Source of the DNA: Pedobacter ureilyticus
Lineage (GTDB): Bacteria; Bacteroidota; Bacteroidia; Sphingobacteriales; Sphingobacteriaceae
Assembly (NCBI RefSeq): GCF_005925345.1
Contig: NZ_SSHJ01000002.1
Span: 310,001 to 374,000 of the forward strand
DNA length: 64,000 nucleotides
Direction of reading: 5' to 3'
Shown: piece by piece, positions 1-64,000 of the stretch
How the letters are laid out: each line of letters opens with the position of its first letter
How positions within the stretch are numbered: the stretch's first letter is position 1
The notes under the pieces: generated by a model
The model's database searches: none
What the model was told of the DNA's origin: nothing
Seen by the model: only the letters and a program-made list of their open reading frames with translations
Translations under genes and position numbers: made by a program

Positions 1-54
1 GGATTTGGGGAGGTCGTTCGCTACTTAATATCAAAAACCTTATATTGGCACGAT

Positions 55-1335
55 ATGGAATTAAACAATTATCTGCGAGATTTCAGTCGTGCTACCCTAG
101 CTTTTTTTGAGCGTTTGGGTTTTGCCCCTAGCATGGCGGCTTTTGCTAACGCTCTGCTTTTGTTAGTTCTAGCTATTGGGGCCACTTATTTGGTTTATTA
201 TGTAGTTTGGCGCATACTCCGCATGGTTTTCGTTCAAATGATCCGGAAAACGGATATACTCATTTTCGAAACCTTATTGGTGCATAGGGCTCCGCATTAC
301 TTATCATTGGCCGCCCCGCTTATTGTGCTTTACCTTACCATTCCAATCACTTTTCATGATTATCCTCAGATAGGCAAATTGCTTTTAGGCCTTTGTGATA
401 TCTATCTGGTACTCGTAGTGGTTTGGATTGTCATGGCCGTAATTAAAGCCAGTGCCGATTTGCTGAAAGAGCGCCCAGGATTTAAAGGCAAACCCATAGA
501 GAGCTATTTGCAGGTTATTCGTATCTTGTTTTATCTTTTCGGCGCAATCATTTTATTCTCTAATCTTACTGGAAAATCGCCCATTGCATTCTTTACGGCT
601 ATGGGTGCCATATCTGCCGTACTCTTACTCATGTTTAAGGATACCATCATGGGTTTTGTAGCCAGCATACAGGTAACCTCTAATGACATTGTACGCATTG
701 GCGACTGGATTACTATGCCAAAATATGGCGCCGATGGCGATATCTTAGAAATTAACCTCACTACGGTAAAAGTTCAAAACTTTGATAAAACCATTACTAC
801 CATACCTACCTATGCGCTAATTTCGGACTCCTTTCAAAACTGGCGAGGCATGCGCCAGTCTGGCGGAAGAAGGATAAAGAGAGCGCTAAACATCAAGCAG
901 TCGAGCATTCGTTTTTTAAAAGATGAAGAACTAGGACAGTTTCAGCAAATACAACTGATTGATTCTTACATACAGCATAGGCAGAAAGATATCGAGAAGC
1001 ATAATGCCAGGGTAAATGCGGATAAAAGCTTGTTGATTAATGGCAGAAACTTAACAAATGCTGGGCTTTTCCGTAAATATATCGATAGCTACATTTCTTC
1101 GCACTCAGGCACCAATAAAAGAATGAACATTATGGTACGGCAGTTGGCTCCTACGGCGCAGGGCTTGCCCCTCGAAATTTATGTTTTTGCCAATACCATT
1201 GTTTGGGCAGAGTACGAATATATCATGGCTGATATTTTTGATCACCTCATTGCTGCGGCGCCATATTTTGGTTTGCAGATTTACGAGGCAGAAGGTGCTG
1301 GGGATGTGAAGCAGTTAACCATCAATCCTTCCTAA
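55..1335 (+). CDS. MscS-family mechanosensitive ion channel (YbdG-like)
   Basis: Inner-membrane channel of the small-conductance mechanosensitive family, expected to release solutes during osmotic downshift. The 426-residue protein has hydrophobic segments near residues 28-55, 80-100, 108-130 and 150-205; the last leads into the MscS pore/beta domain (about 175-260, with VRIGDWITMPKYGADGDI, the typical beta-domain loop). A long polar C-terminal domain follows. Length and layout resemble E. coli YbdG (about 415 residues) rather than the shorter MscS at 40994-41854. The start ATG lies 54 bases into the window, so the promoter may be partly outside. The next gene begins 2 bases after the stop, suggesting co-transcription. 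Family assignment is firm; the YbdG subfamily is inferred from length and layout. Confidence 0.88.
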   Translation: MELNNYLRDFSRATLAFFERLGFAPSMAAFANALLLLVLAIGATYLVYYVVWRILRMVFVQMIRKTDILIFETLLVHRAPHYLSLAAPLIVLYLTIPITFHDYPQIGKLLLGLCDIYLVLVVVWIVMAVIKASADLLKERPGFKGKPIESYLQVIRILFYLFGAIILFSNLTGKSPIAFFTAMGAISAVLLLMFKDTIMGFVASIQVTSNDIVRIGDWITMPKYGADGDILEINLTTVKVQNFDKTITTIPTYALISDSFQNWRGMRQSGGRRIKRALNIKQSSIRFLKDEELGQFQQIQLIDSYIQHRQKDIEKHNARVNADKSLLINGRNLTNAGLFRKYIDSYISSHSGTNKRMNIMVRQLAPTAQGLPLEIYVFANTIVWAEYEYIMADIFDHLIAAAPYFGLQIYEAEGAGDVKQLTINPS

Positions 1336-1337
1336 TT

Positions 1338-1832
1338 ATGGTAGCGGTAATCTTGCGGTTTTTGCAAACTATAGGCATTAAGTACTCCCTTGAAAAAATT
1401 GAGAATGAGCATTTTTTGCCCGGACTAATGTTAAAAAATGGTAGTATCCTAATTGATTTGGACAAGCTTAAATATCCCGGAGATTTGCTGCACGAGGCGG
1501 GTCATTTGGCCTGTACGCCCCCAGCAATTAGAACCGAGATGACAGGTGTTTTGCCTAATTGTGATTTGGTAAATGGGGGCGAAATGATGGCTATGGCCTG
1601 GTCGTTTGCGGCTTGCAAGCATCTGGGGATGGATCCTGGCGTAGTGTTTCATGAGCATGGCTATAAAAACGATTCGGCAATGCTTATTGCTGCTTACGAA
1701 AAGGGACTGGGCCCTGGTATTCCGCTTTTACAATGGCAACAAATGTGCTACGATAGTGCCAATGCCGAAATCCAAAGCAAGCGGCCTTTTCCCTACATGT
1801 ATCAATGGGTTTGTACCGTAAATCGCTATTAA
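1338..1832 (+). CDS. small uncharacterised protein with HExxH metallopeptidase-like motif
   Basis: A 164-residue protein without signal peptide or obvious membrane segment. Near residue 52 it reads LLHEAGHLA, the zincin HExxH pattern, followed about 30 residues later by NGGEMMAMAWSFAA, where a third zinc ligand (Glu) could lie. It might therefore be a small zinc peptidase or a degenerate relative; I do not recognise a named family. It starts 2 bases after the MscS-like gene, so the two are probably translated from one message. The following spacer carries a tRNA gene on the same strand. The CDS is supported by length, a credible start and tight coupling to its neighbour; the enzymatic role is only motif-based. 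Confidence 0.7.
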   Translation: MVAVILRFLQTIGIKYSLEKIENEHFLPGLMLKNGSILIDLDKLKYPGDLLHEAGHLACTPPAIRTEMTGVLPNCDLVNGGEMMAMAWSFAACKHLGMDPGVVFHEHGYKNDSAMLIAAYEKGLGPGIPLLQWQQMCYDSANAEIQSKRPFPYMYQWVCTVNRY

Positions 1833-1884
1833 ATTAGTTTTACAGAAAATGATAAAAAAGAAAAGTTTAAATACAGGCTTTTTA

Positions 1885-1892
1885 TATATTTG
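1885..1892 (+). promoter_or_regulatory. putative -7 element of the tRNA-Arg promoter
   Basis: TATATTTG is a perfect match to the Bacteroidota -7 consensus TAnnTTTG and lies 11 bases before the mature tRNA 5' end. A clear -33 TTG at the usual 19-21-base spacing is not visible, so the assignment rests on the -7 box and its position. Confidence 0.5.
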
Positions 1893-1903
1893 TGCCCATA
1901 ATA

Positions 1904-1975
1904 GGCCCGGTAGTTCAACGGATAGAATAGATGTTTCCTAAACATTAGATAGCAGTTCGATTCTGCTCTGGGCTA
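1904..1975 (+). tRNA. tRNA-Arg (anticodon CCU)
   Basis: A full cloverleaf can be drawn. The 7-bp acceptor stem pairs 1904-1910 with 1968-1974 and includes a terminal G-U. The D arm has 4-bp stems GTTC/GAAT. The anticodon stem GATGT/ACATT (1930-1934/1942-1946) holds loop TTCCTAA with anticodon CCT at 1937-1939. The T arm is AGCAG-TTCGATT-CTGCT (1951-1967), and the discriminator base is A1975. CCA is not encoded. Anticodon CCU reads the arginine codon AGG. Confidence 0.93.
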
Positions 1976-1977
1976 CA

Positions 1978-2016
1978 AAGAGAAAGAGAGTGGTAAAAAT
2001 CTCTTTCTCTTATTCC
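1978..2016 (+). terminator. Rho-independent terminator after tRNA-Arg
   Basis: A 12-bp perfect inverted repeat (1978-1989 with 2000-2011) encloses a 10-base loop and is followed by a T-rich run. The stem is AT-rich (AG/CT only). It sits just after the tRNA and before the convergent hydrolase gene, so it may serve both strands. Confidence 0.7.
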
Positions 2017-2034
2017 TTTTTTAAATTCTGTTTT

Positions 2035-3171
2035 TCACTTAATCAGGTTTCTTTTAAACAGCTTAGGCATCGCTTGTGGTTTAAGGTTTTCAAGATAAAA
2101 TTTGGCGATATTTTGACTAAGGTAAGGATACATATCCGCATAGTTGCTCAGCACAATCACGGTTAGTTTTTCTTTCGGAAAGCGGATAATGTCGCCTAGG
2201 CCCGGTCCGCCGCTATGGCCGATCATCTCGTAGCCCTCATTGTTTTGTATGGTCCATCCCATTTGTGTAAAACCCCCATTAACGGCTGTTCGCGGTGTAA
2301 TTTGAGCTAATAGCTTGGGCGTAATAAACTTCTCTTCATCTAGAGCCATTGTCCATTTAATGGCATCGTTAAGCGATAAGAACATTCCTCCGGCGGCGTA
2401 AGAGGCAGGCGAATAAAAACCTTTAAAAATGGCCAATTGGCCATTGCCCATTGTGAAATTTTGAGACTTGTGGGCAATTGGCTGCATCAATTGATAGGGA
2501 AAGCTTCTAACTTCAACATCGTAACCACTATTTTGCATAGCTAAAGGTGAAAAAATTTCGCTCTTTAATAGCTGCTCAATAGGCTTGCCTCCAATGTGTT
2601 CTAAGATATATTGCAGTACAAAGTAATCGCCATTTTGATAAGTCTGTTTGGTGCCGGGTACGAATACTAATGCCGAATCTTTGATCGAGGCGATGAGTTT
2701 TTCCAGAGGTTCTACCGTAAAGTTTTTGGCATTGCCGGTACCAGTATAACCGCCGAGAGTAGCTGGCCAAATCATACCACCTTCATGGGCAAGTAGATGC
2801 TTTATCTTGATGTTTTTCCAGCTTTCAGGTACATCATTTAGGTATTTGGCAATTTCGTCTTCCAAACTGATTTTGTGTTCTTGTATCCACTTCATCACTA
2901 AGGTAGATGTGAATAGTTTGGATACCGAGGCAATTTGGAAAGCTGTTTGGAAACTTACTGGGAGATTGTGCTCTATATTGGCAATCCCATAAGTATTGCC
3001 ATGCAGTACCTTCCCGTTTTTAATTACGGCAACGGCAAGTCCCGGGATGCCAACCGTTTGCATCTCTTGCTTTACATAATGATCTATAATTGGGTTTACA
3101 GCGATTAGATCTTGTCCAAAGCTATCGAGCGAAAGTAAACAGGTAAAGAATAGGATTAGCTTTTTTTTCAT
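2035..3171 (-). CDS. exported serine hydrolase, beta-lactamase/class C family
   Basis: Penicillin-binding-protein-like serine hydrolase. The chosen start (ATG at 3171) gives a 378-residue protein with a good signal peptide (KKKLILFFTCLLSLDSFGQ); an upstream in-frame start adds 15 residues that would spoil it. The three active-site motifs are present: SVSK (SxxK nucleophile) around residue 80, YQN (YxN) near 178, and HSG (KTG equivalent) near 318. Such proteins include D-amino-acid peptidases, esterases and beta-lactamases. The substrate is not readable from sequence, and nothing nearby argues for antibiotic resistance. It stands alone on the minus strand. Confidence 0.87.
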   Translation of the reverse strand: MKKKLILFFTCLLSLDSFGQDLIAVNPIIDHYVKQEMQTVGIPGLAVAVIKNGKVLHGNTYGIANIEHNLPVSFQTAFQIASVSKLFTSTLVMKWIQEHKISLEDEIAKYLNDVPESWKNIKIKHLLAHEGGMIWPATLGGYTGTGNAKNFTVEPLEKLIASIKDSALVFVPGTKQTYQNGDYFVLQYILEHIGGKPIEQLLKSEIFSPLAMQNSGYDVEVRSFPYQLMQPIAHKSQNFTMGNGQLAIFKGFYSPASYAAGGMFLSLNDAIKWTMALDEEKFITPKLLAQITPRTAVNGGFTQMGWTIQNNEGYEMIGHSGGPGLGDIIRFPKEKLTVIVLSNYADMYPYLSQNIAKFYLENLKPQAMPKLFKRNLIK

Positions 3172-3278
3172 TTGAGTTACATTTAAAATTTTCTCAAAAT
3201 TAGCTTGAAAAAGCACTTTTAATCCGTTTTAGGGCATACGTCTAACCTGAACTGTAGCAAATTTTAGCTCGAGGTGTG

Positions 3279-4112
3279 CTAAGCAGCCTGTTGCTTCAGC
3301 CATTTTTTTAACGAAGGAGCTTTGATACGGCTTACCGATACCGACGGAGGTAGTTTGGCCGCTTCCTTAAGGCATAGTTTTACTTTGCCATTTTCCTGTT
3401 TTTCTAACGACTTAACTAAACTTTTGTGGATGATAAATTGTCGGTTCACCCTAAAAAAATCCTGTGCAGGTAGGAGGGCGGTCAATTGGTCTAACGATTT
3501 TTCTATGATAAAAGTTTCTTCATGATTAGTGTGCACGGCTGTTAAGTGATCGGTAACTGTGCAGTAACTAATATTCGAAAAAGCTACGTAAAATTCTTTA
3601 TTCCCTAGTTTAATGGCCAATTTGTTGGGTTGCGCTAAAGGTAGTTTTACATCGGATGGTGTGGTTTCAAAAGATTTGAATGCTCTTAGTAAGCCTAGGG
3701 TAATGTATATGGCGTTTTGCAGTAGCGTCCAAATGGCATAAACCCAGATATGGTGCGTATAAACCACCGTGGGCGTAGGTTTTTGGTAGTAATAATGCTG
3801 AATGGTTTCGTTAATCATTAAGAGCAGGCCGCAGTTAATCACAAGCGCCGCAGGCACCTGCAAAATTATTCTTTGCGCAATGTTTTTTTGGAAAGGATAC
3901 ACTTGGTCTAGCCAAATCACATAACTGCGCATGGCATACCAGCATAGTGTAGTAACCAAGGTGTCTTCGGCAAGCGTCTTAAAAAATCGCAGTGTTAAAA
4001 AAGCATCGGGATAAACAATAAGGATGTCAAACGACCTCATCAAGATGATCAAAAAAGGCATCCATATCAAATCATGGTAGTAATTGCTGTTGTTACTTTT
4101 CATGCGAGGCAA
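3279..4112 (-). CDS. membrane-anchored LytTR-family transcriptional regulator
   Basis: A 277-residue DNA-binding regulator lacking a receiver domain. The N-terminal half holds about four hydrophobic segments (roughly residues 15-34, 50-66, 85-104 and 126-146). The C-terminal part (about 170-270) is a LytTR domain, with FYVAFSNISYCTVTDHLTAVHTNHEE near the start and FFRVNRQFIIHKSLV in the middle, the signature positions of the family. The arrangement suggests a one-component membrane sensor/regulator rather than a response regulator; no histidine kinase lies beside it. A second in-frame ATG three codons in (4103) is an equally possible start. Targets are unknown. Confidence 0.82.
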   Translation of the reverse strand: MPRMKSNNSNYYHDLIWMPFLIILMRSFDILIVYPDAFLTLRFFKTLAEDTLVTTLCWYAMRSYVIWLDQVYPFQKNIAQRIILQVPAALVINCGLLLMINETIQHYYYQKPTPTVVYTHHIWVYAIWTLLQNAIYITLGLLRAFKSFETTPSDVKLPLAQPNKLAIKLGNKEFYVAFSNISYCTVTDHLTAVHTNHEETFIIEKSLDQLTALLPAQDFFRVNRQFIIHKSLVKSLEKQENGKVKLCLKEAAKLPPSVSVSRIKAPSLKKWLKQQAA

Positions 4113-4181
4113 TAAATACCGTCAAATTTACGAATGATTTCGTAAACAATTGCCTTGCTAGCCTGTTAAGCCCTAAAAAAT

Positions 4182-4301
4182 ATGGCAAAGCAAAAAGAAA
4201 AAGATCCTTGCTGGTCGGGCTATGAGCAAGCGGGAACAAAGAAAAAAGAAGGAAACACGGTGCCCAATTGTATTAAATCTGATAAGAAATCGAAAAAGTA
4301 A
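4182..4301 (+). CDS. 39-residue basic protein with DPCWxGYEQ...VPNC motif
   Basis: Short gene encoding a lysine-rich protein that starts MAKQKEKDPCWSGYEQ and continues through a lysine-rich turn to VPNCIKS before a lysine tail. The pattern DPCW-x-GYE-x-x-G-x-K-x-K-x-G-x-x-VPNC recurs, from my knowledge, in small bacterial and phage proteins of unknown function, which is why I believe this short frame is real. The two cysteines, 20 residues apart, could bind metal or form a disulphide. It lies just outside the left boundary of the Ter island. No promoter or ribosome-binding site could be fixed. Confidence 0.6.
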   Translation: MAKQKEKDPCWSGYEQAGTKKKEGNTVPNCIKSDKKSKK

Positions 4302-4346
4302 TCGTTGCTGAAAACAACTTTACGTAAGCTTACGAGCGTTCCGTTG

Positions 4347-4491
4347 TTACCATTGTTGGTTAAATTCTACCAGCAACCTAAACAAATTTTCATAAGAGGT
4401 AAATGGCAATGTTTTGGCAATATCATATACATCGTGATAGGCAGTTATTCCACCTTGTGTATACAGGAAAAACGCAGGGACACCTTTTTCT
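4347..4491 (-). pseudogene. orphan 3' end of an M28 peptidase gene
   Basis: Read on the minus strand, this stretch encodes 47 residues: EKGVPAFFLYTQGG, then AYHDVYDIAKTLPFTSYENL, then FRLLVEFNQQW and a TAA stop at 4347-4349. The first 39 or so residues are identical to the C-terminal part of the intact M28 peptidase at 17017-18168. The last 9 are homologous but different (LLVEFNQQW against FLDFNLELMN). Nothing upstream of 4491 continues the gene: the similarity stops abruptly and an unrelated intergenic sequence begins. It is best explained as the original 3' end of the peptidase gene, displaced when the Ter cluster was inserted. Confidence 0.85.
4374..4491 (+). repeat. left 118-bp direct repeat flanking the Ter cluster
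   Basis: Matches 17050-17167 in the same orientation over 118 bases with a single difference (A4443 versus C17119). Outside these limits the two copies differ on both sides. The copy starts at CAACCTAAACAAATTTTC and ends at CACCTTTTTCT. The pair brackets the Ter operon exactly (4492-17049). Confidence 0.95.
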
Positions 4492-4780
4492 CGTTGAAAA
4501 TCGGCTGTTTAAACAATAAATAAATCACGAGCCCTGCTTCGTCATATATAGTCGAGCGAGTACTGTAAAAAATAATGGCATAATTGTGTTGAAGAATATA
4601 TCGATTTAGAAAAAAATCCAAAACCGAGGAAACCATAACTTTTGACAATTATCTCCTGGACAGAATCGCTAATTTTTGATCATATTCAAATATTTGCGGT
4701 TTAAAATTTATATAAACTTAAAGCAATTAAGTTGCTAAGGGTAGGATTAAATTTTATATTTACGGTTATTTGTAGCTATA
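4492..4780. other. intergenic leader region of the Ter cluster
   Basis: 289 bases without a convincing gene. It is very AT-rich, and short frames on both strands look like chance. It begins at the left direct-repeat boundary and ends at the HAD start codon. No integrase remnant or tRNA is visible; the only signal I support is the promoter at its end. Confidence 0.6.
4732..4762 (+). promoter_or_regulatory. putative promoter of the Ter operon
   Basis: TTG (4732-4734), a 20-base spacer, then TATATTTA (4755-4762), one mismatch from the Bacteroidota -7 consensus TAnnTTTG. Its downstream end lies 18 bases before the HAD start codon. Identified from motif and spacing only. Confidence 0.45.
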
Positions 4781-5485
4781 ATGTTTAAGACGAAGTTAAT
4801 AGAAGAGTTTAGTAAATACAAACATATTTCGTTCGATTTATGGTTGACGCTCATTAGGACAAATCCGGCGTTTAAGCCAAAAAGGAACCGGCTTTTTAAA
4901 GACTTTTTTGAGATCGAAAAGCCAATGGAAGAGGTTGCTGCGATAATTAGAAAATTCGATATTCTTACCAATGGGATAAACGAGAAAGTAACTAAAAATT
5001 TTGATACTTATGAAATCTACTGTCTCATATTGGATGCCTTGGGGGTTGAGTTCGACAGTTACAGCCATCAGCAACTGGAAGAATTTTATAAGCTTACAGA
5101 AGCACTGATGTTAGAGTACAAGCCTTTGCTGTTAGATGATAATTTGCCTAGCTTTTTAAAGCAGCTGCATAACGCGGGCAAAACAATGAATATTTTAAGT
5201 AACACCGCTTTTATTAAAGGGCATTCGTTGCGCCACGTGATTAGGCATTACGAGCTAGATTCCTATTTTAATTTCCAAGCCTATTCAGACGAAACTGGTT
5301 TCTCGAAACCAGGTTTGGCGATGTACGAATATGCTTATCAAAACATCCAAAAAATTGTGCCGGTAGCCAAACATGAAGTGATCCACGTAGGAGACAATAT
5401 TGTTTCTGATTATAATGGAGCGCTTGCATTTGGTTTCGAGGCTCATTTATTAATCAACAAAACAACAGATGAATCTAAATTATAG
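4781..5485 (+). CDS. HAD-superfamily hydrolase of the Ter biosynthetic module
   Basis: A 234-residue soluble HAD-fold protein. Motif I is FDLWLTLI near residue 20: the nucleophile Asp is kept, but the second, acid/base Asp of the usual DxD pair is replaced by Trp. Motif II is ILSNT (about 137), motif III Lys in GFSKPG (about 172), and motif IV VGDNIVSDYNGA (about 205) with both acidic residues. It overlaps the phosphoribosyltransferase gene by 17 bases, indicating tight coupling. HAD plus phosphoribosyltransferase genes are known partners in Ter clusters (Anantharaman, Iyer and Aravind), where they are proposed to make a nucleoside-like metabolite. The altered motif I could mean a dehalogenase-like or non-phosphatase chemistry. 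Confidence 0.85.
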   Translation: MFKTKLIEEFSKYKHISFDLWLTLIRTNPAFKPKRNRLFKDFFEIEKPMEEVAAIIRKFDILTNGINEKVTKNFDTYEIYCLILDALGVEFDSYSHQQLEEFYKLTEALMLEYKPLLLDDNLPSFLKQLHNAGKTMNILSNTAFIKGHSLRHVIRHYELDSYFNFQAYSDETGFSKPGLAMYEYAYQNIQKIVPVAKHEVIHVGDNIVSDYNGALAFGFEAHLLINKTTDESKL

Positions 5486-6329
5486 CCGCTATAAAATTAC
5501 CGACAAGCTTAATTGTCCTTTTTCTGAGAGTGAATACAGCAGGTTTAAATTTGGCGATAGCGCTATTGCCCGTAAGTTTGCCGAGGAGCTATTTGAAGGC
5601 TTCATTGCAGAACATATGGATCTGATTTTAGCGCATGAAGATATCGTGATTTTGCCAAGCCCATATCACTCCATTCCTACGGCTTCTAATTATCTTAGTT
5701 TCAATTTCAAGACCAGAATGAACGCTTTTTTATATGATCATGGCAGAAAGTCATTGATAGAATCTAAAATTTATCGCAACCAAACCTATACTACAGATTA
5801 TGGTAACTTAGATTATGAACAGCGTGTTAAGCTGATTGCCAACGATACGTATTATATCGATCGTAATTTTATTGACGGCAAGTTGTGCCTGTTTTTAGAT
5901 GATATTAAAATCACGGGCAGTCACGAGTATATCGTAAAAAAAATACTGGATCAATACAATGTTCAAGGAAAATTTGTATTTATGTATTATGCTGAGCTGA
6001 TCAACAGTGACATACATCCCAACATCGAAAATTATTATAATTATTTTTACGTGAAAGATATTGAAAGCCTTAGTTCTATTTTAAACGCTAAGTCATTCGT
6101 ATTCAATACTCGTACAGTAAAGTATATTTTAAAGCTCGAAAAAAGCGAATTGTTATTGCTGATGGGGCAAGTGACGGAAAATTTATTAGAGCAATTATTT
6201 CACTTAGCAGTAAGTAATAATTATCATACGATAGATGATTATAAAGAAAATCTAACATATATCAATCAGAATATAAAAAACAAAATAACTCAAAATTATG
6301 GCTATCAATTTACAGAAAGGTCAACGTGA
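5469..6329 (+). CDS. phosphoribosyltransferase-fold protein of the Ter cluster
   Basis: A 286-residue protein with the PRPP-binding signature LFLDDIKITGSHE around residues 140-152 (acidic pair followed by TGS, corresponding to DDxxxTGxT of type I phosphoribosyltransferases). Upstream, VILPSPYHSIPTASNYL may form the active-site loop. It is expected to transfer a ribose phosphate to an unidentified base or acceptor. Its start lies inside the HAD gene, and its 3' end overlaps the first TerD gene by 32 bases, so the three are translationally linked. Many Ter clusters also have an ATP-grasp and a second phosphoribosyltransferase; neither is in this window. The family call is firm; the reaction is unknown. 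Confidence 0.8.
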   Translation: MNLNYSRYKITDKLNCPFSESEYSRFKFGDSAIARKFAEELFEGFIAEHMDLILAHEDIVILPSPYHSIPTASNYLSFNFKTRMNAFLYDHGRKSLIESKIYRNQTYTTDYGNLDYEQRVKLIANDTYYIDRNFIDGKLCLFLDDIKITGSHEYIVKKILDQYNVQGKFVFMYYAELINSDIHPNIENYYNYFYVKDIESLSSILNAKSFVFNTRTVKYILKLEKSELLLLMGQVTENLLEQLFHLAVSNNYHTIDDYKENLTYINQNIKNKITQNYGYQFTERST

Positions 6330-6852
6330 GACCCTAAATGCACCAAAGTTCACGATAGGTTTAGGATGGGACACTAACCAAACTTCTACGGGAGCTGCTT
6401 TTGACCTTGATGCATCAGTATTTATTCTGGGCGAAAACAAGAAAATTCTTGCTGATGAGTTTTTTGTGTTTTATAATAACCTGAAATCTCCGGATGAAGC
6501 AGTAGAACATACTGGCGATAACCTTACCGGCGATGGTGATGGCGATGATGAGCAAATTAATGTAGATTTATCTAAAATTGATTCAAGAGTAAGTGAAATA
6601 TGCATTGTGGTAACAATTCATGATGCAGTGGCTAGAAAACAAAACTTTGGACAAGTAAGAAACTCTTTCGTTCGGATAGTGGATTCTGCAACTGGAAACG
6701 AATTGGTGAAATACGAATTGGAAGAGGATTTCTCTATTGAAACCGCTGTGGAATTCGGTAGAATTTATAAAAGAAACAACGAGTGGAAGTTTGAAGCAGT
6801 AGGCGCTGGTCAGCGTGGTGGTTTAGAAGAATACTTAACTAAATACAACTAA
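6298..6852 (+). CDS. terD: TerD-family stress protein (copy A1)
   Basis: A 184-residue TerD-domain protein. It shows the family signature FDLDASVFIL (residues 37-46), then the calcium-binding acidic stretch GDNLTGDGDGDDEQI (about 75-89) and the C-terminal VEFGRIYKRNNEWKFEAVG block. TerD domains bind Ca2+ and act at the membrane-associated Ter complex with TerC. The start ATG lies within the 3' end of the phosphoribosyltransferase gene; MAINLxKGQ is shared by all four TerD proteins here, which fixes the start. It is closely related (roughly three quarters identical by eye) to copy A2 at 9560-10114. The gene symbol is given by family; terD, terE and terZ cannot be told apart safely. Confidence 0.93.
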   Translation: MAINLQKGQRETLNAPKFTIGLGWDTNQTSTGAAFDLDASVFILGENKKILADEFFVFYNNLKSPDEAVEHTGDNLTGDGDGDDEQINVDLSKIDSRVSEICIVVTIHDAVARKQNFGQVRNSFVRIVDSATGNELVKYELEEDFSIETAVEFGRIYKRNNEWKFEAVGAGQRGGLEEYLTKYN

Positions 6853-6854
6853 AC

Positions 6855-7463
6855 ATGGCTATCAATTTAGAAAAAGGACAGCGCATTAACCTAGAGAAAA
6901 GTAATGGGGCCAAATTGCAAAACATTTGCGTGGGCATTAACTGGGGAGCCATTGAAAAAAAAGGTTTATTTGGTACCAAGAAGGAAGCTGTAGATTTAGA
7001 TGGAAGCTGTGCCGTTTATGACGAGAACAAAAGAAATATTGACACGGTAAGTTTTAGACAGCTAAAATCTAAAGACGGTGCCATTAAACACAGTGGGGAT
7101 GACTTAACTGGCGATATGAATGGTGATGACGGCTTAGATAATGAGGTAATCACACTGGATTTAAGCAGGCTGAATCCTGCAGCAAATTATGTAGCGTTTT
7201 TCATCAACAGTTTTCGTGGACAAGATTTTAAGGATATTCCCTTTGCTTCTATCAGAATTTACGAGGGCACACCAACTAGGGTGAACGAGGTGTTTGCTAA
7301 ATACGATATCGCTAACGACAGGGCCTTTGCTGGCAATGTTTCTATGGTGATGGGTGTATTTTACAAAAGAAACGGCGATTGGAAGTTTAATGCCATAGGT
7401 TTGCCAACTTCAGATAGAAACTTAGAGCAAACGGTAGTTACCATTCAACAAAACCATTTGTAG
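6855..7463 (+). CDS. TerD-family protein, divergent type (copy B1)
   Basis: A 202-residue member of the TerD superfamily, more divergent than the neighbouring copy. Recognisable blocks are CVGINWGAI (about 24-32), VDLDGSCAVYDEN (47-59), HSGDDLTGDMNGDDGLDNEVI (calcium-site region, about 75-95) and VFYKRNGDWKFNAIG (about 170-184). It begins 2 bases after copy A1. The same A-then-B order recurs at 9560-10803, so the pair seems to have duplicated as a unit. Ca2+ binding is likely because the acidic residues are kept. Probable cytosolic or peripheral membrane partner of TerC. Confidence 0.9.
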   Translation: MAINLEKGQRINLEKSNGAKLQNICVGINWGAIEKKGLFGTKKEAVDLDGSCAVYDENKRNIDTVSFRQLKSKDGAIKHSGDDLTGDMNGDDGLDNEVITLDLSRLNPAANYVAFFINSFRGQDFKDIPFASIRIYEGTPTRVNEVFAKYDIANDRAFAGNVSMVMGVFYKRNGDWKFNAIGLPTSDRNLEQTVVTIQQNHL

Positions 7464-7467
7464 TATT

Positions 7468-8550
7468 ATGGAAAATAATGAACTTATAATAACGGCACCT
7501 CCCATAGATAAGGAAGGTAATGTAACTTTAGAGAATATTAAGGAAGCTGATTTAGCTACTTACAAAAGTATATCTAATAAGCTTTCTGAAAAAGATGCTA
7601 ATTCTATTCTGAACTTCGGTGCAGAAATACAAAACTCTATTTCTCGCCAGAGCGATACCTTTTTAACTAACGTTAGGGTACAACAGGGCGGTGAAGTAGG
7701 CGGCTTAATCAACGAATTGTTAGCCGAGCTTAATTATATTGATGTTGATGAGCTTAACCAAAATGCCTTTCAAAGGTTTCTATCGAATATTCCTTTCCTT
7801 AAGAAATTTGTAATTGATGTAAAGAAGCTGTTCCAGAAATACGATAAGATTACAGCTAACGTAGATAAAATTAGCAATAAGGTTAAAGCAGGGATGATCA
7901 ACTCTGTGAAAGACAATACTGCTTTGCAAACCATGTTCGATAGCAATGTAAACTTAATCAAAGAGCTTGAAAACTACATTGTAGCAGGTCAACTGAAGTT
8001 TAAAGAACTGAACGAAGAGCTAGCGGTCATGGAAGGTAGTCCAGCGAATTATCAGGATTACGAAATTTCGGATAAGCGAACTTTCATCAACAGGTTAGAT
8101 AAAAGATTGGCTGATATGAAGATTGTGCGTTTTATCATGTTACAATCGTTGGCACAAATTAGAGTGGTGCAAAATAATAATACTTCTATTGCAGAAAAAG
8201 CACAGAGTATTTTAACTACCACCTTGCCAGTTTGGAAAAACCAATTGACTTTAGCTGTAGCCTTACAAAGACAGAAACAAAATATCGAAGTACAGCGTAA
8301 AGTTTCTGAAACTACCAATACCATTTTACGTAAAAACGCGGAAATGCTACAACAAAATAGTATTGAGGTGGCCAAAGAGAATGAAAACACAGTGGTGTCT
8401 TTAGAAACCTTGCAAATGACCACCAAATCACTGATTGACACCTTAAATGAAGTGAAACAGATTCATGAGCAAGGTGCGCAAACCAGAAGAGAGTTAGATG
8501 CGGGGTTACAAAATTTAGAAGCAGAATTGAAAAAAGGAGTAATTAACTAA
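7468..8550 (+). CDS. TelA/KlaA-family toxic-anion-resistance protein
   Basis: A 360-residue, strongly helical, highly charged protein fitting the TelA (toxic anion resistance) family. Supporting features are LNYIDVDELNQNAFQRFLSN early on, the long amphipathic helices, and the end of the domain with QIRVVQNNNTSIAEKAQSI and TTLPVWKNQLTLAVALQRQK (about residues 225-270), a typical TelA C-terminal block. It has no membrane segment and extensive coiled-coil potential. TelA proteins accompany TerD genes in tellurite and phage-resistance clusters; their biochemical function is not settled. It lies 4 bases after the TerD gene and 23 bases before the next start. Confidence 0.88.
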   Translation: MENNELIITAPPIDKEGNVTLENIKEADLATYKSISNKLSEKDANSILNFGAEIQNSISRQSDTFLTNVRVQQGGEVGGLINELLAELNYIDVDELNQNAFQRFLSNIPFLKKFVIDVKKLFQKYDKITANVDKISNKVKAGMINSVKDNTALQTMFDSNVNLIKELENYIVAGQLKFKELNEELAVMEGSPANYQDYEISDKRTFINRLDKRLADMKIVRFIMLQSLAQIRVVQNNNTSIAEKAQSILTTTLPVWKNQLTLAVALQRQKQNIEVQRKVSETTNTILRKNAEMLQQNSIEVAKENENTVVSLETLQMTTKSLIDTLNEVKQIHEQGAQTRRELDAGLQNLEAELKKGVIN

Positions 8551-8573
8551 AACAATCTTCTGGATAATAAGTG

Positions 8574-9557
8574 ATGGTGGAAGGGTTGGAAGAAATATAT
8601 GATCAGCTAATTAGAGACAGTGCGAAAAGGCTGCGGGTGGTAAAAATGTTATCGAACTTTTTTAACCATAAGGATCTATTTGCAGTTTACATTCGTACCA
8701 AGGTAATCCATAACCTGTTTGAATCTAACAAAAGTCTGGATGTAAATAAGCTGGAACTATTTCACGTACAATATACCACCAGTTTAATTGAACTGTTTCA
8801 AAAACTAAAAAAATCTAGAGAGCAACAATACCTGTTAATTACGGATGAGATTTATATTAATGATGATCTCATCAAAAAACTAGAAAAGGAAACAGAAGGT
8901 GATAACTATCAAATTGTAGCCAAAAAGCATGGCACTTTGATGTCTAACAAGCTCAAAGAAATTTATGCCATGTTAGAATCTGGTACCGCTTCTCCAACTT
9001 TTGGCTGGGGCGATATCATGATGTTTTCGGCCCGTAAGGGTAAAGAGTTTTTTAGGGAATTGCCGGGTGGCGAAGCTTTTTTGCAGTTAACGGAATGTGC
9101 CGGTAAAAAGACTTACCAAGCAGAGTATGCTGTAATAGAGAAAAAACTGATCGGAAAGCTTAATAAGTTTAATTTCAGGGTGAAGTTTGCTTGTGGTTTA
9201 AAGTTCGAAAACGAATATGTAGAGGTTTTTGATTTTGTAGATTCGAACGAACAGTTTATATTTATTAATAGTATTAAAACTTTTTACTTGCTCGATGAGC
9301 AAATGTCGGAAGGCTTAGATTTATCAAGAAATAGCTCTGATAAAACAACAATAGCGTGTGAACTGAAAGCGAAGAATGAGTTGTTGCGAGAAAAATTAAC
9401 CACTGTAAAAACATTGCTTCCAGAAACGGTAGAAGAGGTGTTAGCAGGATATTTAAAGAAGATATCAGAAGTTGATTTTTTAGAAGAGCTACAAAATGTA
9501 GACGAGCAGACCAATATTTTAAGGGCAATGTTAAACATCAATATCAACAGCAAATAA
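8574..9557 (+). CDS. unrecognised protein conserved in position within the Ter operon
   Basis: A 327-residue soluble protein; I do not recognise its family. The ATG at 8574 is preferred over the GTG one codon earlier. Residues 1-120 look all-helical (LRVVKMLSNFF, LFAVYIRTKVIHNLF). A central part around 130-200 includes SPTFGWGDIMMFSARKG and FRELPGGEAFLQL, followed by a likely beta-rich stretch. The end (about 250-327) looks like a coiled coil. There are no Cys-rich, nuclease or ATPase motifs. It sits between TelA and the second TerD pair with 2 bases to the next gene, so it is most likely a structural or regulatory partner of the Ter complex. Function unknown. Confidence 0.75.
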   Translation: MVEGLEEIYDQLIRDSAKRLRVVKMLSNFFNHKDLFAVYIRTKVIHNLFESNKSLDVNKLELFHVQYTTSLIELFQKLKKSREQQYLLITDEIYINDDLIKKLEKETEGDNYQIVAKKHGTLMSNKLKEIYAMLESGTASPTFGWGDIMMFSARKGKEFFRELPGGEAFLQLTECAGKKTYQAEYAVIEKKLIGKLNKFNFRVKFACGLKFENEYVEVFDFVDSNEQFIFINSIKTFYLLDEQMSEGLDLSRNSSDKTTIACELKAKNELLREKLTTVKTLLPETVEEVLAGYLKKISEVDFLEELQNVDEQTNILRAMLNININSK

Positions 9558-9559
9558 AA

Positions 9560-10114
9560 ATGGCAATCAATTTAGAAAAAGGACAAAGACAAAATATCAA
9601 CGCTCCCAAATTTACAGTAGGTTTGGGTTGGGATAGTAACAGCAGCAGCACTGGCGAAGCATTCGATTTAGATGCGTCGGTGTTTATATTAGGTGTCAAC
9701 GGCAAGCTCATTAGCGACAGCCATTTGGTATTCTATAATAACTTGAAATCACCAGACGAAGCGGTAATTCACGCTGGAGATAACCTAACGGGTGTTGGCG
9801 ATGGTGACGATGAACAAGTAGTAGTTGATTTGTCTAAAATTTCAGATGCAGTAAATGAAATATGTTTCGTAGTAACTATTCACCAAGCCGAAGCTAGAAG
9901 ACAGAATTTTGGTCAAGTAAGAAACTCTTTTATCCGTATTGTAGACAATGCGAACAATGCAGAGCTTGTTAAATATGAGTTGGACGAAGATTTTTCTATC
10001 GAAACTGCAGTAGAATTTGGCCGACTATACAAAAGAAATAACGAATGGAAATTTGAAGCTGTAGGATCTGGGCTTAAGGGTGGACTTCAAGATTTCTTGA
10101 ACAAATACAACTAA
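9560..10114 (+). CDS. terD: TerD-family stress protein (copy A2)
   Basis: A 184-residue close paralogue of the protein at 6298-6852, with the same length and motif spacing: FDLDASVFILG, GDNLTGVGDGDDEQV (calcium-site stretch) and VEFGRLYKRNNEWKFEAVG. One acidic position differs from copy A1 (GVGDGDD against GDGDGDD), which may change metal affinity. It starts 2 bases after the preceding unknown gene. Codon use and base composition resemble the first copy, so duplication probably occurred within this lineage or in the donor of the whole cluster. Expected to bind Ca2+ and work with TerC at the membrane. Confidence 0.93.
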   Translation: MAINLEKGQRQNINAPKFTVGLGWDSNSSSTGEAFDLDASVFILGVNGKLISDSHLVFYNNLKSPDEAVIHAGDNLTGVGDGDDEQVVVDLSKISDAVNEICFVVTIHQAEARRQNFGQVRNSFIRIVDNANNAELVKYELDEDFSIETAVEFGRLYKRNNEWKFEAVGSGLKGGLQDFLNKYN

Positions 10115-10143
10115 ACCAATTCTTACCAAAATAAACAGATACT

Positions 10144-10803
10144 ATGGCAATTAATTTATCTAAAGGTCAAAAAATTGATCTTAAAAAGAGTACAGGCGAA
10201 ACGCTTACCAATTTTTGTGTGGGTGTTAACTGGGGTGCAATAGAAACCAAAGGGTTTTTAGGCCTAAGCAAAAAAGTGCAGAATATAGATTTAGACTTAA
10301 GCTGTATTCTTATCGACGAGAACAACACTATTTGCGATCACTTATACTCGCCACTTTACCGTGTAGAAGTATTACAGCAATTTGGTTTGCCTAAAGGGAA
10401 ATTAGTTACCGTTGATGGCGCAATGAGACACACTGGAGATGATCTTGAAGGAGATTCTGGTGGTGATGATGGTTTGGATAATGAGATTATCACGGTAGAT
10501 TTAGGCAGAATTTCACCTAATGTTGCTCAGATATTTTTCTTTTTAAACAACGCAGGTAGAGAGGATTTTTCTCAAATTCCGTATTCTAAAATTAGAATGT
10601 ACGAAGGTACACCAACTCATGTAAAATCAGAGTTTGCTTCTTACAATGTTTCTGCGGAATTGCAGTATGTAGGTAAGCAATCTATCATTATGGGTAAATT
10701 GTACAAACGTAACAACGAATGGAAGTTTAGTGCAATTGGTGATCCCACGGAAGACACTTTCTTAGGGCAAACCATACACCGTATTGTTCAATCTTATCTA
10801 TAG
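10144..10803 (+). CDS. TerD-family protein, divergent type (copy B2)
   Basis: A 219-residue paralogue of the protein at 6855-7463. Shared blocks are FCVGVNWGAIETKG, IDLDLSCILIDEN, HTGDDLEGDSGGDDGLDNEII (calcium-site region) and LYKRNNEWKFSAIGDPT. It is 17 residues longer, mainly through an insertion near residues 60-90 (LYSPLYRVEVLQQFGLPKGK). In the first core block, VDLDGS of copy B1 is IDLDLS here. The gap to copy A2 is 29 bases, the first noticeable spacer in the operon. Probable Ca2+-binding Ter complex component. Confidence 0.9.
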   Translation: MAINLSKGQKIDLKKSTGETLTNFCVGVNWGAIETKGFLGLSKKVQNIDLDLSCILIDENNTICDHLYSPLYRVEVLQQFGLPKGKLVTVDGAMRHTGDDLEGDSGGDDGLDNEIITVDLGRISPNVAQIFFFLNNAGREDFSQIPYSKIRMYEGTPTHVKSEFASYNVSAELQYVGKQSIIMGKLYKRNNEWKFSAIGDPTEDTFLGQTIHRIVQSYL

Positions 10804-10806
10804 CAC

Positions 10807-11220
10807 ATGAAAATTAAGAATATTGATGGTCTAAGCGTATCTGAGATACGGGCTATCATAGCTGATGGTGGTAGATTTGTATATTTTCCTTATACTGTTT
10901 CCGTGGTTCTTGCAACTTTTAAAAGAGCATCATCTATCTATTTAATTAGACCTTACGAAAAGTCGATTAAGTATTCTTACCGACATGTGCTAACCAACGC
11001 TGTTGCAGGTTGGTGGGGTATTCCCTGGGGACCAGTTTATACCATTGGTTCTATTTACGCACAAATGCAAGGCGGAAAAGATGTAACCGATGCCGTAATG
11101 AGCGAACTAATGCAGCATGATCCGGAAGCAAATACCAGCACTTACAATATTGGTGGTGTGGTGTCTTCTAATCAGGCGCAAAGCGATGTTAGCACACCGA
11201 CCTATAATATTCCAAAGTAA
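10807..11220 (+). CDS. unknown small protein of the Ter operon
   Basis: A 137-residue protein with no named family that I can recall. The first 100 residues contain RFVYFPYTVSVVLATFKRAS and, later, NAVAGWWGIPWGPVYTIGSIY. These are hydrophobic, tryptophan/glycine/proline-rich segments that could be membrane-associated or form a compact beta/helix domain. The last 35 residues are polar and low in complexity, with the repeated short motif TYNI near the end (TYNIGG and TYNIPK), perhaps a flexible binding tail. It lies 3 bases after TerD copy B2 and 11 bases before TerY-1, so it belongs to the operon. A role linking TerD proteins to membrane or kinase parts is speculation. Confidence 0.7.
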   Translation: MKIKNIDGLSVSEIRAIIADGGRFVYFPYTVSVVLATFKRASSIYLIRPYEKSIKYSYRHVLTNAVAGWWGIPWGPVYTIGSIYAQMQGGKDVTDAVMSELMQHDPEANTSTYNIGGVVSSNQAQSDVSTPTYNIPK

Positions 11221-11231
11221 CTAAAAAACCT

Positions 11232-11867
11232 ATGAGAAGATTACCGGTTTATTTTCTACTAGATACTTCTGGCTCTATGTATGGCGAACCTATACAAGCG
11301 CTAAACAATGCCTTAAGCGGAATGATTAATACTTTGCGTAGCGATGCGCAGGCATTAGATTCACTTTGGTTAAGTATCATTACGTTTGATAGAGAAGTGA
11401 AAGAAATTGTACCGCTTACAGAGCTGGTGCAGTTTCGCTTACCAGAAATTACCTGTCCGCAAAGTGGACCAACAAATACTGGCGCAGCTTTAGATTTTGT
11501 GATGAACAAGGTTAGACAAGACGTGATCAAAGGTTCTGAAACTCAAAAAGGCGACTGGAAACCTCTGTTGTTTCTCTTTACTGATGGTAAACCAAGCGAC
11601 GTACAATTGTACCACGAAAAAACGGCTGAAGTACGAGCTTTCGATTTCGGTGCGGTAGTAGGTTGTGCTGCTGGTCACTTAGCAAACGATTCCATGTTAA
11701 GACAGTTGACAGATAATGTGGTTCACCTAGATTCAGCAGATAGCCAAACGCTTAAAACGTTCTTTAAGTGGGTTAGCGAAACCATAGAACAGGGCAACAA
11801 AAGTCAAGGTACGGGCGAAGTTTCTAAACTGCCGCCACCGCCTAGTGAAATTACAGTGGTTATTTAG
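11232..11867 (+). CDS. terY: TerY-type von Willebrand A domain protein 1
   Basis: A 211-residue single-domain VWA protein. The metal-ion-dependent adhesion site is intact: DTSGS (residues 9-13), a Thr in GPTNTGAALDF (about 80-90) and Asp in FTDGKPSD (about 115-122). It is cytoplasmic, with no signal peptide. TerY proteins are Mg2+/Mn2+-binding scaffolds; in the TerY-P triad they act with the PP2C phosphatase and protein kinase found just downstream here. The next gene begins with almost the same N-terminus (MRRLP(V/I)YFL), pointing to a tandem duplication. The short C-terminal tail is proline-rich. Confidence 0.9.
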   Translation: MRRLPVYFLLDTSGSMYGEPIQALNNALSGMINTLRSDAQALDSLWLSIITFDREVKEIVPLTELVQFRLPEITCPQSGPTNTGAALDFVMNKVRQDVIKGSETQKGDWKPLLFLFTDGKPSDVQLYHEKTAEVRAFDFGAVVGCAAGHLANDSMLRQLTDNVVHLDSADSQTLKTFFKWVSETIEQGNKSQGTGEVSKLPPPPSEITVVI

Positions 11868-11877
11868 TAGCAAAGCT

Positions 11878-12927
11878 ATGAGAAGACTTCCGATATATTT
11901 TCTAATCGACATTTCAGAGTCGATGGTTGGCGAACCTATACAACAAGTTGAGGAAGGGCTGGCCAGTATAGTTCAGGCTTTAAAAGCTGATCCTTACGCC
12001 TTAGAAACAGTTTGGGTATCCATCATTGTTTTTGCTGGCAAACCCAAAACCTTGGTGCCTTTGCAAGAGATCGTGAACTTTTATCCACCTCGTTTTCCAA
12101 TAGGTAGTGGCACTTCTTTGAGCAAAGGCTTGGGGCATTTAATGTACGAACTGCGTAGCAACATCGTGAAGACTACTTACGATCAAAAAGGAGATTGGAA
12201 ACCGATTGTCTTTTTGTTCACCGATGGTGTACCGACAGACGACAGTAATGCCGCTATTGGTGAATGGAAACGTAATTGGCAACGTTCTGCCAATATGATT
12301 GCCATTTCTTTTGGTAACGAAGCGGATAGTGCGTTGCTAGGTCAACTGACTGATGAAGTACATTTATTTAAAAACACTTCTCCGCAATCTTACAAAGAGT
12401 TTTTTAAATGGGTTTCTGACTCAATTAAAACCAGTAGCATTAGTGTAGAAAGTAACGCTACAGGTTTCGAATTGGCTAAAACAGATAACGATACCATTTC
12501 TAAAATAGACTTGAGCAAAGCAGCGGATAAAGTGCCTTCGGTAGATGATAATTTTGTGGTACTTGCTGCAAAATGTCAAAACACCAATCGCCCTTATTTA
12601 ATGAAGTATACCAAAAACTTGAACGAAGGAGACATTGGTGGAATGAAATTATACACCAAATCTTATCGCTTGGCTGGTGCATTTCCAGTAGATCAATCTT
12701 ATTACGAACTGGCGGATGAAAAGGTAGAAAACCGAATTCACAGCGATGAATTGATTGGTGCGCCTAATTGTCCTTGCTGTGGTAATCCTTATGGTTTAGC
12801 CGTTTGCGCTTGCCAAAAAATACACTGCTTGGGCGAAGAGTTAGAGAGCACTTGCCCTTGGTGCGGTACAAAAGGTAAATATGGCGTAGGTGGCGGTGGT
12901 TTCGATATCTCAAGAGCCCAAGGCTAA
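11878..12927 (+). CDS. terY: TerY-type VWA protein 2 with C-terminal zinc-ribbon region
   Basis: A VWA domain (about residues 1-200) with MIDAS residues DISES, SGTSLSKGL and FTDGVPTDD, followed by a linker and a domain ending in a cysteine-rich module: CPCCGNPYGLAVCACQ, then HCLGE, then CPWCGTKG (about 295-340). This looks like a multi-zinc ribbon. The start is set at the ATG of MRRLPIYFLID (11878), matching TerY-1; an upstream in-frame ATG at 11845 lies inside TerY-1 and is less likely. The stop overlaps the phosphatase start (TAATG), so translation is coupled. The downstream kinase also ends in a zinc ribbon, suggesting matched interaction modules. Confidence 0.88.
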   Translation: MRRLPIYFLIDISESMVGEPIQQVEEGLASIVQALKADPYALETVWVSIIVFAGKPKTLVPLQEIVNFYPPRFPIGSGTSLSKGLGHLMYELRSNIVKTTYDQKGDWKPIVFLFTDGVPTDDSNAAIGEWKRNWQRSANMIAISFGNEADSALLGQLTDEVHLFKNTSPQSYKEFFKWVSDSIKTSSISVESNATGFELAKTDNDTISKIDLSKAADKVPSVDDNFVVLAAKCQNTNRPYLMKYTKNLNEGDIGGMKLYTKSYRLAGAFPVDQSYYELADEKVENRIHSDELIGAPNCPCCGNPYGLAVCACQKIHCLGEELESTCPWCGTKGKYGVGGGGFDISRAQG

Positions 12928-14321
12928 TGACCGAAACTGAACAGTACTTAAGGTCACTTCTGCAACAGCAAGGCATCACGGTAGGCGAACATCTTAATGA
13001 TCTGCTCAAAACCTTCGCAGCTGGAGACGAAAATATAACTAGCGTAAAAAACATTCGGCTACTGCAACACAACATGACAAAAGATTGGAAATTAATAGCG
13101 AGAAGAGCAGATATCAATGCGTTGCAGTTGGCCTTTCCCAATGGGATCGTTGGAAAACCTTATCAAGCCGAATTTGATTTTAAAGCTTTTGGTTTGGAAG
13201 ATATTATCAGTTTCCAATTAACAGGCTTTGAAAATACAGGACTAGCTTTTGATAAAAATACCAAAGTCATTAATGGGACTCCACAAAATAGCGGAGATAT
13301 TTCTTTGTTGTTTAGCTATAAAATTGATGGTGAAGAAGCAGAGGCCCCGTTAAATGAGAAAAAGGTTACGATTATCATCAATCCAGATCCTAAATCGCTT
13401 TGGAAAGATCTTCCAAGTAATGCGGACGATAAGTATGCGAAAGCAGATAGCGTGGTAGAAACGGCGCCTTTTTTAGATTTTACTTTCACTGCAGGATCAA
13501 AAAGAGGTCGTTCCCATGCCAATAAAGGTAGCTTTAGAGATGATGATTATGCTTATGCCGAACTAGAAAATGATTGGGGGATAGTCGCAATTGCCGACGG
13601 TGCTGGCTCTGCAAAGTATGCTCGAAAAGGTTCCGTGATAGCTTGCAATACGGTTATCGCTCATTTGCAAGCTAATTTTAATGCTGCCAATACGAGTTTA
13701 TTGGAAGAGGCAATCGAGATTTACTCCAAAGATCAATCAGTAAAATCAAAACTGCTGGATATTGTTGCGCAACATTTATCCGCCGCCGCGAAAAAAGCAT
13801 TTACGGAAATACAAAAATTGGCAATTGAAGAAGGTGTAACTACAAATGATTTCCATACCACCTTGGCTTTTGTGCTGGTAAAGAAATTTGCATCAGGTTA
13901 TGCTTTTTTAAGCTTTGCTGTCGGCGATTGTCCCTTGGTTTTAGTAGACAGGTCATTTGAATGGGTAAAGCCATTGAACAAGCTCGATGTCGGCGAATAC
14001 GGCGGTGGTACTAGGTTTATCACCATGGAAGATATTTTTGCTAAAGAGAACTTTCAAGAAAGGTTTAATTTTGAATTTACCCCAGAATTGTCTTATGTAG
14101 TTTTGATGACTGACGGTATTTACGATCCTAAATTTGAGGTAGAAGCCAATCTGTCTAAACCAGAAAAGTGGAAAGCTTTTTTTGATGATTTAGATGGAAA
14201 TAATACTGAAGGTGTAAGCGTGAAATTTAACGACGGTTACACCGCTAAAAACCTGTCAGATTGGATGGATTTTTGGAGCCCGGGTAACCATGACGATAGA
14301 ACTTTAATTGTTTTATCTTAA
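12927..14321 (+). CDS. PP2C-family serine/threonine phosphatase of the TerY-P triad
   Basis: A 464-residue protein. The N-terminal part (about 1-160) contains a possible Ig/cadherin-like segment (FPNGIVGKPYQAEF and INGTPQNSGDIS resemble putative-Ig folds). The C-terminal half is a PP2C domain with VAIADGAGSAKYARKGS (metal-binding Asp), FAVGDCPLVLVD, VLMTDGIYDP and HDDRTLIVLS at the end. These supply the acidic residues for two metal ions. It should dephosphorylate Ser/Thr residues placed by the neighbouring kinase. Its ATG overlaps the stop of TerY-2. The Ig-like N-terminus is unusual for a cytoplasmic phosphatase and may bind a Ter partner. Confidence 0.9.
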   Translation: MTETEQYLRSLLQQQGITVGEHLNDLLKTFAAGDENITSVKNIRLLQHNMTKDWKLIARRADINALQLAFPNGIVGKPYQAEFDFKAFGLEDIISFQLTGFENTGLAFDKNTKVINGTPQNSGDISLLFSYKIDGEEAEAPLNEKKVTIIINPDPKSLWKDLPSNADDKYAKADSVVETAPFLDFTFTAGSKRGRSHANKGSFRDDDYAYAELENDWGIVAIADGAGSAKYARKGSVIACNTVIAHLQANFNAANTSLLEEAIEIYSKDQSVKSKLLDIVAQHLSAAAKKAFTEIQKLAIEEGVTTNDFHTTLAFVLVKKFASGYAFLSFAVGDCPLVLVDRSFEWVKPLNKLDVGEYGGGTRFITMEDIFAKENFQERFNFEFTPELSYVVLMTDGIYDPKFEVEANLSKPEKWKAFFDDLDGNNTEGVSVKFNDGYTAKNLSDWMDFWSPGNHDDRTLIVLS

Positions 14322-14434
14322 GACCATTTGTAAACTTAATTAGGCATTTCGTAATGCTGAATTTAATTCAGTATCAACAATTAGGAATAAATAATAAATT
14401 TAGGGTTAAATCATCCCATAAGCCACGTTAAATA
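14322..14434. promoter_or_regulatory. 113-base spacer with short palindrome inside the Ter operon
   Basis: The largest gap inside the operon, between phosphatase and kinase. It holds a 15-base palindrome (CTGAATTTAATTCAG, 14357-14371) and an AT-rich TAAATTTA at 14395-14402. It could be a weak internal promoter or operator; no T-run follows the palindrome, so it is not a typical terminator. Confidence 0.3.
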
Positions 14435-15955
14435 ATGAATACAGTAACCGTGCGGTCGGTGAACGACCCTAGCAAAACTTACCAGTTTAATGATAACGGC
14501 GAACCGATGAGGGGAGGGCTAAAAGATGTTTATTTCAGTCCAGATAAGTCTTACGTAGTAGCTTTGTTTAGGGACAAGCTAGATGACAATCAGAAAGAGC
14601 GCTTAAAAAGAATTACCAATTACTACCTGCCCCAAATACAAAATAAAGAAGCCGCTGATTATTTTTTGGAAGAAGTTTTTCGTTGGCCTGCCGATGTTAT
14701 CGAGCACAAAGGTTTAACAGGTATCATAGTTCCTGCTTACAAAGGCAAGTTTTTCTTTAAACAGGGGCACGAAACTGGAGACTTAATTAAGGGTAAAGAA
14801 AAGAACGGAAAATGGTTTGCCGCGGCGAAGTTTAGGAATGAACAATTTCCGTTAAGAGTGGCAACGGCTGAATTGGGAAATTGGTTAAGCTATTTTCAAA
14901 TCTGTATAAACTTAGTGCGTGGCGTAAAGAAAATGCATGCCATGGGTTTGGCGCATTCAGATTTATCGTACAATAACGTGCTGATTGACCCGATAGAAAA
15001 AGCAGCATGTATGATAGATCTAGATGGTCTTGTAGTGCCAGGTTTGTTTCCCGCGGAGGTAATTGGTACCGCAGAGTTTATTGCGCCAGAAGTTTTAGCC
15101 ACCAAGCATCTAGATAAAAGTGATCCTAATAGGATTTTGCCAAGCAGATTAACAGATTTGCATGCATTGCCCGTCTTGATTTATATGTTTTTGCTGCATC
15201 GTCATCCGTTAAAGGGAGGCAAAGTACACAACTTAGATACCGAAATGGATGATTTGTTGTCGATGGGAAAAGGAGCTTTGTTTATCGAACATCCAACAGA
15301 TCATAGTAACAGGCCAAAAATAGGCAGGTTCTCTAAGTGGGATTTGCCTTGGAGCGATATCACTAAACTGCCTTACACCATTACAGGTCCGTATTTAACA
15401 GAAATGTTCAATCGTGCTTTTATCGATGGCCTTCACAATCCACAAGAAAGACCACCAGCCGAGAGCTGGGAACAGGCTTTATTAAAGACAGTTGATTTGA
15501 TGCAACAGTGCACAAATTCGTCTTGTAGCCAAGGTTGGTACGTGTTTGATAATTCGACAGAACCTAAATGCCCATTTTGCGGCACAAAACATAAAGGAAC
15601 ACTACCAATACTCGATTTTTATTATGAATTTAGTCCCGGTGTTTGGAAAGCGGATAATGCAAGGTTAATGGTATACAATAACCAGTATTTGTTTAACTGG
15701 CATGTAGACCGAAATGTGGTGCGTAACGAGCGACTAGATCCAAAAGATAAAATTCCGGTAGGTTATTTTACTTTTTATAACGACAAGTGGGTTCTGGTAA
15801 ACCAAAAACTGGAAAACATGAGAGATTTAACGGAAGACAAAGATGTGCCCGTTAACGGAATGGTAGAACTTACGCAGGGTAAAAAACTACTTTTGTCCAC
15901 TAAAGAGGGAGGAAGATTAGTACTGATTACAATAACAAACCAAGAAAAATCATAA
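14435..15955 (+). CDS. Ter-associated protein kinase with C-terminal zinc ribbon
   Basis: A 506-residue eukaryotic-like protein kinase. The glycine-rich region is degenerate (RGGLKDVYFSPDKSYVVALF). The catalytic loop reads HSDLSYNNVLID near residue 170 (HxD...N) and the metal-binding DFG is DLDG. EFIAPEVL resembles the APE activation-segment end. After the kinase domain, CTNSSCSQGW and CPFCGTK (about 355-390) form a zinc ribbon, followed by a beta-rich tail. It completes the TerY-P triad of TerY, PP2C and kinase, known to co-occur in Ter clusters. Atypical N-lobe motifs leave nucleotide specificity open. TerC starts 14 bases downstream. Confidence 0.9.
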   Translation: MNTVTVRSVNDPSKTYQFNDNGEPMRGGLKDVYFSPDKSYVVALFRDKLDDNQKERLKRITNYYLPQIQNKEAADYFLEEVFRWPADVIEHKGLTGIIVPAYKGKFFFKQGHETGDLIKGKEKNGKWFAAAKFRNEQFPLRVATAELGNWLSYFQICINLVRGVKKMHAMGLAHSDLSYNNVLIDPIEKAACMIDLDGLVVPGLFPAEVIGTAEFIAPEVLATKHLDKSDPNRILPSRLTDLHALPVLIYMFLLHRHPLKGGKVHNLDTEMDDLLSMGKGALFIEHPTDHSNRPKIGRFSKWDLPWSDITKLPYTITGPYLTEMFNRAFIDGLHNPQERPPAESWEQALLKTVDLMQQCTNSSCSQGWYVFDNSTEPKCPFCGTKHKGTLPILDFYYEFSPGVWKADNARLMVYNNQYLFNWHVDRNVVRNERLDPKDKIPVGYFTFYNDKWVLVNQKLENMRDLTEDKDVPVNGMVELTQGKKLLLSTKEGGRLVLITITNQEKS

Positions 15956-15969
15956 TTAACCGATAAATA

Positions 15970-16959
15970 ATGGACAATCTAATTAATCACCCTGGTATTA
16001 TATCAGCATTTTCAGTAGTTATTATCATTATGCTACTACTGGATTTGGGCGTTTTCAACAAAAAAAGTCACGAAGTATCTAACAAAGAAGCTATCACTTG
16101 GTCTTTAGTGTGGATCAGTCTTTCCATGCTCTTTAGTGGTGTAATTTACTACTATATGGGGGTTGAGAAGTTCTCGCAATTTCAATCAGCCTATTGGATA
16201 GAAAAAGCACTTTCTGTTGATAACCTTTTCGTCTTTATTCTAGTATTTGGGTTCTTCAACGTTCCTAAACATTTGCACCATAAAGTATTATTTTGGGGAA
16301 TTATTGGAGCTTTAATTCTTCGAGCCATTTTTATTTTTAGCGGTGTAGGTTTAATTAAACTTACCTATTTGCCAGAAATGGAAATTTTAGGCTACAATCT
16401 TAAAATAAATGCAGTACTTACTTTATTCGGTATATTCTTAATCTATGCAGGTATCAAATCTTGGTTTGCAGATGATGATGGTGATGAAGAAAAGGATTTT
16501 AACACCAGTCCTGGCGCTAGAATTGTACATAAATTTTTTAAAGTGAGCTCTAATTACGATGGTGATAAGTTTTTTACAATACTGAATGGAAAAAAGTTGG
16601 CAACACCTTTATTGGTAGTAGTTGGCGTAATTGAGTTTACAGATTTACTTTTTGCTGTAGATTCTATTCCAGCTATTTTTGCTATAGCACCAGATGATCC
16701 ATTTATTCTTTATACATCCAATATCTTTGCAATCTTAGGTTTAAGAGCACTTTATTTCTTATTGGCAAATTTTATCCATTTGTTTAGCAAATTGAAATTT
16801 GGTTTGGCTATTATTCTTGCTTTTATTGGTGTAAAAATGGTAATTTCTCCAATTTATCATATAGAGTCTATCCATTCTTTATTAGTAGTAGCGGGTGTGT
16901 TAACCTTATCTGTATTGGCATCAATTATGTTCCCCGAAAAAACAGCAGAAAGAAACTAA
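15970..16959 (+). CDS. terC: TerC-family integral membrane protein
   Basis: A 329-residue TerC/Alx-type protein with about nine hydrophobic segments spread over its length. Family motifs are AYWIEKALSVDNLFVFILVFGFFNVP (given in parts: IEKALSVDNLFVF, then FGFFNVP; about residues 75-100) and EFTDLLFAVDSIPAIFAI (about 220-240), both containing conserved acidic residues inside membrane helices. It is the membrane hub of the Ter complex; Alx/TerC proteins have been linked to Mn2+ export. It ends the operon: a strong terminator follows within 10 bases, and the convergent peptidase gene ends beyond it. Confidence 0.93.
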   Translation: MDNLINHPGIISAFSVVIIIMLLLDLGVFNKKSHEVSNKEAITWSLVWISLSMLFSGVIYYYMGVEKFSQFQSAYWIEKALSVDNLFVFILVFGFFNVPKHLHHKVLFWGIIGALILRAIFIFSGVGLIKLTYLPEMEILGYNLKINAVLTLFGIFLIYAGIKSWFADDDGDEEKDFNTSPGARIVHKFFKVSSNYDGDKFFTILNGKKLATPLLVVVGVIEFTDLLFAVDSIPAIFAIAPDDPFILYTSNIFAILGLRALYFLLANFIHLFSKLKFGLAIILAFIGVKMVISPIYHIESIHSLLVVAGVLTLSVLASIMFPEKTAERN

Positions 16960-16967
16960 AATTAATT

Positions 16968-17014
16968 ATAAGAAGGCTTCTAATATTGCTCATTTCGGGG
17001 CCTTCTTATTTTTT
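16968..17014 (+). terminator. terminator of the Ter operon
   Basis: Inverted repeat ATAAGAAGGC (16968-16977) with GCCTTCTTAT (17000-17009), then a T-run. The stop codon of the convergent M28 gene lies 3 bases beyond, so this hairpin may also stop minus-strand transcription. Confidence 0.8.
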
Positions 17015-17016
17015 AG

Positions 17017-18168
17017 TTAATTCATCAACTCCAAATTGAAATCCAAAAACAACCTAAACAAATTTTCATAAGAGGTAAATGGCAATGTTTTGGCAATATC
17101 ATATACATCGTGATAGGCCGTTATTCCACCTTGTGTATACAGGAAAAACGCAGGGACACCTTTTTCTGAAAAAAAATAATGGTCGCTGTTGGCTGCTTTG
17201 CCTCGTGGATTGATTTTGGGTAAATACTTTTGCTGATCGTTGATTTTGTTTAATACCTCAAAGGCTTTTGGGTGTATCGTGGCATTCACTATAGTAGCAC
17301 CTTCATCGCCATTTCCCAATAAATCTAAATTCCACAAAAAGCGAATGTTTTTTAGCGGAAATAAAGGGTTTTCTGTAAAGTACTTTGAGCCTAACAGCCC
17401 AATTTCTTCGGCAGCAAAAGCAATAAAGACAATACTATACTTTGGTGGGTTGGCAGCATAATACTTTGCCAGGTTTAACAACATGGCAACGCCGCTGGCA
17501 TTATCATTTGCTCCCGGGAAGTAGGTTTTATTTCCCATGCCACCTAAATGATCGTAGTGTGCAGTAAATACAATTATCGAATCTGGTTTGGTGGTTCCTT
17601 TAACCATAGCCATAACATTAGCTGCGGTAAAATTTGTAACAAATTCATTTTCGATATTGACTTCAAAGTTCGAAAGTTGAAACGGAACTGTTTTATTATT
17701 GATTTCGATTAGGGTATAATCTAACACTTTTTGCGAAACAGACCACGTTAGTTTAGGTGCCAAACTAACAGCAACATTACCTTTTTTACTTATATAGGTA
17801 AGACTATCCTTACGGATTAAACTGTCGCTGGTTTTAATCCCTTTGCTGGCCTGGTGTACAATGAAATCTTTTCCTGGGTTTAATTTCTTGCCATTTATTT
17901 TCAATTCCATTTTTGAAGGAAAGGTATTTACTGGAAATGAAAAATATTGCTTATACCCCACTTCGCTTAACGGAGATAATCCAAAGCTTTTCATTTCATT
18001 CTCGATAAAATCTGCAGCGTTAGCCATGCCGTTTTTGGTATAGCCCCTGCCCCAGTATTTTTTAGAGGTTAAGGTTTTAACGGTTTTTTTTGCATAGGGT
18101 AAATCTTGTGCAGCCACATTAAAACATGTAGAAAAGAAACATAAAAATAAGATAGAAAAACGGGACAT
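17017..18168 (-). CDS. exported M28-family zinc aminopeptidase
   Basis: A 383-residue periplasmic or surface metallopeptidase. The start at 18168 gives a clean signal peptide (SRFSILFLCFFSTCFNVAAQ); an earlier in-frame ATG would add 14 residues. Zinc ligands of clan MH are visible in order: HYDHLGG (His), GANDNASG (bridging Asp), AAEEIGLLGS (catalytic Glu plus Glu ligand), NLDLLG (Asp) and SDHYFF (His). It should release N-terminal amino acids. The last 49 codons contain the right 118-bp direct repeat. The final 10 residues (FLDFNLELMN) lie beyond the repeat and probably came with the Ter island, replacing the original end now stranded at 4347-4373. Confidence 0.92.
   Translation of the reverse strand: MSRFSILFLCFFSTCFNVAAQDLPYAKKTVKTLTSKKYWGRGYTKNGMANAADFIENEMKSFGLSPLSEVGYKQYFSFPVNTFPSKMELKINGKKLNPGKDFIVHQASKGIKTSDSLIRKDSLTYISKKGNVAVSLAPKLTWSVSQKVLDYTLIEINNKTVPFQLSNFEVNIENEFVTNFTAANVMAMVKGTTKPDSIIVFTAHYDHLGGMGNKTYFPGANDNASGVAMLLNLAKYYAANPPKYSIVFIAFAAEEIGLLGSKYFTENPLFPLKNIRFLWNLDLLGNGDEGATIVNATIHPKAFEVLNKINDQQKYLPKINPRGKAANSDHYFFSEKGVPAFFLYTQGGITAYHDVYDIAKTLPFTSYENLFRLFLDFNLELMN
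17050..17167 (+). repeat. right 118-bp direct repeat flanking the Ter cluster
   Basis: Same orientation as 4374-4491 with one substitution (C17119 versus A4443). It lies within the C-terminal coding part of the M28 peptidase gene. Identity ends abruptly on both sides. See the left copy for interpretation. Confidence 0.95.
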
Positions 18169-18173
18169 ACTAA

Positions 18174-18219
18174 AAATGCTTTGTGCCACAAGATATAAAT
18201 TTGTGGTCACAAAGCATTT
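18174..18219 (-). terminator. hairpin terminator between the DUF6607-like and M28 genes
   Basis: Twelve-base arms AAATGCTTTGTG (18174-18185) and CACAAAGCATTT (18208-18219), extended inwards by CCACAA/TTGTGG with a one-base bulge. On the minus strand the stem is followed by a short T-run. It lies downstream of the DUF6607-like gene and just before the M28 start, so it likely ends the iron-locus transcript. Confidence 0.65.
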
Positions 18220-18239
18220 ACATTGCTTTTATAAATCGG

Positions 18240-19163
18240 CTATACTTTGATTAAGTAAGCGTTAATGATTTTAGTGATTTCTTCTTTGTTTTTTGCAGAG
18301 CTCCATTTTTCTTTTACAGATTGCTCGTTGGCAGCAAATAATTTCTGATAAAGCAACTTGTTATCTACTTTGGCGGCCAACTTAATAGTGGCGTTACTAG
18401 TAAGTACATTATCCCAAATGTCTCGGGCGTCTTTCCAGAAGCTGGCGTTGTTTTTCCACCAATCCTGTGCATAACTGAAAGATTTAGGGTCTATTTTCAC
18501 GAACTCTTCTAAGCCTTTTTCTTGAGCAATTAACTTGTCTTTTTCGCCTGGGGTGCGCACCATTTTTTTATTGTCTTGCTCAAACATCCAGCCTGTAGGT
18601 GTTAGGTAAACAAAGTTACGGCGGTTTAGTACGTTGTAGTCGCTACGTTCGGTATGCTCGCGGCGAGGAAGCGGCGAATCTGCATAGCTTATCCATTGCG
18701 ATCTGCCATCTACATGTACCCAACTGCCAATAGATTGGTAACGCGGACTATCATCCACCTGAAAAACTTTTTGGGTCCATTTGCCTTTGGTATCCTCAGG
18801 CTTTAAAGTCAGCACTTTCCAAGTATCTTCCTTATCAAAAGCTAAAATTTTAGGGTCTTCATAAGTCCAATCTTCACGCCAGTGTTTAATAATCATGCTA
18901 TCGCCCCTCATTACCAAAAGGTGTTGGATCACGATTTTATTTGGTGCATCTTCTACAATAATGGCAATTTCTTTTGCCGATGAACGGTGCCTGTCATGGA
19001 ACGTGTAATCGCTAATAGGAGAGAAAGTTTCAGCGTAGTTAAAACTAACCTTATAAAAACCAGCCAAGGCTTTAATAGCATTTCGGTCTTGCTCAAACTT
19101 GTTTTGGGCTGTAGCGCTCACTGCAACGCTTAAAAGCACAATAAGTAGGTTTAATTTTTTCAT
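18240..19163 (-). CDS. exported DUF6607-like protein
   Basis: A 307-residue protein with a signal peptide (MKKLNLLIVLLSVAVSATAQ) and a beta-rich, tryptophan-rich body: HWREDWTYEDPKILAFD, YQSIGSWVHVDGRSQWISYA and NFVYLTPTGWMFEQD. I associate this pattern with DUF6607, a family of unknown function, at moderate confidence. It follows the PepSY membrane protein by 24 bases on the same strand and seems to be the last gene of the TonB receptor, PepSY protein, DUF6607 unit. That context suggests a periplasmic role in iron or siderophore handling, which is inference. Confidence 0.78.
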   Translation of the reverse strand: MKKLNLLIVLLSVAVSATAQNKFEQDRNAIKALAGFYKVSFNYAETFSPISDYTFHDRHRSSAKEIAIIVEDAPNKIVIQHLLVMRGDSMIIKHWREDWTYEDPKILAFDKEDTWKVLTLKPEDTKGKWTQKVFQVDDSPRYQSIGSWVHVDGRSQWISYADSPLPRREHTERSDYNVLNRRNFVYLTPTGWMFEQDNKKMVRTPGEKDKLIAQEKGLEEFVKIDPKSFSYAQDWWKNNASFWKDARDIWDNVLTSNATIKLAAKVDNKLLYQKLFAANEQSVKEKWSSAKNKEEITKIINAYLIKV

Positions 19164-19187
19164 TATTTAACAGAGTTGATTTTAAAT

Positions 19188-20366
19188 TTATGGTGTTGTT
19201 TGTAAAGGCTTGGTCGGGTTAGCTTTTTTCTTTTTTCTACCTACCCAGATGAGCACGCCTGTTATAGGCATACTTGCGGCAATTAAGCTGGCAAAAAAAG
19301 CAATAATTTTTCCGGGTAAACCGGCAATGGCACCAATGTGGATATCGTAATTCATTCTGATGAGTTTATCTGCCACGGAGGTATTTGCGAACTTTCCATA
19401 TAGGTGCTTTACCTCAATTTCCTTTAGCGTATGCTGGTCAAAATATCGGTAATCGGCTTTCCAATAGGTGCTTGGGTCGGGGTTTTTGGCAATTTCTATG
19501 GCTCCTTTTTCATCTTCTGGAATGTGTACGTCTATGCTGCCTTTAAACGTGGGATCTTCCTTTAAAAACTTCGCCCAGAGTTGGTCGGCGGCTGCGGCGT
19601 TAGTGCTCAGCTTGGCCAAAGATGTAGTATCGGAATAAGTTTCCTCCCACACGTTCATGGTTCTACCTCCAGAGCTTACCCAATACACCGATTTGGCAAA
19701 CCATTGAAAGCCCATAACCATACCGCTTAGGCCAATAAAAAGAGCGATGAAGGTAATGTAGAAACCAAGAACATTATGTAAATCGTAGTTTAACCTGCGC
19801 CATTTTGATTTGAGCTTTACGGTAAAACGTTGCTTTCTGGCAGCTTTGCTTTTTGGCCACCATAAAACCAAGCCAGAAATGAGTAAGAAAACAAACATCA
19901 TGGTTGCCGTGGTTAAAATAGGTTGGCCAATTTCGGGCGGTAACCATAGGTAATAATGGCCCATAATGATAATCCTAAAGAAATCATCGGCCATGTTTTT
20001 TACCTTTAAGACTTTGCCGGTATACTGATTTACAAAAACAATGTAATAGTAATCTGCTACCAAATCGTAATAAACCACCTGCGTAGTACGGCCGGGCTGA
20101 TAGGTTACGCTGTGGGCATGTTTGTTTGGTAAGGCCTTGTCTGCAATTGCTTTGAGTTGCGTTGGTGCCAAAAGTGGCTTATTTTGGGTTTCGGTAAACC
20201 GATAGGTTTGTACAGTATCTTCAATCTCCCGTTGGAAAGCTAAAATGCAGCCCGTTAGGCCCAAAAACAGTACAAATAAGCCTGATATTAGACCTAGCCA
20301 TAAATGCAGCTGACCTATCCAATACTTAAACGTGTTTTTCTTTTTTATAGGCTTTTTAAACCCCAT
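19188..20366 (-). CDS. PepSY-associated transmembrane protein (siderophore/iron reduction type)
   Basis: A 392-residue inner-membrane protein of the PepSY-TM family. Starting at 20366 (MGFKKPIKKK) removes a 15-residue extension from an earlier in-frame ATG. Four main hydrophobic segments can be seen: LHLWLGLISGLFVLFLGLTG near residue 18, a segment near 145-170 ending LVLWWP, one near 200 (VLGFYITFIALFIGLSGMVM), and one near the C-terminus (IIAFFASLIAASMPITGVLI). PepSY repeats lie in the periplasmic loops. Histidines in the first and third helices could bind haem, as in related ferrisiderophore reductases. It sits 24 bases from its DUF6607 neighbour and about 70 bases after the TonB receptor. 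Confidence 0.88.
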   Translation of the reverse strand: MGFKKPIKKKNTFKYWIGQLHLWLGLISGLFVLFLGLTGCILAFQREIEDTVQTYRFTETQNKPLLAPTQLKAIADKALPNKHAHSVTYQPGRTTQVVYYDLVADYYYIVFVNQYTGKVLKVKNMADDFFRIIIMGHYYLWLPPEIGQPILTTATMMFVFLLISGLVLWWPKSKAARKQRFTVKLKSKWRRLNYDLHNVLGFYITFIALFIGLSGMVMGFQWFAKSVYWVSSGGRTMNVWEETYSDTTSLAKLSTNAAAADQLWAKFLKEDPTFKGSIDVHIPEDEKGAIEIAKNPDPSTYWKADYRYFDQHTLKEIEVKHLYGKFANTSVADKLIRMNYDIHIGAIAGLPGKIIAFFASLIAASMPITGVLIWVGRKKKKANPTKPLQTTP

Positions 20367-20435
20367 CTCTATTCTTTTTAACTGCAAAAACCAACTGGCG
20401 TTATAGGCCAATTGGTTTAAAAATTAGTTGTTTAA

Positions 20436-22874
20436 TTAAAATTTGTATGCTACACTTAAACGGTAGTTTCTAGGTGCTTCTGCTTGCCATGAGTAAACAC
20501 CCAAGTCGTAATTTGGTGCGTTCCAGTAACCGGTATAATAAGCGCCAGTAAATAGATATTTATCAAGCACGTTAAATACGTTGGCATTAATTCTTAAGCT
20601 TTTGTTTTCCCAAAATAGGCCGCCGTCTACTTTAAAGTAATTAGGGAGGTTGCGTTCTTCGTTGGTACCACTAAAGGTGCCCATGGCACGGCCAGCTAAA
20701 TGTGTAAAACCTGCATTAATACCTGTACCTTTCAATGCGCCACTTTGCAAAGTATAACTTAACCAAGCATTAGAAGTGTGTTTAGAAAAGCCGGGAACTA
20801 CCTGTCCAACAAACATACCTTCTACACCGGGAGCAACTTCTGTAATCTTTCCGTCGGTGTAGGCATAATTGGCAATCAATTTTAAGCCCGATGTAATTTC
20901 GCCTCGCAAATCAAATTCAATTCCTTGGGCTCTTTTTTCGCCAATTACAGCACTAAAGTTTTCTCTGATCTGTTTGGTAGGATCATTAGGATCGGTAATC
21001 AGTTTGTTTGTTGGATCTAATCCCAATTCATTCTGTTTTACAATTCTATAAACAGAAAGCGTAGTATTCCATTTGCCATCTAACCAATCTTTTTTAATAC
21101 CCACTTCGTAATTGGTACCTGTAAGCGGTAGGTTTTCTTCTCCGTTCCTTAAAACTCCTGTTTGCGGCACAAAAGACTGGTCGTACACGGCATAAACTGA
21201 AGTGTTTTTATCTACAGAATAGCTTAAACCAACTCTAGGAGTTACTTTTTTAGCTGTTTCTGGCTTGCCGCCGTAAGCAGATTGGTTAATGTAAGTGTAT
21301 CTGCCAGCTAGAGTTAACCTCAATTTATTTTCAAAGAAAGCCAATTCATCTTGTAGGTAAGCACTTAAGTATTTTTGGTCGATGTTGTTTGCTGCACCTC
21401 TAACTTTCAAGGGCTGGCTTCTATCAAAATTAGGATAGCCATTGCCCGGGAAACCATAGTTAGGGTTGTTTACATCGAAAGGCGCACTAGGTAAATCTAA
21501 GTCGTGAGATTGGCCCCAATCTGCAATATATGCTTTCTTGCCGCCATCAAATCCCGCTAAAATTCGGTGCACAATGCCGCCCGTTTTCATTTGCCCGTTT
21601 ACGAAAAATTGCGCTAGCTTCATCGAGCTTTCGGCATCCCAAATACCTACGTTTCTAATAACAGTGTTATCGGTATTTACGGCCGACGGCCACGAACTAT
21701 AGCCAGTTTGCAGGTATTTAGAGTAAGCTACCTGTGCGGTGGCTTTCCAAGTATCGCTAAAATTATGCTGTACGTTTACAAAAGCACTATGGTCGTTAAT
21801 TCTAGTATCAGGCACACCTGGCTGGGTTAAAGTAAAATCTCTCGGTAAGGTAATGTAGCCGTTTGGACTAAACACGTAATAAGAGCCTACTTCGGTCATT
21901 TTTGCATTTTGCAAGGCATATTCGGCAGTAATTTTGGTTTTGCGGGTTAATTGATAGCTTAACGAAGGAGCAAAAGTATAGCGGTCATTTTTCTCGTAAG
22001 GTCTAAAAGAACCTTTAGTTTGAGCCGCTGCATTTAATCTGAATAGAAATTTGCCATCGTTGGTGATTTTATGATCAAAATCTACGGCTGTTCGGTACAA
22101 ATCATAGCTTCCAACGGTTACAGAAACTTCTCCTTTGTTAATTCCGGTAGGTTTTTTGGTTACTACATTGTATAAGCCGCTTGGATCGCCATTGCTTAAC
22201 ATAAAGCCAGCCGGACCTTTTACAAATTCGATATGGTCTACAAAGCTCATGTCTTCAGTTAATGGGCCCCAGTAAGAATTCACAAAGTTGAAGCCATTAC
22301 GCATGGCCTGTACTTGCGAACCACGCATTTTGATATTGGTATATAAATCTCCCCAATGCTCAGATCTCGCAGCGCCGCTAACGTTTCTCACCAAACCATC
22401 GCTCATGCTAATAATTTGTTGGTCTTTGATGAGTTGTTCGCTAACCGTTTGTATGTTTTGTGGTGCTTCTAACAATGGTTCGTTTAACCTAAGCGAAGCC
22501 GATGGCAGGCTTACTTTGTACTTGTTTTTCTTACCTGCAATGGTTACTTCTTTCAAAGCTTCATTGTTTTCGGTAAGGCTAAAGTTAACCGTAACCGTTT
22601 CGCCAGTTTTAACGCTTACAGTTTTTTCTTGGGCATTGATGCCCACGGCGCTTACCTTTATGGTGTAATTTCCGGGCTTTACCTTGCCGAACGAAAATAC
22701 GCCACTGTCGTCACTAACGGTATTCTGGTTTTTATCTTTCAAACCAATGCTAATGTACCCAGCAGGTTGCCCGTCTGAAGTAGTGATTTTTCCTTTGATA
22801 GTTCCTGTTTGCGCAAAAGCTGATAGGCTAAAAACGCAGAGTAGTATTGCTGTAAGTTGTAAACGTAAACTCAT
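20436..22874 (-). CDS. TonB-dependent siderophore receptor
   Basis: An 812-residue outer-membrane receptor. A signal peptide (MSLRLQLTAILLCVFSLSAFAQ) is followed by a carboxypeptidase-regulatory-like beta domain (about 25-105), typical of Bacteroidota receptors. The plug (about 120-250) includes APQNIQTVSEQLIKDQQ and FVKGPAGFMLSNGDPSGLYN, the siderophore-receptor version of the plug signature. A 22-strand barrel ends with YRLSVAYKF, a terminal aromatic residue as required for BAM insertion. The VTKKPT after the plug and overall length match FhuE/FoxA-like ferric-siderophore receptors. No biosynthesis genes are near, so it may take up foreign siderophores. A plausible promoter lies 30 bases upstream. 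Confidence 0.92.
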   Translation of the reverse strand: MSLRLQLTAILLCVFSLSAFAQTGTIKGKITTSDGQPAGYISIGLKDKNQNTVSDDSGVFSFGKVKPGNYTIKVSAVGINAQEKTVSVKTGETVTVNFSLTENNEALKEVTIAGKKNKYKVSLPSASLRLNEPLLEAPQNIQTVSEQLIKDQQIISMSDGLVRNVSGAARSEHWGDLYTNIKMRGSQVQAMRNGFNFVNSYWGPLTEDMSFVDHIEFVKGPAGFMLSNGDPSGLYNVVTKKPTGINKGEVSVTVGSYDLYRTAVDFDHKITNDGKFLFRLNAAAQTKGSFRPYEKNDRYTFAPSLSYQLTRKTKITAEYALQNAKMTEVGSYYVFSPNGYITLPRDFTLTQPGVPDTRINDHSAFVNVQHNFSDTWKATAQVAYSKYLQTGYSSWPSAVNTDNTVIRNVGIWDAESSMKLAQFFVNGQMKTGGIVHRILAGFDGGKKAYIADWGQSHDLDLPSAPFDVNNPNYGFPGNGYPNFDRSQPLKVRGAANNIDQKYLSAYLQDELAFFENKLRLTLAGRYTYINQSAYGGKPETAKKVTPRVGLSYSVDKNTSVYAVYDQSFVPQTGVLRNGEENLPLTGTNYEVGIKKDWLDGKWNTTLSVYRIVKQNELGLDPTNKLITDPNDPTKQIRENFSAVIGEKRAQGIEFDLRGEITSGLKLIANYAYTDGKITEVAPGVEGMFVGQVVPGFSKHTSNAWLSYTLQSGALKGTGINAGFTHLAGRAMGTFSGTNEERNLPNYFKVDGGLFWENKSLRINANVFNVLDKYLFTGAYYTGYWNAPNYDLGVYSWQAEAPRNYRLSVAYKF

Positions 22875-22903
22875 TATTGTTATTTGGATTAATTCTAAAG
22901 ACG

Positions 22904-22935
22904 CAAATTAACGATAGAAAATCCGGACATCCAAA
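22904..22935 (-). promoter_or_regulatory. putative promoter of the siderophore receptor operon
   Basis: On the minus strand: TTTG (22935-22932), a 20-base spacer, then TTAATTTG (22911-22904), one mismatch from TAnnTTTG. It lies 30 bases before the receptor start. No Fur box could be recognised with confidence. Confidence 0.5.
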
Positions 22936-22985
22936 TTATTTTTAATTATTCTAAATAAGGATTGTCAAAGGTGCTGAAAATAAAA

Positions 22986-23013
22986 AATCCCAAGCAAAGG
23001 GTAGCTTGGGATT
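22986..23013 (-). terminator. terminator of the DUF4397 lipoprotein gene
   Basis: Arms AATCCCAAGC (22986-22995) and GCTTGGGATT (23004-23013) with an 8-base loop. Read on the minus strand, a T-run follows. It lies about 80 bases after the lipoprotein stop codon. Confidence 0.75.
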
Positions 23014-23091
23014 GATAAAATAGCAAAAGGTAGTTGCTAATCTATGAAACACTTAACAAGGCTAGCTTAAAACGTAGCCTTATATTTTAGC

Positions 23092-23799
23092 TTATTGATG
23101 CTGAATAATTTGCCCGTTGAAAGCTCTTTCATTAGTGCCTGGAGTAATTTTTCCGCCAGCAATAATGGTATAAAAAGTTCCGTTTACTAAGGTTCTCTCT
23201 ACAGTAGCTTTTACTGTGCCAGAAGAGGTTTCTTTAATCTCGAAAATTTTCGCACCTGCATCTACTGCAGTAAAACCACTGTTTGTTTTGTAGGCTTTAC
23301 TAGAGGTAAGGTTGCTTGTAGCGTCTTTGATGCCTAAATCTAAAGCAGGGGCATCTGGTGATAGGTTAATGAAACGTACATGAGCTTTATCTGTTGCGGC
23401 GCCTGCAAACTCATCGGCCACTAAAACGCCATCAAAATTACCCGAAGTACCTGTTAAATATAAAGTAGAAAAGGCATTATTTACAACGTTAATACCTGTT
23501 TTGGTATAAATCGAAGCTGTTTCGGAAGCGATGGTAAATTTGGTTTCATAGCTTCCAGCAATAAGTTGCATATATTTTACGCCACCGGCATAAGGTAGCG
23601 CAGCGCCGTTTACTTTAGAGCCGTTAAGATAAGCATCGTAAGTTGCTGAACTTGGCGATGCATTGTAAATGCTCAAAGAACCATATTCGGTTACCTGGTT
23701 ATCGCCTTTGCCGCATGAAGCAAGTAAAGTGATACTTGCGATTGCAACTAACGCGTATAATGTTCTAAATGAGAATTTAGTAAAAGTTGTATTCATCAT
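23092..23799 (-). CDS. DUF4397-domain lipoprotein
   Basis: A 235-residue lipoprotein. The N-terminus has a signal peptide with lipobox LLASC (Cys near residue 29) followed by GKGDN. The body carries the DUF4397 pattern: GSLSIYNASPSSATYDAYLNG, then HVRFINLSPDAPALDLGI, then GTFYTIIAGG. DUF4397 domains are beta-sandwich-like and common in Bacteroidota surface lipoproteins of unknown function. It is transcribed alone and followed by its own terminator. A second ATG one codon downstream is an equally good start. The protein at 60416-61222 is a distant relative. Confidence 0.85.
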   Translation of the reverse strand: MMNTTFTKFSFRTLYALVAIASITLLASCGKGDNQVTEYGSLSIYNASPSSATYDAYLNGSKVNGAALPYAGGVKYMQLIAGSYETKFTIASETASIYTKTGINVVNNAFSTLYLTGTSGNFDGVLVADEFAGAATDKAHVRFINLSPDAPALDLGIKDATSNLTSSKAYKTNSGFTAVDAGAKIFEIKETSSGTVKATVERTLVNGTFYTIIAGGKITPGTNERAFNGQIIQHQ

Positions 23800-24311
23800 G
23801 ATTCTATCCTGTGCAAATAAATAAGTTTCAAATATACAAATATTGGTTTTATCGGTTTCAGTTTGGTGTTAAACTTTGTTAAATAACCGTTTGTGTAGCG
23901 CCAATAACTCTTAACATTACGATAAGCTTATCTGTTTTGCTACAAGTTTGTGTTTTAATTCTTTGCGTTTCTTTACAATGGCTTCTAAAAACCTTTGCGA
24001 TAAAAATTACACAAAGCACATAGGTAGTTACGCATAGGGCACAAAAGTGGCACAGACTTATGTTCGCTAAACCCGATACTGGCGGATACCGGCCATGCGG
24101 CTAAGGCCTTGGCGACGGCTATAGTGGGCAGGCAGAGCAAGTATGAGCCGTGTAGCGGGACTGCCATAAATAGTAGTATTGGCCTCGCTTTTCAAAATCA
24201 ATAGAAGGTGTTTAAAGTATTTACTCCTTAGTCGTTAATCTTTGCTCTTTTGTCCTTGCTCCGTTTTAGGTTAAAAAATCATAAACAAAATGTAAAAAAA
24301 CACAAATTGTA
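23800..24311. other. gene-free spacer with a GC-richer block at 24040-24180
   Basis: More than 500 bases without a believable gene. Most is AT-rich. The block 24040-24180 is distinctly richer in G and C (CGGATACCGGCCATGCGG, AAGGCCTTGGCGACGGC). It ends with GCCTCGCTTTTCAAAATC, which resembles the tail of the repeat at 34019-34120 (CCACTGCTTTTCAAATAC). It may be a copy of a dispersed repeat or a structured RNA; I could not fit it to tmRNA, SRP RNA, RNase P RNA or a tRNA. Confidence 0.45.
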
Positions 24312-24342
24312 TTGCACAACTCATTTTTTATTTAAACCTTTG
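24312..24342 (+). promoter_or_regulatory. putative promoter of the arginine cluster
   Basis: TTG (24312-24314), a 20-base spacer, and AACCTTTG (24335-24342), one mismatch from TAnnTTTG. It lies 38 bases before a 44-codon leader frame and 265 bases before the first arg-cluster gene. Motif-based. Confidence 0.45.
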
Positions 24343-24380
24343 CGCCACAATCAATTCTACACAGTTGATTCGATAAAAAA

Positions 24381-24515
24381 ATGAGTAAACAAATTGTACA
24401 TAAATTATCTGTTTTAGATGCCAAAACTATGGCACCTAACGGCTATTTTATTGAACGTTTACACCCCATATTCTATATTACTACTAGTCGGCAACTCTTT
24501 ACGCCGCGGATTTAA
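24381..24515 (+). CDS. possible 44-residue leader peptide ahead of the arginine cluster
   Basis: A short frame starting MSKQIVHKLSVLDAKTMAPN and ending TTSRQLFTPRI, just downstream of the putative promoter. It has no recognised family and no arginine run; only three scattered Arg residues occur, so classical arginine attenuation is not obvious. After it, a hairpin TGAGGA-ATTGA-TCCTCA lies about 30 bases beyond the stop. It could be a regulatory leader or chance; an overlapping frame in another register is equally long. Confidence 0.35.
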   Translation: MSKQIVHKLSVLDAKTMAPNGYFIERLHPIFYITTSRQLFTPRI

Positions 24516-24607
24516 GTCTTACCCTAGGGAACTTAAAACCCATGAGGAATTGATCCTCAATAAAAACCCAATTAACAAGAATACCATATTTTTTCGTTAA
24601 AGAATTA

Positions 24608-25306
24608 ATGAATAATAACGATTTTATAGTGCAAGTTGCACTTCCTGAACATCGTGTTTTTGCAGAAGAAATTGTTGAAGAGATGGCTGAATCTGCTAAA
24701 GCAAGAGGTACGGGTATTGCTAAACGCTCGCCAGAGTATGTTGCGGGCAAGATGCAGGAAGGAAAAGCCGTAATTGCTTTTCATAAGGATGGCACTTGGG
24801 CAGGCTTTTGCTACATCGAAACTTGGAGCCATGGCCAATTTGTGGCTAACTCTGGGCTAATTGTAAGTCCGAAATACCGCAAAGCGGGATTAGCAAAATC
24901 TATAAAAGAAGAAATTTTTGCCTTATCGAGAAAGCTTTACCCTAAAGCAAAAATCTTTGGCTTAACTACTGGCTTAGCGGTAATGAAAATCAATTCTGAT
25001 TTAGGATACGAACCGGTTACCTACTCGGAATTGACCCAAGATGAAGAATTTTGGAAAGGTTGCCAGAGCTGCGTGAACTTCGATATTTTGAAATTGAAGG
25101 AGCGTAAAATCTGTATGTGTACGGCTATGCTGTATGATCCGAAGGAGAAAAAACACGAAGCTGCTAAAGAGTTTGCCGAAGAGCTGCAAAAAAAACCAAA
25201 GCTTTATGAGCGCTTTATGCGCATTAAACAGCGTTTAATAGAGAAAAATAAGGGAGGCAGCGATTTAAAATCATTATTGTTGTTTTTGGCTTTGATAAAT
25301 AAATAG
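24608..25306 (+). CDS. GNAT-family acyltransferase, probable first enzyme of arginine synthesis
   Basis: A 232-residue GNAT protein at the head of the arg cluster. Motif A/acetyl-CoA-binding region reads SGLIVSPKYRKAGLAKSIKEE (about residues 78-98; R/QxxGxG/A pattern). The N-terminal IVEEMAESAKARGTGIAKRSPEYVA appears specific to this Bacteroidota group. A Cys-rich patch (GCQSCVNFDILK, then ICMCTAML) near 140-175 is notable. It probably transfers an acyl group (acetyl or succinyl) to glutamate, supplying the N-acyl intermediate used by ArgB, ArgC and ArgD encoded downstream. Role inferred from context; specificity unknown. Confidence 0.8.
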   Translation: MNNNDFIVQVALPEHRVFAEEIVEEMAESAKARGTGIAKRSPEYVAGKMQEGKAVIAFHKDGTWAGFCYIETWSHGQFVANSGLIVSPKYRKAGLAKSIKEEIFALSRKLYPKAKIFGLTTGLAVMKINSDLGYEPVTYSELTQDEEFWKGCQSCVNFDILKLKERKICMCTAMLYDPKEKKHEAAKEFAEELQKKPKLYERFMRIKQRLIEKNKGGSDLKSLLLFLALINK

Positions 25307-25320
25307 AAAATTAATTAATG

Positions 25321-25380
25321 AACCACCTAAAACACCTTAGAACATTAAGGCTTAGGTTTTCTTAGGTGCCTAAGGTGGTT
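25321..25380. repeat. 60-bp imperfect palindromic intergenic repeat
   Basis: Begins AACCACCT and ends AGGTGGTT, with inner ACACCTTAG and CTTAGGTG also complementary, forming a long imperfect hairpin between the acyltransferase and argG. It has no T-run. It looks like a REP-type dispersed element rather than a terminator. Confidence 0.6.
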
Positions 25381-25396
25381 AAAAAGTAAATATAAG

Positions 25397-26587
25397 ATGA
25401 AGAAAAAAGTAGTTTTAGCATTTAGCGGAGGTTTAGATACCTCATTCTGTTGCATCCACTTAACTAAAGATAGAGATTTAGAAGTGCACTCGGTAGTGGT
25501 AAACACAGGTGGTTTTTCTGAAGAAGAGTTAAAGGAAATTGAAGCACGGGCTTATGCTTTGGGCGTAACATCGCATGCTGCGGTAGACGAAACCGAAAAC
25601 TATTACAACGATAGCATTAAGTATTTAATTTTTGGTAATGTGTTGAAAAACGCCACTTACCCATTATCGGTAAGTGCAGAGCGTGTTTGCCAAGCTACCG
25701 CCATTGCCAATTATGTAAAGAAAATTGGTGCCGATTATGTAGCACATGGCAGTACGGGTGCAGGTAATGATCAGGTTCGTTTCGATATGATTTTCAATAT
25801 CTTAATTCCTAATGTAGAAATCATTACGCCAATTAGAGATCTGAAATTATCACGCGAAGCGGAAATTGAGTATTTAGCCAAACATGGTGTAGAATATACG
25901 GCAGAGAAAGCGAAATATTCGATCAACAAAGGTTTATGGGGCACATCGGTAGGTGGCGCAGAAACGTTGACTAGTCACCAAACTTTACCAGAAAGTGCTT
26001 GGCCAACTCAAGTAACCGAAACCGAAGCAAAGCAAGTAGAATTGACTTTCGAAAAAGGTGAACTGGTTGCGGTTGATGGTGAAAGATTAGCTCCGGTTAG
26101 GGCCATCCAAAAGTTGCAAGCTATTGCTGCTCCGTTTGGTGTAGGTAGAGATATCCACGTTGGCGATACCATTATTGGCATTAAAGGTCGTGTAGGTTTC
26201 GAGGCGGCAGGGCCGATGGTGATTATTAAAGCTCACCATGCTTTAGAGAAACATACGTTAACTAAATGGCAGTTGAGCTGGAAAGAAAACTTGTCATCAT
26301 TTTATGGTAACTGGTTGCACGAAGGACAATTCCACGATCCGATTATGAGAGATATGGAAGCCTTCTTAACTTCAACGCAAAGCACCGTTAACGGAAAAGT
26401 GTTTGTAGAGTTATTGCCTTATCGTTTCCACATTATTGGTATAGAAAGTGCTAACGATTTAATGAGCAATAAATTTGGTAGCTACGGCGAAATGAACAAC
26501 GCTTGGAGCGGCGAAGATGTAAAAGGTTTCTCTAAAATTTTCGGCAACCAAGTAATGATTTGGCATAAAGTTAATTCAGAAGCGTAG
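25397..26587 (+). CDS. argG: argininosuccinate synthase
   Basis: Condenses citrulline and aspartate with ATP to argininosuccinate. The 396-residue protein has the ATP-binding P-loop-like motif LAFSGGLDTSFC (residues 6-17), the second signature GSTGAGNDQVRFD (about 116-128), and SINKGLWGTSVGGAE (citrulline/aspartate-binding area, about 177-191). The length fits the family (about 400). It starts 16 bases after the palindrome at 25321-25380 and belongs to the arg cluster although a repeat-filled spacer follows. Cytoplasmic homotetramer in known relatives. No defect seen. Confidence 0.97.
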   Translation: MKKKVVLAFSGGLDTSFCCIHLTKDRDLEVHSVVVNTGGFSEEELKEIEARAYALGVTSHAAVDETENYYNDSIKYLIFGNVLKNATYPLSVSAERVCQATAIANYVKKIGADYVAHGSTGAGNDQVRFDMIFNILIPNVEIITPIRDLKLSREAEIEYLAKHGVEYTAEKAKYSINKGLWGTSVGGAETLTSHQTLPESAWPTQVTETEAKQVELTFEKGELVAVDGERLAPVRAIQKLQAIAAPFGVGRDIHVGDTIIGIKGRVGFEAAGPMVIIKAHHALEKHTLTKWQLSWKENLSSFYGNWLHEGQFHDPIMRDMEAFLTSTQSTVNGKVFVELLPYRFHIIGIESANDLMSNKFGSYGEMNNAWSGEDVKGFSKIFGNQVMIWHKVNSEA

Positions 26588-26636
26588 AAGAGGAGTCGAA
26601 AAGACAGAAAAGTCCGAAAGATTTTCTATCCCTTGC

Positions 26637-26717
26637 CGTCATTGCGAGGAACGAAGCAATCTTTCCAATTTGTCATCCTGAGCTCTCCGATAAACCGGAG
26701 CAGGTTGTCGAAGGATA
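26637..26717. repeat. dispersed repeat segment (two families)
   Basis: 26637-26662 is one arm of the same sequence that forms the hairpin at 27191-27256 (CGTCATTGCGAGGAACGAAG and the following CAATCT). From 26670 a second type begins GTCATCCTGAGC and ends TCGAAGGAT. Between them they fill the argG-GNAT spacer. Confidence 0.65.
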
Positions 26718-26725
26718 AAAATTAA

Positions 26726-27190
26726 ATGATGAGTAAAATAGAAATTAAACGTATTGACGAAAAAGAAGCTAATCTTGTCGTTGGCTTGTTCAACCAGTAC
26801 AGGATGTTTTACGGTAAGTTCTCTGATTTAGGAATGGCAAAAGCGTTTATTGATGCTCGTTTGGAGAATAACGAATCGGTAATTTTTGTAGCACTTGATG
26901 GGGGCAAACCAGTTGGATTTACACAGCTTTATCCAAAATATTCGTCCGCTAGATTAACAAAAAATTGGATATTGAATGATTTATTTGTTGATGCGGATTA
27001 TCGCAAGCAAGGAATTGGAGAGAAACTGGTTAAAACAGCAATGAATTTTGCGAGAACTCAAGGCTCTACTTTTGTGCAATTGGAAACAGCTGTTGATAAT
27101 TTCACAGCGCAAAGCCTTTACGAACAAATTGGTTTTGTAAAACAGGGGCCAGACGAAGAGTTTTTACTCTACAAAATTGAAATAAAATAG
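26726..27190 (+). CDS. GNAT-family N-acetyltransferase
   Basis: A 154-residue acetyltransferase. Motif A is LNDLFVDADYRKQGIGEKLVK (about residues 78-98) with the Q/RxxGxG/A phosphate-binding turn; motif B ends in NFTAQSLYEQIGFVKQG, typical of small-molecule or protein N-acetyltransferases. The substrate is not deducible. A second ATG one codon later is equally likely as start. It sits between argG and argC with repeat elements on both sides, so it looks like an inserted passenger rather than an arginine enzyme. The perfect hairpin at 27191 begins on the base after its stop codon. Confidence 0.88.
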   Translation: MMSKIEIKRIDEKEANLVVGLFNQYRMFYGKFSDLGMAKAFIDARLENNESVIFVALDGGKPVGFTQLYPKYSSARLTKNWILNDLFVDADYRKQGIGEKLVKTAMNFARTQGSTFVQLETAVDNFTAQSLYEQIGFVKQGPDEEFLLYKIEIK

Positions 27191-27256
27191 CGTCATTGCG
27201 AGGCACGAAGCAATCTTAAAGCGATAAATGAGATTGCTTCGTGCCTCGCAATGACG
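27191..27256. repeat. perfect inverted repeat with 26-bp arms
   Basis: Left arm 27191-27216 and right arm 27231-27256 are perfectly complementary around a 14-base loop. The arm starts CGTCATTGCGAGGCACGAAG. Single arms recur at 26637-26662 and 39496-39521, and a decayed form near 43461-43516. This is a dispersed REP/BIME-like family in this genome; the hairpin could also attenuate transcription between the GNAT gene and argC. Confidence 0.85.
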
Positions 27257-27273
27257 ACAATAAACTTAAAAAT

Positions 27274-28302
27274 ATGATAAAGGCAGGAATTATTGGAGGA
27301 GCAGGTTATACAGGCGGCGAAATGCTGCGTATCCTGATTAACCACCCTAACGTAGAAATTGCTTTTGTAAATAGCAGCAGTAACGCAGGTAACCTAATTT
27401 CGGATGTGCATACAGATTTGTTTGGTGATACGGACTTACGTTTTACAGATAGAACAGATTTTACGGAGCAGTTCAAAGAAGTCTTCCCAACAGAGGGAGA
27501 TTTAGAGGGGGCTGTGCTTTTTCTTTGTGTAGGTCATGGCGATGCGAAGAAGTTTTTAGAAGCAAACCCGATTGATGAGCAAATTAAAATCATCGATTTA
27601 TCACAAGATTTTAGACTTGCTGCCAACTCCTCCCCTCAGGGGAGGCTGGGAGGGGCTTTCATCTATGGTCTTCCAGAATTGAATAAAGAGAAAATTGCTT
27701 CTGCACAAAACATTGCCAATCCTGGTTGTTTTGCCACTTGCATACAATTAGGTTTGTTGCCGTTGGCTGCAAAAGGGTTGTTGCAAAGCGAAGTGCACAT
27801 CAATGCAACAACTGGTTCTACTGGCGCCGGACAAAGCTTGAGCAAAACTTCTCACTTTAGTTGGAGAAACAACAACCTATCAATTTACAAAGCTTTTGAA
27901 CACCAACATTTGAATGAAATTGGCGAAAGCTTGGCTCAATTGCAAGGCGAAGTGAAAGAAGCGCTAAATTTTGTACCTCAGCGTGGCGATTTTACCAGAG
28001 GGATTTTGGCTGCGATGTATATTGAAAGCGATTTGACGGAAGACGAAGCTTACGAACTGTATGAAAGCTATTACGCCAATCACCCATTTACCCATGTAAG
28101 CCGGAAAAACATCGATTTAAAGCAGGTGGTAAATACCAATAAATGCCTTGTTCATTTAGAAAAGCACGGCAACAAATTATTTATCATCAGCATTATAGAT
28201 AACCTTTTAAAAGGCGCCAGCGGACAAGCAGTTCAGAACATGAACTTAATGTTTGGCTTGGAAGAAACAGCAGGGCTGAAGTTGAAAGCAGCGAATTTTT
28301 AG
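27274..28302 (+). CDS. argC: N-acyl-gamma-glutamyl-phosphate reductase
   Basis: NADPH-dependent reductase of the third arginine step. The start at 27274 (MIKAGIIGGAGYTGGEMLR) puts the Rossmann glycine motif at the N-terminus; an earlier GTG would begin inside the upstream hairpin. The catalytic Cys is in NPGCFATCIQLGLLPL (about 143-158), and HSF-type residues follow in HFSWRNNN. The 342-residue length exceeds the roughly 322 of Bacteroides ArgC (from memory). The excess maps to two places: residues near 70-82 (FPTEGDLEGA) and near 117-130 (NSSPQGRLGGA). Both are encoded by G/C-rich palindrome-like DNA unlike the rest of the gene and are probably in-frame repeat insertions. Confidence 0.95.
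   Translation: MIKAGIIGGAGYTGGEMLRILINHPNVEIAFVNSSSNAGNLISDVHTDLFGDTDLRFTDRTDFTEQFKEVFPTEGDLEGAVLFLCVGHGDAKKFLEANPIDEQIKIIDLSQDFRLAANSSPQGRLGGAFIYGLPELNKEKIASAQNIANPGCFATCIQLGLLPLAAKGLLQSEVHINATTGSTGAGQSLSKTSHFSWRNNNLSIYKAFEHQHLNEIGESLAQLQGEVKEALNFVPQRGDFTRGILAAMYIESDLTEDEAYELYESYYANHPFTHVSRKNIDLKQVVNTNKCLVHLEKHGNKLFIISIIDNLLKGASGQAVQNMNLMFGLEETAGLKLKAANF
27484..27513. repeat. decayed palindromic repeat inside argC
   Basis: TTCCCAACAGAGGGAGATTT followed by AGAGGGGGC is G-rich and resembles the family seen in argF' (30961-31068). It encodes about ten extra residues between two conserved parts of ArgC and keeps the frame. The symmetry is poor, so it may be an old, decayed copy. Confidence 0.45.
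27626..27659. repeat. palindromic repeat inserted in frame in argC
   Basis: Contains CCTCCCC-TCA-GGGGAGG (27629-27645), a perfect 7-bp-arm palindrome, followed by GGCTGGGAGGGGC, which matches the right end of the argF' element (GGCTGGGAGGGGGC). It lengthens the loop before FIYGLPELN by about 7 residues without breaking the frame. Confidence 0.7.
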
Positions 28303-28310
28303 AAAAGACA

Positions 28311-28853
28311 ATGGGCGATAAATTCCAAAATAAATATAGAATTCCGTCAAATCGTTTACAAGGTTTTGATTATAGTTCGCATGGGCTGTATTTTGTAACC
28401 ATTTGTACCAAAGACCGCATTCATTATTTTGGCAATATTTCGTCTGTAGAAACGGATAATTATCCATCTCTACGGTTAACCAAAATTGGTCAAATTGCAA
28501 ATGATTTTTGGAAAGAGATCCCAAAGCACTATCCATTTGTAGAATTAGATGAATTTGTAATAATGCCTAATCATTTACATGGAATTTTATTTTTCAACCG
28601 GCCAGAAAAGTCCGATTGGATTGAAAACAAATTTGGAAGTCAATCACAAAATTTAGGAGCGGTCATTCGTGCATTTAAAGCCTCTGTAAAACGGCATGCA
28701 AATAATTACCAAATAGAGTTTGATTGGCAAACTAGATTTCACGACCGGATTATCCGGGATGATAGGGAATTACGGGCCATTCGGGGATACATTATTAATA
28801 ACCCCGAAAAATGGACAGATGATGATTTGAATGCAGGCCGTAGAGCCACATAA
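28311..28853 (+). mobile_element. REP-associated tyrosine transposase (RAYT, Y1/HUH type)
   Basis: A 180-residue single-strand DNA transposase of the IS200-related RAYT group. Conserved features are HGLYFVTICTKDRIHYFG (residues 24-41), the HUH motif MPNHLHGILF (about 84-93), and near the end FHDRIIRDDRELRAIRGYII followed by NNPEKW, where the Tyr is the catalytic nucleophile. RAYTs mobilise REP palindromes and are usually single-copy and domesticated. The gene starts 8 bases after argC. Its stop codon falls inside the first of two GTAG-headed palindromes (28840-28912), which look like its own REP substrates. It has no flanking IS ends otherwise. Confidence 0.9.
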
Positions 28854-28912
28854 TTATGTGGCTCATTAAATATGTTATTTATAAAAAAAGCCGCACAATT
28901 GTGCGGCTCTAC
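28840..28912. repeat. inverted pair of REP elements (BIME) of the RAYT
   Basis: First unit: GTAG at 28840-28843 leading into a 22-bp perfect palindrome (28843-28864, arms GAGCCACATAA). Second unit on the opposite strand: a 20-bp palindrome (28889-28908, arms AGCCGCACAA) with its GTAG at 28912-28909. The two are 24 bases apart. A GTAG tetranucleotide 5' of a hairpin is the published recognition layout of E. coli RAYT substrates. Confidence 0.85.
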
Positions 28913-28927
28913 AAAAACCTTAAAAAA

Positions 28928-30064
28928 ATGAACTTATACGACGTATATCCATTAAACGACATAGAAATCACCAAGGCAAACGGCAGCAATGTTTGGGATG
29001 CTAATGGACAAAAATATTTAGACCTATATGGCGGTCATGCGGTAATTAGCATTGGCCATACCAATCCGCATTACGTACAACGTTTAACCGAACAGTTAAA
29101 CAAAGTTGGATTTTACTCTAACTCCATCAAAATCCCTTTGCAAACACAATTGGCAGAAAAATTGGGCGAAGTTTCTGGGAAAAAAGATTATCAGTTATTC
29201 TTAGTTAATTCTGGTGCCGAGGCTAATGAAAATGCTTTGAAACTCGCTTCGTTTTACAACGGAAGAAAAAAAATCATCGCTTTTTCTGGGGCATTCCACG
29301 GACGTACGTCGTTGGCCGTTGCCGCTACGGATAATCCGAAAATTGTTGCTCCAGTAAACGAAACAGAGAACATTACTTTCTTGCCTTTTAACGATGAGCA
29401 AGCATTGGCTGATGAATTTGCAAAACACGGAAATGAAATTGCTGCGGTAATTATTGAAGGCATTCAGGGAGTTGGTGGCATTAAAGAAGCCTCGAAAAGT
29501 TTCTTGCAAAAAATTCGCTCACTTTGTGATGAATATAATGCAGTTTACATTGCCGATAGCGTGCAATGTGGTTATGGTAGAACAGGTCAGTTCTATTCGC
29601 ACGATTGGGCTGGCGTAGAAGCTGATATTTACACCATGGCCAAAGGAATGGGCAACGGATTTCCAATAGCCGGTATTTCAATCGCCCCTAAATTTAAGCC
29701 TTGGCACGGACAATTAGGAACTACTTTTGGCGGTAACCATTTAGCTTGCGCTGCAGCGTTAGCGGTATTAGAAGTTATTGAGAAAGAAAACCTGATGAAA
29801 AATGCTGAAGAAGTAGGGACTTACCTAATTGAAGAGCTGAAGAAATTAGAGCAGGTGAAAGAAGTACGTGGCAGAGGATTAATGATTGGTATTGAATTGC
29901 CAGAAGAATTAGCTCATGTAAAGAAAGATTTGCTGTTTAAGCATTTTATCTTTACTGGCGAAGCTAAACCTAATGTAATCCGTTTGTTGCCAGCGTTGAA
30001 TTTGACCAAAGCACACGCTGAAGAGTTTTTGGTGGCGTTGAAAAAGGTTTTATGTTCTACGTAA
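28928..30064 (+). CDS. argD: N-acylornithine aminotransferase
   Basis: PLP-dependent class III aminotransferase converting N-acyl-glutamate semialdehyde to N-acyl-ornithine with glutamate as donor. The start at 28928 (MNLYDVYPLNDIEITKA) is chosen over an upstream ATG that lies in the REP region. Motifs are VNSGAEANENALKLA (about 95-110), FHGRTSLAVAAT (about 127-138), the PLP Asp in YIADSVQCGYGRTGQ (about 208-222), and the Schiff-base Lys in TMAKGMGNGFPIAGI (about 236-250). The 378-residue length is standard. It lies immediately after the RAYT/REP insertion; expression may depend on read-through of those hairpins. Confidence 0.95.
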   Translation: MNLYDVYPLNDIEITKANGSNVWDANGQKYLDLYGGHAVISIGHTNPHYVQRLTEQLNKVGFYSNSIKIPLQTQLAEKLGEVSGKKDYQLFLVNSGAEANENALKLASFYNGRKKIIAFSGAFHGRTSLAVAATDNPKIVAPVNETENITFLPFNDEQALADEFAKHGNEIAAVIIEGIQGVGGIKEASKSFLQKIRSLCDEYNAVYIADSVQCGYGRTGQFYSHDWAGVEADIYTMAKGMGNGFPIAGISIAPKFKPWHGQLGTTFGGNHLACAAALAVLEVIEKENLMKNAEEVGTYLIEELKKLEQVKEVRGRGLMIGIELPEELAHVKKDLLFKHFIFTGEAKPNVIRLLPALNLTKAHAEEFLVALKKVLCST

Positions 30065-30077
30065 TACGTTTTAAGTA

Positions 30078-30434
30078 ATGCAGAACTACAAAGAATTAAA
30101 AGTTTGGGAAAAATCACACCAGCTTGTTCTGGAAATCTATAGATTAACCGCGAAATTTCCTAAGGAAGAAATATTTGGGGTAACTAGTCAGATAAGAAGG
30201 GCCGCCGCTTCAATTCCAGCAAATATTGCTGAAGGTTGTGGCAAGAAATCTCAATTGGATTTTGCCAACTTTCTAAATATTTCATTAGGCTCTGCAAACG
30301 AAACGGATTACTTTCTACTTTTATGTACAGATTTAAAATACATCTCTGAAACTGAGTTTTTAGAATTGGAGAATACAATAAACGCCATTAAGGCGATGCT
30401 CATTAATTTGATTACCAAAGTTAGAAGTAAGTAG
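30078..30434 (+). CDS. four-helix-bundle protein (S23/IVP family)
   Basis: A 118-residue helical protein of the group annotated as 23S rRNA-intervening-sequence protein or four helix bundle protein. Diagnostic segments are LKVWEKSHQLVLEIYRLT, FGVTSQIRRAAASIPANIAE and then GCGK (about 40-64), and NFLNISLGSANETDYFLLL (about 73-91). The family also includes the accessory protein Avd of diversity-generating retroelements, but no reverse transcriptase or variable repeat is near. It starts 13 bases after argD and lies between two arg genes, another apparent passenger. The function of free-standing members is unknown. Confidence 0.88.
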   Translation: MQNYKELKVWEKSHQLVLEIYRLTAKFPKEEIFGVTSQIRRAAASIPANIAEGCGKKSQLDFANFLNISLGSANETDYFLLLCTDLKYISETEFLELENTINAIKAMLINLITKVRSK

Positions 30435-30477
30435 TGCACAATCACGTATTACGTATAACTTAAAACTTATAACTTAA

Positions 30478-31527
30478 ATGAAACTTTTCTCTTCCGTACA
30501 CGATGTGCAGGACATCAAACAATTGGTAGCAAGTGCTTTGGCGCTAAAGGCAAGTCCGTATGCGCATAGCGATTTGGGTAAAAATAAAACCTTAGGTTTA
30601 GTTTTCATGAACCCAAGTTTGCGTACCCGTTTAAGCACACAAAAAGCCGCCCTTAACCTAGGTATGAATGTGATGGTGATGAATATGGATAAGGAAGGCT
30701 GGGCTTTAGAAACACAAGATGGCGTAATCATGAATGGCACCACTGTAGAGCATATCCGCGAAGCAGCCGCTGTAATGGGTGAGTATTGCGATATTTTAGG
30801 CTTACGTTCATTCCCCAAACTGCAAAACAGAGACGAAGATTACAACGAGGAGTTCTTCAACAAGTTCGTGAAATTTTGCGGTGTGCCGGTGGTAAGTTTA
30901 GAAAGCGCCACTAGACATCCTCTACAAAGTTTAGCTGATTTGGTTACCATTACAGAGACTTGGAAGCCCATCCCCAACCCTTCCCAAAGGGAAGGGAGTA
31001 GCAAATCGCTTAACCTTGCTGAAGGGGAAACTCCTCTCCCTTTGGGGGAGGCTGGGAGGGGGCTTCCAAAAGTAGTTTTAGCTTGGGCTCCACATATTAA
31101 ACCTTTGCCGCAAGCTGTTCCAAACTCCTTTGCCGAGTGGATGTGCAAAGCACAAGCCGAAGGTATGTTGGATTTTACCATTGCCCAGCCAGAAGGTTTT
31201 GAGCTAGAAGAAAGTTTTACTCCTGGCGCTAAAATCTCTCATAATTTAGACGAAGCTATTGCTGATGCTGATTATGTTTATGTGAAAAACTGGAGCAGCT
31301 ATAAAGAATACGGCAAGTTGTTAGATTTTCCAGAGGGATGGATGATGAACAACAAGAAGTTGAGCCTAACCAATAACGCAAAAGTAATGCATTGCCTGCC
31401 GGTTCGCCGTGATTTGGAATTGGCCTCTGAAATATTAGATGGACCAAATTCGTTAGTAATTCACGAAGCAGGAAATAGATTGTGGGCTGCACAAGCGGTA
31501 CTAAAAGCGATGCTGGAAGAATTGTAG
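30478..31527 (+). CDS. argF': N-acyl-L-ornithine carbamoyltransferase with in-frame repeat insertion
   Basis: Bacteroidota-type transcarbamylase that acts on N-acetyl- or N-succinyl-ornithine instead of free ornithine. The carbamoyl-phosphate site FMNPSLRTRLSTQKAAL lies at residues 42-58; ESATRHPLQSLADLV near 142 carries the HPxQ motif; HCLPVRRDLELA near 305 is the HCLPxRR motif. It is 349 residues long, against about 318 in Bacteroides fragilis (from memory). About 30 extra residues (KPIPNPSQREGSSKSLN and then LAEGETPLPLGEAGRGL) sit before VVLAWAPH and are encoded by a 108-bp palindromic repeat. The frame stays open and all catalytic motifs remain, so the enzyme is presumably active. Acetyl versus succinyl preference is not resolved. 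Confidence 0.94.
   Translation: MKLFSSVHDVQDIKQLVASALALKASPYAHSDLGKNKTLGLVFMNPSLRTRLSTQKAALNLGMNVMVMNMDKEGWALETQDGVIMNGTTVEHIREAAAVMGEYCDILGLRSFPKLQNRDEDYNEEFFNKFVKFCGVPVVSLESATRHPLQSLADLVTITETWKPIPNPSQREGSSKSLNLAEGETPLPLGEAGRGLPKVVLAWAPHIKPLPQAVPNSFAEWMCKAQAEGMLDFTIAQPEGFELEESFTPGAKISHNLDEAIADADYVYVKNWSSYKEYGKLLDFPEGWMMNNKKLSLTNNAKVMHCLPVRRDLELASEILDGPNSLVIHEAGNRLWAAQAVLKAMLEEL
30961..31068. repeat. 108-bp palindromic element inside argF'
   Basis: Two inverted arms of about 45 bases each. The left arm starts TGGAAGCCC (30961) and the right arm ends GGGCTTCCA (31068). Each arm contains its own small palindrome: CCCTTCCC-AAA-GGGAAGGG (30978-30996), and CTCTCCC-TTT-GGGGGAG (31034-31050, one G-T pair). 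The composition is far more G/C-rich than the gene around it. It lies in frame in the coding sequence. Confidence 0.9.
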
Positions 31528-31556
31528 AAAAGCAGAGCCACTTATGCTTTTATAAG

Positions 31557-32690
31557 ATGAATAAGCCAATTAAAAATATTACATCAGATTTTGAGCAAAT
31601 TATATCGCTTATTACCGAAGCTCGCAATAGAGTTTACAGTAAAGCAAATGCCGAATTAGTGATGTTGTATTTTAGTATTGGTAAAATTGTTTCTGAAAAG
31701 GTTTTAGCTGGAAATTGGGGAGATGGAACAGTAAATGATTTAGCAACTTACATTACCGAAAAGCAACCGTTATTAAGAGGTTTTAACCGCCGTGGACTTT
31801 ATAGAATGAAACAATTTTATGAAGTTTACAGTAGCGATGAAATTGTGTCAACACTGGCGACACAATTTAAAAAAGACGAAATCCAATTTGTGTCACCAGC
31901 GGTGACACAAAAGGGGAACAAAAACAAAATTGAAAAAGTGTCACCACTGGTGACACAAATAGAGGGTACAGTTTTTGAGTTTTGTAAAAAGGTATTATCT
32001 AAAATAAATTGGACACACCACCTCTTAATTTTATCAAAAACAAAGCGCATTGAAGAGAAACTATTTTATCTCAATCAATGCATTAATGAAAAGCTATCTA
32101 AAAGAGAACTCGAGCGCCAATTAAATTCAGCTACTTTTGAGCGAACAATGCTGGGCGATAAATTTAGCAAGGTAATTACTTCTAAATTACCTGTAGGAAT
32201 TTTTAAAGATCCTTATGTTTTTGAGTTTTTGGCTTTGCCCGAAATACATTCTGAGAGCGATTTGCAGCAAGCGCTAGTTAAAAATCTACAAAATTTCATT
32301 TTAGAAATGGGCAAGGGCTTTACTTACATGGGCAGCGAGTATAGATTGCAAGTTGGCAATAAAGATTACCATACAGATTTACTTTTTTATCATCGAGATT
32401 TACAATGTATGGTGCTTTTTGAATTGAAAATTGAAGAGTTTCAACCAGAGTTTTTAGGCAAGCTGAACTTTTATCTTGAAGCCTTGGATAGGGATGTAAA
32501 AAGACCACATGAAAACCCGAGTATTGGCGTATTATTGTGTAAAGGCAAAGATGAAGAAGTAGTTGAATATGCGCTTTCACGAAATATTTCGCCAGCTTTG
32601 ATAGCTGATTATGAAACCAAATTGATTGATAAGAAATTATTGGCCGAAAAGCTTCATCAGCTTAGTGAAATTTTCTATAAAAATGAATGA
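31557..32690 (+). CDS. DUF1016/YhcG-family PD-(D/E)XK nuclease-like protein
   Basis: A 377-residue protein. The N-terminal DUF1016_N domain (about 1-115) has ISLITEARNRVYSKANAELV and YFSIGKIVSEKVLAGNWGDG. The C-terminal nuclease domain (about 200-370) shows MGKGFTYMGSEYRLQVGNKD, then YHTDLLFYHRDLQCMVLFEL with KIEEFQPE, carrying the D...ExK-like active-site residues. Between them, three short near-repeats (VSTLATQ, VSPAVTQ, VSPLVTQ) are encoded by three palindromes. The chosen start (31557) follows argF' by 29 bases; an earlier one overlaps argF'. YhcG relatives are proposed restriction or defence nucleases. A passenger within the arg cluster. Confidence 0.88.
   Translation: MNKPIKNITSDFEQIISLITEARNRVYSKANAELVMLYFSIGKIVSEKVLAGNWGDGTVNDLATYITEKQPLLRGFNRRGLYRMKQFYEVYSSDEIVSTLATQFKKDEIQFVSPAVTQKGNKNKIEKVSPLVTQIEGTVFEFCKKVLSKINWTHHLLILSKTKRIEEKLFYLNQCINEKLSKRELERQLNSATFERTMLGDKFSKVITSKLPVGIFKDPYVFEFLALPEIHSESDLQQALVKNLQNFILEMGKGFTYMGSEYRLQVGNKDYHTDLLFYHRDLQCMVLFELKIEEFQPEFLGKLNFYLEALDRDVKRPHENPSIGVLLCKGKDEEVVEYALSRNISPALIADYETKLIDKKLLAEKLHQLSEIFYKNE
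31843..31956. repeat. three palindromes in the linker of the DUF1016 gene
   Basis: 31843-31865 (arms TTGTGTC/GACACAA), 31888-31910 (perfect 10-bp arms TTGTGTCACC/GGTGACACAA, spacer AGC), and 31938-31956 (perfect 9-bp arms GTGTCACCA/TGGTGACAC, one central base). They are about 22-28 bases apart, all within the coding sequence, and all encode variants of VSxxxTQ. Confidence 0.88.
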
Positions 32691-32755
32691 TGAAAAACCA
32701 ACTAACTCACTAGTCTGAAGAGGTTTACGTTGTAAAGCTATTAAATGAAAAAACC

Positions 32756-33100
32756 ATGCAAAAACTAAAACACGAACAAATACAGTATATCGAATTTTTA
32801 TCGGCAGATATTAATCGGGCAAAGGATTTTTACGCTAAAAGCTTTGGCTGGAAATTTACAGACTATGGCCCAGACTATACATCATTTGAGGGCGAGTACG
32901 TTGATGGCGGATTTACTACAGGTGAACCAGCTAAAGGAACAATCTTAGTAATACTTTACTCTGCAAATCTTGAAGAAACCCTAGATAAAGTATTGGCTGC
33001 CGGAGGGACAATTGTGAAAGATATATTTAGTTTCCCTGGAGGTAGGCGTTTCCAATTTACCGACCCTGACGGCTATGAATTAGCAATTTGGTCGGAATAA
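32756..33100 (+). CDS. VOC-family (glyoxalase/bleomycin-resistance fold) protein
   Basis: A 114-residue protein with one vicinal-oxygen-chelate domain. HEQIQYIEFLSADINRAKDF begins the first beta-alpha-beta-beta-beta unit, with FYAKSFGWKFTDYGPDYTSF following; the end FPGGRRFQFTDPDGYELAIW is a characteristic C-terminal block with metal-ligand-type Glu. It is half the size of glyoxalase I-like proteins and must dimerise to form active sites. The substrate is unknown. It lies between the DUF1016 gene and argB and looks like another inserted passenger; short spacers on both sides contain no strong terminator. Confidence 0.87.
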   Translation: MQKLKHEQIQYIEFLSADINRAKDFYAKSFGWKFTDYGPDYTSFEGEYVDGGFTTGEPAKGTILVILYSANLEETLDKVLAAGGTIVKDIFSFPGGRRFQFTDPDGYELAIWSE

Positions 33101-33161
33101 CATTTGAATTGACAGTTCTCTTTGGCAACTTTACAACATTTCAATCTCAACCACAGCATTT

Positions 33162-33950
33162 ATGCAAAAACTAACCATCATAAAAATAGGCGGCAACGTC
33201 ATCGATAATTCAGAGAACTTACACCATTTTTTACAAGATTTTACAGCTTTAGAAGGACCGAAAATTTTAATCCATGGTGGTGGAAAAATAGCGACAGAAA
33301 CTAGTGCGGCTATGGGTATTGAAGCAAAAATGATTGACGGAAGGAGGATTACCGATATTGATACTTTGCGTGTGGTTACAATGGTGTATGCAGGGTTAAT
33401 CAACAAAAATATGGTGGCACAATTACAGGCTAAAGGCAATAACGCCATTGGTTTAACCGGTGCAGACGGCAACATCATTAAAGCAAAGAAAAGACCTGTT
33501 AAGGCAATTGACTATGGTTTTGTCGGCGATTTAGAAGAAAGTTCTGTGTCTTCAACCATGTTGGATAGCTTGTTGAAAGCAGGTTTAACGCCTGTTTTAT
33601 GTGCCATTACCCACGATGGAGATACCCAACTATTAAACACCAATGCCGATACCATTGCTTCGGCAGTTGCCGTGGCTATGTCGAGTGTTTATGAAACACA
33701 TTTGGTATATTGCTTCGAGAAAAAAGGTGTATTGAAAGATGTAAATGATGATGCAACAGTGGTACGTGAGATTAGAGCGAGCGAATTTGAAGGTTTAAAG
33801 GCAGATGGAACTGTGGCTGGTGGAATGATACCAAAACTGCATAACGCTTTTGAAGCGATTAATAAAGGTGTAGCGGCAGTTTACATTGGTAAGGCCGATG
33901 AGTTGGGAGAGATTGAAAAAAGGAATTTTGGCACGAAGCTGTTAAGGTAG
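33162..33950 (+). CDS. argB: N-acylglutamate kinase
   Basis: Phosphorylates N-acetyl- or N-succinyl-glutamate, the second arginine step. The 262-residue protein begins LTIIKIGGNVIDN (Lys and GG of the amino acid kinase fold), followed by ILIHGGGKIATE (about 38-49), and ends with the ATP-binding GTVAGGMIPKLHNAFEAINKG (about 220-240). NTNADTIASAVAVAM near 165 is also typical. No N-terminal helix of the arginine-sensitive hexameric form is present, so direct arginine inhibition is less likely. Its order in the cluster, argF' then argB then proC, is usual for Sphingobacteriaceae apart from the passengers. Confidence 0.95.
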   Translation: MQKLTIIKIGGNVIDNSENLHHFLQDFTALEGPKILIHGGGKIATETSAAMGIEAKMIDGRRITDIDTLRVVTMVYAGLINKNMVAQLQAKGNNAIGLTGADGNIIKAKKRPVKAIDYGFVGDLEESSVSSTMLDSLLKAGLTPVLCAITHDGDTQLLNTNADTIASAVAVAMSSVYETHLVYCFEKKGVLKDVNDDATVVREIRASEFEGLKADGTVAGGMIPKLHNAFEAINKGVAAVYIGKADELGEIEKRNFGTKLLR

Positions 33951-34018
33951 GTGGAAGGCCGAGGTTTTTTGAGTTTGTTGCAAAGTATTTCGTTTTTTTA
34001 AACCTGATAGCAACGGAT

Positions 34019-34125
34019 CCCGATTTTTCATCGGGAGAAGCGAATAGCCCCGAAGTAAATTCGGGACAGGCAGGACGAACGATAAAAAGAACTACTGCCA
34101 CTGCTTTTCAAATACTTCTACTATG
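34019..34125. repeat. repeat-type spacer with two hairpins between argB and proC
   Basis: Hairpins CCCGAT-TTTTC-ATCGGG (34019-34035) and CCCGAA-GTAAA-TTCGGG (34049-34065), then a tail containing CTGCCACTGCTTTTCAAATAC. The tail resembles the end of the GC-rich block at 24040-24180. Probably a dispersed non-coding repeat. Confidence 0.55.
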
Positions 34126-34181
34126 CTCAGTATGACATTATAAAATATTAATCGGTGTAATCATTAAATCCGTGTAATCAA

Positions 34182-34994
34182 ATGAATAAAAAAATAACCA
34201 TAATCGGTAGCGGAAACATTGGCCTTTCTTTGGCGAAAGGATTGGTAAACAAGAACTATTGCAAAGCGGATGACATAACCTTAACGCGTAGAAATATTAA
34301 ATTGATGACCGAAGAGGTTGCTGCTGGTTTTAAGGTTAGCGATGATAATTCAGCAGCAATTGATGGTGCTGATATCGTGGTTTTAGCAGTGCTTCCTCAG
34401 CAATTGAAAAAGGTGTTAACACAATTGGCTCCTGCGGTAAATCCAGAAAAGCAATTGTTCGTTTCGGTAATTTCGGGGGTAAGCTGTGCCGATGTACGCA
34501 AAGAACTGGGCGAAAATGTGCAGGTAATTAGGGCCATGCCCAACACGGCAATTTCTATTGGCCAAAGCATGACTTGCGTAGCTAGCGACAATGCAACCGA
34601 TGAAAATTTAAGCGAAGTGGTAACTTTGTTCGAGACTGTGGGTGCTGTAGTAACTATTCAAGAAGATTTAATGACATCGGCAACTGCTTTATGTGCTTGT
34701 GGTATTGCTTTCTTTTTGCGTAGCATCAGGGCAGCATCGCAAGGTGGTGTAGAAATCGGCTTCCATGCACACGATGCCTTGAAAATGGCGGTGCAAACGG
34801 CAAAAGGAGCTGCAGATTTACTGCTATTAAATGAAACACACCCCGAAACTGAAATTGATAAAGTAACGTCGCCGAAAGGTTGTACTATTGCCGGCTTAAA
34901 TGAAATGGAGCACAATGGTTTCAGTTCTTCACTAATTAAAGGCATTAAACTTTCGGCTCTAAAAGCAGGTGGATTGTACACGAAGGAAGGATAA
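34182..34994 (+). CDS. proC: pyrroline-5-carboxylate reductase
   Basis: NAD(P)H-dependent last enzyme of proline synthesis. The 270-residue protein starts with the Rossmann motif ITIIGSGNIGLSLAKGLV. VIRAMPNTAISIGQSMTCVA (about residues 105-124) is the conserved ProC block, and the C-terminal part contains DKVTSPKGCTIAGLNEMEHNG (about 226-246), matching the family signature (TSPGGTT-type). It sits between argB and argE; proline and arginine routes share glutamate semialdehyde chemistry, so co-regulation is plausible, and this order is common in Bacteroidota. Length and motifs are intact. Confidence 0.95.
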   Translation: MNKKITIIGSGNIGLSLAKGLVNKNYCKADDITLTRRNIKLMTEEVAAGFKVSDDNSAAIDGADIVVLAVLPQQLKKVLTQLAPAVNPEKQLFVSVISGVSCADVRKELGENVQVIRAMPNTAISIGQSMTCVASDNATDENLSEVVTLFETVGAVVTIQEDLMTSATALCACGIAFFLRSIRAASQGGVEIGFHAHDALKMAVQTAKGAADLLLLNETHPETEIDKVTSPKGCTIAGLNEMEHNGFSSSLIKGIKLSALKAGGLYTKEG

Positions 34995-35099
34995 AAGACT
35001 AAAGCTGAAAGACCAAACACTAAAGAGGTGGAAGGCTAGAAGTCGAAAGGATTAGGGCGGCTGTCTCAAATCTTGATACTCGCTACTTACTACTAAAAA

Positions 35100-36164
35100 A
35101 TGATTGAAAAACTAATTAAGGAAAGCACTGAATTATTGCGTGATTTGATCCGCATACAGTCTTTTAGTAAAGAAGAAGATAGAACGGCAAGTTTAATTGC
35201 GCAGTTTTTAGCGGAGCATGGCGTTAAAATTAACCGTAAGCTAAACAATGTTTGGGCTTACAACAAGCATTTCGATGCTGCTAAACCAACCATTTTATTA
35301 AATTCACATCACGACACGGTAAAGCCAAATTCGGGTTACACCCGCGACCCTTATGACGCCGCTATTGAAGATGGTAAGTTGTTTGGCTTGGGAAGTAATG
35401 ATGCTGGCGGCTGTTTGGTGTCATTAATCGCTACTTTCTTGTATTTTTATGAGCAGGAAGGTTTAAAGTACAATTTCTGTTTAGCGGCAACTGCCGAAGA
35501 AGAAATATCAGGTAATAATGGTTTGGAACTCGTAATTCCGGATTTGGGAGAACTGGAATTTGCCATTGTTGGCGAGCCTACAGAAATGCACTTGGCCATT
35601 GCCGAGAAAGGCTTGCTGGTTATCGACTGCACCGCCCACGGTAAGGCCGGTCATGCGGCTAGAGAAGAAGGTGAAAACGCCATTTACAAGGCGCTGCCAG
35701 CTATAGAATGGTTCCGTACTTATCAATTTCCAAAAGTATCGGAGGTTTTTGGCCCGGTAAAAATGTCGGTAACCATTATCAACGCTGGCTCGCAACATAA
35801 CGTGGTGCCTGCAAATTGTACTTTCACAGTTGATGTTCGCGTAACTGATGCCTATACCAACGAAGAAGTGGTAGAAATTATCAAACAGCATGTAAGCTGC
35901 GAAGTAAAACCTCGATCGGTACGTTTAAAACCATCATCAATAGATAAAAACCACCCAATTGTTGTTTCTGGTGTGGCCCTGGGTAAAAATACTTACGGTT
36001 CGCCAACAACATCAGATCAAGCCTTGCTATCCATTCCATCGCTAAAATGTGGTCCAGGTTTTTCTGGTCGCTCGCACATGGCCGATGAGTTTTTGTATGT
36101 TGATGAAATTAGACAAGGCATTGAAGGTTATATAGCGATGTTGAAACCAGTGGTGGGGTTGTAG
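35100..36164 (+). CDS. argE: M20-family N-acylornithine/N-acylcitrulline deacylase
   Basis: Zinc-dependent amidohydrolase of the ArgE/DapE group, 354 residues. Visible metal and catalytic features are LLNSHHDTVKPN (His and Asp, about 67-78), GLGSNDAGGCL (bridging Asp, about 98-108), AATAEEEISGNNGLE (Glu-Glu, about 129-143), VGEPTEMHLAIAEKG (ligand Glu, about 157-171) and GPGFSGRSHMADEFL (last His, about 318-332). With an N-acyl-ornithine carbamoyltransferase in the pathway, it should remove the acyl group from N-acylcitrulline rather than from ornithine, feeding citrulline to ArgG. That role is inference from the pathway. Confidence 0.92.
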   Translation: MIEKLIKESTELLRDLIRIQSFSKEEDRTASLIAQFLAEHGVKINRKLNNVWAYNKHFDAAKPTILLNSHHDTVKPNSGYTRDPYDAAIEDGKLFGLGSNDAGGCLVSLIATFLYFYEQEGLKYNFCLAATAEEEISGNNGLELVIPDLGELEFAIVGEPTEMHLAIAEKGLLVIDCTAHGKAGHAAREEGENAIYKALPAIEWFRTYQFPKVSEVFGPVKMSVTIINAGSQHNVVPANCTFTVDVRVTDAYTNEEVVEIIKQHVSCEVKPRSVRLKPSSIDKNHPIVVSGVALGKNTYGSPTTSDQALLSIPSLKCGPGFSGRSHMADEFLYVDEIRQGIEGYIAMLKPVVGL

Positions 36165-36166
36165 AA

Positions 36167-36298
36167 TTTTGCAAAGTTGTCTTTGTTTTTGCAAGAAATA
36201 CACATATTTTTGCAAAGTTGTTTTTGGTTTTTGCAAAAATATGTTGTTAATTTGCAAAATGCTTGCCGCTATTGTAAGTTTGATTTAAGTTTTGCAAA
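36167..36298 (+). promoter_or_regulatory. array of six TTTGCAAA-like sites before the Fic gene
   Basis: TTTTGCAAA or near variants occur at 36167-36175, 36186-36194, 36208-36216, 36229-36237, 36251-36258 and 36291-36298. Two are followed by GTTG, and the last touches the Fic start codon. Spacing in the first five is 19-22 bases, about two helical turns. The core TTTGCAAA is self-complementary. This looks like a cooperative operator array, possibly for the winged-helix part of the Fic protein itself. Confidence 0.65.
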
Positions 36299-37426
36299 AT
36301 GAAGAACTTCGCATCTGGTAAATATATTAACCAAGGATATTATAAAAGCTTTCAGCCTGATTTTATCAATAGAGAGTGGTTGTTAGATGATATGGAATTG
36401 CTTTCTCTTCTTTCAAAAGCCGATAGGCAATTGGGACGATTAGATATGTATAGTGAATACATTCCTGATATCGATTTATTCATCAGTATGAATGTGTTGA
36501 AAGAAGCTACACAAAGTAGCCGTATAGAAGGAACTCAAACAAATATTGAAGAAGCGTTATTAGATAAGAGCGATGTTAGCTATGAGCGTAGAGATGATTG
36601 GGAAGAGGTGCAAAATTATATTGCAGCAATGCACCTAGCAATAGAAAAGTTAAAAAGTATCCCTTTCTCTAGCCGTTTAATAAGAGATACTCATCGAACA
36701 TTATTACAAGGTGTAAGGGGCGAACATAAACTACCAGGTGAATTTAGGACTAGTCAAAATTGGATTGGTGGAGCAACTATAAATGATGCCATTTTCGTGC
36801 CTCCGATACATTCAAGCATTGGCGAGTTAATGACAGACCTAGAAAAGTTTACTCATAATACCGATTATGAACTTCCCGATTTAATTAAGATTGGAATTGT
36901 CCATTACCAATTTGAGACTATCCATCCTTTTTTAGATGGAAATGGCCGAGTAGGCCGCTTGCTGATTACTTTATACTTGGTAGATAAAGAAATCTTGAAG
37001 AAACCAATTTTATATCTTTCAGACTTTTTTGAAAGACACAGAGGTTTATATTATGATAATTTAATGCGTGTTAGAACTCATAATGATCTAAAGCAGTGGC
37101 TGAAATTCTTTTTAACGGGAGTTATTGAAACCGCCAAAAATGGTGTGCAAACATTTGATGACATTCTTAAATTAAAAGAGCAATCTGAAATTGCAATTCA
37201 GAAACTTGGTTTAAGGGCAAGCAATGCGCAGAAGATATTACATTATTTATTCAAAAGACCTATCATCAATATCCAAACAGTTGTAAAAATAACTGATGTA
37301 TCACAGAGAACTGCTTATAATCTAATTGCAGATTTAGAAAAAATAGGCATTTTGAGGGAGATAACTGGAAGTAAAAAAGATAAAATATATTCATTTAAAC
37401 AATATTTGGCGTTGTTCGAGAGATAG
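36299..37426 (+). CDS. Fic-domain protein with N-terminal inhibitory helix and C-terminal winged helix
   Basis: A 375-residue Fic protein, likely an AMP-transferase. The N-terminal Fic_N region contains EATQSSRIEGTQTNIEEAL (about residues 72-90) with the (S/T)xxxE(G/N) inhibitory motif SSRIEGT, so it is a class II, self-inhibited Fic. The catalytic loop HPFLDGNGRVGRLL (about 207-220) is complete with His, Asp, Gly-Asn-Gly-Arg. The last 80 residues resemble a winged helix (KRPIINIQTVVKITDVSQRT) for DNA binding. It follows argE by 135 bases filled with TTTGCAAA sites. The target and any partner are unknown; no separate antitoxin gene is needed for class II. Confidence 0.92.
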   Translation: MKNFASGKYINQGYYKSFQPDFINREWLLDDMELLSLLSKADRQLGRLDMYSEYIPDIDLFISMNVLKEATQSSRIEGTQTNIEEALLDKSDVSYERRDDWEEVQNYIAAMHLAIEKLKSIPFSSRLIRDTHRTLLQGVRGEHKLPGEFRTSQNWIGGATINDAIFVPPIHSSIGELMTDLEKFTHNTDYELPDLIKIGIVHYQFETIHPFLDGNGRVGRLLITLYLVDKEILKKPILYLSDFFERHRGLYYDNLMRVRTHNDLKQWLKFFLTGVIETAKNGVQTFDDILKLKEQSEIAIQKLGLRASNAQKILHYLFKRPIINIQTVVKITDVSQRTAYNLIADLEKIGILREITGSKKDKIYSFKQYLALFER

Positions 37427-37427
37427 C

Positions 37428-38006
37428 ATGTACAACCTTTCCCCAACCCTACAAAATCCAAAAGTAATCTTGCGTCCTTTACAACAAAGCGATGAAGAAT
37501 TACTTTGGCCCGTTGCGCAAGAAAAAGCATTGTGGGTTTACGGCTTAAAAGATTTAAGCGTTAGAGAAAACCTAAATCAATACATCCAATCGGCTATAAA
37601 AGATAGAACTAACGGGATTTGTGCCGTTTGGATAATTATTGATGCCGCTTCTGGCAGAGCGGCAGGCTGTACGCGTTTGGCAGAAATCAGTTGGAAAGAC
37701 GAACGTGGGCAAATCGGCTGGACTTGGATTGGAAAGGATTTTCAAGGTTCAGGTTTAAACAAAGCCATGAAATACGAAATACTGAATTATGGCTTTGAAA
37801 CCTTGAGTTTAATTAGAATAGAACTCAAAGCAGACGAAAGGAATGTTCAATCTCGCAAAGCGATATTAAAATTGGGCGCCACAGAAGAAGGAACATTAAG
37901 GCAACACATGAAAATTGCAGATGGATTTATCAGAAATACGGTATTTTATAGCATCCTGAAAAGCGAATGGCCAGAAATAAAACTTAAATTAGCGGCAGAT
38001 TTATAA
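37428..38006 (+). CDS. GNAT-family acetyltransferase (RimJ/RimL-like)
   Basis: A 192-residue acetyltransferase of the Acetyltransf_3 type. The N-terminal PKVILRPLQQSDEELLWPVA is typical of RimJ/RimL-like enzymes. QIGWTWIGKDFQGSGLNKAMKYEIL (in parts: IGWTWIGKDF, then GSGLNKAMKYEIL) contains the acetyl-CoA turn, and IELKADERNVQSRKAILKLG is the conserved region before the last strand. The substrate may be a protein N-terminus or a small amine. It starts 1 base after the Fic stop, so the two are probably co-transcribed, and an acetylation role in the same response is conceivable but unproven. Confidence 0.88.
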   Translation: MYNLSPTLQNPKVILRPLQQSDEELLWPVAQEKALWVYGLKDLSVRENLNQYIQSAIKDRTNGICAVWIIIDAASGRAAGCTRLAEISWKDERGQIGWTWIGKDFQGSGLNKAMKYEILNYGFETLSLIRIELKADERNVQSRKAILKLGATEEGTLRQHMKIADGFIRNTVFYSILKSEWPEIKLKLAADL

Positions 38007-38023
38007 AGAGTGCTTATTCTTAT

Positions 38024-38115
38024 CGTCATGCTGAATTTATTTTACTGCGTAGCTTTCCGCTTCGCTATAGGTCAGCATCAGCTAAGCAGACCCTGAAATA
38101 AATTCAGGGTGACGG
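38024..38115. repeat. dispersed repeat copy R1
   Basis: Begins CGTCATGCTGAA, contains ACTGCGTAGCTTTCCGCTTC and GGTCAGCATCAG, then the palindrome CCCTGAA-ATAAA-TTCAGGG. The middle part recurs in inverted orientation at 40799-40852, and the CCCTGAA palindrome recurs at 40757-40775. Fills the spacer before argH. Confidence 0.75.
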
Positions 38116-38161
38116 ACAGGAGAGCAAATCGTAAGTCGTAATTCTAAAATCGTAAATTGAA

Positions 38162-39493
38162 ATGAAAATTTGGCAGAAAAATATTGATGTAAACCAATTT
38201 GTAGAAAACTTTACCGTAGGCAAAGACCGTGAACTAGATTTACAAATGGCAAAGTTTGACGTGTTGGGCTCTTTGGCGCACACGCAAATGCTAGAAACCA
38301 TCAATCTATTAACCGCCGAAGAGCTTGTGGAAGTTCAGGGTGCCTTAAAAAATATTTATCAAGAAATTGAAGAAGGTAACTTTGTGATCGAAGACAGCGT
38401 GGAAGATGTACACTCGCAAGTAGAATGGCTATTAACCCAGCGTATTGGCGAAGCTGGTAAAAAAATACACAGCGGCCGCTCGCGTAACGATCAAGTTTTG
38501 GTAGATTTAAAGCTGTATTTTCGTAGTTGTATCGAAGAAATGGTCGGCAATACCGAAGCGTTATTCAACCAGCTCATCAAACTAAGCGAAGAACATAAAA
38601 GCAAGTTGTTGCCAGGCTATACGCACTTACAAATTGCCATGCCATCATCTTTTGGTTTGTGGTTCGGCGCCTATGCCGAAAGCCTGGCCGATGATATGGA
38701 GCTGATGCTTGCCGCTTGGAAAATCACCAATAAAAATCCACTAGGTTCGGCTGCGGGTTATGGCTCTTCGTTTCCCTTAAATAGAACTTTAACTACCCAA
38801 CTTTTAGGTTTCGAAAGCTTAAATTATAACGTGGTTTATGCACAAATGGGCCGTGGTAAAACCGAAAGAATTTTGGCTCAGGCCATGTCGTCGGTAGCGG
38901 CAACTTTAGCCAAAATGGCCATGGATGTTTGCTTGTTCATCAACCAGAACTTCGGCTTCATCAGTTTCCCGTCAGAATTAACAACTGGCAGCAGCATTAT
39001 GCCGCACAAGAAAAATCCAGATGTTTTTGAACTGGTGCGTTCTCGTTGCAACAAAATTCAGGCTTTGCCTAACGAAATTGCCATGATGACTACCAATTTG
39101 CCATCGGGTTACCACAGAGATTTGCAATTGCTTAAAGAGAACCTTTTCCCTGCATTTATTTCACTTAACGAATGTCTGGAAATCACCACTTTCATGTTGC
39201 AGCACATCAGCATTAAAGATGATATTTTAAAAGACAAAAAATATGACTATCTGTTCAGTGTAGAAGTGGTAAATGAGTTGGCATTAAGCGGAATGCCATT
39301 TAGAGATGCCTATAAAGTGGTAGGCGAGCAAATCGAAACCGGCACATTTAAACCAATGTACGAAGTGAAACATACGCACGAAGGCACCATCGGTAATTTA
39401 ATGAATGCAGAAATTACTGCCGCAATGCAACAAACTTTAAGTCAGTTTGGCTTTGAAAAAGTAAATAAAGCAATTGATGATTTAGTTCGCTAA
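38162..39493 (+). CDS. argH: argininosuccinate lyase
   Basis: Final arginine enzyme, splitting argininosuccinate into arginine and fumarate. The 443-residue protein has DVHSQVEWLL and HSGRSRNDQVLVDLKLY (about residues 80-120), GYTHLQIAMPSSFGLWFGAY (about 155-175) with the catalytic His, and the superfamily signature GSSIMPHKKNPDVFELVR (about 276-293), whose Ser is the catalytic base. Length is slightly below the 460 common elsewhere but normal for Bacteroidota. It is separated from the rest of the cluster by the Fic and GNAT genes and a repeat; its own promoter may lie in that spacer. Confidence 0.96.
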   Translation: MKIWQKNIDVNQFVENFTVGKDRELDLQMAKFDVLGSLAHTQMLETINLLTAEELVEVQGALKNIYQEIEEGNFVIEDSVEDVHSQVEWLLTQRIGEAGKKIHSGRSRNDQVLVDLKLYFRSCIEEMVGNTEALFNQLIKLSEEHKSKLLPGYTHLQIAMPSSFGLWFGAYAESLADDMELMLAAWKITNKNPLGSAAGYGSSFPLNRTLTTQLLGFESLNYNVVYAQMGRGKTERILAQAMSSVAATLAKMAMDVCLFINQNFGFISFPSELTTGSSIMPHKKNPDVFELVRSRCNKIQALPNEIAMMTTNLPSGYHRDLQLLKENLFPAFISLNECLEITTFMLQHISIKDDILKDKKYDYLFSVEVVNELALSGMPFRDAYKVVGEQIETGTFKPMYEVKHTHEGTIGNLMNAEITAAMQQTLSQFGFEKVNKAIDDLVR

Positions 39494-39495
39494 TT

Positions 39496-39521
39496 CGTCA
39501 TTGCGAGGTACGAAGCAATCT
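39496..39521. repeat. single-arm copy of the 27191 repeat family
   Basis: CGTCATTGCGAGGTACGAAG followed by CAATCT, differing at one base from the left arm at 27191-27216. It is followed by the same loop start (TAAAGCGATAA) but the complementary arm is missing. It begins 3 bases after the argH stop. Confidence 0.8.
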
Positions 39522-39551
39522 TAAAGCGATAAGTTTTTAACACAAAATGAT

Positions 39552-40337
39552 ATGAAAATTTCTGTATTTACGCTCCTATTCTTAACCTTACTGAACGCCA
39601 ACGCTTTTGCCCAAAAAGCAGATACTTTAACCATAGTCTGCTACAATATCCATCACGGTAATCCGCCAGCTAAGCCCGATGTAATAGACTTAGATGCCAT
39701 TGCCAATGTAATTGCCCTGCAAAAGCCAGATTTGGTAGCCTTGCAAGAGGTTGATGTAAATATTAATAGGTCTGGCAAAGTAGACCAAGCGGCTTACTTG
39801 GCTAAAAAGCTAAATATGTACCATTATTTCGCCAAAGCGATAGATCATGATGGTGGTGATTACGGTGTTGCCGTGTTATCAAAATTCCCAATAGCAGCGG
39901 CAACAACACTAAAATTTTCGAGAATAGAAGGCCGCAAAGCGGAAGATAGGGTTTTAGCTACGGTAACTGTAAAACTAAACAGCGGTAAAACCATTAAATT
40001 TTCGTCAACCCACTTAGATCATGTAAGAAACGAAAAGCTGAGGTTAATTCAAGTTGCAGAAATTATTAAACAAGCAGAAAAGGAAACCTTGCCTTTTATC
40101 GTAGCTGGCGACTTTAACGCCAAACCAAGCTCTGCAACCATCAAATTACTAGACCAAACTTTCAGCAGAACCTGCTATGATTGCGGTTTTACCATCCCGG
40201 TAGTAAAGCCAAAAGAAACCATCGATTTTATCACGTATCAAAAGAACCAAAAAATAGAGGTGCTTAAACACGAAGTCATCCAAGAGCATCAAGCATCAGA
40301 CCATTTGCCCATTGCAGCAAAAGTTGTGGTAAAGTAA
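39552..40337 (+). CDS. exported endonuclease/exonuclease/phosphatase-family enzyme
   Basis: A 261-residue protein with a signal peptide (MKISVFTLLFLTLLNANAFA). It carries the EEP fold signatures: TIVCYNIHHGN (Asn, about 28-38), VALQEVDVNINRSG (Glu, about 60-73), FSSTHLDHVRNEK (His, about 155-167), VAGDFNAKPSS (Asp/Asn, about 182-192) and SDHLPIAAKV (final Asp-His). Members include DNases, sphingomyelinases and sugar- or inositol-phosphate phosphatases. The export signal favours an extracytoplasmic phosphodiesterase or phosphatase; the substrate is unknown. Transcribed alone, following argH after a repeat. Confidence 0.9.
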   Translation: MKISVFTLLFLTLLNANAFAQKADTLTIVCYNIHHGNPPAKPDVIDLDAIANVIALQKPDLVALQEVDVNINRSGKVDQAAYLAKKLNMYHYFAKAIDHDGGDYGVAVLSKFPIAAATTLKFSRIEGRKAEDRVLATVTVKLNSGKTIKFSSTHLDHVRNEKLRLIQVAEIIKQAEKETLPFIVAGDFNAKPSSATIKLLDQTFSRTCYDCGFTIPVVKPKETIDFITYQKNQKIEVLKHEVIQEHQASDHLPIAAKVVVK

Positions 40338-40993
40338 ACGCTGCAAGTAATTTTTGCCGTCATCTTGAGCGCATCCGAAAGATCTTTCTAGTTTGTTGCA
40401 ATACTATCACTTGATGTATAAAAACAACATAAAGGTTCGCTTTTAATTTTTGATGTAATTCATCCTAACCAAATCCAAAGATCTCTCCACTTCGGTCGAG
40501 ATGACGGTCTGTATATTTTTTAAAAACATTCTCGAAGCACGAAGATTTGTTTCCGTTCTGCGTCATTTCGAACGCAGGGAGAAATCTCAAAGTGTGATGC
40601 TTCTGCCAAACAGATTTAGCGTTGCTTTCTTTCAGTTCTCAGTCGTGCCTTTCCAAATGATTGGAGTAGGCTGTAGAAATAGGCGCTACTAAAAACCTGA
40701 GTTCGATTATTATTTGTTTATTTTACAGCATTATTTAAAATTATTGAGTTCGCCGACCCTGAAATAAATTCAGGGTGACGGTAAATTGGCGGTTCGTCAT
40801 GCTGACCTGTAGCGAAGCGGAAAGCTACGCAGTAAATTTAGTTCAGCATCAGTTTTAAATGTTAATAATCAATGGGTTAATAATCGAACTCAGGTTAAAA
40901 GTATAATCCTGCCTACCGGCTGGCAGCCGCTACCATTGGGTTTAGCTAACCAAAGCCTTTGCTAAACACCACTTACACTAGCAAAAAAGCTAC
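40338..40993. repeat. 650-base spacer filled with dispersed repeats
   Basis: No believable gene. It holds, in order: repeat-like CGTCATCTTGAGCGCATCCG near 40361; GATCTCTCCACTTCGGTCGA and then GATGACGG near 40480-40507; GCGTCATTTCGAACGCAGGG and then AGAAATCT near 40560, related to 51186-51215; and the 203-base inverted-repeat element at 40694-40896. Two adjacent genes end or start outside. It looks like an accumulation site for REP-type elements. Confidence 0.65.
40694..40896. mobile_element. MITE-like element with 19-bp terminal inverted repeats
   Basis: Perfect 19-bp inverted repeats bound it: AACCTGAGTTCGATTATTA at 40694-40712 and its complement at 40878-40896. The interior (about 165 bases) contains the CCCTGAA palindrome (40757-40775) and an inverted copy of the R1 repeat (40799-40852). 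It encodes nothing. Target-site duplication could not be established because the flanks are A-rich. It could be a non-autonomous element or nested REP units. Confidence 0.55.
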
Positions 40994-41854
40994 TTAATTT
41001 ACGTTAGATCTAATATGGATATCACGTTGCGGAAACGGAATTTCAATGCCAGCGTTTTCTAAAGCTGCCTTACAATCGATAATCAGGTTTTCGTTCATTG
41101 CCCAAAAGTGCTCATTGTCTGTAGTAACCCTAACCGATAAATTAACCGCACTGTCTCCAAGCTCGGTTACCATAATTTGTGGTGCGGGTTCGGCATGGGC
41201 AAATTCATTTTTCTTAATTACTTCACCAATAATGTCTTTTGCTTGCCTCAAATCAGCGCTGTAAGAAACGCCTATATTAAACCAAGTTCGGCGGGTGCCT
41301 TGTGCCGAAAAATTGGTAATGTTACTGTTTGATAAATTTCCATTAGGAACCACCACCACTTGGTTTTGGGGTGTTACAATTCTAGTGTTGAAAATATCAA
41401 TTACCGTAACGGTGCCAGCCACATCATTGCTTGAGGTAATAAAATCACCCACTCTAAACGGCTTTAAGGTTAAAATCAAAACTCCGCCAGCAAAATTAGA
41501 CAGAGAGCCTTGTAATGCTAAACCAATGGCTAAACCAGCGGCACCAATAATGGCAATAAATGCTGAAGTTTGTATACCAAATTGGGTAGTAACGATAATA
41601 AAAAGCAGAATTTTAAGAGCCCAATCTATTAAGTTTCCTAAAAAACGACGTAGCGATATATCTACATCTTGTTTTTCAAATATTTTTTGGGTTAACTTCT
41701 TTACCAATCTTATGATCCAAAGACCAACCACAAGGATTAAAATACCTGAAATGATAGAGGTGGCAATCTGGGGAGCTAATTCAATGGCTTTTGCAACCAA
41801 CTTGTCCCAATTGTTGTCGAGGTTTTTGATGCTTAAATCTGGAGTGCTTTGCAT
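40994..41854 (-). CDS. mscS: MscS-family small-conductance mechanosensitive channel
   Basis: A 286-residue channel of the classical MscS size. There are three hydrophobic segments: about residues 26-50 (IATSIISGILILVVGLWII), 66-85 and 88-125; the last is the pore helix with FIAIIGAAGLAIGLALQGSL and SNFAGGVLILTLKPFRVGDFI, the best-known MscS signature. A beta domain follows (VVVVPNGNLSNSNITNFS), then the alpha/beta vestibule. It opens on membrane tension to release solutes. The gene is monocistronic on the minus strand, and its start at 41854 precedes an AT-rich 200-base spacer. It is a different subfamily from the channel at 55-1335. Confidence 0.93.
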   Translation of the reverse strand: MQSTPDLSIKNLDNNWDKLVAKAIELAPQIATSIISGILILVVGLWIIRLVKKLTQKIFEKQDVDISLRRFLGNLIDWALKILLFIIVTTQFGIQTSAFIAIIGAAGLAIGLALQGSLSNFAGGVLILTLKPFRVGDFITSSNDVAGTVTVIDIFNTRIVTPQNQVVVVPNGNLSNSNITNFSAQGTRRTWFNIGVSYSADLRQAKDIIGEVIKKNEFAHAEPAPQIMVTELGDSAVNLSVRVTTDNEHFWAMNENLIIDCKAALENAGIEIPFPQRDIHIRSNVN

Positions 41855-42062
41855 ATTCTAAAGTTTTAATATGATAATTTACGAAAGGATCTGCTGCAAA
41901 GGTAAGGTCTTATAATGGATAAGCCAAACCGACTACTAATCAGTCTTACATCCATATTTCATTTTTCTCAAAAACCGAAACAAAATTAAATCAATTTAGA
42001 ATAATTCAAAACAAATTGAAATGTATATTTGGTAATAAAAAACAATCTATAACCAAAATCTC

Positions 42063-43451
42063 ATGAACCGTAGAAATTTATTGAAGACACTTTCATTTGC
42101 CGCAGGAGCGTCAATAATTAGCACAGATGTACTGGCGAAAATTGGTGAACGGTCTTTTTTGTACAACATTCCAGATAATCCAGCGCATAAGCCCTTAACT
42201 AAGCCTGTTACTGCAATTACTATTGGCGCAGGAAACAGAGGAATGGTTTATGGAGGCTATGCAGCTAAATTTACTGATCAGATCAGGATTGTTGGGGTTG
42301 CCGAGCCTATCCCTTTTAGAAATGATAGGTACGCGAAAATTCATAATATTCCGGCAGATAATAGATTTAACACGTGGGAGGATGTTTTTAAACGACCCAA
42401 GTTCGCTGACGCGGTAATTATCTCTACTCCAGATGCTTTGCATTACGAACCCTGTATGAAAGCCTTAGCAATGGGCTACGATATCCTTTTAGAAAAACCC
42501 ATTGCGCCAACCGAAAAAGAATGTAGAGATATTTTAAACTTAGCGAAGAAAAATAATCGCATTGTGGCGGTTTGTCACGTGTTGCGTTATGCACCTTACT
42601 TCGTGAAAATGAAAGAACTAATGGCGAAAGGCGCCATTGGCGAAGTGATTAGCGTACAGCATTTTGAACCTATAGAACATACGCACATGGCTCACTCTTA
42701 TGTGCGTGGCAATTGGCATAATTCTAAAGCCACTACGCCAATTATCTTAGCTAAATCTTGTCATGATCTGGATATCATTAAGTGGGTAATTAACAAGCAA
42801 AGCCAAAAAATATCGGCCATGGGCGATTTAAAATGGTTTAAAGGGGCCAATGCGCCCGAGGGAAGTACGGCTCGTTGTACTGATGGCTGTAAGGTAGAGA
42901 GAGAGTGTCCTTACTCGGCAATTAAAGAATATGTAGATTTAAATAAACGCACCTCGGTTTTTGACGTTCCGAGTGGAACAAAGGATAGAAAAGCATTTAT
43001 TGCAGAAAAATTAAAGACCACCAACTACGGGCGTTGCGTGTACCGTATGGAGAACGACCAGCCAGATCATTATATCACTAACATCCAGTTTGCAGATAGT
43101 GTAACGGCAAGCTTCTCTATGGAAGCCTTTACCTCTTATCACGGCCGTAGAACCCGGGTAATGGGCTCAATGGGCGATTTGGTTGGCGATATGACAGAAC
43201 TGGTACACAACGATTTTAGAACTACAAAAGAAACCAAGTTTATACCGAAGGCAGAAGATGTAGAAGAATATAAAAATAGCGGTCACGGTGGTGGCGATTG
43301 GCTTTTAGTTCGAGATTTTGTTCAGGCAGTAGCACAGAAAAATCCCGCTTTGCTTACTTCTACCATTGATGATTCGATAGAAAGCCATGTGATGGGATTT
43401 ATGGCCGAAGAAAGCCGTAAGAAAAGCAAGGTAATGGATATTAAGATGTAA
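42063..43451 (+). CDS. Gfo/Idh/MocA-family oxidoreductase with Tat-type signal
   Basis: A 462-residue NAD(P)-dependent oxidoreductase. The N-terminus MNRRNLLKTLSFAAGASIIS has the twin-arginine pattern RRNLLK, suggesting Tat export with cofactor bound. The Rossmann domain starts ITIGAGNRGMVYGGYAAKF (about residues 50-68), and ILLEKPIAPTEKEC (about 141-154) carries the conserved EKP. A cluster of Cys in ARCTDGCKVERECPYS (about 280-295) is typical for Bacteroidota exported members, some acting on glycans or inositols. Terminated by the hairpin at 43531. The substrate cannot be read from the sequence. Confidence 0.9.
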   Translation: MNRRNLLKTLSFAAGASIISTDVLAKIGERSFLYNIPDNPAHKPLTKPVTAITIGAGNRGMVYGGYAAKFTDQIRIVGVAEPIPFRNDRYAKIHNIPADNRFNTWEDVFKRPKFADAVIISTPDALHYEPCMKALAMGYDILLEKPIAPTEKECRDILNLAKKNNRIVAVCHVLRYAPYFVKMKELMAKGAIGEVISVQHFEPIEHTHMAHSYVRGNWHNSKATTPIILAKSCHDLDIIKWVINKQSQKISAMGDLKWFKGANAPEGSTARCTDGCKVERECPYSAIKEYVDLNKRTSVFDVPSGTKDRKAFIAEKLKTTNYGRCVYRMENDQPDHYITNIQFADSVTASFSMEAFTSYHGRRTRVMGSMGDLVGDMTELVHNDFRTTKETKFIPKAEDVEEYKNSGHGGGDWLLVRDFVQAVAQKNPALLTSTIDDSIESHVMGFMAEESRKKSKVMDIKM

Positions 43452-43460
43452 ACATTGGGC

Positions 43461-43516
43461 CGTCGTTGCGAGTTTACCAAGCTAATCTTTTCACGATTGC
43501 TTTGTTCCCCGTAAGG
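43461..43516. repeat. decayed copy of the 27191 hairpin family
   Basis: CGTCGTTGCGAGTTTACCAA at 43461-43480 and GATTGCTTTGTTCCCCGTAA at about 43496-43515 align to the two arms of the 27191-27256 hairpin with several substitutions. Not active-looking. Confidence 0.4.
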
Positions 43517-43530
43517 ACGAGAATAGAAAT

Positions 43531-43567
43531 AAAAAAATCCAGCTAGGCTGCCTAACTGGATTTTTTT
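43531..43567. terminator. bidirectional terminator
   Basis: AAATCCAG-CTAGG-CTG-CCTAA-CTGGATTT, one mismatch in the stem, with an A-run before and a T-run after (43531-43567). It lies between the convergent oxidoreductase and coiled-coil genes and can serve both. Confidence 0.82.
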
Positions 43568-43583
43568 ATTTGTTGCTTTTGCG

Positions 43584-44495
43584 CTATCTAAGCACTATCT
43601 CCGATTTCCCCATCAAGAACCCATCGGCATACAAAAAAATGCCGTAAGTGCCTTTAATGAAAGCCCTAGGGTTAATCCAGTCTATCTTATAAGAGGTGCC
43701 GTCGTTGTTGTAAGAAATTTCTATGGCTCTACTATACTGCATTTGCTGGCCATCTGCTTCAAACATATTATTTTCGTCTGCAATTAAGTTTCCAGCCGGA
43801 TCAATTACCCTCAAAAAGATTTTGTGATAAGTCTTTTCTGCTAAATCGTTAGGTGCAATGCCAAAATCAACGGTAAGTTTATTGGTAGCACTAGCTTTAG
43901 TTACTACTGAAGTCTTGCCATTATCTTTTACTCTAAATGCACTTACGCTAATATTAGCTGCTTTTAAAGATGAACCTACTTTTACCTTTCTATTCAGCGC
44001 CCTGTTTTCCCTAATCAGGTTTTCTCTTTGTGCGTTGTAATCGTTAATGTTGGTTTTTAAACTATCTCGCTCTGTTTTAAGTGAGGAGTTTTCTTGTTCT
44101 AAAATCGCAATTTGATTGTTGTAGCTTTTTACAAAGTCTTTAAGCGTATTGATCTGTTTGTGGGCTTCGTCTAACTCTTGTTGGGTAAGTTCGCCTTTTT
44201 TGAGTGCTAACTTAAGCTCCGCAATTTTTTCTCGAGCCAGTTTTTGTTCTTCTATTAACCTGTCGTTTAAAGTAATATTTAGCAAGTTAACTCGGTCAAG
44301 TTCTACTTCTATTTTCTCTACTTCTAATTTTAAACGATCTTTTTCTGTGTTGATGGTAACAAATCTGCTGCTTTGCTGTTTGTCTTTGAAATATAGGTAG
44401 CCGTTGATACCCAATAACGCTATAATTACGATAATAAGGAAGTAGACTTTATTACGATCTACCTTGTTATCTATCGACTTTTCTTGTGTCTGCAT
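43584..44495 (-). CDS. membrane-anchored coiled-coil protein of unknown function
   Basis: A 303-residue protein that I cannot place in a named family. One membrane segment near the N-terminus (YFLIIVIIALLGINGYLYF, about residues 19-37) is followed by a long heptad-rich coiled coil (about 45-175, full of Leu/Lys/Glu: LKLEVEKIEVELDRVN, LKTERDSLKTNINDYN). A beta-rich C-terminal domain (about 185-303) follows, beginning SAFRVKDNGKTSV. The layout suggests a periplasmic coiled coil anchored in the inner membrane, perhaps a cell-envelope spacer. It is monocistronic, with its own terminator shared with the convergent gene. Confidence 0.75.
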   Translation of the reverse strand: MQTQEKSIDNKVDRNKVYFLIIVIIALLGINGYLYFKDKQQSSRFVTINTEKDRLKLEVEKIEVELDRVNLLNITLNDRLIEEQKLAREKIAELKLALKKGELTQQELDEAHKQINTLKDFVKSYNNQIAILEQENSSLKTERDSLKTNINDYNAQRENLIRENRALNRKVKVGSSLKAANISVSAFRVKDNGKTSVVTKASATNKLTVDFGIAPNDLAEKTYHKIFLRVIDPAGNLIADENNMFEADGQQMQYSRAIEISYNNDGTSYKIDWINPRAFIKGTYGIFLYADGFLMGKSEIVLR

Positions 44496-44644
44496 TGCTT
44501 TTTTCTGTTGCCAAAGTAATTTTTATCGCGTTAATCGGACCGCTAACTTAACAAAAAAACAAAAAAGTATAAAAATAATGTCACTTTTGTATGCTAAAGT
44601 TAAAAAGTAACGTTAACAATCTAGCTATTATCAAATTAATCAAG

Positions 44645-46201
44645 ATGCCCAATTCTCCGTTAAAGTACAACCTTTTTTACGCTCTTTTGCTTACTATATT
44701 TTGTGCCTCAACTTTAAACGCCCAACAGGAGGTAAAAATTGCGCCGAAGCGAGAATTTCGTGGTGTTTGGGTGGCCAGTGTAGCCAACATAGATTGGCCC
44801 TCTAGGCAGGGTTTAACCGTAGACCAGCAAAAGCGAGAGCTTATAGCTATTTTAGACCAACATAAAAAGACCGGACTAAATGCAATTATCTTACAAATAA
44901 GGCCTACTGCCGATGCTCTCTACGCAAAATCTAGGGAGCCTTGGAGCCATTGGTTAATGGGAAAGCAGGGCTTGGCACCAGCAGCAGGCTATGATCCGTT
45001 AGCGTTTGCAATAAGAGAATGTCATGAAAGAGGAATGGAGCTACACGCCTGGTTTAATCCTTACAGGGCTACGATGTCTGCCAATGCGGTAACCCATCAA
45101 GATCATATTACTAAGCAAAGGCCAGAACTTTTTTATCGTTACGGCGGTCAGCTGCTTTTCGACCCAGGCATTCCAGAAAACAGAGCATATATTACCCAAG
45201 TTATATTAGATGTGGTTAAAGGTTACGATATCGATGGGGTACATTTTGATGACTATTTTTACCCGTACCGCATAGCCGGACAAACGATTAAAGACAGTGC
45301 AACTTTTGAAAAATATGGCAATGGCTTTACCAAAATTGATGATTGGAGAAGAAACAATGTAGATTTATTGGTAAAGATGGTAAACGACAGTGTGCATCAT
45401 TACAAAAAGCACGTTAAGTTTGGCATTAGTCCTTTCGGGATTTGGAGAAACTTTAGGGAAGACACCTTGGGTTCTAAAACCAATGGCTTATCTAACTACG
45501 GAGAGCTTTATGCCGATTCTAGAAAATGGATTAAAGAGGGATGGGTAGATTATATCAATCCGCAAATTTACTTCTCTTTTTCTCGTGCTGCGGCACCATT
45601 TCAGGTTTTGTTAGATTGGTGGGATAAAAATACCTACGGCAGGCATTTGTATATTGGCCAAGCGGCTTATCTTATCCATAATGGTAAAACAAAGCGAGAA
45701 GCGGCTTGGGCAAAACCTAACGAAATCCCCAATCAGATAAGGGCCATTAGAGCCAATAACAGAGTGCAGGGCAGCGTCTATTTTAGCTCTAAATCTTTAT
45801 CAACTGTAGCTAAAGGTTTAGCAGATTCCTTAAGGAATGATTTTTATAAATACCCTGCATTACCCCCGTTGATGCCGTGGATAGATGACATAGTGCCAAA
45901 TAAGCCTCAAAATTTAACAGCTGAAGCCACAGCAGACGGGATACAGTTAAAGTGGACAAAGCCCCTAAAAGCTACAGATGGCGAGACAGCTTCGGGTTAT
46001 GTGGTGTATAGGTTTGCGGAAGGCGAAAAAATTGACATACTGGATGCCAAAAATATAGTAAAGATTGTTTTTTTAGACTATCCATTTTTCTTAGACACCA
46101 ATGCTGAAAAAGGAAAACGTTACAGCTATCTCGTTACTGCTTTAGATAGAATTAAGAACGAAAGTGAGGCTAGTGGCCCGGTTGGGGTAGAAACGAAGTA
46201 G
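44645..46201 (+). CDS. exported GHL10/YngK-like glycoside hydrolase
   Basis: A 518-residue secreted protein; the ATG at 44645 gives a signal peptide (KYNLFYALLLTIFCASTLNA) and is preferred over an upstream start. The catalytic domain begins REFRGVWVASVANIDWPSRQ (glycosyl hydrolase-like 10, formerly DUF187), followed by GLNAIILQIRPTADALY, ELHAWFNPYRATMSANAV-type motifs and DIDGVHFDDYFYPY with acidic residues on a TIM barrel. A fibronectin III-like domain (about 430-518, starting PNKPQNLTAEATADGIQLKW) closes it. Related enzymes cleave peptidoglycan-type or glucosaminoglycan chains. Its position before the amino-sugar genes is suggestive, not proof. Confidence 0.9.
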   Translation: MPNSPLKYNLFYALLLTIFCASTLNAQQEVKIAPKREFRGVWVASVANIDWPSRQGLTVDQQKRELIAILDQHKKTGLNAIILQIRPTADALYAKSREPWSHWLMGKQGLAPAAGYDPLAFAIRECHERGMELHAWFNPYRATMSANAVTHQDHITKQRPELFYRYGGQLLFDPGIPENRAYITQVILDVVKGYDIDGVHFDDYFYPYRIAGQTIKDSATFEKYGNGFTKIDDWRRNNVDLLVKMVNDSVHHYKKHVKFGISPFGIWRNFREDTLGSKTNGLSNYGELYADSRKWIKEGWVDYINPQIYFSFSRAAAPFQVLLDWWDKNTYGRHLYIGQAAYLIHNGKTKREAAWAKPNEIPNQIRAIRANNRVQGSVYFSSKSLSTVAKGLADSLRNDFYKYPALPPLMPWIDDIVPNKPQNLTAEATADGIQLKWTKPLKATDGETASGYVVYRFAEGEKIDILDAKNIVKIVFLDYPFFLDTNAEKGKRYSYLVTALDRIKNESEASGPVGVETK

Positions 46202-46221
46202 ATTTGGCTATAGACCAACAA

Positions 46222-46322
46222 AGACTTACGAAGTTTAACTTTAGCCTCTGTTTCTTGTAAGGTTAAGTTAAGGATACCGGTAATTGGCACCGTTTACCCC
46301 TGTTTTGAAACTTCGTAAGTCT
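46222..46322. repeat. inverted repeat pair around a 71-base core
   Basis: AGACTTACGAAGTTT (46222-46236) and its exact complement AAACTTCGTAAGTCT (46308-46322). The core contains TACCGGTAATTGGCACCG. No T-run follows. It lies between convergent genes and looks like a dispersed repeat rather than a terminator. Confidence 0.6.
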
Positions 46323-46346
46323 AGTTAGATTAAATTTTGATTGCGT

Positions 46347-46874
46347 TTAATAACTATAGCTAACGCCCTTTTTAATAGACTGTACTTGCCCAAAGCCTCC
46401 ACCGGTAGCACTTTTGCGATCTATGTCTTTATCTGACGTCATTAAAACAAAAGGACATTTATTGGCAGCGGCTTCTTTTTTTAGTTTTTCTAAGGATTTT
46501 CTGTCGCTACCACCCGCCGTTCTGTAATTGATAAAAGAGGTTTTTCCTTTAATCTCTGCTACTCTTTTTAGTCCAGATACTTCTTCAAGGTTTTCAATGA
46601 TCAGTACTTTTTCCCAGTCGGCTTCGCCATTTACTTCTACTTTAGGTGTAATTTCTTGTTCTCTACCACTTTTACCATAGGTAATGTTGGCCACAGCAAA
46701 TTTTCCAAAGGTTTGTTCGGCATCCTCTCCGTCGTAAGTGTAAATAACCGTGTGTTCAGTAACCTTTATTACCTTTCCGGTAATGGTTTTGCCGTTGTGT
46801 AATAAAATTTTGTCTGATTGTGCATTTACTACAAAAGGAATTGCCAAGAGTATGGCAACGATTAATTTTTTCAT
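46347..46874 (-). CDS. small exported protein of unknown function
   Basis: A 175-residue protein with a signal peptide (MKKLIVAILLAIPFVVNAQ). The first mature part, DKILLHNGKTITGKVIKVTE followed by HTVIYTYDGEDAEQTFGK, resembles an SH3-like beta-barrel repeated in Bacteroidota exported proteins. The second part may be alpha/beta (SLEKLKKEAAANKCPFVLMTSD). No catalytic motif and no named family are recognised. Its upstream neighbour on the same strand is the M16 peptidase, but a terminator lies between them, so it is probably transcribed alone. Confidence 0.75.
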   Translation of the reverse strand: MKKLIVAILLAIPFVVNAQSDKILLHNGKTITGKVIKVTEHTVIYTYDGEDAEQTFGKFAVANITYGKSGREQEITPKVEVNGEADWEKVLIIENLEEVSGLKRVAEIKGKTSFINYRTAGGSDRKSLEKLKKEAAANKCPFVLMTSDKDIDRKSATGGGFGQVQSIKKGVSYSY

Positions 46875-46944
46875 TTGATCTCGTTTTAGATTTTGGAGCG
46901 AAAATATTGTATAACTTCAACTTTATCAATTATTTGTTAAAAAA

Positions 46945-46974
46945 AAAGAGGATGCTTTGTTAAACATCCTCTTT
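46945..46974 (-). terminator. terminator of the M16 peptidase gene
   Basis: AAAGAGGATG (46945-46954) pairs with CATCCTCTTT (46965-46974), 10-base loop. On the minus strand a run of T follows. It lies 20 bases beyond the M16 stop codon. Confidence 0.82.
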
Positions 46975-46994
46975 AAAAATGGTACGTTAAATCA

Positions 46995-49850
46995 CTAATT
47001 CTCTGGTAATAGCACCAAGCGAATATAATTATCGCCATTTAAGTACTTTTTAGCAGCAGTTTTTGTGGCGTCAACAGTTACTCCGTTAATGCGTGAAGTA
47101 TTGTCTAACACTTGCTCTACGTTGTCATTATATTTTAGTCGGTTAGTTAAGTAAGCTAACCAATAACCATTTTCGCGAAGACTTAATTCTACTTGTCTTA
47201 ACTCTTCAGATTTGAATTTTTGCAAGTCTTCTGCGGTTACGCCATTGTTTTTAAAGTTGTTCACTTCTTCCAAGGCGGCATTAATTAATTTCTCTACGTT
47301 AGCTTTAGCACAGTTAAACGAAATGGTAAAATAATAGTGAGCCGCTGGGTTTTTTTGTACGCTTAGCGAAACACCTGGGCTATAAACACCGCTTTCTTTC
47401 TCACGCAAACGCTCGGTGATTTTGATATCCAATGCGGCCTTTAATGCATCTAGCATCACGTTGTTTTCTGCACTATAAGTGTAATCATCATGAAAAACTA
47501 ATTGAACAGAAACCTTGTCTTCTAAACCTTTTTTAACTGTTTTACTTACTTTACCTTTTGGAGGATTAACACCATTGTCTACAAAGTTTTCGTTTCTATT
47601 TAGAGAAGGTAGGCTTGCAAGATAGGTTGTAATTAAAGGTTTGATTTGCTCTACATCAAAATTACCTACGAAAACAAAGGTTTGTCCGCTGGCATCAGCA
47701 AAACGATCTTTGTAGAAAGCATAAGCTTTGTCGATGTTGATTTTGTCGATATCAGCTAGGGTAGTTGGCATCCCACGTTTGTGGTAATTGGCCATTACAG
47801 CTTGTACAGTATCTGCAAATACACTGCTAGGGTTACTACCTTTGTTAGCTGTAATTACTTTAAAATCGCTGATGTTTTTATTAAAAATCTCTACATCTTT
47901 ACGAGGGTTGGTTGCACGGGCATAAATCAATTGGAATGCTGTTTCTAAATCTTTAGGAGAAGCATTTCCAGAAAAACCTTGGTATAAATCGTCTATATAG
48001 GCACCTACGGCAGCGTTTTTGCCGGCCAAGTATTTAGATAACTGCGTTGGATTATAATCTCCCACACCGCTTTGCGCAATTAAATTGGCATTTTCTGCAG
48101 AAAGAAAATCATCATTGCTAGCTAAAGAAGCCCCACCTTTGGCAAACGATGTGAAGATCACTTGGTCATTTTTAAAATCGGTAGGCTTTAACACCACTTT
48201 AACACCATTGCTCAAAGTTAGTGTGGTAATACCAATTTTATCATTTTTGGTTTCGTTAACAATGGTGCCAGCTTTTGGAGCCTGAGCTATCAGTGGTTTG
48301 TTTACTGCGTTGTCTACATACGGCGTTACCCCGTTGCCAGCATTTTTTAACGCAGCAATTAACGATGCTTCTTGAGGTAAATTAGCTTTCTCTTTTTCTG
48401 GCGCCTGTACTACCAATATTTGATTGTTTTTGGTTACCATTGCTTTAGCAGCGGCATTAACGTCGGCTAAAGAGATGCTTTGTAATAACTTCTTGTTCAG
48501 CTCATAACTGTACTCCTCAGATGGAATTGCCGAGCCGATTAAGAAGTTATTTAAATATTGTTGTACGTAAGCACTAGATTTGGTTTTGTCTTTTTCTTTG
48601 AACTGCTTCTCGTTGCTAGCTTCCATTTTTTTCTTTACGGTTTCTAGCTCGCCAGCGGTAAAGCCAAATTTAGCCATACGCTCGTTTTCTGCTACAGCCG
48701 CAACCAAAGCTTTTTCGAGCTCGGCACCTGTTTTGGCTACTGCAACGGTTTGTAGGGCGTTCATGTCCCAAATCATTCCGCCTTGGTATGGGCCATAACT
48801 ACTTTGAGCAAACAAAAACGGCGCATTGCCTTTCTGCATAATTTCTGCAATACGAGCTGCCAACATATTGTTAACCATGTTTTGCGCTATTTGCGTTTTA
48901 TAATCAGCCTCTGTTTTTACTGGGCCTTGTTTCTGTTTGTAAATCAATTGGGCCACATTATAAGGTTGCTCTGGGTCTGTAGCAATTTTAACCAATGGCT
49001 GTACATTATCTGGAATGCTATAATACGTTCTAGCTTTTTCATTAGCAGGATTTTTCAACTCAGAAAAGTTAGCAATAATCAGCTTTTCTACTTCGTTTAC
49101 ATCAAAATCGCCAACAGCAATTACTGTTTGTAGGTTAGGGCGGTACCAGTCTTTGTAAAAGTTACGAATCTTATCGTGCGTAAATTTCTGCAATAAATCT
49201 ACATCTCCAATAGGGATACGTTTAGCATAACGCGAATCGCCTAGTAAGAAAGGCAGCAATTGTTTGCTTATTCGTTGTTGAGCGTTTTTACCACGCTGGC
49301 GGTCTTCTTCTATAATTACACCACGCTCGTTGTCAATCTCTTTGCCATCCATGGTTACTTTACCTGCCCAGTTAGCCAAGATTTTGAAGCCTGTTTTAAA
49401 GACTTCGGCACTATCTGTTGGGATTGGTAATTGGTATACCGTTTGGTTAAAGCCGGTGTAAGCATTTAAGTCTGCCCCAAAGCGTACGCCTGCTTTTTGC
49501 AAGTAATTAATGATTTCGTTTTTAGGAAAGTCTTTAGTGCCGTTAAAGGCCATGTGCTCGGTAAAGTGCGCCAAGCCCAATTGTTCTTCGTTTTCCATTA
49601 ACGAACCAATTTTGTTGCCCAAGTAAAGCTCGGCCCTATTTTTTGGTTCTACGTTTTTTCTAATGTAGTACACCAATCCGTTAGGTAGTTTGCCAATTTT
49701 AACATTGGGATCGATAGGTAGTGCTGGGCTAGTGGCGGGTTTTGTCACTGTTTTAACAGCCTTAGCTGGAGCTTTTTTCTGCGCCATTGCTGGTTGTGCC
49801 AACACTAGGGAGAGGGCGCCAACAGCAAGTAAATGCAAATTTTTCTTCAT
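46995..49850 (-). CDS. exported M16-family zinc peptidase (two-domain)
   Basis: A 951-residue pitrilysin-type peptidase with a signal peptide (KKNLHLLAVGALSLVLAQPAMA). The active inverted zinc motif HxxEH is in LAHFTEHMAFNGT (about residues 92-104), with the distal Glu in DNERGVIIEEDRQ (about 170-182). Four M16 subdomains follow; the second half (about 520-951) has no zinc motif and acts structurally. It would degrade short peptides in the periplasm. Length about 940 is normal for this Bacteroidota group. It starts near 49850 after a 115-base spacer and is followed by a terminator, so it is probably monocistronic. Confidence 0.93.
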   Translation of the reverse strand: MKKNLHLLAVGALSLVLAQPAMAQKKAPAKAVKTVTKPATSPALPIDPNVKIGKLPNGLVYYIRKNVEPKNRAELYLGNKIGSLMENEEQLGLAHFTEHMAFNGTKDFPKNEIINYLQKAGVRFGADLNAYTGFNQTVYQLPIPTDSAEVFKTGFKILANWAGKVTMDGKEIDNERGVIIEEDRQRGKNAQQRISKQLLPFLLGDSRYAKRIPIGDVDLLQKFTHDKIRNFYKDWYRPNLQTVIAVGDFDVNEVEKLIIANFSELKNPANEKARTYYSIPDNVQPLVKIATDPEQPYNVAQLIYKQKQGPVKTEADYKTQIAQNMVNNMLAARIAEIMQKGNAPFLFAQSSYGPYQGGMIWDMNALQTVAVAKTGAELEKALVAAVAENERMAKFGFTAGELETVKKKMEASNEKQFKEKDKTKSSAYVQQYLNNFLIGSAIPSEEYSYELNKKLLQSISLADVNAAAKAMVTKNNQILVVQAPEKEKANLPQEASLIAALKNAGNGVTPYVDNAVNKPLIAQAPKAGTIVNETKNDKIGITTLTLSNGVKVVLKPTDFKNDQVIFTSFAKGGASLASNDDFLSAENANLIAQSGVGDYNPTQLSKYLAGKNAAVGAYIDDLYQGFSGNASPKDLETAFQLIYARATNPRKDVEIFNKNISDFKVITANKGSNPSSVFADTVQAVMANYHKRGMPTTLADIDKINIDKAYAFYKDRFADASGQTFVFVGNFDVEQIKPLITTYLASLPSLNRNENFVDNGVNPPKGKVSKTVKKGLEDKVSVQLVFHDDYTYSAENNVMLDALKAALDIKITERLREKESGVYSPGVSLSVQKNPAAHYYFTISFNCAKANVEKLINAALEEVNNFKNNGVTAEDLQKFKSEELRQVELSLRENGYWLAYLTNRLKYNDNVEQVLDNTSRINGVTVDATKTAAKKYLNGDNYIRLVLLPEN

Positions 49851-49965
49851 TTTATAAATTTAGTTAGGGGTAAATGTTGTGTTTTAGACAAAGATAATGG
49901 TTTAAAGTTACAAGCAGATTTTCGTTCTTTGTCGTTCGTTTTTAGTCTTCGGTTCTTAATCTTAA

Positions 49966-51114
49966 TTACACCTTAATAATGATATTTCTTTTGTACATTA
50001 CCCAAAGTATTACGTACCAAAAAAGTACAAACGCCACAGCATAAGCCAAAGAAGCATTTAGCGGGTTGGCAAAGTTATTGGCAAATAAGGCTTTGTTCAC
50101 GTAGCTTAGTGCACCTACTTTTTCTCCCTCAAAATCAATCTTAATCATGTTTAGCAAACGCGGCATCAGGCCTGATAAAAAGAAAACGGTAATGGCGTTT
50201 ACCCCATAAACCACAAAAGGTTTAGTAAAACGATTATATTGGTTCACATCTATCAGCCAATAAGATAAGGCTAAAATAACTGTTGCCAGCCCACCCGTAT
50301 AAAGCACATAAGAGCTGGTCCACAATGCTTTGTTGATAGGGAATTGGAGGTCCCAAAGTAAGCCGCCCATAAACATCAATGTGCCAGCCGAAAATAACCA
50401 GGCTATTTTAGTGGCTGGTTCTATGGTTTTCTTTTTAAGGTAGGTGCCTACCAATACGCCGATTAAGCAAGTTCCAATAGCTGGCAGGGTGCTTAAAATT
50501 CCTTCCGGATCCCAGGTTTTAGCGGCTTTCCATAAATGTGCTTCTGTTAAAATGGTTCTGTCTAGCCAAGCCCCTAAATCAGTTCCTTTTTCTAAATTGG
50601 CAGGTCCAAAACCGGGAACTGGAACAAAATTCATTAATGCCCAATAGCCAAAAAGTAAAATCACGATGGTTTGGAATAATCTTTTATCGCTAAGCTTTAG
50701 AAATAAAATAGACGAAATTAAGAACACTACCGAAATTCTTTGCAGTACCCCAGGTATCCTTACCGTTTTCAAAGCTTCAATAAAATCGAAGTCACTAAAG
50801 TTTCTTGGGAAAAAGGCTAAAATAAAACCTAGAAAAAAAAGGGTAAATGCTCTTTTTGAAGCTTTTAAAATCGTTTTTCCGTGTGCTCCAATGTCTTCTC
50901 GCTTACTGCCCATGGCATAGGCAATAGATACGCCAACAATAAACAAAAAGAAAGGAAATACGAGGTCGGTTGGGGTACAGCCATTCCATTCGGCGTGTGC
51001 TAACGGTGGGTAAATGTGCCCCCAGCTTCCCGGATTGTTTACCAATATCATGGCGGCAACGGTTAGGCCTCTAAAAAAATCTAAAGAAAGGAGGCGTTGT
51101 GGTTTGGTTTCCAT
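49966..51114 (-). CDS. NagX-like membrane acyltransferase/transporter (HGSNAT family)
   Basis: A 382-residue polytopic membrane protein with about ten hydrophobic segments. The N-terminus RLLSLDFFRGLTVAAMILVN followed by NPGSWGHIYPPLAHAEWNGC and TPTDLVFPFFLFIVG is the signature of the heparan-alpha-glucosaminide N-acetyltransferase-like group (DUF5009 or DUF1624). Bacterial NagX proteins of this type belong to N-acetylglucosamine or chitin use. The gene lies downstream of the NagB fusion on the same strand, with a hairpin between. It may acetylate glucosamine or help take up the sugar; assignment rests on family and context. Confidence 0.85.
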   Translation of the reverse strand: METKPQRLLSLDFFRGLTVAAMILVNNPGSWGHIYPPLAHAEWNGCTPTDLVFPFFLFIVGVSIAYAMGSKREDIGAHGKTILKASKRAFTLFFLGFILAFFPRNFSDFDFIEALKTVRIPGVLQRISVVFLISSILFLKLSDKRLFQTIVILLFGYWALMNFVPVPGFGPANLEKGTDLGAWLDRTILTEAHLWKAAKTWDPEGILSTLPAIGTCLIGVLVGTYLKKKTIEPATKIAWLFSAGTLMFMGGLLWDLQFPINKALWTSSYVLYTGGLATVILALSYWLIDVNQYNRFTKPFVVYGVNAITVFFLSGLMPRLLNMIKIDFEGEKVGALSYVNKALFANNFANPLNASLAYAVAFVLFWYVILWVMYKRNIIIKV

Positions 51115-51127
51115 TTTCTGTAAATAA

Positions 51128-51175
51128 AAATATCTTCTATCATTTAGTTTGTTACGCTAAAGATAGAAGATATTT
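51128..51175 (-). terminator. hairpin downstream of nagB
   Basis: Fourteen-base arms AAATATCTTCTATC (51128-51141) and GATAGAAGATATTT (51162-51175). On the minus strand a T-rich stretch follows. It lies 125 bases beyond the nagB stop and just before the NagX-like gene, so nagX may need its own promoter or read-through. Confidence 0.6.
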
Positions 51176-51185
51176 TTTCGAATGT

Positions 51186-51290
51186 CGTCATTTCGACGAC
51201 TTTAGGAGGAGAAATCTGTTAGGTGGTAGCGTTTAGCTAAGAGATTTAGCTTCGCTTTCTTTCAGTTCTCTCTGTGTTCGAAATGATGAT
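51186..51290. repeat. dispersed repeat between nagB and the NagX-like gene
   Basis: GTCATTTCGACGACTTTAGG with AGGAGAAATCT, then GCTTTCTTTCAGTTCTC. The same two motifs occur in the spacer at about 40560-40645 (GTCATTTCGAACGCAGGGAG, AAATCT, GCTTTCTTTCAGTTCTC). It is a further REP-like family member. Confidence 0.6.
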
Positions 51291-51298
51291 GAACGGTA

Positions 51299-53218
51299 TT
51301 AATAATGATACCTCACAAAAGCTTCCATCGCTTCGTAATCAGCTAAACCTAATTCGTCATAAGTTTTGGCCGTTTCGCGATTTCTATCTTCTGCTCGTTG
51401 CCAAAATTCTCTAGGGTCATCACCTGGAAACACAGGAATGTCTTTTTGCGACTGGTGTTTAAAAATAGCTAGTTTTTTACGTTCTACTTCTTTTGGACTT
51501 AAAGGAACGGCCATTTCAATTTCATGTGGTTCAAATTCGTGCCAAGCGCCGCGGTACATCCACAACCAGCAATCTTCTACCCAAGCTTCTGTACCTTTTA
51601 AGCGTCTAAGTGCCTCTACAATGAGGTTAAAACACACAATGTGCGTACCATGAGGATCTTCAAAATCGCCAGCGGCAAACACTTGCTGCGGTTTTACTTT
51701 TTGAAGCAACTCCATGGTTAGCTGTATATCAATTTCAGACACTGGGTTTTTCTTTACCTTGCCAGTTTCATAAAATGGTAATGCCATAAAATGGATGTTT
51801 TCATCAGGTAAACCTGAAAAACGAGCTCCAGCAATAGCTTCTCCTTTTCTAATTAAACCTTTAACCAGTTTAATCTCTTCAGTATCTACTTGGTTTGGTA
51901 ATTTATTGGCCATAAACTCACGCATCTCTTCGTAAGTTTTTCTCATGTCGGTTTGGTCAATACCCATTTTCTCAGAAAAATCGATATTGAACTCCACAAA
52001 ACGCAACACGTCATCGTCCCAAACGGCAGTGTTGCCAGATGTTTGGTAGGCAACGTGTACTTCGTGCCCTTGATCTGCCAAACGAATAAAAGTGCCACCC
52101 ATCGAAATCACATCGTCATCAGGGTGCGGAGAAAACACAATGGCTCGTTTCTTCGCAGGGTTTGCTCTTTCTGGGCGCTGGCTATCATCTGCATTAGGCT
52201 TGCCCCCAGGCCAACCGGTAATGGTATGTTGTAATTTGTTAAAGATATCGATGTTGATGTCATAAACAGGCCCTTGCTCTGTAGCTAATTGAGCCATTCC
52301 GTTATTGTTGTAATCGTCTTCAGTTAACTTCAAGATAGGCTTTTTAAGGTGTTGTGCTAACCAAATTACAGCTTTACGGGTAAGTAAGGGTGTCCAATCG
52401 CAATCTCTTGCCAACCAAGGCGTGTTAAATCTCGTTAGGTCTAAAGCTGCGTCTTCATCTAAAATGAACTCTACATTGTCAGAAAGTTGCAAGTAGGTTG
52501 CTGGCACTTCACTAGAAATTTCTCCCTCTACAGCTTTTTTAATAATTGCCGCCTTTTTTCTATTCCAAGCCATCAAAATAATTTCTTTGGCTTTAAAAAT
52601 AGTGCCTATACCCATGGTAATGGCTTTGGTAGGTACATTAGATTTACCACCAAAATCACGGGCAGCATCTCTACGGGTCAAATCATCTAGGGTTACCAAA
52701 CGTGTTCCAGAGTTTGGTGCAGAACCTGGTTCATTAAAACCAATGTGACCAGTACGGCCGATACCTAAAATCTGAATATCCAGTCCGCCAACACTTTCTA
52801 TTTTCTTTTCATAATTTAAACAGAAAGCTGGAATTTCTTCAAGACTTAAGGTGCCATCTGGAATGTGCACGTTGTTTTTGTCTATGTCTATATGGTTGAA
52901 AAGATTTTCATTCATAAAGTGAACATAGCTCTGTACTGAGTTGGGCTGCATAGGATAATACTCATCCAAATTGAAAGTGATTACATTTTTGAAGCTTAAG
53001 CCTTCCTCTTTGTGTAACCTAACCAACTCTGCATAAACTGCAACCGGTGTAGCACCTGTTGCTAAACCTAACACTGCATTTTCGTTGTTTTGTTGTTTTT
53101 CTTTGATTAGCGAAGCGATACGGTGCGCTACATTTAAAGAAGCTTCTTTCGGATTTTTAAAGATACTTACCGGGAGCTTTTCGAACCTCGTTTCTTCTAA
53201 TAGATTTAATCTTGCCAT
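51299..53218 (-). CDS. nagB: glucosamine-6-phosphate deaminase fused to a PIG-L deacetylase domain
   Basis: A 639-residue two-domain enzyme. Residues about 1-280 are glucosamine-6-phosphate deaminase: LGLATGATPVAVYAELVRLH (phosphate loop), TFNLDEYYPM (catalytic Asp), and ILGIGRTGHIGFNEPGS (active-site His and Glu). After a linker, residues about 360-639 form a PIG-L/LmbE zinc deacetylase: AIVFSPHPDDDVISMGGTFI (zinc HPDDD) and DPHGTHIVCF (last His). The fusion is known in Bacteroidota and could deacetylate an N-acetyl substrate and then isomerise and deaminate the product to fructose-6-phosphate. It lies divergent from anmK. Confidence 0.95.
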   Translation of the reverse strand: MARLNLLEETRFEKLPVSIFKNPKEASLNVAHRIASLIKEKQQNNENAVLGLATGATPVAVYAELVRLHKEEGLSFKNVITFNLDEYYPMQPNSVQSYVHFMNENLFNHIDIDKNNVHIPDGTLSLEEIPAFCLNYEKKIESVGGLDIQILGIGRTGHIGFNEPGSAPNSGTRLVTLDDLTRRDAARDFGGKSNVPTKAITMGIGTIFKAKEIILMAWNRKKAAIIKKAVEGEISSEVPATYLQLSDNVEFILDEDAALDLTRFNTPWLARDCDWTPLLTRKAVIWLAQHLKKPILKLTEDDYNNNGMAQLATEQGPVYDINIDIFNKLQHTITGWPGGKPNADDSQRPERANPAKKRAIVFSPHPDDDVISMGGTFIRLADQGHEVHVAYQTSGNTAVWDDDVLRFVEFNIDFSEKMGIDQTDMRKTYEEMREFMANKLPNQVDTEEIKLVKGLIRKGEAIAGARFSGLPDENIHFMALPFYETGKVKKNPVSEIDIQLTMELLQKVKPQQVFAAGDFEDPHGTHIVCFNLIVEALRRLKGTEAWVEDCWLWMYRGAWHEFEPHEIEMAVPLSPKEVERKKLAIFKHQSQKDIPVFPGDDPREFWQRAEDRNRETAKTYDELGLADYEAMEAFVRYHY

Positions 53219-53472
53219 TAATCTTTGGTTTTTTATTGAACGGAGCAGTAAATATAGTATAGATTAAACAGAAAAAAAATAGGACAGTTTTTGAGCAAAG
53301 CTTGTTTTGGTCTAAAAAGTGGCTTTAAAAAGCTCCTGCCGTACTTTTTACTTTTTAAAAAAATTAAAAAACTTTTTCGGCTTCTTTTTTTTAGCCCCTA
53401 GCTAGGTAAAATGCAGAAGTAAATAGCAACTTATCCGAAACAACTTGTACCTTTCGTGGTTCAAAAATTGTG
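53219..53472. promoter_or_regulatory. divergent nagB-anmK promoter region
   Basis: 254 bases with two candidate -7 boxes: TACCTTTC at 53448-53455 on the plus strand for anmK, and TATATTTA on the minus strand (53256-53249) for nagB. Both are one mismatch from TAnnTTTG. A stretch rich in T and A runs lies between. The DeoR-family regulator encoded nearby may bind here; no operator could be defined. Confidence 0.4.
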
Positions 53473-54675
53473 ATGATGAAAAATCAAATCGAAAAGCTAT
53501 ACGAAAAGTCTATAAAGAAAGAAAAGCTGATTATTGGCTTAATGTCTGGAACCTCTATGGACGGATTAGACATTGCGCTGAGTTCTTTTAGCGGTAGCGG
53601 AGCCGATACGCAAATAAAACTGCTGAAATTTAAAACGGCAGACTACACCGATATTTTTAGACAGCAAGTGAAAGCTATTTTTTCTAAAAGAGAGGTTGAT
53701 TTAGAAATGGTTTGCTTGATGAACGAGCAGGTGGCGCTTACTCACGCAAAGCTGATTAATGAAGCCATTGTAGAGTGGGGCTACCGAAACGAGGACATTG
53801 ATTTTATTGCCAGCCATGGACAAACCATTTACCATGCGCCAAAATCACTACACCAACGGGACGAGCTGCCAAATGGTACCTTACAAATTGGCGATGGCGA
53901 TCATATTGCGGTAAATACAGGCATCATTACCCTAAGCGATTTTAGGCAAAAGCATATTGCTGCTGGTGGCGAAGGCGCCCCTTTGGCCGTATATGGCGAT
54001 TACCTCATTTTTTCTAAACAGGGCGAAGATAGGATCATGTTAAATATTGGCGGTATTGCCAATTACACTTATTTGCCCGGCAATTTAGATGCGGCTAAGG
54101 TTTTTTCAACCGATGTTGGGCCAGGCAATACTTTGATGGATCAGTACGTACAAAAGCATTTTGAAGGTTTATACTACGATAAAGATGCCGCTATTAGTCA
54201 ATCGGGTAACGTGAATGAAAAACTTTTACAACAGTTATTGACGAACGATTTTTTTGCTGCAGATTTTCCCAAAACTACTGGGCCAGAACTTTTCAGCATC
54301 GATTATTTAGTAAATGCGCAAAAAATTTCCGGTACGGATGGTTTATCCAAAGAAGACGTAATGGCTACATTGTGTCATTTTTCGGCAAAAGGAATTGTAG
54401 CAGCTATTGAACGAGCATTAGGCCAATTAAATAAGCCTGTGTTATACCTAAGTGGTGGCGGTATGCACAACCCCTTGTTGTTTTCGCTTTTGAAGGCTGC
54501 ATTGCCCCAAGTAAGCTTTAAAACCACCGCAGATTTAGAGATTAATCCCGATGCTAAGGAAGCTGTTTTATTCGCATTATTAGCTAATGAAACCATTTGC
54601 GGCAGCCAAATTTACTTTGGTGGCAGAGAAGGTGTGCCATCTGTTAGTATGGGCAAGGTTAGTTTGCCTCATTAA
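53473..54675 (+). CDS. anmK: anhydro-N-acetylmuramic acid kinase
   Basis: Cleaves and phosphorylates 1,6-anhydro-MurNAc to MurNAc-6-phosphate in peptidoglycan recycling. The 400-residue protein has LIIGLMSGTSMDGLDIALSS (phosphate-binding loop, about residues 18-37), IDFIASHGQTIYHAP (about 110-124), MLNIGGIANYTYLPG (about 193-207) and STDVGPGNTLMDQYV (about 214-228), all family signatures including the catalytic Asp. Start: ATG at 53473, with another ATG one codon later; a GTG just before is less likely. It is divergent from nagB and shares the amino-sugar context with it. Confidence 0.95.
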   Translation: MMKNQIEKLYEKSIKKEKLIIGLMSGTSMDGLDIALSSFSGSGADTQIKLLKFKTADYTDIFRQQVKAIFSKREVDLEMVCLMNEQVALTHAKLINEAIVEWGYRNEDIDFIASHGQTIYHAPKSLHQRDELPNGTLQIGDGDHIAVNTGIITLSDFRQKHIAAGGEGAPLAVYGDYLIFSKQGEDRIMLNIGGIANYTYLPGNLDAAKVFSTDVGPGNTLMDQYVQKHFEGLYYDKDAAISQSGNVNEKLLQQLLTNDFFAADFPKTTGPELFSIDYLVNAQKISGTDGLSKEDVMATLCHFSAKGIVAAIERALGQLNKPVLYLSGGGMHNPLLFSLLKAALPQVSFKTTADLEINPDAKEAVLFALLANETICGSQIYFGGREGVPSVSMGKVSLPH

Positions 54676-54741
54676 ATCATAAGGTGAAAAAGAACGAACC
54701 AGTAGCTCGCTCCGTTTCTCTTTAGTAAAGATGCATTTGAT

Positions 54742-55488
54742 TTAAATAATTTGCAGCCCATTGGTATGGTAGGCATTTAATGCTTCATCATCTTCATTGA
54801 GCTCGGTAATTAAATAACTGATATTTTCTAGTCCAGCTACTTTTAGTCTTAATGTAATTCCAAGCTTTTCGGAAATACATAGCACAGCAGTTTTCTTAGA
54901 AGAAGCAATCATGGCCTTCTTTAATTGGTTGATTTCCCAGTCGGTATCTGTAACGCCATCTGTTGGATGTAAAGCGCTCGTCCCCATTAAGCATAAGTCG
55001 GCTCTAATATCTGCTAGCTGGCTAATTACATGGCCCCCATAACTAATTTGCGAGTTTTTAGAGAATAGCCCTCCTATAAGGATAACTTCGATTTTTTCGT
55101 ATTTCGCTAACTCTACAGCAACTAATGGACTAATGGTAATAAATGTAGCGTGAAGATGTTGGGGTAATTGCTTAGCCAATTCGATAACGGTAGTTCCGCC
55201 ACCAGTTAAAACCACCATGCCGTCTTTAATCAATGACGAAGTCTTTTTGGCGATGCTAATTTTAGCGTCTTTGGCATAAACCTTACTATCATCAAAAGAA
55301 GATTGGTAAGACTTAGAAAGTGCCCCACCGTGTACTTTATTTAGCAAATTATCATCAGCTAATTCTTGTAAATCCCTTCTGATGGTATCTTCCGATACGT
55401 TTAATAATTCGACCAAATCGGAACTTAACACCCTGTTGTGTAAGTTAATTTGGCGCATGATCATATTATGGCGTTCTTTTTTAAGCAT
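54742..55488 (-). CDS. DeoR/GlpR-family transcriptional regulator
   Basis: A 248-residue sugar-phosphate-responsive regulator. The N-terminal winged helix (about residues 1-60) includes HNRVLSSDLVELLNVSEDTI, where the recognition helix VSEDTIRRDLQEL is highly typical. The C-terminal effector domain contains VLTGGGTTVIELAKQLP (about 93-109) and ADLCLMGTSALHPTDGVTD (about 158-176), the sugar-phosphate pocket motifs. By context it probably responds to an amino-sugar phosphate and controls nagB, anmK or the SusC/SusD genes next to it. It is convergent with anmK and divergent from the SusC gene. Confidence 0.92.
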   Translation of the reverse strand: MLKKERHNMIMRQINLHNRVLSSDLVELLNVSEDTIRRDLQELADDNLLNKVHGGALSKSYQSSFDDSKVYAKDAKISIAKKTSSLIKDGMVVLTGGGTTVIELAKQLPQHLHATFITISPLVAVELAKYEKIEVILIGGLFSKNSQISYGGHVISQLADIRADLCLMGTSALHPTDGVTDTDWEINQLKKAMIASSKKTAVLCISEKLGITLRLKVAGLENISYLITELNEDDEALNAYHTNGLQII

Positions 55489-55757
55489 TTAATTGAGCAT
55501 AGAGTTGGAGTCCTAAGGTAGTAAAAAATATTTTTTATACGGGAGAATGATTTAAATTAGAGAATAAGTTTGCGGATTTTTGCGGTGTTGTTTTGGTATT
55601 TTATTGATTTTTGTTAATTTTTTGTTAAAATTTCTTTTTTTAACGAAAAACATTTGTGATATTTACTTAGGATTTGATGGAAATGCGTTAATGTGCGTTT
55701 TTGATGAAAGACTAAAATCAACTAAACAAATTAATTACTATTAACCAACAAGAGTTT
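55489..55757. promoter_or_regulatory. divergent spacer between the DeoR-family gene and the SusC-like gene
   Basis: 269 AT-rich bases with no gene. T-rich runs and TTTGTTAATTTTTTGTTAAA-like direct repeats (TTGTTAA twice, about 55611-55628) lie in the middle. I see no clear -33/-7 pair at consensus spacing; the promoters of both genes must be here. Confidence 0.45.
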
Positions 55758-58700
55758 ATGAAAAAAAAATTACTCATGCTGTTCTTGGGAGCTTTTCTTT
55801 TAGCAGTTCAGGTAATGGCGCAACAGGTTACTGTTACGGGTAAGGTCACTTCTTCTGAAGACGGCCAGCCAATACCAGGTGCAACAGTTAAGGTAAAAGG
55901 GACTTCTGTGGCAACACAGGCTAACACCAGCGGTGTTTACTCTATTAAGGTAAACAAAGGAGATGTGCTACAGTTCGCCTATTTAGGAATGGTAACTAAG
56001 GAGCAGGCGGTAGGAACCGCTGCTACGATTAACATTACATTAAGCCCGGATACTAAGGCGCTTAATGAGGTTGTGGTTACCGCTTTTGGTATAGAAAGAT
56101 CGAAGCGCTCGTTGGGTTATGATTCTCAGACAGTAAAAGGAGAGGAAATCGCTTCGACTCAGCGCGATAACTTTATTAATGCTCTACAAGGGAGGGTTGC
56201 TGGTGTTACGGTAACACCAACTAACGGTGTTCCTGGTGCTTCATCTCAAATTATCATTCGTGGCGCCGTTTCTTTAGATGGAGATAATCAGCCGCTTTTT
56301 GTAGTTGATGGAGTTCCTATTTCTAACAATACCTTTAGTGAGTATAATTTGGTTGGGCAGGGGACTTATAACAGAACAAACGATTATGGGAACCGTGGTA
56401 TGGATATTAATCCAGAGGAAATCGAGTCGGTTACCGTTCTCAAAGGGCCTGAAGCGTCAGCTTTATATGGTACTTTAGGTGCATCTGGTGCTGTAGTCAT
56501 TACTACAAAAAGGGCTAAAGCTGGTAAAGCGACAGTTTCTTACAACAACTCTTTCAGAGCAGAAACACCATATCGTTTTCCCGATGTGCAAACAGTGTTT
56601 GGCGGTGGAGCAGGAGGTATCTTTGATGAAGAGGTTCGCACAAGAACTTTCTTTGGAGGGCGTATCCCGGAAAATCGAACACGTTTTGATAACTTAGACG
56701 CCTTTTACCAAACTGGGTTTACGCAGAGGCATAGCGCTTCAATTGAGGGTGGAACTGAAGCGATCTCATTAAGAACTTCGGTGCAATACACCGATCAAGA
56801 AGGAGCTATACCCGGAACAGCATTTAACAGTTTGAATTTTAGGGTTACCGGTAACGCTAAAATTAGTGATAAGATTAGCGCAAATGCTTCGGTAAATTAC
56901 ATTAACAATAGAACAGACAAGACTTACAAAGGGGCAGGCAGCCCTATGATAAGCGTACTCACTTGGCCACATGTAGATGATATCAGAAATAGATACACAG
57001 CAACTGGAGAAAGGAGAACGATTACTGGCTCGTATAGTGCGGAATTAGATAACCCGATTTGGGGGATGGAGAATAATCCAAATTACGATATGACCAACCG
57101 TGTTATGGCAAATTTTGGTATGACATATAAGCCTACTAACTGGTTGGATATTAGAGGTACTGCTGGTACAGATGTTTATTCTTTCAGAGGTGCGAGCGGC
57201 TATCATCCGGAGTCGTATAATGCCAACGTTTCAGGTACAAGCTCAGTGGGAGGAGGTATAAATACCTTCAATAATAACGTTCGTTTATTGACTGCAAATT
57301 TGGTAGCTACAGCAAAGCAAACATACGGCAAGTTTAAACCAGTGTTGAGGTTGGGATATGATATTAATGATACCAGAAGCGAAACTACTTCACAATTTGG
57401 AGCGAGATTTTTAGAAACTAATTTTTTCAGTTTAAATAATACAGATCCCTCTACACAAAGAGTAGCTTACGCTGATGTTCGTACGCGTAAAATGGGTGCA
57501 TTTGGACAAGCCGAACTTGGTTACGCCGACTTGTTATACTTGACATTTACTGGACGTATGGATTTCTCTTCAACTTTACCAATAGCTAATTATAACTTCT
57601 TTTATCCAGCTGCATCTTTAAGTTTTGTGTTTTCAGACTTAGAGCCTGTTAAGAAGGTGGATTGGTTGTCTCAAGGTAAATTGCGGGCTTCTTGGGGACA
57701 GTCTGGTAAAGATGCTCGTACGGCATATATTACAAAAACCCCAATGACTGCTCAGACCACTACTGGAGGAGGTTTCGCGGTTGGCGTAACGCTGGGTAAT
57801 CCTGATTTAAAAGCTGAATTTACTACATCTAAAGAGGTTGGTATTGACCTTGGATTTTTTAAAGACCGCTTAACAGCCAACTTTACCTATTACAATGTAA
57901 CTAGCGATGGACAAATTACAGCGCCACGTTTAAGCTATGCGACGGGCGGTATTTTGATGTATATTAATAGTGGATTGGTGTCAAACAATGGTATAGAGCT
58001 TGTGCTTAGAGGTACTCCAATAAAAAAGGAAAATTTTTCTTGGACTATTGGTACGAATATAACACAGGTTAAAGGGCGTATTAAACAACTACCGGGTGAG
58101 CAAGAGACTTTTTATGTGTCTGATTCTTGGTTGTTCGGTAATGTTAGAAGACAGTATTTGAAAGGATCTTCCGTTTCCGCTATCTCTAGTATGGAAGTCT
58201 TGAGGAACAACGCAGGTGAAATTTTGATTAATCCAGCTAATGGAATGCCTATTATTGCTTCAGATTGGACTCAGATAGGAGATTCGGCACCTGATTTTGG
58301 TATTGGTTTAACCAATAACTTCACTTATAAAAACTTTGATTTATCATTCTTGTTTGATATCAGAAAAGGCGGCGATGTCTATAACGCTACAGAACTATAC
58401 CTTTATCAAAGGGGAATGTCTACACGATCTTTAGATCGTGAAGTTCCTAGGGTAATTAAGGGTGTACTAAGAGACGGCTTGGAGAATACTTCAAACCCTA
58501 CAGCAAATAATATTGTTGTAATACCTTCTATTTCAACATCTTACTACTCTAGTTTTTATAATACGAGCGATTTCATTGAGAAAGATATCAACTGGATTCG
58601 TTTAAAGGATATAACTTTAAGCTACAAGTTGCCAAAATCGTTTCTTGCTCGCACTAAAATTATTCGTAACGCAAGCGTTTTCTTTACTGGAACAGATCTA

Positions 58701-58844
58701 TGGTTGTTAACAAACTATAAAGGGGTAGATCCATCTGTAAATGGTTTGAGCGCTGCTTCTGGTGGTACAGGTGGTACGGGTATAGATTTCGGATCTTACG
58801 GCTTGCCTAGAGGATATAATTTTGGAATAAGAGTTGGTTTTTAA
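55758..58844 (+). CDS. SusC/RagA-family TonB-linked outer-membrane transporter
   Basis: A 1028-residue glycan or peptide importer. A signal peptide (KKKLLMLFLGAFLLAVQVMA) is followed by a carboxypeptidase-like beta domain (about 25-110, VTGKVTSSEDGQPIPGATVK). Next is the TonB-box-like LNEVVVTAFGIERSKRSLGY (about 112-131), the SusC plug signature RGAVSLDGDNQPLFVVDGVP (about 168-187), and a long barrel ending in GYNFGIRVGF with terminal Phe. It pairs with the downstream SusD-like lipoprotein as a lid-and-barrel complex. The substrate is not deducible; the neighbours (nagB, anmK, DeoR) suggest an amino-sugar oligomer. Confidence 0.95.
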   Translation: MKKKLLMLFLGAFLLAVQVMAQQVTVTGKVTSSEDGQPIPGATVKVKGTSVATQANTSGVYSIKVNKGDVLQFAYLGMVTKEQAVGTAATINITLSPDTKALNEVVVTAFGIERSKRSLGYDSQTVKGEEIASTQRDNFINALQGRVAGVTVTPTNGVPGASSQIIIRGAVSLDGDNQPLFVVDGVPISNNTFSEYNLVGQGTYNRTNDYGNRGMDINPEEIESVTVLKGPEASALYGTLGASGAVVITTKRAKAGKATVSYNNSFRAETPYRFPDVQTVFGGGAGGIFDEEVRTRTFFGGRIPENRTRFDNLDAFYQTGFTQRHSASIEGGTEAISLRTSVQYTDQEGAIPGTAFNSLNFRVTGNAKISDKISANASVNYINNRTDKTYKGAGSPMISVLTWPHVDDIRNRYTATGERRTITGSYSAELDNPIWGMENNPNYDMTNRVMANFGMTYKPTNWLDIRGTAGTDVYSFRGASGYHPESYNANVSGTSSVGGGINTFNNNVRLLTANLVATAKQTYGKFKPVLRLGYDINDTRSETTSQFGARFLETNFFSLNNTDPSTQRVAYADVRTRKMGAFGQAELGYADLLYLTFTGRMDFSSTLPIANYNFFYPAASLSFVFSDLEPVKKVDWLSQGKLRASWGQSGKDARTAYITKTPMTAQTTTGGGFAVGVTLGNPDLKAEFTTSKEVGIDLGFFKDRLTANFTYYNVTSDGQITAPRLSYATGGILMYINSGLVSNNGIELVLRGTPIKKENFSWTIGTNITQVKGRIKQLPGEQETFYVSDSWLFGNVRRQYLKGSSVSAISSMEVLRNNAGEILINPANGMPIIASDWTQIGDSAPDFGIGLTNNFTYKNFDLSFLFDIRKGGDVYNATELYLYQRGMSTRSLDREVPRVIKGVLRDGLENTSNPTANNIVVIPSISTSYYSSFYNTSDFIEKDINWIRLKDITLSYKLPKSFLARTKIIRNASVFFTGTDLWLLTNYKGVDPSVNGLSAASGGTGGTGIDFGSYGLPRGYNFGIRVGF

Positions 58845-58857
58845 TTCAATTATTAGA

Positions 58858-60402
58858 ATGAAAAAGATATATATGATATTAGCTGGACTGATGACGGTTT
58901 CGTCGTTAGGCTGCAAGAAGTATTTTGATATAAATACTGACCCCGCAACACCTCAAACACCGAACAGTAAAACGATGATTGCTCCTCTGTTTGCGCAGAT
59001 GGAGCGTGGGGTGCAATTTGACTCTAGGTATTTGGGAGGTGTTGTACAATATTTTGGTACTCCAAATGTTGGAGAAAACCACGGATGGCTACCTGCAAGT
59101 GACGCAATGGGTGAAATTTGGCGAACTGTCTATTTTGGGTTAGGTGCAAATTTGAACTTAATTATTGAAGATAGTTCAGAGAAACAAGAATGGAATTATG
59201 TAGGTTTAGCACAAGCACTAAAAGCTTGGGGTTGGCAAATTGGTACAGATTACCATGGACCAATGATAGTTAAACAAGCTTACGAACCTAATCGCTACAA
59301 ATTTGATTATGATGAACAAGCTTATGTGTATGAAGAGGTAGTTAAAGTAGCAAATGAGGCGATTTCCAACTTATCTAGAACAGATGGTAATGGTGCGGTA
59401 GCTAAGCTTGCGCCATTCGATGCCGTTTACGCAGGCGACAATAGCAAATGGATTAAGTTTTGTTATGGTCTTTTGGCTAGAAATGCAAATAATCTAATCA
59501 ACAAATCAACTTATGATCCGCAAAAGGTAATAGATTATGTTGATAAGGCCTTAGCTAGCAATGCCGATAATTTTTTAATTAAAAACGACGGAACTACTTC
59601 TGTAAATGCAAACTTTTATGGCCCAATTAGGTCAAACTTGGCATCTTACAGGCAAACTAGAATAATGGTTGGTTTGTTAGATGGCACCTACTTTACAGGT
59701 GTTCCAGGTACTGTAATTGATCCTCGTAGAGCTACTATGATTGCACCGAGTCAAGACGGGGTTTATAGAGGTACTTCTCCCGGGAGCGTAACAGCAGGCA
59801 CTGCTCCTCAGCAAATTCCGAATTTGTGGGGTTCTTACGGCACGGTAAATCCTGGTGCAGGTGATAATACTGGTAGATATCTATTTAAAGACAAAGCAAA
59901 TTTCCCCATTATGACCTACGCTGAGATGCAGTTTATTAAAGCCGAGGCGGCATTTAGAAAGGGAGAGAAAGACAAAGCATTAATTGCATACCAAAATGGG
60001 ATATCGGCAAGCATCGATTTTGTAAGTGGTTTAGGCACTGCAATACCCACTGCCCAGAAGACGGCTTATATGACGAGTGCATCTGTTGCTCAAACTGAGG
60101 GTGCGCTTACATTAAAAGATATCATGCTGCAGAAGTATATAGCATTGTATGCTTACGGTTTTGTAGAAACTTGGTCTGATTTGCGTAAGTACAACTATAT
60201 GGAGGGTGATGCTCAAGGAAATAAGCCTTATGATCAGGTTTACTTTTACCCAGCATTTAGCGCAGATAACGGCGGTAAACCTGCGCAAAGATATCGTCCA
60301 CGTTACAACTCAGAATATATCTGGAATTTAGATGCAATCAGAAAAATCGGTGCAGATAAAATAGATTATCATACAGTTAAAATGTGGTTTAGTCAACCTT
60401 AA
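58858..60402 (+). CDS. SusD/RagB-family surface glycan-binding lipoprotein
   Basis: A 514-residue lipoprotein. The ATG at 58858 gives MKKIYMILAGLMTVSSLGCK, a lipoprotein signal with Cys near residue 19; an earlier in-frame ATG overlapping the SusC gene is rejected. The body fits the SusD-like type 2 (RagB/SusD_2) group: YFDINTDPATPQTPN at the start, then GLAQALKAWGWQIGTDYHGP, MTYAEMQFIKAEAAFRKGEK and YIALYAYGFVETWSDLRKYN, TPR-like helices. It caps the SusC barrel and binds the incoming ligand at the cell surface. It lies 13 bases after the SusC stop. Confidence 0.93.
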   Translation: MKKIYMILAGLMTVSSLGCKKYFDINTDPATPQTPNSKTMIAPLFAQMERGVQFDSRYLGGVVQYFGTPNVGENHGWLPASDAMGEIWRTVYFGLGANLNLIIEDSSEKQEWNYVGLAQALKAWGWQIGTDYHGPMIVKQAYEPNRYKFDYDEQAYVYEEVVKVANEAISNLSRTDGNGAVAKLAPFDAVYAGDNSKWIKFCYGLLARNANNLINKSTYDPQKVIDYVDKALASNADNFLIKNDGTTSVNANFYGPIRSNLASYRQTRIMVGLLDGTYFTGVPGTVIDPRRATMIAPSQDGVYRGTSPGSVTAGTAPQQIPNLWGSYGTVNPGAGDNTGRYLFKDKANFPIMTYAEMQFIKAEAAFRKGEKDKALIAYQNGISASIDFVSGLGTAIPTAQKTAYMTSASVAQTEGALTLKDIMLQKYIALYAYGFVETWSDLRKYNYMEGDAQGNKPYDQVYFYPAFSADNGGKPAQRYRPRYNSEYIWNLDAIRKIGADKIDYHTVKMWFSQP

Positions 60403-60415
60403 TTATAAGATCAAC

Positions 60416-61222
60416 ATGAAAAAGAAATTATATTATTTAATAGCGGGTGTTGCAATGCTTTTTTCTGCTTGTGATAAGGATAAAGGCTATGTGGAAAACA
60501 CAGAATATGAGAGGCTTACGCCGGGAGATCCTAAGTATTCATATATCAAAATTTTAAATTTAAGTCCAGGCAGTCCGGTAGTTAATTTTTATATGGATGG
60601 AACTAAGTTTTCTTCGAAGCTTTCGTCTACAGGTGTAGAAAATGCTGGCTATACATATAATCAAGTGTTTCCTGACTTGGGTTACGCAATTGCTACTCCC
60701 GGCGCTCGTACGTTAACAGGCAAGATTATTCCTACTGCCACCGCAGATGCAAACTTACAGGTGTTTTCTACAAATATTAATCCTGCTCCTGGCAAGTATT
60801 ACACAATAATACCCAATGGCGCGTATAATACAAGTACAAAAACTATACCTTCAACATTAGTATTAGAAGATGTTAGACCCCTGTTAGATACCACTAAAGT
60901 GATTGTCCGTTTCGCAAATGTTTTAAGTGGAGGGCCTACAATGAGTTTAATAAGAGGTACAGCCGTTTCTGATCCTAAGATTATAAACAATGTTGCGGTT
61001 AATACAGCGTCTGACTGGGTAGAGATTTCTAGTCCAGGAGGTGGTCCTAATCCTTCACTAAGTTTTTTGTTTGTAGATGCTGCAACCAACGTTGCGTTAG
61101 GAACTGCTTTGACAACCACGTCGTTAACTAAAGGTAGGGCATATACTTTGTATGTTAGGGGTATATCAGGTGCCGCAAGTCCTAATAACCCGATTATTAC
61201 TTTCTACACAACATTCTATTAG
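60416..61222 (+). CDS. DUF4397-domain lipoprotein of the SusC/SusD locus
   Basis: A 268-residue lipoprotein: signal peptide KKKLYYLIAGVAMLFSAC with Cys near residue 19 followed by DKDK. DUF4397-type repeats begin SYIKILNLSPGSPVVNFYMD (about 41-60) and recur at VIVRFANVLSGGPTMSLIRG (about 160-180). YYTIIPNG is also typical. It starts 13 bases after the SusD gene and is followed by a strong terminator, so SusC, SusD and this gene form one operon; it is probably an additional surface ligand-binding protein. A distant relative lies at 23092-23799. Confidence 0.85.
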   Translation: MKKKLYYLIAGVAMLFSACDKDKGYVENTEYERLTPGDPKYSYIKILNLSPGSPVVNFYMDGTKFSSKLSSTGVENAGYTYNQVFPDLGYAIATPGARTLTGKIIPTATADANLQVFSTNINPAPGKYYTIIPNGAYNTSTKTIPSTLVLEDVRPLLDTTKVIVRFANVLSGGPTMSLIRGTAVSDPKIINNVAVNTASDWVEISSPGGGPNPSLSFLFVDAATNVALGTALTTTSLTKGRAYTLYVRGISGAASPNNPIITFYTTFY

Positions 61223-61241
61223 CGGTATGAAATAAAATAAA

Positions 61242-61268
61242 AAAACCGAGCCAATTTGGCTCGGTTTT
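61242..61268. terminator. strong terminator after the SusC/SusD operon
   Basis: AAAACCGAGCC pairs with GGCTCGGTTTT (61242-61252 with 61258-61268) around AATTT. The A-run before and T-run after allow function on both strands. It ends 14 bases before the next start codon. Confidence 0.9.
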
Positions 61269-61282
61269 CTTAATTTTATACA

Positions 61283-63916
61283 ATGAGAATTTGGTTATTC
61301 ATCTTCTTTTTAATGGTTTCCAAGGCTTCCCAAGCAATAATCATTGTAGTTACAAATAATGCTAACTCAGGCACAGGTTCTCTTAGGGAAGCTATTCAAA
61401 TCGCAAACGCTAATGGTATAACCGATAGAGATTATATTTATTTCGATATTCCTGCAGCAACTGCATCAGAAGTTTCAATAAGCCTAGACAGTGAGCTGCC
61501 AATATTAACTTCTAATGTTGTTATAGACGGAACAACTCAACCGATTTCACTTTTAGGAAATACTGGAACTCGAATTCGTCTTAATAATGCGACATCAAGC
61601 TTTTTTAGCGGGATAAGATTAGAAGGAAGCAGAGAAGTTGAGATTTACGGTATTGAGTTCGTTAACTTTAAGTCAGACCCAAACGGTCCAATTGAGGATA
61701 AGAAGGCTGGAATATATCTTCGAGATTCTCATTTTATCACCATTGGTTCTTCAAGTAAGCCAAATTGTTTTACAGGTAGTTATGCTGGAATTCTGTCTCC
61801 ATTTATCATACCTCGATTAGATGTTACAAATATCATTATTAGTGGTAACAATTTTGGTTTTAATGCAAATGGTTTGCTAAATCCAAACGAGAGTTCAATA
61901 GATTTAAGTTTTCTTAAAAACAGTAGGATTGGCGGTAGTACATTTGCTGATGCAAATGTGATTGCAGGTAGCACAAGAAATGGAATTGCGTTAGGCGGTG
62001 CGGATGGAGACGTAGAGATCTCCAACAACATTATCGGGATGAACAGGACTATGACAACCTTGTATAAAGTGAGTGCGGCAGTTGGTATTTATGTAAATGG
62101 AAATGCAAGCAAGCCAATTATTTCTAAAAACTTTATTTGTGGTCAAGATAGAGCTGTGTTTATAGATTATGTAAATGGGGGTTTTGTTTTAGAGGGAAAC
62201 AAATTAGGCGTAAATGAGACTGGCGCTACTACTTTTGGAAATAACGTTGGGGTATATATTAAATTTTGCAACGCTGGGCTTATAGGTGGTAATACTGCTT
62301 CTGCCAGCAACGAAATTGCTTATAATACTATAGCTGTAATTGCAGAAATTGCGTACCCGATTTCGGTCTTGCATAACAGCATTTATTGTAATTCAAATTC
62401 TTTACTGTTTATCAACTTGCCTTCGGGTAAAACTATCACTACCTCTAAGATAGCCAATATTTCCGCCAATGAAGTGCGAGGCACTTATCTTACCAATTCA
62501 AAGATTGAGCTTTTTTACACTGATGCCTGTGTAAATTGCGAAGGAAAGGAGTGGATTGCTACAATATTAACAGATGGATTGGGGAATTGGAGTTATAATG
62601 GGACCATTGATCTTACGAGGTCTATTACAAGTATGGGCACAAACCAAGACGGAGCTACTGCGCCTTTCTCTAAACCTCTAATGGATCAGGTAAATGCCTT
62701 AAAAACAGACGTAATTTGCAACCAGCCTACAGGAAGTATAAGAGGGATTGTGACTTATGATGCATCGATATTTGAATGGAGAGATGCAAATGGCTTGATC
62801 GTTGGGACAGCAAAAGATTTAGAAGGTGTTGGGCCGGGTACTTATAGGCTCACAGCTAAGCAGAACAACTCTTGCTCCGCTACGTCTAATGCGTTTACCA
62901 TTACTTCTTCTGGTACAGGAATATTGGAAAACAATATGGAGATTGTAAAGGCATATTGTGGTCAATCCAATGGTGCAATAACCGGAATAGTTACGCCAAA
63001 TAATGTTCCTCGTATCTGGTACAATGAAGCTGGAGTAGAGGTGGGTAGAAGTGATAATTTGATAAACGTGTCTGCAGGAACATACTATTTTACGGCACAA
63101 TTAGGTACTTGCAATATTTCTTCTCCTAACTATGTGGTCGATAACGTCACATTTGAGTACAAAATAGCGGAAGAGGATGTTAAAGAAGCTACCTGTTCTC
63201 AAGATAATGGCAGTATCAGTATAAATACTTTTCAAGGTGCAAGGCCAGATTATATTAAATGGTTTAATGAAAGTAATGTAGAAGTGGGTAATTCTGAAAC
63301 TATCTCAGGACTAGCTGCGGGACGTTATAGATTAATGGGGTATAGTAATTTTGGATGTAGCAACTTGATTAAAGAATATACAATCGCGGAAATTCAAAGC
63401 CCTATGGTTAACCTGCAAAACTTGAAACAATACATTAATTGTGATGGTAAATCAGTATCAACAAGCGGTATTCAAGTAGATGGACAAAGTGCACCTTATG
63501 GTTTTGCTTGGGTAGATCAAAACCAAAACATTGTTGCTTCCACACTAAATCTTAAAAATATTCCAATAGGAAAATACTTGCTAAAAGTTACAGACAGATA
63601 CGGATGTATAGTACAAAGTAGCATAATTGATTTTACACAATTAGAAGAAACCATTGTGAAAATACCAAACACATTTACCCCTAACGGAGATTCCATCAAT
63701 GATGTATGGGAAATTAAAGGAATCGAAAACTATCCAGAAGCTGAATTCAATATTTTCAATCGGAGTGGCGCCACTATTTTTACAAGTAGAGGTTACAGCC
63801 GCCCATTTGATGGTACATTTAACGGAAAAGAATTGCCCGTTGGTGTATATTATTATAAAATAAACCTGAACACAGAGTGCGGCGTTTTAACAGGGAGTTT
63901 AACTATAATTAGATAA
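61283..63916 (+). CDS. large secreted beta-helix protein with T9SS type-B C-terminal domain
   Basis: An 877-residue exported protein. The signal peptide is MRIWLFIFFLMVSKASQA. Residues about 20-380 form a right-handed beta-helix (repeats such as NNANSGTGSLREAIQIANAN, IIISGNNFGFNANGL, VEISNNIIGMN). Then come three related modules of about 70 residues, starting near 475, 548 and 632, each with (S/N)GxIxG...W...(N/A)(E/G)GxxVG...L...GxYxxTA, as in SprB-like adhesins. The last 85 residues, from IPNTFTPNGDSINDVWEIKG to the end, are the gliding-motility-associated C-terminal (type B sorting) domain of the type IX system. Probably a surface adhesin or glycan-binding protein. Confidence 0.9.
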   Translation: MRIWLFIFFLMVSKASQAIIIVVTNNANSGTGSLREAIQIANANGITDRDYIYFDIPAATASEVSISLDSELPILTSNVVIDGTTQPISLLGNTGTRIRLNNATSSFFSGIRLEGSREVEIYGIEFVNFKSDPNGPIEDKKAGIYLRDSHFITIGSSSKPNCFTGSYAGILSPFIIPRLDVTNIIISGNNFGFNANGLLNPNESSIDLSFLKNSRIGGSTFADANVIAGSTRNGIALGGADGDVEISNNIIGMNRTMTTLYKVSAAVGIYVNGNASKPIISKNFICGQDRAVFIDYVNGGFVLEGNKLGVNETGATTFGNNVGVYIKFCNAGLIGGNTASASNEIAYNTIAVIAEIAYPISVLHNSIYCNSNSLLFINLPSGKTITTSKIANISANEVRGTYLTNSKIELFYTDACVNCEGKEWIATILTDGLGNWSYNGTIDLTRSITSMGTNQDGATAPFSKPLMDQVNALKTDVICNQPTGSIRGIVTYDASIFEWRDANGLIVGTAKDLEGVGPGTYRLTAKQNNSCSATSNAFTITSSGTGILENNMEIVKAYCGQSNGAITGIVTPNNVPRIWYNEAGVEVGRSDNLINVSAGTYYFTAQLGTCNISSPNYVVDNVTFEYKIAEEDVKEATCSQDNGSISINTFQGARPDYIKWFNESNVEVGNSETISGLAAGRYRLMGYSNFGCSNLIKEYTIAEIQSPMVNLQNLKQYINCDGKSVSTSGIQVDGQSAPYGFAWVDQNQNIVASTLNLKNIPIGKYLLKVTDRYGCIVQSSIIDFTQLEETIVKIPNTFTPNGDSINDVWEIKGIENYPEAEFNIFNRSGATIFTSRGYSRPFDGTFNGKELPVGVYYYKINLNTECGVLTGSLTIIR

Positions 63917-63922
63917 AACTTC

Positions 63923-63930
63923 TATCTTTG
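63923..63930 (+). promoter_or_regulatory. putative -7 element of the last gene
   Basis: TATCTTTG matches TAnnTTTG exactly and lies 18 bases before the ATG at 63949. No clear -33 TTG at the expected distance. Confidence 0.5.
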
Positions 63931-63948
63931 CCCAAAACCTTTTATCCA

Positions 63949-64000
63949 ATGGCAAATTTTACCCTAACTCCTGAAACCTGGCAAAAAGTAAAAACAAAGT
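63949..64000 (+). CDS. start of a gene cut by the window end
   Basis: The frame from ATG 63949 reads MANFTLTPETWQKVKTK and runs off the window. A perfect -7 box upstream supports the start. Too short for assignment; the TWxxVK pattern faintly recalls CsbD-like stress proteins, which is only a guess. Confidence 0.5.
   Translation, partial: MANFTLTPETWQKVKTK

Follow-up and report, generated by a model that had tools for sequence, protein, structure and literature searches.

How did a Ter gene cluster come to lie between two copies of the 3' end of one peptidase gene in Pedobacter ureilyticus? The question arises from a stretch of 64,000 nucleotides, here called the window, in which the initial annotation had seen the layout of a genomic island integrated into the end of an M28 gene. 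The answer toward which we lean is a recent, probably RecA-type insertion of ordinary Ter DNA into a variable locus, by crossover of a circle or by one-sided homology combined with an illegitimate join. The argument draws on the following features.

1904..1976, plus strand: tRNA-Arg(CCT), left border of the variable interval, its 3' end facing the M28 3' end (ARAGORN)
2035..3216, minus strand: beta-lactamase-family serine hydrolase, accessory, between the tRNA and the 39-aa gene (PF00144)
3279..4112, minus strand: LytTR-domain protein, accessory (PF04397)
4182..4301, plus strand: 39-aa gene, convergent with the left M28 stub (homologs in genomes G163 and G167)
4347..4373, minus strand: displaced, probably M28-like 3' end, ..LVEFNQQW stop (translation, family search, tail profile, nucleotide comparison)
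4374..4491, minus strand: direct repeat, left copy, the M28 3' stub (repeat search, own-genome search, base comparison)
4492..4673, no strand: private spacer from the stub to the Ter block (unmatched in 261 fetched non-own loci)
4674..16950, plus strand: Ter block in common with Pedobacter xixiisoli (blastn, Pfam)
16960..17016, no strand: intergenic, terminator-like hairpin in the gap between TerC and M28 (fold of 16955-17020, z -3.27)
17017..17049, minus strand: present 3' end of the intact M28 gene, ..FLDFNLELMN, family-typical (translation, tail profile)
17050..17167, minus strand: direct repeat, right copy, within M28 (repeat search, base comparison)
17017..18210, minus strand: M28 peptidase gene in intact form, bounding the variable interval on the right (PF04389)

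The initial annotation placed 118-bp direct repeats of the same orientation around the Ter cluster, with the right copy inside an intact M28 gene, and both statements were borne out. The repeats occupy exactly 4374-4491 and 17050-17167 and differ at a single position (A at 4443, C at 17119), and the right copy lies in an open reading frame at 17017-18210 on the minus strand that matches PF04389 with an E value of 7.9e-40. Ungapped extension of the pair in the repeat search gave 95% identity over 132 nt. When 4347-4600 was used as a query against the organism's own genome, two copies were recovered and no others. The best inverted-repeat core within the 118 bp was no better than those of shuffled sequences (56 of 100 shuffles equalled it). 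The M28 gene is 81.7% identical at the nucleotide level to that of G145, the genome closest by MscS; one mismatch in 118 bp therefore indicates that either the event or a conversion was recent. The assembly is a draft of 52 contigs, in which a short repeat may join the wrong paths. However, 118 bp is less than the length of ordinary short reads or read pairs, and genes of the same locus in relatives were found on both flanks, and we regard an assembly artefact at the repeat as extremely improbable.

The two copies run into different protein ends. The left copy together with 4347-4373 translates to a product ending in ENLFRLLVEFNQQW followed by a stop, and the intact gene to one ending in ENLFRLFLDFNLELMN followed by a stop. 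The alternative C-terminus that had been claimed at the left copy is probably a real, though unusual, M28-like end, since its nucleotide and protein scores are both rare for the window. Over the 15 nt past the left repeat, the mean match to the tails of 12 relatives was equalled by just 24 of 25,594 sampled 15-mers of the window. Similarly, the score of LVEFN against a genus tail profile (43 distinct tails) was equalled by just 63 of 95,885 window 5-mers. The tail comparison took in 78 tails, several loci of the same genomes included and the L011 tail without the motif left out; on the profile the left end scores 7.2 bits and the right end 13.9 bits, with a family mean of 14.2. Eight residues follow LFRL in the left end; 10 follow in 35 of the 43 tails, and one other tail has eight. 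An uninterrupted M28 gene ending in LVEFNQQW, proposed as a check on the island, was not found among 399 family genomes, where this end occurs in the organism's own genome only. The intergenic DNA adjoining the left stub has no special hairpin (fold z 0.10), a point against the favored insertion.

These tails also count against the insertion that we favor. The presumed original end, on the left, is the less typical one by profile score. Furthermore, identity is 99% across the 118 bp and then drops abruptly, with 8 of the next 15 nt alike, and either a plain allele crossover or a plain att site would then need an earlier mosaic or a later gene conversion. Such edges on both sides of the repeat are expected of a homology-limited conversion tract, as would arise if M28 had long ago been duplicated in tandem, Ter had entered between the copies, the left gene had degenerated until a stub was left, and 118 bp had been kept identical by gene conversion. 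The M28-like but divergent left tail would fit this history. However, a stub ending exactly at the tract edge requires an extra event, and tandem M28 genes, which the initial annotation named as evidence against an island if seen in Ter-less relatives, occurred in none of 37 genomes. We consider the duplication improbable.

Within the genus, M28 is an old gene, and in the loci read its right neighbors are GNAT and ArgG, with DUF6607, PepSY and TonB genes in many genomes. A search with the M28 3' part matched 74 of 145 genus genomes (best five candidates per genome), and the organism's own genome alone has two copies, the 73 others having one each. No second M28 fragment was present in 39 loci from 37 genomes; the sequence covered extends as little as 0.7 kb past M28 (L126), where a distant fragment could escape. 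The initial annotation had also proposed looking for the repeat around different cargo in other genomes; no duplication of the M28 3' end was found in the 73 other matching genomes or in the 37 genomes, and Ter lies at the M28 locus in no relative read.

The distance from the 3' end of tRNA-Arg(CCT), which adjoins MscS in 11 relatives too, to the M28 stop is 39 bp in G151, 2.7 kb in G086, 4.1 kb in both G163 and G131, 9.0 kb in G167, 12.0 kb in G132, 16.9 kb in G066 and 15.0 kb here. In G145, a rearrangement that we read as an inversion breaks at tRNA-Arg and at M28, with no Ter gene in the stretches read. We conclude that what varies recurrently is not the M28 tail but the entire tRNA-Arg-M28 interval, which covers 1977-17016 here and ranges from 39 bp to 17 kb in eight genomes, and we regard it as hypervariable in this Pedobacter clade.

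The left part of the interval here carries two accessory genes. The serine hydrolase had two matches in the 261 fetched non-own loci, 37.5% and 27% identical and both from other genera. The LytTR protein was matched in one of 145 genus genomes, its own (E<=1e-40), and in three of 340 genomes of the order including its own (E<=1e-15). The 39-aa gene, 45 bp away from the left M28 copy, has homologs of about 89% identity in G163 (L168:3034-3147) and G167 (L169:7313-7197), in both cases within the tRNA-Arg-M28 interval. No further genome among the 261 fetched loci has it, and it is absent from the intervals read in G086, G151, G131, G132 and G066 and from the G145 stretches. Because the left copy adjoins a gene that G163 and G167 have kept in the interval, its sequence context suggests that it is probably the pre-insertion 3' end of M28, and that the family-typical end of the intact gene probably arrived with Ter, in agreement with the layout proposed in the initial annotation. 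Counting against the favored insertion, the 39-aa gene was found in two relatives only, at least three genes separate the 39-aa gene from M28 in G163 and G167, and adjacency of this gene to the stub was seen nowhere else.

Accessory DNA starts exactly at the tRNA 3' end, where the flank is unlike the sister-type terminator from base 1977. The same departure from the first base after the tRNA is found in G017, G033, G131 and G132, and complete tyrosine recombinases are encoded 9.9 kb (G017) and 10.8 kb (G033) beyond the tRNA. These observations would suit a composite island at tRNA-Arg(CCT), in which integration targeted to the tRNA brought in all of 1977-17016 and the stub is a piece of M28 that such an element had picked up on excising imprecisely. 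However, the 39-aa gene of the old interval sits inside 1977-17016, and no second copy of the tRNA 3' 20-mer (up to four substitutions) was found in the window or in L170, L171, L174 and L175, and we hold this origin to be very unlikely. No integrase, transposase or second tRNA was found in 1977-17016 from tRNAs and from Pfam scans of the longer, non-overlapping ORFs. The sister-type terminator was also sought, since it might mark where the end of an element had been displaced; this idea was rejected, as the terminator occurs neither in the window (up to three mismatches) nor in the own genome (exact gapped pattern).

The Ter block encodes HAD, PRTase_3, four TerD, TelA, two vWA proteins (one with TerY_C), PP2C, a kinase, TerC and two proteins without a Pfam family. 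PF02342 (four times), PF05816, PF03741 and PF15616 occur in one cluster, which identifies it as a Ter gene cluster of the tellurite and stress-resistance type. Its nearest relative, in P. xixiisoli CGMCC 1.12803 (L178, genome G163), has an identical gene order and, by blastn, 81.5% nucleotide identity over 9669 and 82.5% over 2521 aligned bp within 4674-16950, with a 111-bp unaligned gap at 14321-14431. Thus 4492-4673 and 16951-17049 sit between the common block and the repeats. In contrast to the cluster described here, that of P. xixiisoli is located between a TonB-type receptor gene and tRNA-Lys, away from M28, and its surroundings contain no recombinase (17 ORFs scanned) and no M28. Recent import from P. 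xixiisoli was rejected, 13 Ter genes being 73.7-86.5% identical in nucleotides compared with 72.6-81.8% for four core genes. No recombinase was found to the right of Ter in Flavobacterium sp. MFBS3-15 (seven ORFs scanned).

The Ter kinase is present in 17 of 145 genus genomes, a set that does not include G145, G086, G151, G167, G066 or G131. In plasmids, 2337 of 2338 kinase records were below 60% identity, indicating no near plasmid source there. Neither the left flank nor the 118-bp repeat was matched in the plasmid collection, and viral contigs searched with a degenerate M28 motif gave no match. Neither a donor genome with Ter directly adjoining M28 nor another genome with an M28 gene ending in LVEFNQQW was found, and both results count against the insertion that we favor.

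The topology itself, an intact gene with a new end and a stub on the far side beside an old-locus gene, fits integration into a gene's 3' end. The E. coli prophage e14 has its own recombination functions. As described in the excerpted text of PMC4759930 and PMC2973815, e14 in icd leaves an intact icdA with an element-side end and a displaced 3' end (icdC) on the far side, and its loss restores the old allele; the excerpts of PMC4759930 place the two icd alleles 12 SNPs apart, with recombination at 11-bp repeats. A comparable site-specific event here would have used the M28 3' end as attB, with the Ter element giving the replacement end and the recombinase residing elsewhere or lost, and 16 tyrosine-recombinase matches do occur in the own genome, every one outside the window. 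However, the Ter unit lacks an integrase, as the initial annotation had noted (by Pfam, none of the 14 larger ORFs in 4492-17049 is one), the relatives show no recurrence at M28 3' ends, and the ORFs scanned at Ter in P. xixiisoli and Flavobacterium held no recombinase. Additionally, the inverted-repeat core is unremarkable. The recombinase match that lies nearest, at C12:303135-303575 to the left of the window, is an ORF truncated to 110 aa that adjoins an IS21 pair; it was rejected as the mobilizer, together with the IS21 pair, because MetG and MscS, neighbors in G151 and G145 too, intervene before the tRNA. An e14-like integration is unlikely in our view. The present case also differs from e14 in icd in that the repeat is 118 bp at 99% identity, the tail differs sharply and no integrase was found. 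We likewise find it decidedly doubtful that a non-autonomous Ter element uses the M28 3' end as its attachment site and swaps the C-terminus on entry and exit by means of a recombinase encoded elsewhere in the genome.

Since neither an integrating enzyme nor reuse of the site was found, the arrangement looks like a one-off recombination event. In the insertion that we favor, the incoming DNA would have carried a Ter cluster of ordinary chromosomal type and, on its right edge, a closely related M28 allele's 3' end, and it would have recombined with the resident M28 gene. A crossover within the M28 homology on the right would have yielded an intact gene whose new end is family-typical, and the resident stub (118 bp and its own end) would have remained on the left beside the 39-aa gene. 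The step would most likely have been RecA-type and recent, as a single crossover of a circle or as one-sided homology with an illegitimate left join. We infer the original status of the left end, the direction of transfer and RecA over a recombinase. The M28 reading frame is intact with a family-typical end, which the insert may have supplied. Of the proposed island, the late insertion of Ter at the M28 3' end is supported, given the absence of a second fragment and of Ter at this locus in the relatives read, the stub beside the 39-aa gene and the family-typical end next to Ter. A dedicated, integrase-type island is not supported, given the lack of an integrase, the lack of recurrence and the location of the closest Ter cluster elsewhere.

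An illegitimate join has a parallel in homology-facilitated illegitimate recombination, where, in the excerpted text of PMC3240628, small linear DNA is held by homology at one end and joined illegitimately at the other. Such a process might leave a partial direct repeat; the unit here is about 12.5 kb, in contrast to the small linear DNA there, and a candidate donor was not found. Ter clusters between direct repeats are also described, in excerpts of PMC3064760, for OI-43 and OI-48 of E. coli O157:H7. Those islands are known to excise and also carry iha, whereas no integrase was found in the present unit. As in tRNA-gene islands of the Islander type (excerpts of PMC4383910), the variable stretch starts at a tRNA 3' end and recombinase genes follow the tRNA in G017 and G033. 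In contrast to those islands, duplicated tRNA 3' ends were not found and Ter is flanked by M28 repeats rather than tRNA repeats.

Together, the results locate, with the help of relatives, the point at which a Ter cluster entered a Pedobacter chromosome. They suggest that direct repeats resembling those of an island may arise at a gene's 3' end without an integrase. As a marker, the tRNA-Arg(CCT)-M28 interval can serve to follow the gain of genes in this clade. Should the unit still be able to excise, gain or loss of Ter would be accompanied by a switch of the cell between two M28 C-termini.

The Ter cluster of Pedobacter ureilyticus appears to be a recent insertion at the tail of an M28 peptidase gene, inside the variable interval between tRNA-Arg(CCT) and that gene. 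The initial annotation placed two 118-bp direct repeats around the cluster, the right copy within the intact M28 gene and the left copy continuing into another end; both the positions, with a single mismatch between copies, and the layout were confirmed.

1904-1976 (+): tRNA-Arg(CCT)
4182-4301: 39-aa gene; the stop of the left copy lies 45 bp away
4374-4491: left repeat copy, which runs on into a different short end, LVEFNQQW
17017-18210 (-): intact M28 peptidase gene
17050-17167: right repeat copy, within the intact M28 gene

A search of the 4.98-Mb genome returned only these two copies of the repeat, both in the window. Between them lie 14 larger forward ORFs, 12 with a Pfam family (TerD four times, TelA, TerC, TerY_C and others) and two with none, and Pfam identified no integrase among the 14.

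Sequence comparison indicates that the left and right ends are probably both M28-like. The 15 nt of the left copy past the repeat match the tails of 12 relatives to a degree equaled by only 24 of 25,594 sampled 15-mers from the window, and as protein LVEFN scores against the genus tail profile at a level reached by 63 of 95,885 window 5-mers. On this profile (43 distinct tails out of 78 loci, one of the 78 lacking the motif and being excluded) the right end is family-like, scoring 13.9 bits where the mean is 14.2, while the left end is short and atypical, at 7.2 bits. A degenerate search allowing at most one mismatch found LVEFNQQW in this genome alone among 399 family genomes. At the repeat end identity falls sharply, from 99% to 8 of 15 nt, a drop that no model fully accounts for; either gene conversion or an allele of mosaic origin is indicated.

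The left copy is the likelier original M28 end, since homologs of the adjacent 39-aa gene (~89% identical) lie within the tRNA-Arg-M28 interval of two relatives, Pedobacter xixiisoli (G163) and G167, which suggests that the left copy belongs to the old locus. The end of the intact gene would then have arrived with Ter. Against this assignment, the 39-aa gene was found in just these two relatives, at least three genes separate it from M28 in both, and the left end is the less typical of the two. The stub and the gene differ by one base in 118, while M28 is 81.7% identical (nt) to that of the relative G145, which argues that the copy arose, or was last converted, recently relative to the split from G145.

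Under the circle, one-sided and integrase models alike, the left end would be the recipient's and the right end the donor's; the enzyme and recurrence are what tell the models apart. The genome contains 16 tyrosine-recombinase matches, the nearest being a truncated 110-aa ORF 6.4 kb left of the window. This ORF and the IS21 istA/istB pair beside it occupy L287:12088-15018, between 4 and 7 kb before the window begins, and MetG and MscS separate the ORF from tRNA-Arg(CCT). Each of 73 other matching genomes yielded one M28 3' match (scoring was limited to five candidates in each genome), and no second M28 fragment was present in 39 loci from 37 genomes, two of the loci holding one split gene each. 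Because no recombinase was found among the larger ORFs of the unit and the relatives examined show no other M28 3'-end insertion, a RecA-type event is favored: either a circle crossover, or recombination through homology on one side with the left junction joined illegitimately. The genomic-island reading proposed initially holds in part: a recent insertion at the M28 tail is supported, and a dedicated integrase-made island is less probable.

Counting this genome, the Ter kinase gene occurs in 17 of the 145 genomes of the genus and in 24 of the 399 of the family. The closest kinase is that of P. xixiisoli (Ter locus L178, equated with G163 by its contig coordinates; 92% protein identity), and block 4674-16950 is 81.5-82.5% identical (nt) to that species. 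In that genome Ter is flanked by a TonB-type receptor gene and tRNA-Lys, with no recombinase among 10 ORFs scanned in the left 14.7 kb or seven in the right 9 kb; likewise, none was present among seven ORFs on the right side of Ter in Flavobacterium sp. MFBS3-15. Between the two Pedobacter genomes, nucleotide identity is 73.7-86.5% for 13 Ter genes and 72.6-81.8% for four core genes. Since Ter identity is similar to that of core genes or slightly higher, a recent gift from P. xixiisoli is ruled out.

The tRNA-Arg(CCT)-M28 interval (1904-17016; relatives L165, L168-L177) is a hypervariable locus of this Pedobacter clade. M28 and its right-hand neighbors recur across genus loci. In G151 the order is MscS, tRNA-Arg(CCT), M28, with 39 bp from the tRNA 3' end to the M28 stop; this distance is 2.7 kb in G086, 4.1 kb in G163 and G131, 9.0 kb in G167, 12.0 kb in G132, 15.0 kb here and 16.9 kb in G066. 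Contents are partly common, the same two genes adjoining M28 in G086, G163 and G167; those of G066 and G132 are alike, and otherwise they partly differ. Four of the 12 genomes carrying this tRNA remain: in G017 and G095 M28 lies on the same contig tens of kb away, and G033 has no strong M28 match. In the fourth, G145, the closest genome by MscS (87%), a rearrangement read as an inversion (L124/L165) breaks the interval at tRNA-Arg and at the M28 3' end, and the stretches read around it contain no Ter genes. A frameshift also splits M28 in G145.

Integration at tRNA-Arg(CCT) itself is likely. Full tyrosine recombinases (PF00589, PF13102, PF17293) follow this tRNA in G017 and G033, together with type I restriction genes (Pfam) in G017. 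A common sister terminator follows the tRNA in six of the 12 genomes and a related version in G167; in the other five, ours included, the sequence after the tRNA is unlike it. No duplication of the tRNA 3' end was found. Immediately after the tRNA here is a gene pair encoding a beta-lactamase-type hydrolase and a LytTR protein (2035-4112); a member of the family outside Pedobacter (L288, G383) has an adjacent pair that is 37-45% identical. Between MscS and the tRNA, a 164-aa gene (1338-1832) without a Pfam match has its sole counterpart among 261 loci compared in G086 (63%).

The locus is a good but ordinary case of gene gain, from which excision is possible.
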